Below, piece by piece: positions 1-17,618 of a DNA stretch of 17,618 bases (position 1 is its first letter; every line of letters begins with the position of its first letter). The position numbers and the translations under genes were made by a program. This stretch comes from a bacterium (lineage in GTDB: Bacteria > UBA9089 > CG2-30-40-21 > SBAY01). The stretch lies in contig JBFLYA010000070.1 in NCBI GenBank assembly GCA_040757115.1, forward strand, positions 1 through 17,618, written 5' to 3'. The notes under the pieces were generated by a model. The model made no database searches. It worked only from the letters and a program-made list of their open reading frames with translations, and had not been told where the DNA came from.

Positions 1-6
1 AGGAGG
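1..6 (+). promoter_or_regulatory. Shine-Dalgarno site deciding the start of the giant Rhs gene
   Basis: AGGAGG is a perfect Shine-Dalgarno core and ends 9 nt before ATG at 16. An in-frame TTG at 7 touches the site directly and is too close to be used, so the start is placed at 16. The promoter must lie upstream of the window. Confidence 0.8.
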
Positions 7-15
7 TTGGTTAAA

Positions 16-3000
16 ATGTTAAAACAAAATAAGAGTTGTAAGTATAAGAGAGAGAGAGATTACGAAAGAAAAGAAGTTTTAAGTGGAGGTTTTTTATGTT
101 TTTTAAGCAGGCTGATAGTATTAATTGCCTGCTTTATTTTTGCCTTGTCAGATAAGGCTTATAGCGATACTTATGAATCTTCACAAAATAGTCCTATCTC
201 GGCGATAGCTCCTTTATCCTTTGGTAGTGGTCCTCTACCACAGGCATCAGATTTTCAAACCCGGATACAGGGTAATGGAGCAAATTTATATACCGGGGAT
301 ATGAATTTACCTATTCCTTTATTTACAGTGCCAGGCAGAGGTGGTCTAAATTACCCGATTAACCTTTCTTATCAAGCCGGGATTAAAGTTGACCAGGGGG
401 CATCCTGGGTTGGGTTGGGCTGGGATTTAATACCAGAAGCGATTACTCGAAATGTAATCGGTTACCCCGATGACTACTTAAAAAGTGAAGCTGAACTTAA
501 AATCTCTGAAAAAAAATTTATAAAAAATATCGATGGATTTCTATACACAACTGATACAACCTCCTATGTTATCGAGAATGATCCTAATGTATATGTAGCT
601 TATGATAATAATTTCTATGGAACTCCTCGTGGTACACAATTAAAAAGTTATTCCTTCTCTCTTCAGGAACCTGCAAGTATCAAGATTAATGCTACATGTA
701 GACATCAATATCCCACAAATTATTATTGGTATGAACTTACTATCATATTTGATGGAGAAAAAGTATTATATTATGATGCTTACCTGGGGCCAGAAACTCA
801 TTATTACTGGAAAGATTTCACCGTAAATGTTGACTATGTTGCTCCAGGAAGTCATACTGTTGAATGGTGGATGTATGCTCGTAAAGAAGGTGACAGTAAT
901 GGTGCTGAGATGAAAGATGCCAAGATAGAAGCTGTTAAACATGTTTGTGATACAGCTACTCCAGATGTTTTTTCTCTATCAGGAAAAAGATTAATTATGA
1001 CTGGCAATCCGAATAATCGTAAATTTCATCTACAAAAGACTCAAGGTAGAACCTCATCTGAGTTACAAATAGATGATGCCATTAAAATTGAGTATGGGAC
1101 TGATTCTGCTACTGGTGTTATTAATTTCTTTATAGTTACTGCCGTAGATGGAACTAAATACATCTATAATTATCCAGTGTATATAAAAAATCAAAACTCA
1201 AATTCTATCACAAAAGAGGGGAAGAATACACAGTTAGGTACTACCATATATTACAAAAGCAAAATTACTACTACAACTTTTAATAAGCCTTATCCTTATG
1301 CCTGGTTATTAACCGCTATCCTTTCTCCAGATTACATAGATGTGAATAATAACCATCTCCCTGATTTAGAAGATAGTGGTAATTGGATAAGGTTTAATTA
1401 TGTCAAAGATGCCACTGATTATCGTTTTAAATACCCTTATAGTGGAGATTATACCGATGCACCGTTTGGTGGTAATATGGCTATTGAAAGTTTGCGGGAA
1501 TTATTTCATCTTGAATCCATTGAGACACCTACACATATCGCCTATTTTGATGTGGCTACTGATAGACAGGATGTTAGAGAATATAATGGTGCCAGACATC
1601 CGGTAAGATTAAAAGAGGTGAGATTATATCATCGAAATACCTTTGATCTAAATAACCCGGATGCAGTTATCCAGAGTACCTATTTTGATTATGATTATTC
1701 CTTATGTCAAGGGACACCAGATTCCGCAAGTGGTAAACTAACATTACAAAACATTACTCAATATGGTCAAGGTGGTAAGGCAAAGGGTGAGGCTTTACCA
1801 CCAACAGCCTTTACCTATCACCCAGATAACCCAAATTGGGATAAATACAAATGGGACTGCTGGGGATATTATTACGAGAATGGCTCTGAAGGGAATCATA
1901 ACCTTGAAGGTAAATCAGATGGATTAAAACCCTGGGCCTGGTCTGTGAGCAAAGTAATTTTGCCTACCGGAGGTTCTATTGAATGGGAATATGAATCAGA
2001 TGATTATGGCATTGAAGGGGAAAGTAAAGTAAAATATGGCGGTGGAGTTAGGATTAGAACAGTAACAACTGATGATGGCTTAGGGAATAAATTCTCTACA
2101 AGATATTTATATAAGACGAATGATGTCGATTGGAGTAATAGTAACAGTAGTGGATTTGCTTCGGTAGAGCCTCCGCCATTTTCTACTTCAACTCCTTCTC
2201 TTTATACCCTTGAGTCTCCTCAAGAACAATCTTATGTGGGCTATAAGAAAGTAACTGCTATTCCGGGATATGAGTCCCATACCCCTACTAAAACTTCTCA
2301 TGGTTATATAGTTCGTGAATTTACCGGGTGGCAAGAAAAAACTGTGCTGTATGATGGTCCTAGTTGGAAAATAGAAAATGATTTTCAGTGGCGATGTATA
2401 AAAACACTTAATATTAAATTAGACCATAAAGCAAAACTCAAAATTAGCTGCTATGGAATACAAACTAATGGGGATTATGCCTATCAAGTCAAGATAATAG
2501 TAGACGGTAACGAGGTATATTCTCAATATGTTGGGGGAAGAACATATAATGATGTGGGGCGACGTTTTACAACAAAAGAAATAGAAGTTTCTCCAGGTGC
2601 TCATAAAATTGAATTCTGGGGAGAAGCGGATAAATATGTTGCCTATCTGAGTAATTTTAGTATATTTTGGGATTATTATCAGGATATAGAATATAAAAGG
2701 GGAATACTAAAAACTACTAAATTTTATGACTCTTTAAACAATCTTACTAAATCAGTAGAATATAGCTATAAATTTGATGAACAGGTAAAATGGTCAAACG
2801 ACAAAGAAAATTTAACCAGTGGCTGGGCAAAACTGGATAAGGTAGAGACAACTATTGATGGCATCACTACCACCACAGAATACGAATATCATCCCGCTAA
2901 CGGCTTAATTAGTAAGAAGATTGAAAGAGGTAATAATGAGGATAGAATCACTCAAATTACCTATGCTTTTGACCCATATCCTATTCCTAATGGTAGTTTT

Positions 3001-6000
3001 GAAAGTTGGGATGGAAAATCACCTATAGATTGGACAAGCAATGGATTTATTCCATCAGATGAAGCCCCTGAAGGTTTAAGAGATGCTTACGAAGGTGTCA
3101 GGAGTGCTTGTAGTGTTCTTTCATTTGGTAATATTATTCCTACTCTATTAATAGGCCTTATTTGTGAAATTCGAGATGATTCAAATAATTTGCTTACAAC
3201 GGTCTATTATCGTGAGGATGACTTAACAGATAATTGGAGAGAGTTTACAATAAATTTAAACCAATTTAAAGGCAAAAGGGGTAGAATTATCTTTTATGGA
3301 CTTAACAACAATACCCTTACTTCTGATCTTTTCGACTTAGACGGTAATCTTAAGTTTTGGGGCAAAAAGTTTCGTGGCAAAATAGAAAACAAAAACTATC
3401 TTGCTGTTTTTGTTGATTGCTGTGAAATTACAGGTTCTACTCAACCATATAGTAATAATATGAAGACTAAACATATGTTAAGTCAAATATATAAGAAAGC
3501 AATTTATGATAATAATGCCCTGGTAGATTTATCTATAACTTCCTGGAGTGATAATTTTGATAGTGGACAGATATATCCCAAAACAAGCTACAAATGGTTG
3601 GATAAGAATAAAGATGGTCAATTTCTTACTCAATATCAGGAGCTTGACGATAACCCTGAACTTATCTGTACCTCAAGATTCCTAAAATACGATGCTTACG
3701 GTAACTTACTCAAAGAAGTAGATACCAATAATGGCACTACTACATATTTCTATGGTGATAATTCCAAACCTTATAAAGAACCTGAAGCTGACGGTACATA
3801 CAATGATATTAATGGCGGTGGTTACTTCGCACATGCCTATCTTACCGCAGTTCAAAATGCCTTAGGACATACTGCTACTACTTTCTACAACCACGATACG
3901 ACTATTGGAACTGTCACAGATGCTAATGGTGTTTCTACCATTTATCTCTATGATAATTTTGGCAGATTGAAAAAGGAAGTAAAACCAGGTGATACTATTG
4001 AGTCGCCTACGGTAGAGTATGATTATTACTATGCCCTCACCAAAGGTTTGCTTGGCTATGTCAAGCATGAGAAGCCTACTCCTTATGAATCCTCTCCTCC
4101 CTTTCCACTTTCTCCTTCTCCTCCACAAGAGGAATCACAGAACGCTAATCTGAATATGATAACTATCTGGCAAAAACTCGAAGGGACTAAAACTATCCAG
4201 GTTAGAAAACATTATGATGGTTTAGGAAGATTACTTCGCACTGAAGCTGAAAATACTAATAATAGTTCTATTGAATCTTATTCCCAAAAATGGGAAAAGG
4301 ACTGGAGTAGTTGTCAGCTAAGTAATATCACTACTGAAAATGAAAATTTAGTCTTAGCAAAGTTCACCGGAGGATATAATTATCTCTCGGTTTATGCGGA
4401 GACTCGACATGGAAGTAGCTATGAGTATAACCTTTCTCTATCAGATTCCAGTTATAAAATGGACAAATGGTGGAGGACAAATCTTCAACAACATCGCAGT
4501 TATGATAATGGAACAGCTATAGATTATGTTAATAATGTGCTTCGAATAAGGTTTCGTTGTGATGGTAGTAAGTGGACTCATAAGGCTTATTATGGTGCTA
4601 CATATCATGTTGAAGGTAACAAGTATTACAATCAAGGCACTGTCATCTCTCAGCCTATATACTGTGGAGAGGTAGGCTCCTGGGGTAAGTTTGAGACAGA
4701 GGTAGAGGGGCATATTTTCTGGAGGCTTCCCCAAGGTATGTGTATAATGCCGCCTTTGGGAGGTTGGGGACCATCAATAACCTTTTATACCCAAAGTAGT
4801 GATAATGGGATAGATTGGGAAGACTGGCAACAGGTAGCCGATGGAGATGATGGAATTAAGTCTTCCGTTAAGCGATATATTCGTTGGAAGGCTTCTTTTC
4901 TTGAAAGTGAAGGGAAAACTGCTGTTTTAAAAAATGTTATTATAAACTGGAATATAAAAGTAGATAATGACATCATTAGCGATATTGAATACAATAAATT
5001 GGGTTTAAAAGAAAAAGTATTTAAACCCTATATCGAGAAAGAAGGGAGAGGAGGATATACCAACTACATCTATGAGTCAAACCCATTAGCCCGTATCTCT
5101 CAGGTGATTTATCCAGATAATAGCACGGTGACAACTTCATATAGTAACGACGGTCAGAATCGCATAGTTACTGTGAAGGATGAAAATAACCAGTGGACGC
5201 AAACTAAATTCGATAAATTAGGGAATATGATTGAGAAACAAACTGACTCTATTGATGGTATTACCTTCAATAACTCTACTACCTATGAATACGACATACT
5301 GGGCAATCTTCTTAAAGTATCTGACCCTAAAGGAAATACAACTGAATTTAGGTATGATACATTAGGCCAACTTATCAAAAAGAACCATCCTGATACGGGC
5401 ATAACCGAATATCGTTACGATAATAATGGCAATCTGCAGTTTAAACGAGATGCATTGCATACCCAAGAAGGTTTATGGGTAGAATATCGTTATGACCTCC
5501 TCAATAGACTTACCCAAAAAGGTGTCCTTAACTACTCTGGAGATAATCCCTATGAGGCACAAAACTTTGAGTCAAAGGTAGATTACCTCTATGACGGTAA
5601 GCATTCTTATGCACCTCAAGGGGATAACTATCCCATCGGTAACCTTACCCGAATGATAGATGGGGTAGGGACAACGACCTATTACTATGATGTTAGAGCC
5701 AGATTGGTCAGACAGGAACAGTTCCTTAGTGGTGCTAACTATGTTACCAGATATTCATATGATTCTGGAGATAATATCATATCCATCACCGACCCGGCGG
5801 GTAAAGTAACTAATTACTCTTATAACCACCTCAATCAACTTACTTCACTCAATATTAACGACATCGGTTCTGTTACATATACCTATACCCCAGAATCTGC
5901 GGTAGATAATATTAACTTTGCTAATGGCATCACCACTAAATACTCATATTATCCGCGTGGTTGGATAAAGATAATTGATACCCAAAAAGCCAGTAACCTT

Positions 6001-8754
6001 ATCTTTCAACGATTATTTACTTATGACCCATCTGGTAATCTCAAACAGGAATATTCAGACGCTACCGGGACGACAGCATTTGCCAATTATACCTATGATA
6101 ACCTGAATAGACTTACGGCTATAGAGTATACACCCGTAGATTATAAAGATATAACCTATGGATATGATAAAGCAGGAAATCGACTTAGCTCACAGGTTCA
6201 ATCTGAGCCAGTCCGTAACTATATCTATACCTCTAATCGCCTTAAATCAGATGGGGTTTATAGTTATGAGTATTATCCAAATGGTAATCTGAAGTCTAAA
6301 TCAGGTCAAGGAGAGGTTATTACTTATTACTATGATTATGAGAATAATCTGATTATGATTGGTAAAAATGGATTTTTGGAAGAGCGGTATGTATATGATG
6401 GGGATGGAAGACGGGTAGAGAAGATAAAAGGCGAGGATGTTACTATATACCATTATGACCTTTCAGATAGGGTATTATGTGAGATGAAGGGAAAGACAGA
6501 GGTTAAACAAACAGTTTCTTTAAAATATAATATTTCTAAGACCGATTATCAATGGATAGAAACTACACAGGCTACCGGTATAACCGGAGATGACCAGACG
6601 ATATTGTTTAATCTACCATTTAAGTTCAAGTTTTATGGCTATGAGTATGATAAGGTCTATGTCTGTAGTAATGGTTTTTTAAGTTTTACCTCAAATTCAA
6701 GGAGATATAGGGCAGATAACATCCCTAATTCAAGTGACCCAAATGCCTTAGTCGCACCATTCTGGCGGGATTTAGACCCAAGAAAAGGAGGCAGCATTAC
6801 TTACATAAGTAATAATGAGAGACTTGTCGTTAGCTGGGATAATGTCTCTCTTTATTCACCACGAGGTAATTACCAGACATTTCAGGTTATACTTAATAAA
6901 GATGGCACGATTACATTTCAGTATAAAGACTTGCAAGGAGTGGACGAGAGAGTTGTAGTTGGGATAGAAAATCAAGCAGGGAGTGAAGGAGAGGCGTATG
7001 ATTGGAATTCACTTGAAAATGGTCTGGCACTAAAGATTCAAGCACTAACAGGCAAAGAGGCTATTCCAAAAGAAGAGGTTAAATATGAGATGGCGGAGAT
7101 TAACTATGACTGGATAGAAACTGATACACCATCCGGGATTATCTATGATGATCAGAACGAACCTTTTAACTTACCATTTACCTTTAGTTACTATGGCAAG
7201 GATTACGATAAGGTAAATGTATGCAGTAATGGTTTCTTGAGTTTTACATCAAGAAGCACGGCTTATTGGTCATACTGGCTAAACATTCCTGACAATCAGG
7301 ACCCAAATGCCATGATAGCACCATTTTTTAGAGACCTGAATCCAGGAGTTGGTGGTAAGATTACATATAAGGATTTAGGTGATAAGTGGGTAATGAGTTG
7401 GGAAGATATACCGTTGTACTGGCCACGGGATAAAAAAGAGACATTTCAGGTAATACTGAATGTAGACGGTTCGATTATATTTCAGTATAAAGACCTACAA
7501 CATGTAGATTCTTATGTAAAAGCAGGGATAGAAGATGAGCGAGGAAAGGAAGGAATAGGAATTAGTCAGACATCACTTGCCAATGGCAAGGCTTATGAGA
7601 TAGTGCGGGTAGTCCAGAAGTTAGAATCACCACCTGCAGAGAAGGTAACTATTACCAGTAAGACCTCGTATGTCTATGGTAATGGGCAGTTAGTGGCGAA
7701 GCTACAGGAAGAACCAATTAACTCTGCTCCCAAGATTTATTACTACCATAATGACCACTTAGGTTCAGCAAGGGTGATTACGGATAAGGACGGCAAGGTA
7801 GTCGAGCAGTATTTCTATTATCCCTTTGGTGGTGGCGGACCTGCGGGCGGACCGACATTTACTGGCAAGGAGCTGGATGACAGCGGCCTATTCTACTTCG
7901 GCGCCAGATACTACGACCCGGCATTGGGGAGGTTTATCTCACCGGATCCAATACAGGTGCCAGGAGAGAATATCTATGTCTATTGTGCCAACAATCCATT
8001 GAAGTATGTAGACCCAAATGGGGAATGGTTCTGGGAAGTTGTACATTTCTTATGGAATGTTTACAGAGCTTATACAATTGGTAGGTCGATTTACAATGCA
8101 TATCAATACGGTGGCTGGGAATATGCATTAATGAGTGCTGGTAGTAGCTGGATGTTTAATCAATTCAGTGCGGGGATAAGTGCAGGAATAGATTTTGGTG
8201 ATTGGGGAGGAGCATTAGGAGATATACTTGAGTTAAGTGTAGAAAGGGCGATATACGGCGGAGTAGGAGCAGCGATGTATGGTGGAGATTTCTGGGAAGG
8301 GGCAAAAGCAGGCGCAATTAGTGGTGCTAAATTCGGTGCGATAGGATACCTCGTTGGTAATCCTGCTGACCCAACTGATTCATGCTATGGAGTTAATTCC
8401 TTTGTAGGAGGAGTAATAGGAAAAGAAGTAATAAAAAGAGCTCCGAGAGCATGGAATCTACTAAAAAATGTGATAAATAAGATTAAGGGGAAATTTGGGA
8501 AGGGGGAAGCAAAGTGGCAATTTGGGAAGGATAAGTCTTTAACTAAATGGCAAAATCAAATGAGAACCAGAGGTTGGACTGAGAAACAAATTACTGAAGC
8601 AATAGAAAGAGGAATTCGTGTGCCAGCAGTTAATAAAATAAATCCAGCAAATGGAGCAACTCGCTTTATTCATCCAGAAACTGGAAAATCAGTCGTTATT
8701 GATAATGTAACTAAAGAAATTATACATATTGGAGGGAAAGGTTTTGTCTATTAA
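16..8754 (+). CDS. Giant secreted Rhs/YD-repeat toxin with colicin E5-like RNase tip (2912 aa)
   Basis: This is the only cassette in the window with a complete head. Residues 1-50 form a long basic n-region, a hydrophobic segment (about 26-45) and a possible AYS signal cleavage site. Residues ~79-139 resemble the SpvB/Rhs N-terminal plug (GIKVDQGASWVGLGW). Several beta-rich, carbohydrate-binding-like stretches follow (about 200-300, 784-885, 991-1135, 1585-1650), with a proline-rich linker near 1361-1380. YD repeats are densest at ~1690-2150. Two tandem nidogen-like domains occupy about 2173-2344 and 2362-2530 (each with a CSNGFLSFTS strand). The Rhs core end follows: HNDHLGSARVITD (~2577), FTGKELDDSGLFYFGARYYD (~2615) and the PLKYVDPNG self-cleavage-type motif (Pro 2661, Asp 2666). 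The tip is a Gly/Ala-rich hydrophobic stretch and then an E5-like RNase. Inferred role: a shell enclosing a toxin delivered to competitors. The export route and target cell are not visible. Confidence 0.92.
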   Translation: MLKQNKSCKYKRERDYERKEVLSGGFLCFLSRLIVLIACFIFALSDKAYSDTYESSQNSPISAIAPLSFGSGPLPQASDFQTRIQGNGANLYTGDMNLPIPLFTVPGRGGLNYPINLSYQAGIKVDQGASWVGLGWDLIPEAITRNVIGYPDDYLKSEAELKISEKKFIKNIDGFLYTTDTTSYVIENDPNVYVAYDNNFYGTPRGTQLKSYSFSLQEPASIKINATCRHQYPTNYYWYELTIIFDGEKVLYYDAYLGPETHYYWKDFTVNVDYVAPGSHTVEWWMYARKEGDSNGAEMKDAKIEAVKHVCDTATPDVFSLSGKRLIMTGNPNNRKFHLQKTQGRTSSELQIDDAIKIEYGTDSATGVINFFIVTAVDGTKYIYNYPVYIKNQNSNSITKEGKNTQLGTTIYYKSKITTTTFNKPYPYAWLLTAILSPDYIDVNNNHLPDLEDSGNWIRFNYVKDATDYRFKYPYSGDYTDAPFGGNMAIESLRELFHLESIETPTHIAYFDVATDRQDVREYNGARHPVRLKEVRLYHRNTFDLNNPDAVIQSTYFDYDYSLCQGTPDSASGKLTLQNITQYGQGGKAKGEALPPTAFTYHPDNPNWDKYKWDCWGYYYENGSEGNHNLEGKSDGLKPWAWSVSKVILPTGGSIEWEYESDDYGIEGESKVKYGGGVRIRTVTTDDGLGNKFSTRYLYKTNDVDWSNSNSSGFASVEPPPFSTSTPSLYTLESPQEQSYVGYKKVTAIPGYESHTPTKTSHGYIVREFTGWQEKTVLYDGPSWKIENDFQWRCIKTLNIKLDHKAKLKISCYGIQTNGDYAYQVKIIVDGNEVYSQYVGGRTYNDVGRRFTTKEIEVSPGAHKIEFWGEADKYVAYLSNFSIFWDYYQDIEYKRGILKTTKFYDSLNNLTKSVEYSYKFDEQVKWSNDKENLTSGWAKLDKVETTIDGITTTTEYEYHPANGLISKKIERGNNEDRITQITYAFDPYPIPNGSFESWDGKSPIDWTSNGFIPSDEAPEGLRDAYEGVRSACSVLSFGNIIPTLLIGLICEIRDDSNNLLTTVYYREDDLTDNWREFTINLNQFKGKRGRIIFYGLNNNTLTSDLFDLDGNLKFWGKKFRGKIENKNYLAVFVDCCEITGSTQPYSNNMKTKHMLSQIYKKAIYDNNALVDLSITSWSDNFDSGQIYPKTSYKWLDKNKDGQFLTQYQELDDNPELICTSRFLKYDAYGNLLKEVDTNNGTTTYFYGDNSKPYKEPEADGTYNDINGGGYFAHAYLTAVQNALGHTATTFYNHDTTIGTVTDANGVSTIYLYDNFGRLKKEVKPGDTIESPTVEYDYYYALTKGLLGYVKHEKPTPYESSPPFPLSPSPPQEESQNANLNMITIWQKLEGTKTIQVRKHYDGLGRLLRTEAENTNNSSIESYSQKWEKDWSSCQLSNITTENENLVLAKFTGGYNYLSVYAETRHGSSYEYNLSLSDSSYKMDKWWRTNLQQHRSYDNGTAIDYVNNVLRIRFRCDGSKWTHKAYYGATYHVEGNKYYNQGTVISQPIYCGEVGSWGKFETEVEGHIFWRLPQGMCIMPPLGGWGPSITFYTQSSDNGIDWEDWQQVADGDDGIKSSVKRYIRWKASFLESEGKTAVLKNVIINWNIKVDNDIISDIEYNKLGLKEKVFKPYIEKEGRGGYTNYIYESNPLARISQVIYPDNSTVTTSYSNDGQNRIVTVKDENNQWTQTKFDKLGNMIEKQTDSIDGITFNNSTTYEYDILGNLLKVSDPKGNTTEFRYDTLGQLIKKNHPDTGITEYRYDNNGNLQFKRDALHTQEGLWVEYRYDLLNRLTQKGVLNYSGDNPYEAQNFESKVDYLYDGKHSYAPQGDNYPIGNLTRMIDGVGTTTYYYDVRARLVRQEQFLSGANYVTRYSYDSGDNIISITDPAGKVTNYSYNHLNQLTSLNINDIGSVTYTYTPESAVDNINFANGITTKYSYYPRGWIKIIDTQKASNLIFQRLFTYDPSGNLKQEYSDATGTTAFANYTYDNLNRLTAIEYTPVDYKDITYGYDKAGNRLSSQVQSEPVRNYIYTSNRLKSDGVYSYEYYPNGNLKSKSGQGEVITYYYDYENNLIMIGKNGFLEERYVYDGDGRRVEKIKGEDVTIYHYDLSDRVLCEMKGKTEVKQTVSLKYNISKTDYQWIETTQATGITGDDQTILFNLPFKFKFYGYEYDKVYVCSNGFLSFTSNSRRYRADNIPNSSDPNALVAPFWRDLDPRKGGSITYISNNERLVVSWDNVSLYSPRGNYQTFQVILNKDGTITFQYKDLQGVDERVVVGIENQAGSEGEAYDWNSLENGLALKIQALTGKEAIPKEEVKYEMAEINYDWIETDTPSGIIYDDQNEPFNLPFTFSYYGKDYDKVNVCSNGFLSFTSRSTAYWSYWLNIPDNQDPNAMIAPFFRDLNPGVGGKITYKDLGDKWVMSWEDIPLYWPRDKKETFQVILNVDGSIIFQYKDLQHVDSYVKAGIEDERGKEGIGISQTSLANGKAYEIVRVVQKLESPPAEKVTITSKTSYVYGNGQLVAKLQEEPINSAPKIYYYHNDHLGSARVITDKDGKVVEQYFYYPFGGGGPAGGPTFTGKELDDSGLFYFGARYYDPALGRFISPDPIQVPGENIYVYCANNPLKYVDPNGEWFWEVVHFLWNVYRAYTIGRSIYNAYQYGGWEYALMSAGSSWMFNQFSAGISAGIDFGDWGGALGDILELSVERAIYGGVGAAMYGGDFWEGAKAGAISGAKFGAIGYLVGNPADPTDSCYGVNSFVGGVIGKEVIKRAPRAWNLLKNVINKIKGKFGKGEAKWQFGKDKSLTKWQNQMRTRGWTEKQITEAIERGIRVPAVNKINPANGATRFIHPETGKSVVIDNVTKEIIHIGGKGFVY
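7315..8028 (+). repeat. Core-end homology block, copy 1 (in the expressed gene)
   Basis: This coding stretch runs from the middle of the second nidogen-like domain (IAPFFRDLNP) through the Rhs core end to DPNGEW. It is repeated at 9337, 11114, 13030 and 16492. The distance from the first shared Ala codon to the Asp codon of DPNG is exactly 693 bp in all five copies. The block provides long direct homology for in-frame exchange of toxin tips. Confidence 0.95.
8560..8751 (+). other. Colicin E5-like tRNA anticodon nuclease domain (toxin tip of the main Rhs protein)
   Basis: The last ~65 residues contain RGWTEKQI (Arg at residue 2852), an N-GATRF-HP block, and GKSVVIDNVTKEIIHIGG at the C-terminus. 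From memory of colicin E5 this matches its catalytic domain in order and spacing: RGWTEDDI, then an AT-V segment, then a KYVVVNDRTGEV strand. Colicin E5 cleaves queuosine-type tRNAs (Tyr, His, Asn, Asp) in the anticodon loop. That this tip has the same substrate is inference. It would act in the cytoplasm of the target cell. Confidence 0.8.
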
Positions 8755-8986
8755 GAATGAAAAAAAAGAAGAGATATATATCCCATTACTAAATGAGGGA
8801 GTTGATGTTTTTAGACCTACTTTGGGTATTGAAATAGAGAAAAATATTTTTAAAGTGCTTCCAATAGAAAAATATGATCCAGAAGATGAAAGATGGAAAT
8901 TTTTGCCTGGAAGTATTGTTAGATGTAAAAAAGAGATTCGGGAAGGAAAAGAGATATTAATTGCAACAGAACTCCAGAACTCCTGA
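8744..8986 (+). CDS. Probable immunity protein for the E5-like tip (80 aa)
   Basis: A small acidic soluble protein with no signal peptide or membrane segment, so cytoplasmic, as expected for protection against a tRNase. The frame is open from a TTG at 8729, but TTG at 8744 is the better start: GGAGGG (8731-8736) lies 7 nt upstream, inside the toxin's last codons. The gene then overlaps the toxin stop by 11 bp, which implies translational coupling. Visible pattern: IPLLNEGVDVFRP near the N-terminus and an ED-RWKF-PGSIVRC block in the middle. I recall small proteins of this VDV-RP / W-F-PG-V type from other bacteria but cannot name the family with certainty. The immunity role rests on position. 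A leader repeat begins 4 nt after its stop, so this toxin-immunity pair forms the end of the expressed module. Confidence 0.7.
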   Translation: MSIKNEKKEEIYIPLLNEGVDVFRPTLGIEIEKNIFKVLPIEKYDPEDERWKFLPGSIVRCKKEIREGKEILIATELQNS

Positions 8987-8990
8987 CAGG

Positions 8991-9058
8991 AGGATGAAGA
9001 TCGCATCTTGAATTGTGAATTGACATGTTACATAACTTATTGTTAATAAAAGGAATAG
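8991..9058 (+). repeat. Leader repeat copy A (long form), detached from a cassette
   Basis: It begins AGGATGAAG and continues TCGCATCTTGAATTGTGAATTG through to GGAATAG, matching the leaders before cassettes 2 and 4. It keeps the 20-bp segment missing from copies C and E. After GGAATAG it diverges from the other copies, and a second boxA-like motif appears at 9103. It starts just after the immunity gene stop, so the repeat marks a module boundary. Confidence 0.85.
9020..9048 (+). promoter_or_regulatory. Sigma-70-like promoter in leader copy A
   Basis: TTGACA (9020-9025), a 17-nt spacer and TTAATA (9043-9048); reading TAATAA instead gives an 18-nt spacer. The -35 is consensus and the -10 is partial. 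In such AT-rich DNA this is a candidate only, but it recurs at the same place in copies D and F. Confidence 0.45.
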
Positions 9059-9102
9059 AGTGGTGAAAATTGGGGTTAGGCTTCGAGCAGAATTAACTAA
9101 AT

Positions 9103-9115
9103 TGCTCTTTGAAAA
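9103..9115 (+). promoter_or_regulatory. boxA-like antitermination motif, extra copy
   Basis: TGCTCTTTGAAAA resembles the boxA of rRNA leaders and spacers (TGCTCTTTAACA in E. coli; TGTTCTTTGAAAACT in Bacillus-type operons), which binds NusB-S10. The sequence before it (AATTAACTAAAT) resembles the other leaders. It is followed by a short stretch reading ACACGGATTACACTGATTT, which looks like a dispersed-repeat fragment. Confidence 0.45.
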
Positions 9116-9142
9116 CTTAAGACACGGATTACACTGATTTAT

Positions 9143-9239
9143 GGTCGGGGATAGGGTCGGGGTCGGGGATAGGGTCGGGGTCGGGGATAGGGTCGCATCT
9201 TGAATTGGGGTCGGGGATAGGGTCGGTCGGGGATAGGGT
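9143..9239 (+). repeat. G-rich tandem array with quadruplex potential
   Basis: Irregular tandem copies of GGGGTCGGGGATAGGGTC are interrupted by an 18-nt fragment of the leader repeat (GGGTCGCATCTTGAATTG, 9190-9207). Runs of three to four G are separated by 2-3 nt (GGGG-ATA-GGG-TC-GGGG-TC-GGGG), which fits an intramolecular G-quadruplex on the + strand. It stands out from the AT-rich surroundings. No credible gene lies here: the reverse-strand open frame only encodes SPTPTL repeats produced by the array. Confidence 0.85.
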
Positions 9240-9336
9240 CGCATCTTGAATTGTGAATTGTTAATAAAGGAATAGTAAAATTTACTTTTTCTTTCCTAAA
9301 TTGCTCTTTGAAAATTAAGCATCCATGATAATAGAG
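9236..9336 (+). repeat. Leader repeat copy C (short form) before cassette 1
   Basis: It runs GGGTCGCATCTTGAATTG, TGAATTG, TTAATAAAGGAATAG, palindrome AGTAAAATTTACT (9274-9286), a pyrimidine tract, boxA-like TGCTCTTTGAAAA (9302-9314), then a TAA stop in the cassette frame and the junction to core sequence. It lacks the 20-bp segment holding the -35 and spacer of copies A, D and F. The segment is flanked by ATTG direct repeats, so the loss looks like slippage or recombination between them. Confidence 0.85.
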
Positions 9337-10800
9337 ATAGCACCATTTTTTAGAGACCTGAATCCAAGAGCTGGTGGTAAGATTACTTATAAGGATTTAG
9401 GTGATAAGTGGGTAATGAGTTGGGAAGATATACCGTTGTACTGGCCACGGGATAAAAAAGAGACATTTCAGGTAATACTGAATGTAGACGGTTCGATTAT
9501 ATTTCAGTATAAAGACTTGCAACGCGTAGATTCCTGGGTAAAAGCAGGGATAGAAGATGAGCGAGGAAAAGAGGGAATAGGAATTAGTCAGACATCACTT
9601 GCCAATGGCAAGGCATACGAGATAGTGCGGGTAGTCCAGAAGTTAGAATCACCACCGGCAGAGAAGGTAACTATCACCAGTAAGACCTCGTATGTCTATG
9701 GAAATGGGCAGTTAGTAGCAAAGTTACAGGAAGAGCCAATTGGCTCTTCACCGAAGGTGTATTACTACCATAATGACCACTTAGGCTCGGCGCGAGCAAT
9801 TACTGATAAAGATGGGAAGGTAGTCGAGCAGTATTTCTATTATCCCTTTGGTGGTGGCGGACCTGTCGGTGGACCGACATTTACTGGCAAGGAGCTGGAT
9901 GATAGCGGCCTCTTCTACTTCGGCGCCAGATACTATGACCCGGCATTGGGTAGATTCATTACCCCAGACCCAATTCAAGCCGCAGGCCAAAATCTGTATG
10001 TCTATTGTTACAACAATCCGCTTGGCTATGTTGATCCGAATGGTGAGTGGGCTTTTATTCCATTCCTGATTAGTGTATTTAAAGTCTACTCAATTGCCAG
10101 TACCATTTATAATATCTATCAAGGATATAAATATGGAGGTTTTGAAGGAGCCATACAGGCAGGAATGGTAAGTTTTGCCAGTTGGATGCTAACCAGTAGT
10201 ATTGACTTTGGCAATGAACTCTGGCAAGATATGTTGGAGGGAGCATTATCAGGGGCGATAAGTGGGGGCATAAGTGCCTTAGTCTACGGTGGAGATTTTG
10301 GTAAGGCTATGTATCAAGGCGCTGGCTGGGGTGCTGCTGGCGGTGCAATTGGTCATTGGGCTGAAAAAGTAATGGAATCTTATGAAAATGCACCAAAAGA
10401 TGAGGCAACATTGTATGCGTGGGATAAACCAGAACCAGGGAAGGGGAGGTGGCCACATGCTTCAGTAGAATTTGAAGGTGGATATGAAAGTTTATATCCT
10501 GGTAAGAAAATGAGTTTAGCTGATGATAAAGAAATTCACAAGGATAAGCCAGAAACATTATATAAGCCTCACAATAAGGATATGATAGTAAAAGGCCTTG
10601 ATAAGAATAAAATTAGTAAAATAGATAAAGCGTGGACTCCATACAGCTATAATTGCGCAGATCATGCTCAAGCAGTATTACAGGCTGGGGGCGCACAATT
10701 CTTGCCGAAATTGTTCATAAATACTCCTAATAGCCTTTACTATAGAGTCCAAATAAGAAGAGCATGGCGAACATTTTTATACGGAAAACAAGAATGGTAA
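9325..10800 (+). CDS. Orphan Rhs C-terminal cassette 1 with candidate papain-like tip (491 aa, probably silent)
   Basis: Residues 1-242 are the Rhs core end. Residues ~243-345 are a Gly/Ala-rich, hydrophobic linker (type B: AFIPFLIS...YGGDFGKAMYQGAG). The rest is the tip. It has WPHASVEFE (His at residue 378) and, later, YNCADHAQAVLQAGG (Cys at residue 444). A His-before-Cys order with an N-C-A-D helix start is typical of circularly permuted papain/NlpC-like folds, so a peptidase or amidase toxin is a reasonable guess but not proved. ATG at 9325 has no Shine-Dalgarno site and no signal peptide follows. The other cassettes have CTG at this position, so the ATG looks accidental. Most likely a silent tip donor for the main gene. 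Confidence 0.8.
   Translation: MIIEIAPFFRDLNPRAGGKITYKDLGDKWVMSWEDIPLYWPRDKKETFQVILNVDGSIIFQYKDLQRVDSWVKAGIEDERGKEGIGISQTSLANGKAYEIVRVVQKLESPPAEKVTITSKTSYVYGNGQLVAKLQEEPIGSSPKVYYYHNDHLGSARAITDKDGKVVEQYFYYPFGGGGPVGGPTFTGKELDDSGLFYFGARYYDPALGRFITPDPIQAAGQNLYVYCYNNPLGYVDPNGEWAFIPFLISVFKVYSIASTIYNIYQGYKYGGFEGAIQAGMVSFASWMLTSSIDFGNELWQDMLEGALSGAISGGISALVYGGDFGKAMYQGAGWGAAGGAIGHWAEKVMESYENAPKDEATLYAWDKPEPGKGRWPHASVEFEGGYESLYPGKKMSLADDKEIHKDKPETLYKPHNKDMIVKGLDKNKISKIDKAWTPYSYNCADHAQAVLQAGGAQFLPKLFINTPNSLYYRVQIRRAWRTFLYGKQEW
9337..10050 (+). repeat. Core-end homology block, copy 2 (cassette 1)
   Basis: Collinear with 7315-8028, with no length change between the shared Ala codon (9340) and the DPNG Asp codon (10033). 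It carries distinct substitutions such as QRVDSWV and GSSPKVYYY. Confidence 0.95.
10390..10797 (+). other. Candidate permuted papain-like toxin domain, variant 1
   Basis: It begins near NAPKDEATLYAW, with the proposed catalytic His codon at 10456 and Cys codon at 10654. It ends with a basic segment, QIRRAWRTFLYG. The end and start are shared with the cassette 3 tip while the middle differs. The family name is not known to me; catalysis is inferred from the H/C pattern only. Confidence 0.45.
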
Positions 10801-10827
10801 TAAAGTTCTATTAGTCAGAGGAATAAT

Positions 10828-11013
10828 ATGCAAAAACATTTTTTTAACATCTTTTGGATTTTTTTAATTTTTACTATTGGTTGTACACATAGTTATAAAT
10901 CAAACTCTGATCTTAATAAGGTTTATCTACTTGAAGAGATAGGACTTGGAACTTACTTTTATGGTGATTCATATAACCAAGGGCGAGAATGGGGGTCGCA
11001 TCTTGAATTGTGA
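10828..11013 (+). pseudogene. 5' fragment of a lipoprotein gene, probably the cassette 1 immunity gene (truncated)
   Basis: It starts at ATG 10828 with AGAGGA (10817-10822) 5 nt upstream, 27 bp after the cassette 1 stop. The N-terminus is a clear lipoprotein signal: MQKHFFNIFWIFLIFTIGC, with Cys at residue 19 as the lipidation site. After about 50 residues the frame runs into the leader repeat (from 10993), and the last codons (GSHLEL) are repeat sequence. So the gene was cut when cassette 2 was joined here. A lipoprotein would be outside the cytoplasm, which suits protection against a cell-wall or periplasm-acting tip. The immunity role is inferred from position. Confidence 0.65.
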
Positions 11014-11014
11014 A

Positions 11015-11043
11015 TTGACATTTTACATAACTTATTGTTAATA
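11015..11043 (+). promoter_or_regulatory. Sigma-70-like promoter in leader copy D
   Basis: TTGACA (11015-11020), 17-nt spacer, TTAATA (11038-11043). The palindrome AGTAAAATTTACT begins 7 nt downstream, near where transcription would start, so it could be an operator. It would transcribe cassette 2 and its immunity gene. Confidence 0.45.
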
Positions 11044-11078
11044 AAGGAATAGTAAAATTTACTTTTTCTTCTCTTAAT

Positions 11079-11091
11079 TGCTCTTTGAAAA
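11079..11091 (+). promoter_or_regulatory. boxA-like motif before cassette 2
   Basis: TGCTCTTTGAAAA, identical to the motifs at 9302-9314 and 16457-16469. It lies downstream of the promoter candidate, where a boxA would have to be transcribed to work. Possible role: keeping RNA polymerase going through an untranslated cassette. Confidence 0.45.
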
Positions 11092-11113
11092 TTAAACATC
11101 TCTGATAATAGAA

Positions 11114-11827
11114 ATTGCACCATTTTTTAGAGACCTGAATCCATCTAAAGGCGGTAAGATTACATATAAGGATTTAGGTGATAAGTGGGTAATGAGTTGG
11201 GAAGATGTACCGTTGTACTGGCCAAGGGATAAAAAAGAGACATTTCAGGTAATACTGAATGTAGACGGTTCGATTATATTTCAGTATAAAGACCTACAAC
11301 ATGTAGATTCTTATGTAAAAGCAGGGATAGAAGATGAGCGAGGAAAAGAGGGAATAGGAATTAGTCAGACATCACTTGCCAATGGCAAGGCATACGAGAT
11401 AGTGCGGGTAGTCCAGAAGTTAGAATCGCCACCGGCAGAGAAGGTAACTATCACCAGTAAGACCTCGTATGCCTATGGCAATGGGCAATTAGTGGCGAAG
11501 CTACAGGAAGAACCAATTAACTCTGCTCCCAAGATTTATTACTACCATAATGACCACTTAGGCTCAGCAAGGGTAATTAGTGACAAGGATGGCAAGGTAG
11601 TCGAGCAATATTTCTATTATCCCTTTGGTGGTGGTGGACCGGTTGGTGGACCTACTTTTACTGGCAAGGAGCTGGATGACAGCGGCCTGTTCTACTTCGG
11701 CGCCAGATACTATGACCCTGCATTAGGGAGATTTATAACTCCCGATTCAGTTCAAATCCCAGCAGATAATCTCTATGTCTACTGTGCTAATAATCCGCTC
11801 ACAAATATAGACCCGAATGGAGAATTC
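11114..11827 (+). repeat. Core-end homology block, copy 3 (cassette 2)
   Basis: Collinear with 7315-8028 with the same 693-bp spacing (11117 to 11810). Protein differences are few: NPSKGGK, SVQIPADNLYVYC and NPLTNIDPNGEF near the end. Confidence 0.95.
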
Positions 11828-12577
11828 TGGCAATTTATATGGGCAGCATGGAAGTTTTATACTGCGGTTAAAACCCTTTATAATGTCTATGAGGCATATC
11901 AATACGGTGGATGGGATGCAGCTTTAATGAGTGCTGGTAGTAGCTGGATGTTTAATCAATTCAGTGCTGGGATAAGTGCAGGGATAAATTTTGGAGACTG
12001 GGGTGGTCCATTAGGAGATATATTTGAATTAGGAGTAGAAGGGGCGATAACTGGTGGCATAAGCTCATTAATGTATGGTGGTGATTTCTGGGAAGGGGCA
12101 AGAACAGGAGCTATTTCTGGAGTTGGCTCTGGAATAGCAAATGCTTTATTACCTATTTTAGGTGCAGTACCTACTGCAGAGAAAGAGACAATTATTAGCG
12201 ATCCAGTTGATCCAACAGATTTCTTGGGAGCTGGAAAGATAGTTGTTGGAGGAATAAAAACAGTTCTTGTTGGTGGGGGTAAAGTAATAGGCAAAGGTAT
12301 AGGTAAAATCGGTGGAAGAGTTATAGGAAAAGGAGCGGCAAAAGAAGGTGTAACTAAAGCTCAAAGTCCAGTTTGGAAAGAATTTAAAACTTTTAGGGGA
12401 GGAATTAAAACCTCTGGTAAAGGAAGGAATAAAGAATACTATAAGTGGGACCACACTCATAACCATATTGAGGTTTATGATAGGTACGGTAATCATAAAG
12501 GTGTAATGGATCCAATTACTGGTGTGATAGATAGATCAAAACAAGTCCCGGGAAGAACGATTAAAGATGAATTATAA
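11192..12577 (+). CDS. Orphan Rhs C-terminal cassette 2 with colicin E3-like 16S rRNase tip (461 aa from first ATG, probably silent)
   Basis: The homologous frame is open from 11096, just after a TAA in the leader. ATG 11192 is only the first methionine and sits inside the nidogen-like domain without a Shine-Dalgarno site. The protein is core end, then a type A Gly-rich linker close to that of the main protein (MSAGSSWMFNQFSAGISAG, YGGDFWEGA), a glycine-rich basic stretch (VVGGGKVIGKGIGKIGG), and a C-terminal RNase domain. No signal peptide or head is present, so it should not be secreted as it stands. It is best read as a silent donor of an E3-type tip. The cognate immunity candidate follows after 39 bp. 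Confidence 0.85.
   Translation: MSWEDVPLYWPRDKKETFQVILNVDGSIIFQYKDLQHVDSYVKAGIEDERGKEGIGISQTSLANGKAYEIVRVVQKLESPPAEKVTITSKTSYAYGNGQLVAKLQEEPINSAPKIYYYHNDHLGSARVISDKDGKVVEQYFYYPFGGGGPVGGPTFTGKELDDSGLFYFGARYYDPALGRFITPDSVQIPADNLYVYCANNPLTNIDPNGEFWQFIWAAWKFYTAVKTLYNVYEAYQYGGWDAALMSAGSSWMFNQFSAGISAGINFGDWGGPLGDIFELGVEGAITGGISSLMYGGDFWEGARTGAISGVGSGIANALLPILGAVPTAEKETIISDPVDPTDFLGAGKIVVGGIKTVLVGGGKVIGKGIGKIGGRVIGKGAAKEGVTKAQSPVWKEFKTFRGGIKTSGKGRNKEYYKWDHTHNHIEVYDRYGNHKGVMDPITGVIDRSKQVPGRTIKDEL
12380..12574 (+). other. Colicin E3-like 16S rRNase domain
   Basis: The motif YYKWDHTHNHIEVY aligns with the colicin E3 active site (YEWDSQHGELEGY). Asp 420, His 423 and Glu 427 of the cassette protein match E3 Asp510, His513 and Glu517, with the same +3 and +7 spacing. 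HKGVMDPITG matches HLGSFDPKTG, and Arg 455 in PGRTI takes the place of Arg545. All four catalytic residues are present. E3 cuts 16S rRNA at the decoding site. The same reaction is expected but not shown here. Confidence 0.87.
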
Positions 12578-12616
12578 AGTGATTGAATGGTATAATAAAG
12601 TAAAAAGGGGGAAAGA

Positions 12617-12853
12617 ATGTTTGAACATTGTTGTAAGATGATGAATTTTCATATTAATCATGAAGACAAGATAATTCAGTATTGGTCTAAATTCAGAGAA
12701 TATGTAATCAAAATTCCTGAGGTACTTGGAGGAGGAGGTTTAGTAATGAATTATTGTCCGTGGTGTGGGAAAAAGCTGCCGAAGTCACTACGGGATAAGA
12801 TATTTGAGGAAAATCAAAAAAAGGGATTAGATCTCTTTGGTTGTCCTGAATAA
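12617..12853 (+). CDS. DUF6980-like cysteine-rich protein, probable immunity to the E3-like tip (78 aa)
   Basis: Starts at ATG 12617 with AGGGGG (12606-12611) 5 nt upstream. It has an N-terminal HCC-M motif, a central CPWCGKKLPKSLRD zinc-ribbon-type motif and a further Cys (FGCPE) at the end, so it probably binds a metal. From memory the CPWCGxKLPxSxRD signature is that of the DUF6980 family. No signal peptide: cytoplasmic, as needed against an rRNase. It is shorter than the family members I recall. Its own good ribosome site suggests it is made even though the cassette before it is not. The immunity role is inferred from its place directly after the toxin tip. Confidence 0.72.
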   Translation: MFEHCCKMMNFHINHEDKIIQYWSKFREYVIKIPEVLGGGGLVMNYCPWCGKKLPKSLRDKIFEENQKKGLDLFGCPE

Positions 12854-12888
12854 ATAGAATGGTAATTAGGGTCAGCCGTGAATGTGGA

Positions 12889-12935
12889 AGGCGTAGAATA
12901 GGGCGTAGAATAGGGTCGGGCGTAGAATAGGGTCG
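12889..12935 (+). repeat. Short GGCGTAGAATAGGG tandem array
   Basis: Three imperfect copies of GGCGTAGAATAGG(GTC) stand directly before leader copy E, in the position held by the GGGGTCGGGGATAGGGTC array before copy C. G-runs are shorter, so quadruplex potential is weak. The two arrays share the AT-AGGGTCG end and may be related. Confidence 0.75.
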
Positions 12936-13029
12936 CATCTTGAATTGTGAATTGTTAATAAAGGAATAGTAAAATTTACTTTTTTTTCCTTAATTGTTCT
13001 TTGAAAATTAAGCATCCCTGATAATAGAG
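12930..13029 (+). repeat. Leader repeat copy E (short form) before cassette 3
   Basis: Same 20-bp loss as copy C. The palindrome AGTAAAATTTACT is at 12968-12980. The boxA-like motif is TGTTCTTTGAAAA (12995-13007), the form seen in Bacillus-type rRNA operons. TAA at 13009-13011 closes the cassette frame upstream. Confidence 0.85.
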
Positions 13030-13743
13030 ATAGCACCATTTTTTAGAGACCTGAATCCAGGAGATGGTGGTAAGATTACATATAAGGATTTAGGTGATAA
13101 ATGGGTAATGAGTTGGGAAGATGTACCGTTGTACTGGCCAAGTGATAAAAAAGAGACATTTCAGGTAATACTGAATGTAGACGGTTCGATTATATTTCAG
13201 TATAAAGACCTACAACATGTAGATTCTTATGTAAAAGCAGGGATAGAAGATGAGCGAGGAAAAGAGGGAATAGGAATTAGTCAGACATCACTTGCCAATG
13301 GCAAGGCATACGAGATAGTGCGGGTAGTCCAGAAGTTAGAATCGCCACCGGTACAGAAAGTAACAATCACCAGCAAGACTTCATACATCCATGCCAATGG
13401 GCAATTGGTAGCAAAACTGCATGAAGAACCTCTCGGCGCATCTGCTAAAATTTACTACTACCACAACGACCACTTAGGTTCACCACGGGCTATTACGGAT
13501 AAAGATGGTAAGGTGGTAGAGAATTATTTTTACTACCCATTTGGCTCTGGAGGTCCTGTTGGCGGACCGACATTTACTGGCAAGGAGCTGGATGATAGCG
13601 GCCTGTTCTACTTTGGCGCCAGATACTATGACCCGGCACTGGGGAGATTCATTACCCCAGACCCGATTCAAGCCGCAGGCCAAAATCTGTATGTCTATTG
13701 CTACAACAATCCGCTTGGCTATGTTGATCCGAATGGTGAGTGG
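13030..13743 (+). repeat. Core-end homology block, copy 4 (cassette 3)
   Basis: Same length and frame as the other copies (13033 to 13726 is 693 bp), but about 13352-13560 is visibly more diverged in bases and residues (KLHEEPLGASAKIYYY, NYFYYPFGSGG), while both flanks are nearly identical to the other copies. Confidence 0.95.
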
Positions 13744-14538
13744 GCTTTTATTCCATTCCTGATTAGTGCCTTTAAAGTCTATTCAGTTGCAAGTGCAATC
13801 TATAATGTCTACCAGGGATATAAATATGGAGGTTTTGAAGGGGCATTACAGGCAGGAATGGTAAGTGTAGCCTGTTGGGCATTTACCAGTGGGATTGACT
13901 TTGGAAATGAACTCTGGCAAGATATGTTGGAGGGAGCATTATCAGGGGCGATAAGTGGTGGCATAAGTGCCGCGGTATATGGTGGAGATTTTGGCAAGGC
14001 TATGTACCAGGGTGCAGCCTGGGGTGCTGCTGGCGGTGCAATTGGTCATTGGGCTGAGAAAATGTGGGGAAAATACCAAAATGCACCAAAAGATGAGGCA
14101 ACATTGTATGCGTGGGAATCTGAAGGTGATTGGCCTCATGCCTCAGTAGATATTGAAGGGAAACAAGGACAATACCCAGGTTATCAAAGTGCTTATCCAT
14201 TCCCTGAAGGTAAAAATCGTCCTTTTGATAATAGTGAGAAAGGAGTTGTGTTTAAACTTTATAAAGAGGATGTAAATAGCCATCTTCCAAACCCGAAAGA
14301 AATAGTAATAAAAGGTGTAAATAAATCAGCAATGCACAGCTTTTTCCCAAAGGGAGGACCTGTATGGAAAGCATATACCTACAATTGTGCTGATTACGCC
14401 CAGGCAGTGTTACAAGCAGGAGGAGCACGATTCTTACCAAAACTATTTATAAATTCACCAAGAAGTCTGTATTATAGAGCCCAAATAAGAAGAGCATGGC
14501 GAACATTTTTATACGGTCCACAAGAATGGCAAAAATGA
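13108..14538 (+). CDS. Orphan Rhs C-terminal cassette 3 with second papain-like candidate tip (476 aa from first ATG, probably silent)
   Basis: The frame is open from 13012; ATG 13108 is an internal methionine without a ribosome site. Order: core end, type B hydrophobic linker (AFIPFLISAFKVYS to WAEKMWGKYQ), then the tip. The tip has WPHASVDIE (His at residue 344) and YNCADYAQAVLQAGG (Cys at residue 427), followed by the same basic end as cassette 1 (QIRRAWRTFLYG). The section between His and Cys differs strongly from cassette 1 and is longer, which points to a different substrate or a different immunity partner. Two secreted proteins follow downstream. Reading as a permuted papain-like peptidase/amidase is inference from motif order. 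Confidence 0.8.
   Translation: MSWEDVPLYWPSDKKETFQVILNVDGSIIFQYKDLQHVDSYVKAGIEDERGKEGIGISQTSLANGKAYEIVRVVQKLESPPVQKVTITSKTSYIHANGQLVAKLHEEPLGASAKIYYYHNDHLGSPRAITDKDGKVVENYFYYPFGSGGPVGGPTFTGKELDDSGLFYFGARYYDPALGRFITPDPIQAAGQNLYVYCYNNPLGYVDPNGEWAFIPFLISAFKVYSVASAIYNVYQGYKYGGFEGALQAGMVSVACWAFTSGIDFGNELWQDMLEGALSGAISGGISAAVYGGDFGKAMYQGAAWGAAGGAIGHWAEKMWGKYQNAPKDEATLYAWESEGDWPHASVDIEGKQGQYPGYQSAYPFPEGKNRPFDNSEKGVVFKLYKEDVNSHLPNPKEIVIKGVNKSAMHSFFPKGGPVWKAYTYNCADYAQAVLQAGGARFLPKLFINSPRSLYYRAQIRRAWRTFLYGPQEWQK
14080..14535 (+). other. Candidate permuted papain-like toxin domain, variant 2
   Basis: Proposed catalytic His codon at 14137 and Cys codon at 14386. The start (NAPKDEATLYAW) and end (RRAWRTFLYGPQEW) match variant 1, and the centre is replaced (YPFPEGKNRPF, LPNPKEIVIKG). 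Family unknown to me. Confidence 0.45.
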
Positions 14539-14580
14539 AAGTAAGCCCCGTGTGTTTTACATACAAAGGGTTTACTTTTT
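14538..14580 (+). terminator. Hairpin with T-run after cassette 3
   Basis: AAAGTAAGCCC (14538-14548) pairs with GGGTTTACTTT (14568-14578) through 11 pairs including one G-U. Inside, GTGTG and CATAC can extend the helix around a TTTTA loop. The 3' arm ends in TTTTT (14576-14580). This fits an intrinsic terminator, though the T-run partly belongs to the stem. It separates the cassette from the next gene. The perfect GGAGG that follows (14581-14585) is too far from the next ATG. Confidence 0.6.
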
Positions 14581-14604
14581 GGAGGTAAGAGAAAAGTTAA
14601 GGTA

Positions 14605-15702
14605 ATGAAGAAAGAGATGTTAATACCTGTATTAATATTAACACTAATCATATCAATACTTATTCCAAAACAAACTTATGGAGAAGATGTTAAAGTGTAT
14701 AATAAAATTCTTCTTATCACTTCTCAAGGAAAGTTATTAATAGATTTAATAACTGGTAAGATAGATACTTCTACAGAGCAAGAATCTCTTTTTCTCATAG
14801 ATCCTTCTTGGGACATTTTGAAGGAAAGAGGTATGAATATAGATAGTTTAAGAAAGGAAGGGTGTCTTTTTCACTCCAATCTTTCCTATCATATTTTAAA
14901 AGATATAAATTATATAACCCATAACTATCCTGATGATAATAAAATAGTTGTTAGATTATTAGATAAAAATAATAATATGTTATATAAAAAAGAGCTATTT
15001 ACCAATTTATCAAAAGATGTTAACCATGTAATATATCTTTCTTTTGATAGCAATTTGCTTTTTTTATTACGGGAGGATTGGAAACAGCGTAAAAGTTGTA
15101 TAGATATTTTTCTATTAAAAGAGGGAAAGAAAATAGATACTATTTATAGAAATTTTCATATTTATTATCGTTATAAACCAAGGTTTTCAAAAAATGGTAA
15201 ACTTTGGATATATTACGATCCTAAAGAAAAAAAGGTGTTATTGTATGACTTAGAAAAAAAAGAAGCTTGTCATTTGCCAAATTGTAACGGGGGGATTCCG
15301 ATTAATCATAATGAATCTATTATTTACAAGGAAATCTACAAAAGGCGAAATATACTTGATATACTTTACAGAGATAAGCCTTTTGAATATAAATTTTTTA
15401 AATATAATAGAATAACCAATCAAAGAGAAAATTTGAATATAGATAATGTGAAAGGATTTATAGTAGAAATGGGAATTTCTCCAGATGGAAAGTATCTTGC
15501 AATTATTCATAGAATGGAGTGGAATAGAGAATATAGAAGGAGATATTATAAGATGATTCCAAGAGTCATCATTAAGGTTTATGATTTTGAGGATAAAAAG
15601 GTTGTAGTTGACTTTGATGGTTTAGAATTTTTTGAGAATGGTTTAGGAATAGGTGATTTTCATATTAAATGGATAGAAGAAGAAAAAGATGATAGTTTAT
15701 AG
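14605..15702 (+). CDS. Secreted propeller-like protein of unknown function (365 aa), candidate immunity factor
   Basis: ATG 14605 opens a good Sec signal peptide (MKKEMLIPVLILTLIISILI, likely cleavage near TYG/E at ~26). ATG 14617 is possible but would lose the basic start. No lipobox or later membrane span is seen. The mature part is beta-rich with WD40/TolB-like blade fragments (FSKNGKLWIYYDPKEKKVLLYDL; ISPDGKYLAIIHR). It is AT-rich and lysine-rich, unlike the more GC-balanced Rhs core ends, as expected for tip-linked accessory genes. It comes after the cassette 3 tip and shares its end with the next frame. An extracytoplasmic immunity role against the cassette 3 toxin is possible from position alone; I do not recognise the family. 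Confidence 0.7.
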   Translation: MKKEMLIPVLILTLIISILIPKQTYGEDVKVYNKILLITSQGKLLIDLITGKIDTSTEQESLFLIDPSWDILKERGMNIDSLRKEGCLFHSNLSYHILKDINYITHNYPDDNKIVVRLLDKNNNMLYKKELFTNLSKDVNHVIYLSFDSNLLFLLREDWKQRKSCIDIFLLKEGKKIDTIYRNFHIYYRYKPRFSKNGKLWIYYDPKEKKVLLYDLEKKEACHLPNCNGGIPINHNESIIYKEIYKRRNILDILYRDKPFEYKFFKYNRITNQRENLNIDNVKGFIVEMGISPDGKYLAIIHRMEWNREYRRRYYKMIPRVIIKVYDFEDKKVVVDFDGLEFFENGLGIGDFHIKWIEEEKDDSL

Positions 15703-15772
15703 AACTTACTTAAATTACAAGACTTATGACAAAAAGTTACTAATAAAAAGGAGAAGATGTAAAAAAGAGAAA

Positions 15773-16354
15773 ATGAAGAAGGTAATATTGTTAACATTGG
15801 TTTTGATTATATTTTTATCAACTAATAATGTATATGCAATAGAGGAAGAATTGAAATCTGGTGTAAGTTTTACTATAGGATATACTCATGTTAAAGAAAT
15901 CTGGGAAAAAAAGTCTCTTCCTCCTCTCCCTCCTCCTCCTTTTTCATTTGAAGATACCTACTATCTAAAATTTAGTTCTGATAAAGGTACTTCTATCAAA
16001 ATAGGATTCAAGCAATTCCTTAAATTACCTATTCCATTAATGGGAGAGGTAGAATATCTTTCTCTTCATACTATAGAGTCCTTTAATTATTTATGTTCTG
16101 TTAATTATTTATGTTCTGTTGGTATAGCCCACTTCTTGAAGAAGGGTACTGTTTATATTGGTATTGGCTATTATACTCCAGATATTGGCTCAGGTAAGAT
16201 GGGTTGTCATGTGCTTATAGAAGGAAAGAAGGCTCTGACTAAAAATCTGAATCTGATTCTGGAAGGAAGATTGAGGAAAGTGGATAGTTATTCTTCCGAT
16301 AATAGTAAAATTGATCTTTCTGGATATACCATTTCAATAGGGATTGGAGAGTAG
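15773..16354 (+). CDS. Small outer-membrane beta-barrel-like protein (193 aa)
   Basis: The frame is open from ATG 15689, which overlaps the previous gene, but ATG 15773 directly starts a Sec signal peptide (MKKVILLTLVLIIFLSTNNVYA) with AAGAGA just upstream, so it is preferred. The mature protein alternates polar and apolar residues in short strands (GVSFTIGYTH, YYLKFSS, TSIKIGFKQF, VYIGIGYYTP, LNLILEGRLRKV) and ends with YTISIGIGE. This pattern, and the size, resembles eight-stranded OmpW/OmpA-type barrels. It has a proline run (PPLPPPPF) and an exact 18-bp tandem duplication giving NYLCSV twice. Function unknown. It is probably co-transcribed with the gene before it. Confidence 0.65.
   Translation: MKKVILLTLVLIIFLSTNNVYAIEEELKSGVSFTIGYTHVKEIWEKKSLPPLPPPPFSFEDTYYLKFSSDKGTSIKIGFKQFLKLPIPLMGEVEYLSLHTIESFNYLCSVNYLCSVGIAHFLKKGTVYIGIGYYTPDIGSGKMGCHVLIEGKKALTKNLNLILEGRLRKVDSYSSDNSKIDLSGYTISIGIGE
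16085..16120 (+). repeat. Exact 18-bp in-frame tandem duplication
   Basis: AATTATTTATGTTCTGTT occurs twice without a gap (16085-16102 and 16103-16120), adding NYLCSV a second time to the barrel-like protein. It looks recent because the copies are identical. Confidence 0.95.
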
Positions 16355-16391
16355 ATTAGCGCAGGATGAAGGTCGCATCTTGAATTGTGAA

Positions 16392-16420
16392 TTGATATTT
16401 TACATAACTTATTGTTAATA
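16392..16420 (+). promoter_or_regulatory. Sigma-70-like promoter in leader copy F
   Basis: TTGATA (16392-16397), 17-nt spacer, TTAATA (16415-16420). One base weaker than copies A and D at the -35. Confidence 0.4.
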
Positions 16421-16456
16421 AAAGGAATAGTAAAATTTAGTTTTTCTTTACTAAAT

Positions 16457-16469
16457 TGCTCTTTGAAAA
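16457..16469 (+). promoter_or_regulatory. boxA-like motif before cassette 4
   Basis: TGCTCTTTGAAAA, in the same place relative to the core junction as in the other three cassettes. Confidence 0.45.
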
Positions 16470-16473
16470 TTAA

Positions 16474-17618
16474 ACATCCCTGATAATAGAGATTGCACCA
16501 TTTTTTAGAGACCTGAATCCATCTAAAGGCGGTAAGATTACATATAAGGATTTAAGTGATAAGTGGGTAATGAGTTGGGAAGATGTACCGTTGTACTGGC
16601 CAGGTGATAAAAAAGAGACATTTCAGGTAATACTGAATGTAGACGGTTCAATAATATTTCAGTATAAAGACTTGCAACGCGTAGATTCCTGGGTAAAGGC
16701 AGGGATAGAAGATGAGCGAGGAAAAGAGGGAATAGGAATTAGTCAGACATCACTTGCCAATGGCAAGGCTTATGAGATAGTGCGGGTAGTCCAGAAGTTA
16801 GAATCACCACCGGCAGAGAAGGTAACTATCACCAGTAAGACCTCGTATGCCTATGGCAATGGGCAGTTAGTGGCAAAGCTACAGGAAGAACCAATTAACT
16901 CTGCTCCCAAAATTTATTACTACCATAACGACCACTTAGGTTCAGCAAGGGTGATTACGGATAAAGATGGCAAGGTAGTTGAGCAGTATTTCTATTATCC
17001 CTTTGGTGGTGGCGGACCTGTAGGTGGGCCGACATTTACCGGCAAGGAGCTGGATGACAGCGGCCTGTTCTACTTCGGCGCTAGATACTATGACCCGGCA
17101 TTGGGGAGATTCATTACCCCAGACCCGATTCAAGCCGCAGGCCAAAATCTGTATGTCTATTGCTACAACAATCCGCTTGGCTATGTTGACCGAATGGTGA
17201 GTGGGCTTTTATTCCATTCCTGATTAGTGTATTTAAAGTCTACTCAATTGCCAGTACCATTTATAATATTTATCAAGGATATGAACATGGAGGTTTTGAA
17301 GGTGCATTACAGGCAGGAATGGTAAGTTTTGCCAGTTGGATGGTAACCAGTAGTATTGACTTTGGAAATGAACTCTGGCAAGATATGTTGGAGGGAGCAT
17401 TATCAGGGGCGATAAGTGGGGGCATAAGTGCAGCGGTATATGGGGGAGACTTTGGTAAGGCAATGTATCAAGGTGCTGGTTGGGGTGCTGTTGGCGGTGC
17501 AATTGGTCATTGGGCTGAAAAAGTAATGGAATCTTATGAAAATGCACCAAAAGATGAGGCAACATTGTATGCGTGGGATAAACCAGAACCAGGGAAGGGG
17601 AGGTGGCCACATGCTTCA
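16474..17618 (+). pseudogene. Orphan Rhs cassette 4, frameshifted and cut by the window end
   Basis: The frame is open from 16474 (first ATG 16570) and reads the core end up to LGYVD, then stops at 17221-17223. At 17188-17192 the sequence is GACCG where cassettes 1 and 3 have GATCCG: one T is lost. From 17190 the next frame restores NGEWAFIPFLIS, the type B linker and the start of a papain-like tip nearly identical to cassette 1 (WDKPEPGKGRWPHAS at the window edge). The break lies inside the DPNG cleavage motif. As a donor it could still be used if the crossover lies downstream of the lesion, which leaves little homology with the main gene. A sequencing error is possible. Confidence 0.85.
16492..17204 (+). 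repeat. Core-end homology block, copy 5 (cassette 4)
   Basis: Collinear with the others over 693 bp (16495 to 17188). A single base is missing inside the DPNG codons right after that. The sequence is a mosaic: QRVDSWV as in cassette 1 but EEPINSAPKIYYY as in the main gene and cassette 2. Confidence 0.95.

What the first reader, a model, noticed from the sequence alone, without database searches (positions are those of the whole stretch)
7315..17618. Silent library of four headless Rhs tips behind one expressed Rhs gene
Seen: one full-length secreted Rhs gene followed in tandem by four core-end fragments with different or variant tips. Each lacks a head, a signal peptide and a believable ribosome site. 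Known: displaced or orphan rhs/cdiA tips occur in enterobacteria and can recombine with the main gene. Inference: this is a tip-switching locus with an unusually full set (E5-like, E3-like, two papain-like variants).
Basis: partly seen in the sequence, partly recalled or inferred. Interest (0 to 1): 0.8.

Follow-up and report, generated by a model that had tools for sequence, protein, structure and literature searches.

The report
Antiterminator-marked library of silent toxin tips
A bacterium from an uncultivated group carries one complete toxin gene of the Rhs family followed by a row of headless spare toxin tips, and each spare starts with the same short RNA signal (boxA) that the cell uses at its ribosomal-RNA and CRISPR genes, which probably lets transcription pass through the unread toxin to the protective immunity gene behind it.

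Summary
A 2.9-kilocodon rhs gene with a signal peptide and an E5-type tip is followed by four headless core-end/tip modules; more lie on other contigs of the same genome.

Tip switching is supported historically: the same tips sit on a head in the sister species but headless here; in the sister genome one head contig forks into two core-end/tip contigs; core ends are mosaic (PHI p=0.0005); headless cores stay under purifying selection (dN/dS about 0.1-0.2).

A matrix trained only on rRNA and CRISPR boxA sites of the phylum finds 17 sites at 15 bits or more on 18 toxin contigs (null 0), all at headless modules. The core motif occurs 25 times (null 0.45, reversed control 0) in three unrelated toxin families of two species. 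No full-length gene has one; E. coli K-12 rhs loci have none.

Best reading: boxA lets RNA polymerase cross about 1.5 kb of untranslated toxin without Rho termination, so immunity genes stay expressed while tips remain recombination donors. boxA match and placement are shown; antitermination is inferred.

The parts
16..8754 (+). Full-length secreted rhs gene: signal-peptide-like N-terminus, head, RHS repeats, NIDO-like repeats (about 6547-7500), core end, E5-type tip
   Evidence: RHS repeat and Colicin_E5 Pfam hits; SD AGGAGG at 1-6
7315..8034 (+). Core end of the full gene, the segment repeated in all headless modules
8491..8754 (+). Colicin E5-type toxin domain on the head
   Evidence: PF12106 6e-6; colicin E5 best PDB match, weak
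8744..8986 (+). Small ORF in immunity position (TTG start, strong SD -9.8 kcal)
   Evidence: immunity role inferred from position
8991..9139 (+). Leftover leader with its own boxA (9103-9117) and no core behind it; scar of a lost or displaced module
9140..9336 (+). Leader of module 1: G-rich repeats, dispersed repeat, boxA at 9302-9316
9337..10800 (+). Headless module 1: core end plus NCAD-motif tip; followed by a 61-aa lipoprotein start (10828-11013) cut short by the next leader
10986..11113 (+). Leader of module 2, boxA 11079-11093
11114..12577 (+). Headless module 2: core end plus colicin E3-type (Cytotoxic) tip
   Evidence: PF09000 4.6e-7; D-x2-H-x3-E aligned with colicin E3
12617..12853 (+). 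DUF6980 ORF in immunity position behind the E3 tip, strong SD (-10.9 kcal)
12890..13029 (+). Leader of module 3, boxA 12995-13009
13030..14538 (+). Headless module 3: core end plus NCAD-motif tip
14605..16354 (+). Two ORFs with signal-peptide-like starts (14605-15702, 15689-16354), candidate immunity or accessory genes
   Evidence: no Pfam match
16363..16491 (+). Leader of module 4, boxA 16457-16471
16492..17618 (+). Headless module 4: core end plus a tip related to module 1, frameshifted at about 17194, cut by the contig end

Best explanation
The locus is a polymorphic-toxin array: one translated, exported Rhs toxin with its immunity gene, followed on the same strand by headless toxin-tip/immunity modules. 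The tips are not meant to be translated where they lie (no start site at the edge, in-frame stop), but the genes behind them are. Translation stops about 65-145 nt before each module's boxA and about 1.5 kb of toxin message then follows untranslated, which would normally invite Rho-dependent termination. The boxA at the 5' edge of each module most likely loads NusB/S10, as on this genome's rRNA and CRISPR transcripts, so that RNA polymerase continues to the immunity gene. The cell thereby keeps a bank of immunities and a donor library; homologous recombination through the roughly 700-bp core end moves tips onto the head. Shown: anatomy, boxA match and placement, purifying selection, past recombination, tips in different positions in two species. 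Inferred: transcription, Nus binding, Rho protection, immunity function, present-day switching.
For: boxA: exact 14-mer 9 of 10 sites in this genome at headless modules, reversed control 0; the same motif before 23S rRNA in a relative and at a CRISPR leader, and a close variant before 16S here; rRNA/CRISPR-trained matrix gives 17 hits at 15 bits or more, null 0, none in full-length genes; census of 15 sites per genome, control 0; 25 core motifs on 20 toxin contigs, null 0.45, in three unrelated families. Position: 67-143 nt after the previous gene, about 1.5 kb before the next ORF, in-frame TAA before the core. No intrinsic terminator between modules. Strong SD at the E5 and E3 immunity ORFs and none at module edges. 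Switching. Selection. Precedents: orphan modules co-transcribed, toxin not made, immunity made (PMC3150448); boxA relieves polarity in CRISPR arrays (PMC7862264); rhs main-orphan fusion in Salmonella (PMC3967940).
Against: No expression data. Family-A leaders are homologous, so independent boxA gains are few. Some headless modules lack boxA at the edge (C210 at 3257, C78 at 8337, C112 at 7663 and 6111). Absent from E. coli K-12 rhs loci and from the next genus (G003 C78). boxA-like sites also occur before a promoter-bearing intergenic region (C12, C16, C236), so not every site need be an antiterminator. ORFs 14605-16354 and the truncated lipoprotein of module 1 are not proven immunity genes. 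NusB and Rho were not searched for.
Confidence: 0.6

Rival explanations
1. Pure recombination library: modules are silent donors only, and the leader with boxA is just shared sequence carried along when one ancestral headless module was amplified.
For: Family-A leaders are homologous and share a derived 14-bp gap at the core edge. Recombination and tip exchange are supported without any role for boxA.
Against: boxA recurs at headless modules of two other toxin families with different junctions and flanks, and two G001 leaders that are unrelated upstream still keep boxA. The motif equals the genome's rRNA/CRISPR boxA and is rare elsewhere.
Confidence: 0.2
2. The headless modules are translated in place from the internal ATG (or a near-cognate start) and act inside the cell as toxin-antitoxin pairs, as proposed for the Salmonella orphan rhs; boxA tunes this expression, possibly by repressing translation as at suhB.
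For: Purifying selection on headless cores; an internal ATG with a moderate SD in modules 1-3; Salmonella precedent (PMC7043789); boxA at suhB and at a ParE toxin gene (PMC5725501).
Against: That ATG is internal to the core, is equally present in the full gene, and its SD is weak in module 4. Module 4 is frameshifted. In-frame stop at the edge. Selection is explained as well by cycling through the head.
Confidence: 0.12
3. Assembly artefact: repeats were mis-joined by a short-read assembler, so order, frameshift and fork are not real.
For: Contigs end in the repeats and contig ends overlap by exactly the k-mer length. Short-read metagenome-type assembly.
Against: Within C70 the copies differ by 5-15% and each carries a distinct tip, downstream region and leader. 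The same anatomy recurs in a second species' assembly and in unrelated toxin families.
Confidence: 0.05

Closest known systems
Orphan cdiA-CT/cdiI and rhs-CT/rhsI modules of enterobacteria (Poole 2011, PMC3150448; Koskiniemi 2014, PMC3967940)
   Same: Full toxin gene followed by headless tip/immunity modules without start signals, homologous to the main gene upstream of the tip, able to recombine onto it; orphan immunity made from a long co-transcript in E. coli EC93.
   Different: No boxA reported there (none in four E. coli K-12 rhs loci). Here modules share a leader, keep a longer core (about 700 bp), and occur in three toxin families of one genus.
Neisseria maf islands with silent mafB-CT cassettes (PMC4287609)
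   Same: Main toxin gene plus cassettes without initiation codon and immunity genes.
   Different: Different toxin family; no boxA leader described.
boxA-led CRISPR arrays and rRNA operons (PMC7862264 citing Stringer 2020; PMC4807359)
   Same: Same boxA motif near the start of a long untranslated transcript; found in these very genomes at 16S, 23S of a relative and CRISPR leaders.
   Different: Here the untranslated RNA is a toxin pseudo-reading-frame followed by protein-coding genes with their own ribosome sites.
Salmonella orphan rhs as toxin-antitoxin module (PMC7043789)
   Same: Orphan rhs tip next to a full rhs gene.
   Different: There internal promoters and a CTG start make toxin; here neither is evident and boxA is present.

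Membership tests
Rhs polymorphic toxin locus with orphan modules | RHS repeats and core end with the PxxxxDPxG motif before a variable tip | tested here: met
   RHS_repeat PF05593 9e-30; NNPLKYVDPNGEW in the translation
Rhs polymorphic toxin locus with orphan modules | Variable C-terminal toxin domains | tested here: met
   Colicin_E5, Cytotoxic/E3, DNase/HNH-type and unassigned tips on one core family
Rhs polymorphic toxin locus with orphan modules | Headless modules lacking start and export signals | tested here: met
Rhs polymorphic toxin locus with orphan modules | Cognate immunity gene after each tip | tested here: inconclusive
   ORFs in place; only DUF6980 is a named family; module 1's ORF is truncated, module 4's is beyond the contig
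Rhs polymorphic toxin locus with orphan modules | Tip exchange between main gene and modules | tested here: inconclusive
   Different positions in two species, assembly fork and PHI show past exchange, not present switching
boxA antitermination element | Sequence match to the organism's own rRNA boxA | tested here: met
boxA antitermination element | Placed upstream of a long untranslated stretch on the transcribed strand | tested here: met
   Placement and strand; transcription itself not tested
boxA antitermination element | Binds NusB/S10 and blocks Rho termination | not testable with these tools
   Needs RNA or protein experiments
pilE/pilS-type programmed gene conversion | Unidirectional copying from silent donors with donors unchanged | tested here: inconclusive
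   Mosaic core ends do not give direction; G-rich tracts only at some modules

The most novel reading that the evidence does not exclude
Silent toxin-tip modules are a third natural class of boxA client after rRNA and CRISPR arrays: bacteria use Nus-dependent antitermination to read through deliberately untranslated toxin cassettes so that a bank of immunity genes stays expressed, a solution adopted across several unrelated toxin families in this genus.
Probability: 0.55. Interest if true: 0.85.

Novelty: new variant of a known kind. Interest (0 to 1): 0.72.

Why it matters
Arrays of orphan toxin/immunity modules are widespread, and in E. coli EC93 they were shown to be transcribed with immunity made and toxin not made, but how polymerase gets through long untranslated toxin fragments without Rho stopping it is not addressed in the papers found here. 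A boxA at each module gives a concrete, cheap-to-test answer, extends boxA/Nus control beyond rRNA and CRISPR, and offers a sequence marker for finding silent toxin libraries in genomes.

Tried and rejected
Dispersed repeat GGTCGCATCTTGAATTGTGAATTG as the functional element: it occurs at sites unrelated to toxins and in other genera, so it is background. A promoter in each leader: TTGACA-like hexamers exist in some leaders but that stretch is missing in modules 1 and 3, and promoter-like matches are at chance level. G-rich tracts as a pilE-like G4 trigger: strong only at module 1 and C347, not conserved. boxA as general to rhs orphans: not in four E. coli K-12 rhs loci, nor in the three distant Rhs loci fetched, nor in G003 C78. 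Papain fold of the NCAD tip: no sequence match, model pLDDT 36, dropped. The eLife 2020 boxA/CRISPR paper is not held and is cited through PMC7862264.
Full report
WHAT IS THERE. The window is one entire contig (C70) of a 4.3-Mb, 462-contig genome. It holds one open rhs gene (1-8754) that starts with a perfect Shine-Dalgarno site and an ATG at 16 and ends in a colicin E5-type tip. Four headless copies of the last part of its core follow, starting at 9337, 11114, 13030 and 16492. Each runs into its own linker and tip: an NCAD-motif tip, an E3-type tip, another NCAD-motif tip, and a tip related to the first that is frameshifted and cut by the contig end. Behind the first three stand ORFs in the immunity position, among them DUF6980 behind E3.

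THE ARRAY IS LARGER THAN THE WINDOW. The same core end occurs on contigs C112, C210 and C347 of the same genome. C112 joins the start of C70 by an exact 127-bp overlap. It adds an HNH/colicin-DNase-type tip of this family and several modules of a second Rhs family. Three further contigs carry other full-length rhs genes (C31, C15, C78), two of which share the window's signal-peptide region.

TIPS MOVE. In the sister species (G001) the E3 tip is joined to the head side of the core, while here it is headless (84% amino-acid identity). The tip on C347 here is on a head there (77%). In G001 the head contig C390 ends in a 127-mer that begins both C312 and C370; these diverge at base 128 and carry different tips. 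This is what a head with alternative tips looks like in an assembly graph, but two gene copies or two strains would look the same. PHI tests on the core ends reject clonal descent in every set tried (p=0.0005, the floor of 2000 permutations). Headless-headless comparisons within the window keep dN/dS at about 0.09-0.15 with dS 0.3-0.6, so these fragments have spent most of their history under coding constraint, as expected if they cycle through an expressed position.

THE NEW ELEMENT. All four modules begin with a leader that the full gene lacks. Its conserved inner end, AATTGYTCTTTGAAAAYTAARCATCC, was suspected to be a boxA antiterminator and tested in steps. (1) The exact 14-mer TTGYTCTTTGAAAA occurs 10 times in this genome, 9 of them at headless rhs modules; in G001, 5 of 7; reversed control 0. 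(2) Other sites include the spacer about 100 nt before 23S rRNA in a family member and the leader of a CRISPR array in G001. The genome's own 16S leader has ATGTTCCTTGAAAACTGAATA. (3) A matrix trained only on rRNA and CRISPR boxA sites and scanned over 18 toxin contigs gave 17 hits at 15 bits or more, against 0 in a Markov null, all at headless edges or leftover leaders. (4) A genome-wide census with a broader pattern gave 15 sites in each species and 0 in the reversed control: 9 of 15 in each lie at headless toxin modules; others are at 16S and at CRISPR leaders (one here, two in G001, one of them an array of more than 50 repeats behind cas1-cas2), three at an intergenic site before a membrane-protein gene, one unassigned, and a few within coding sequence. 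(5) The core motif GYTCTTTGAMA occurs 25 times on 20 toxin contigs (null 0.45, reversed 0), always on the toxin strand. The hits cover three unrelated toxin families: this one; the second Rhs family, where boxA abuts the core at other positions; and a third family on G001 C83, where three of three internal headless modules follow a lipoprotein gene and begin with boxA. No boxA precedes the full-length genes on C70, C31, C15 or C40. One hit (C112 6026) is in a coding frame and taken as chance.

HOW IT MOST LIKELY WORKS. In the window boxA lies 67-143 nt after the previous gene ends (for module 1 the nearest is the leftover-leader copy) and about 1.5 kb before the next ORF start. In families A and B the boxA tail supplies an in-frame stop just before the core. 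No start with a Shine-Dalgarno site exists at the edge, while the immunity ORFs behind E5 and E3 have strong ones (-9.8 and -10.9 kcal). No intrinsic terminator separates modules. Long untranslated message is the classic substrate for Rho (established knowledge), and boxA/Nus is held to relieve it in rRNA and CRISPR arrays (PMC4807359 abstract; PMC7862264). In E. [quoted passage not shown] The simplest joint reading is that boxA carries polymerase through each untranslated tip to its immunity gene. The tip itself is a donor for recombination, as shown for Salmonella rhs (PMC3967940). Transcription, Nus binding and Rho protection are inferred, not shown.

WHAT IT WORKS LIKE AND WHAT IT IS. It is a member of the Rhs polymorphic-toxin systems with orphan modules (features met in the membership table). 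It works like a boxA-led CRISPR or rRNA transcript in its leader, by sequence and placement only. No paper found here links boxA to orphan Rhs or CDI modules; the nearest is a boxA before a ParE-type toxin gene (PMC5725501).

LIMITS. Family-A leaders are related, so the number of independent boxA acquisitions is small (at least three contexts: A, B, C). Several headless modules have no boxA at the edge. The trait is absent from four E. coli K-12 rhs loci and from rhs fragments of the next genus. NusB and Rho were not searched for. The papain label of the NCAD tips is unverified. The organism's name is not known from these tools.

Noticed in passing
window 8999, 9237, 10994, 12931, 16371; also C30, C257, C125, C177, C282, C47 and genomes G002, G011: Dispersed intergenic repeat GGTCGCATCTTGAATTGTGAATTG marks the outer edge of most leaders and cuts short the gene before module 2 (lipoprotein ending GREWGSHLEL); also found far from toxins and in other genera of the phylum.
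   Followed up: partly
window 9140-9240; L039 2440-2530: G-rich repeats (GGGTCGGGGATAGGGTCG) able to form G-quadruplexes just before some modules.
   Followed up: no
G000 C31 19473-19611, C15 31496-31646, window 1-139: Three full-length rhs genes share nearly the same first 40 codons (98% and 77%) but different heads, suggesting exchange of the signal-peptide end.
   Followed up: no
L162 189-416: Group I intron match inside the 23S rRNA gene of the sister genome G001.
   Followed up: no
L202 2188-5559 (G001 C10): CRISPR array of more than 50 repeats behind cas1-cas2, with boxA about 100 nt before the first repeat, in line with reports of boxA at CRISPR arrays.
   Followed up: partly
G000 C12:4643, C16:16946; G001 C236:6072: boxA-like TGYTCTTTGACAATTTAAKA shortly upstream of a TTGACA/TATAAT-like promoter of membrane-protein genes, conserved in both species; role unclear.
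   Followed up: no
L205 599-9000 (G001 C40): A second-family rhs gene with boxA-led headless modules lies directly downstream of the ribosomal-protein operon that includes S10 (NusE).
   Followed up: no
L038 2112-3671 and L066 188-1786: A lamin-tail-like surface protein gene sits between the DNase-type headless module and the rhs head in this genome (C112) and next to the same module in the sister species.
   Followed up: no
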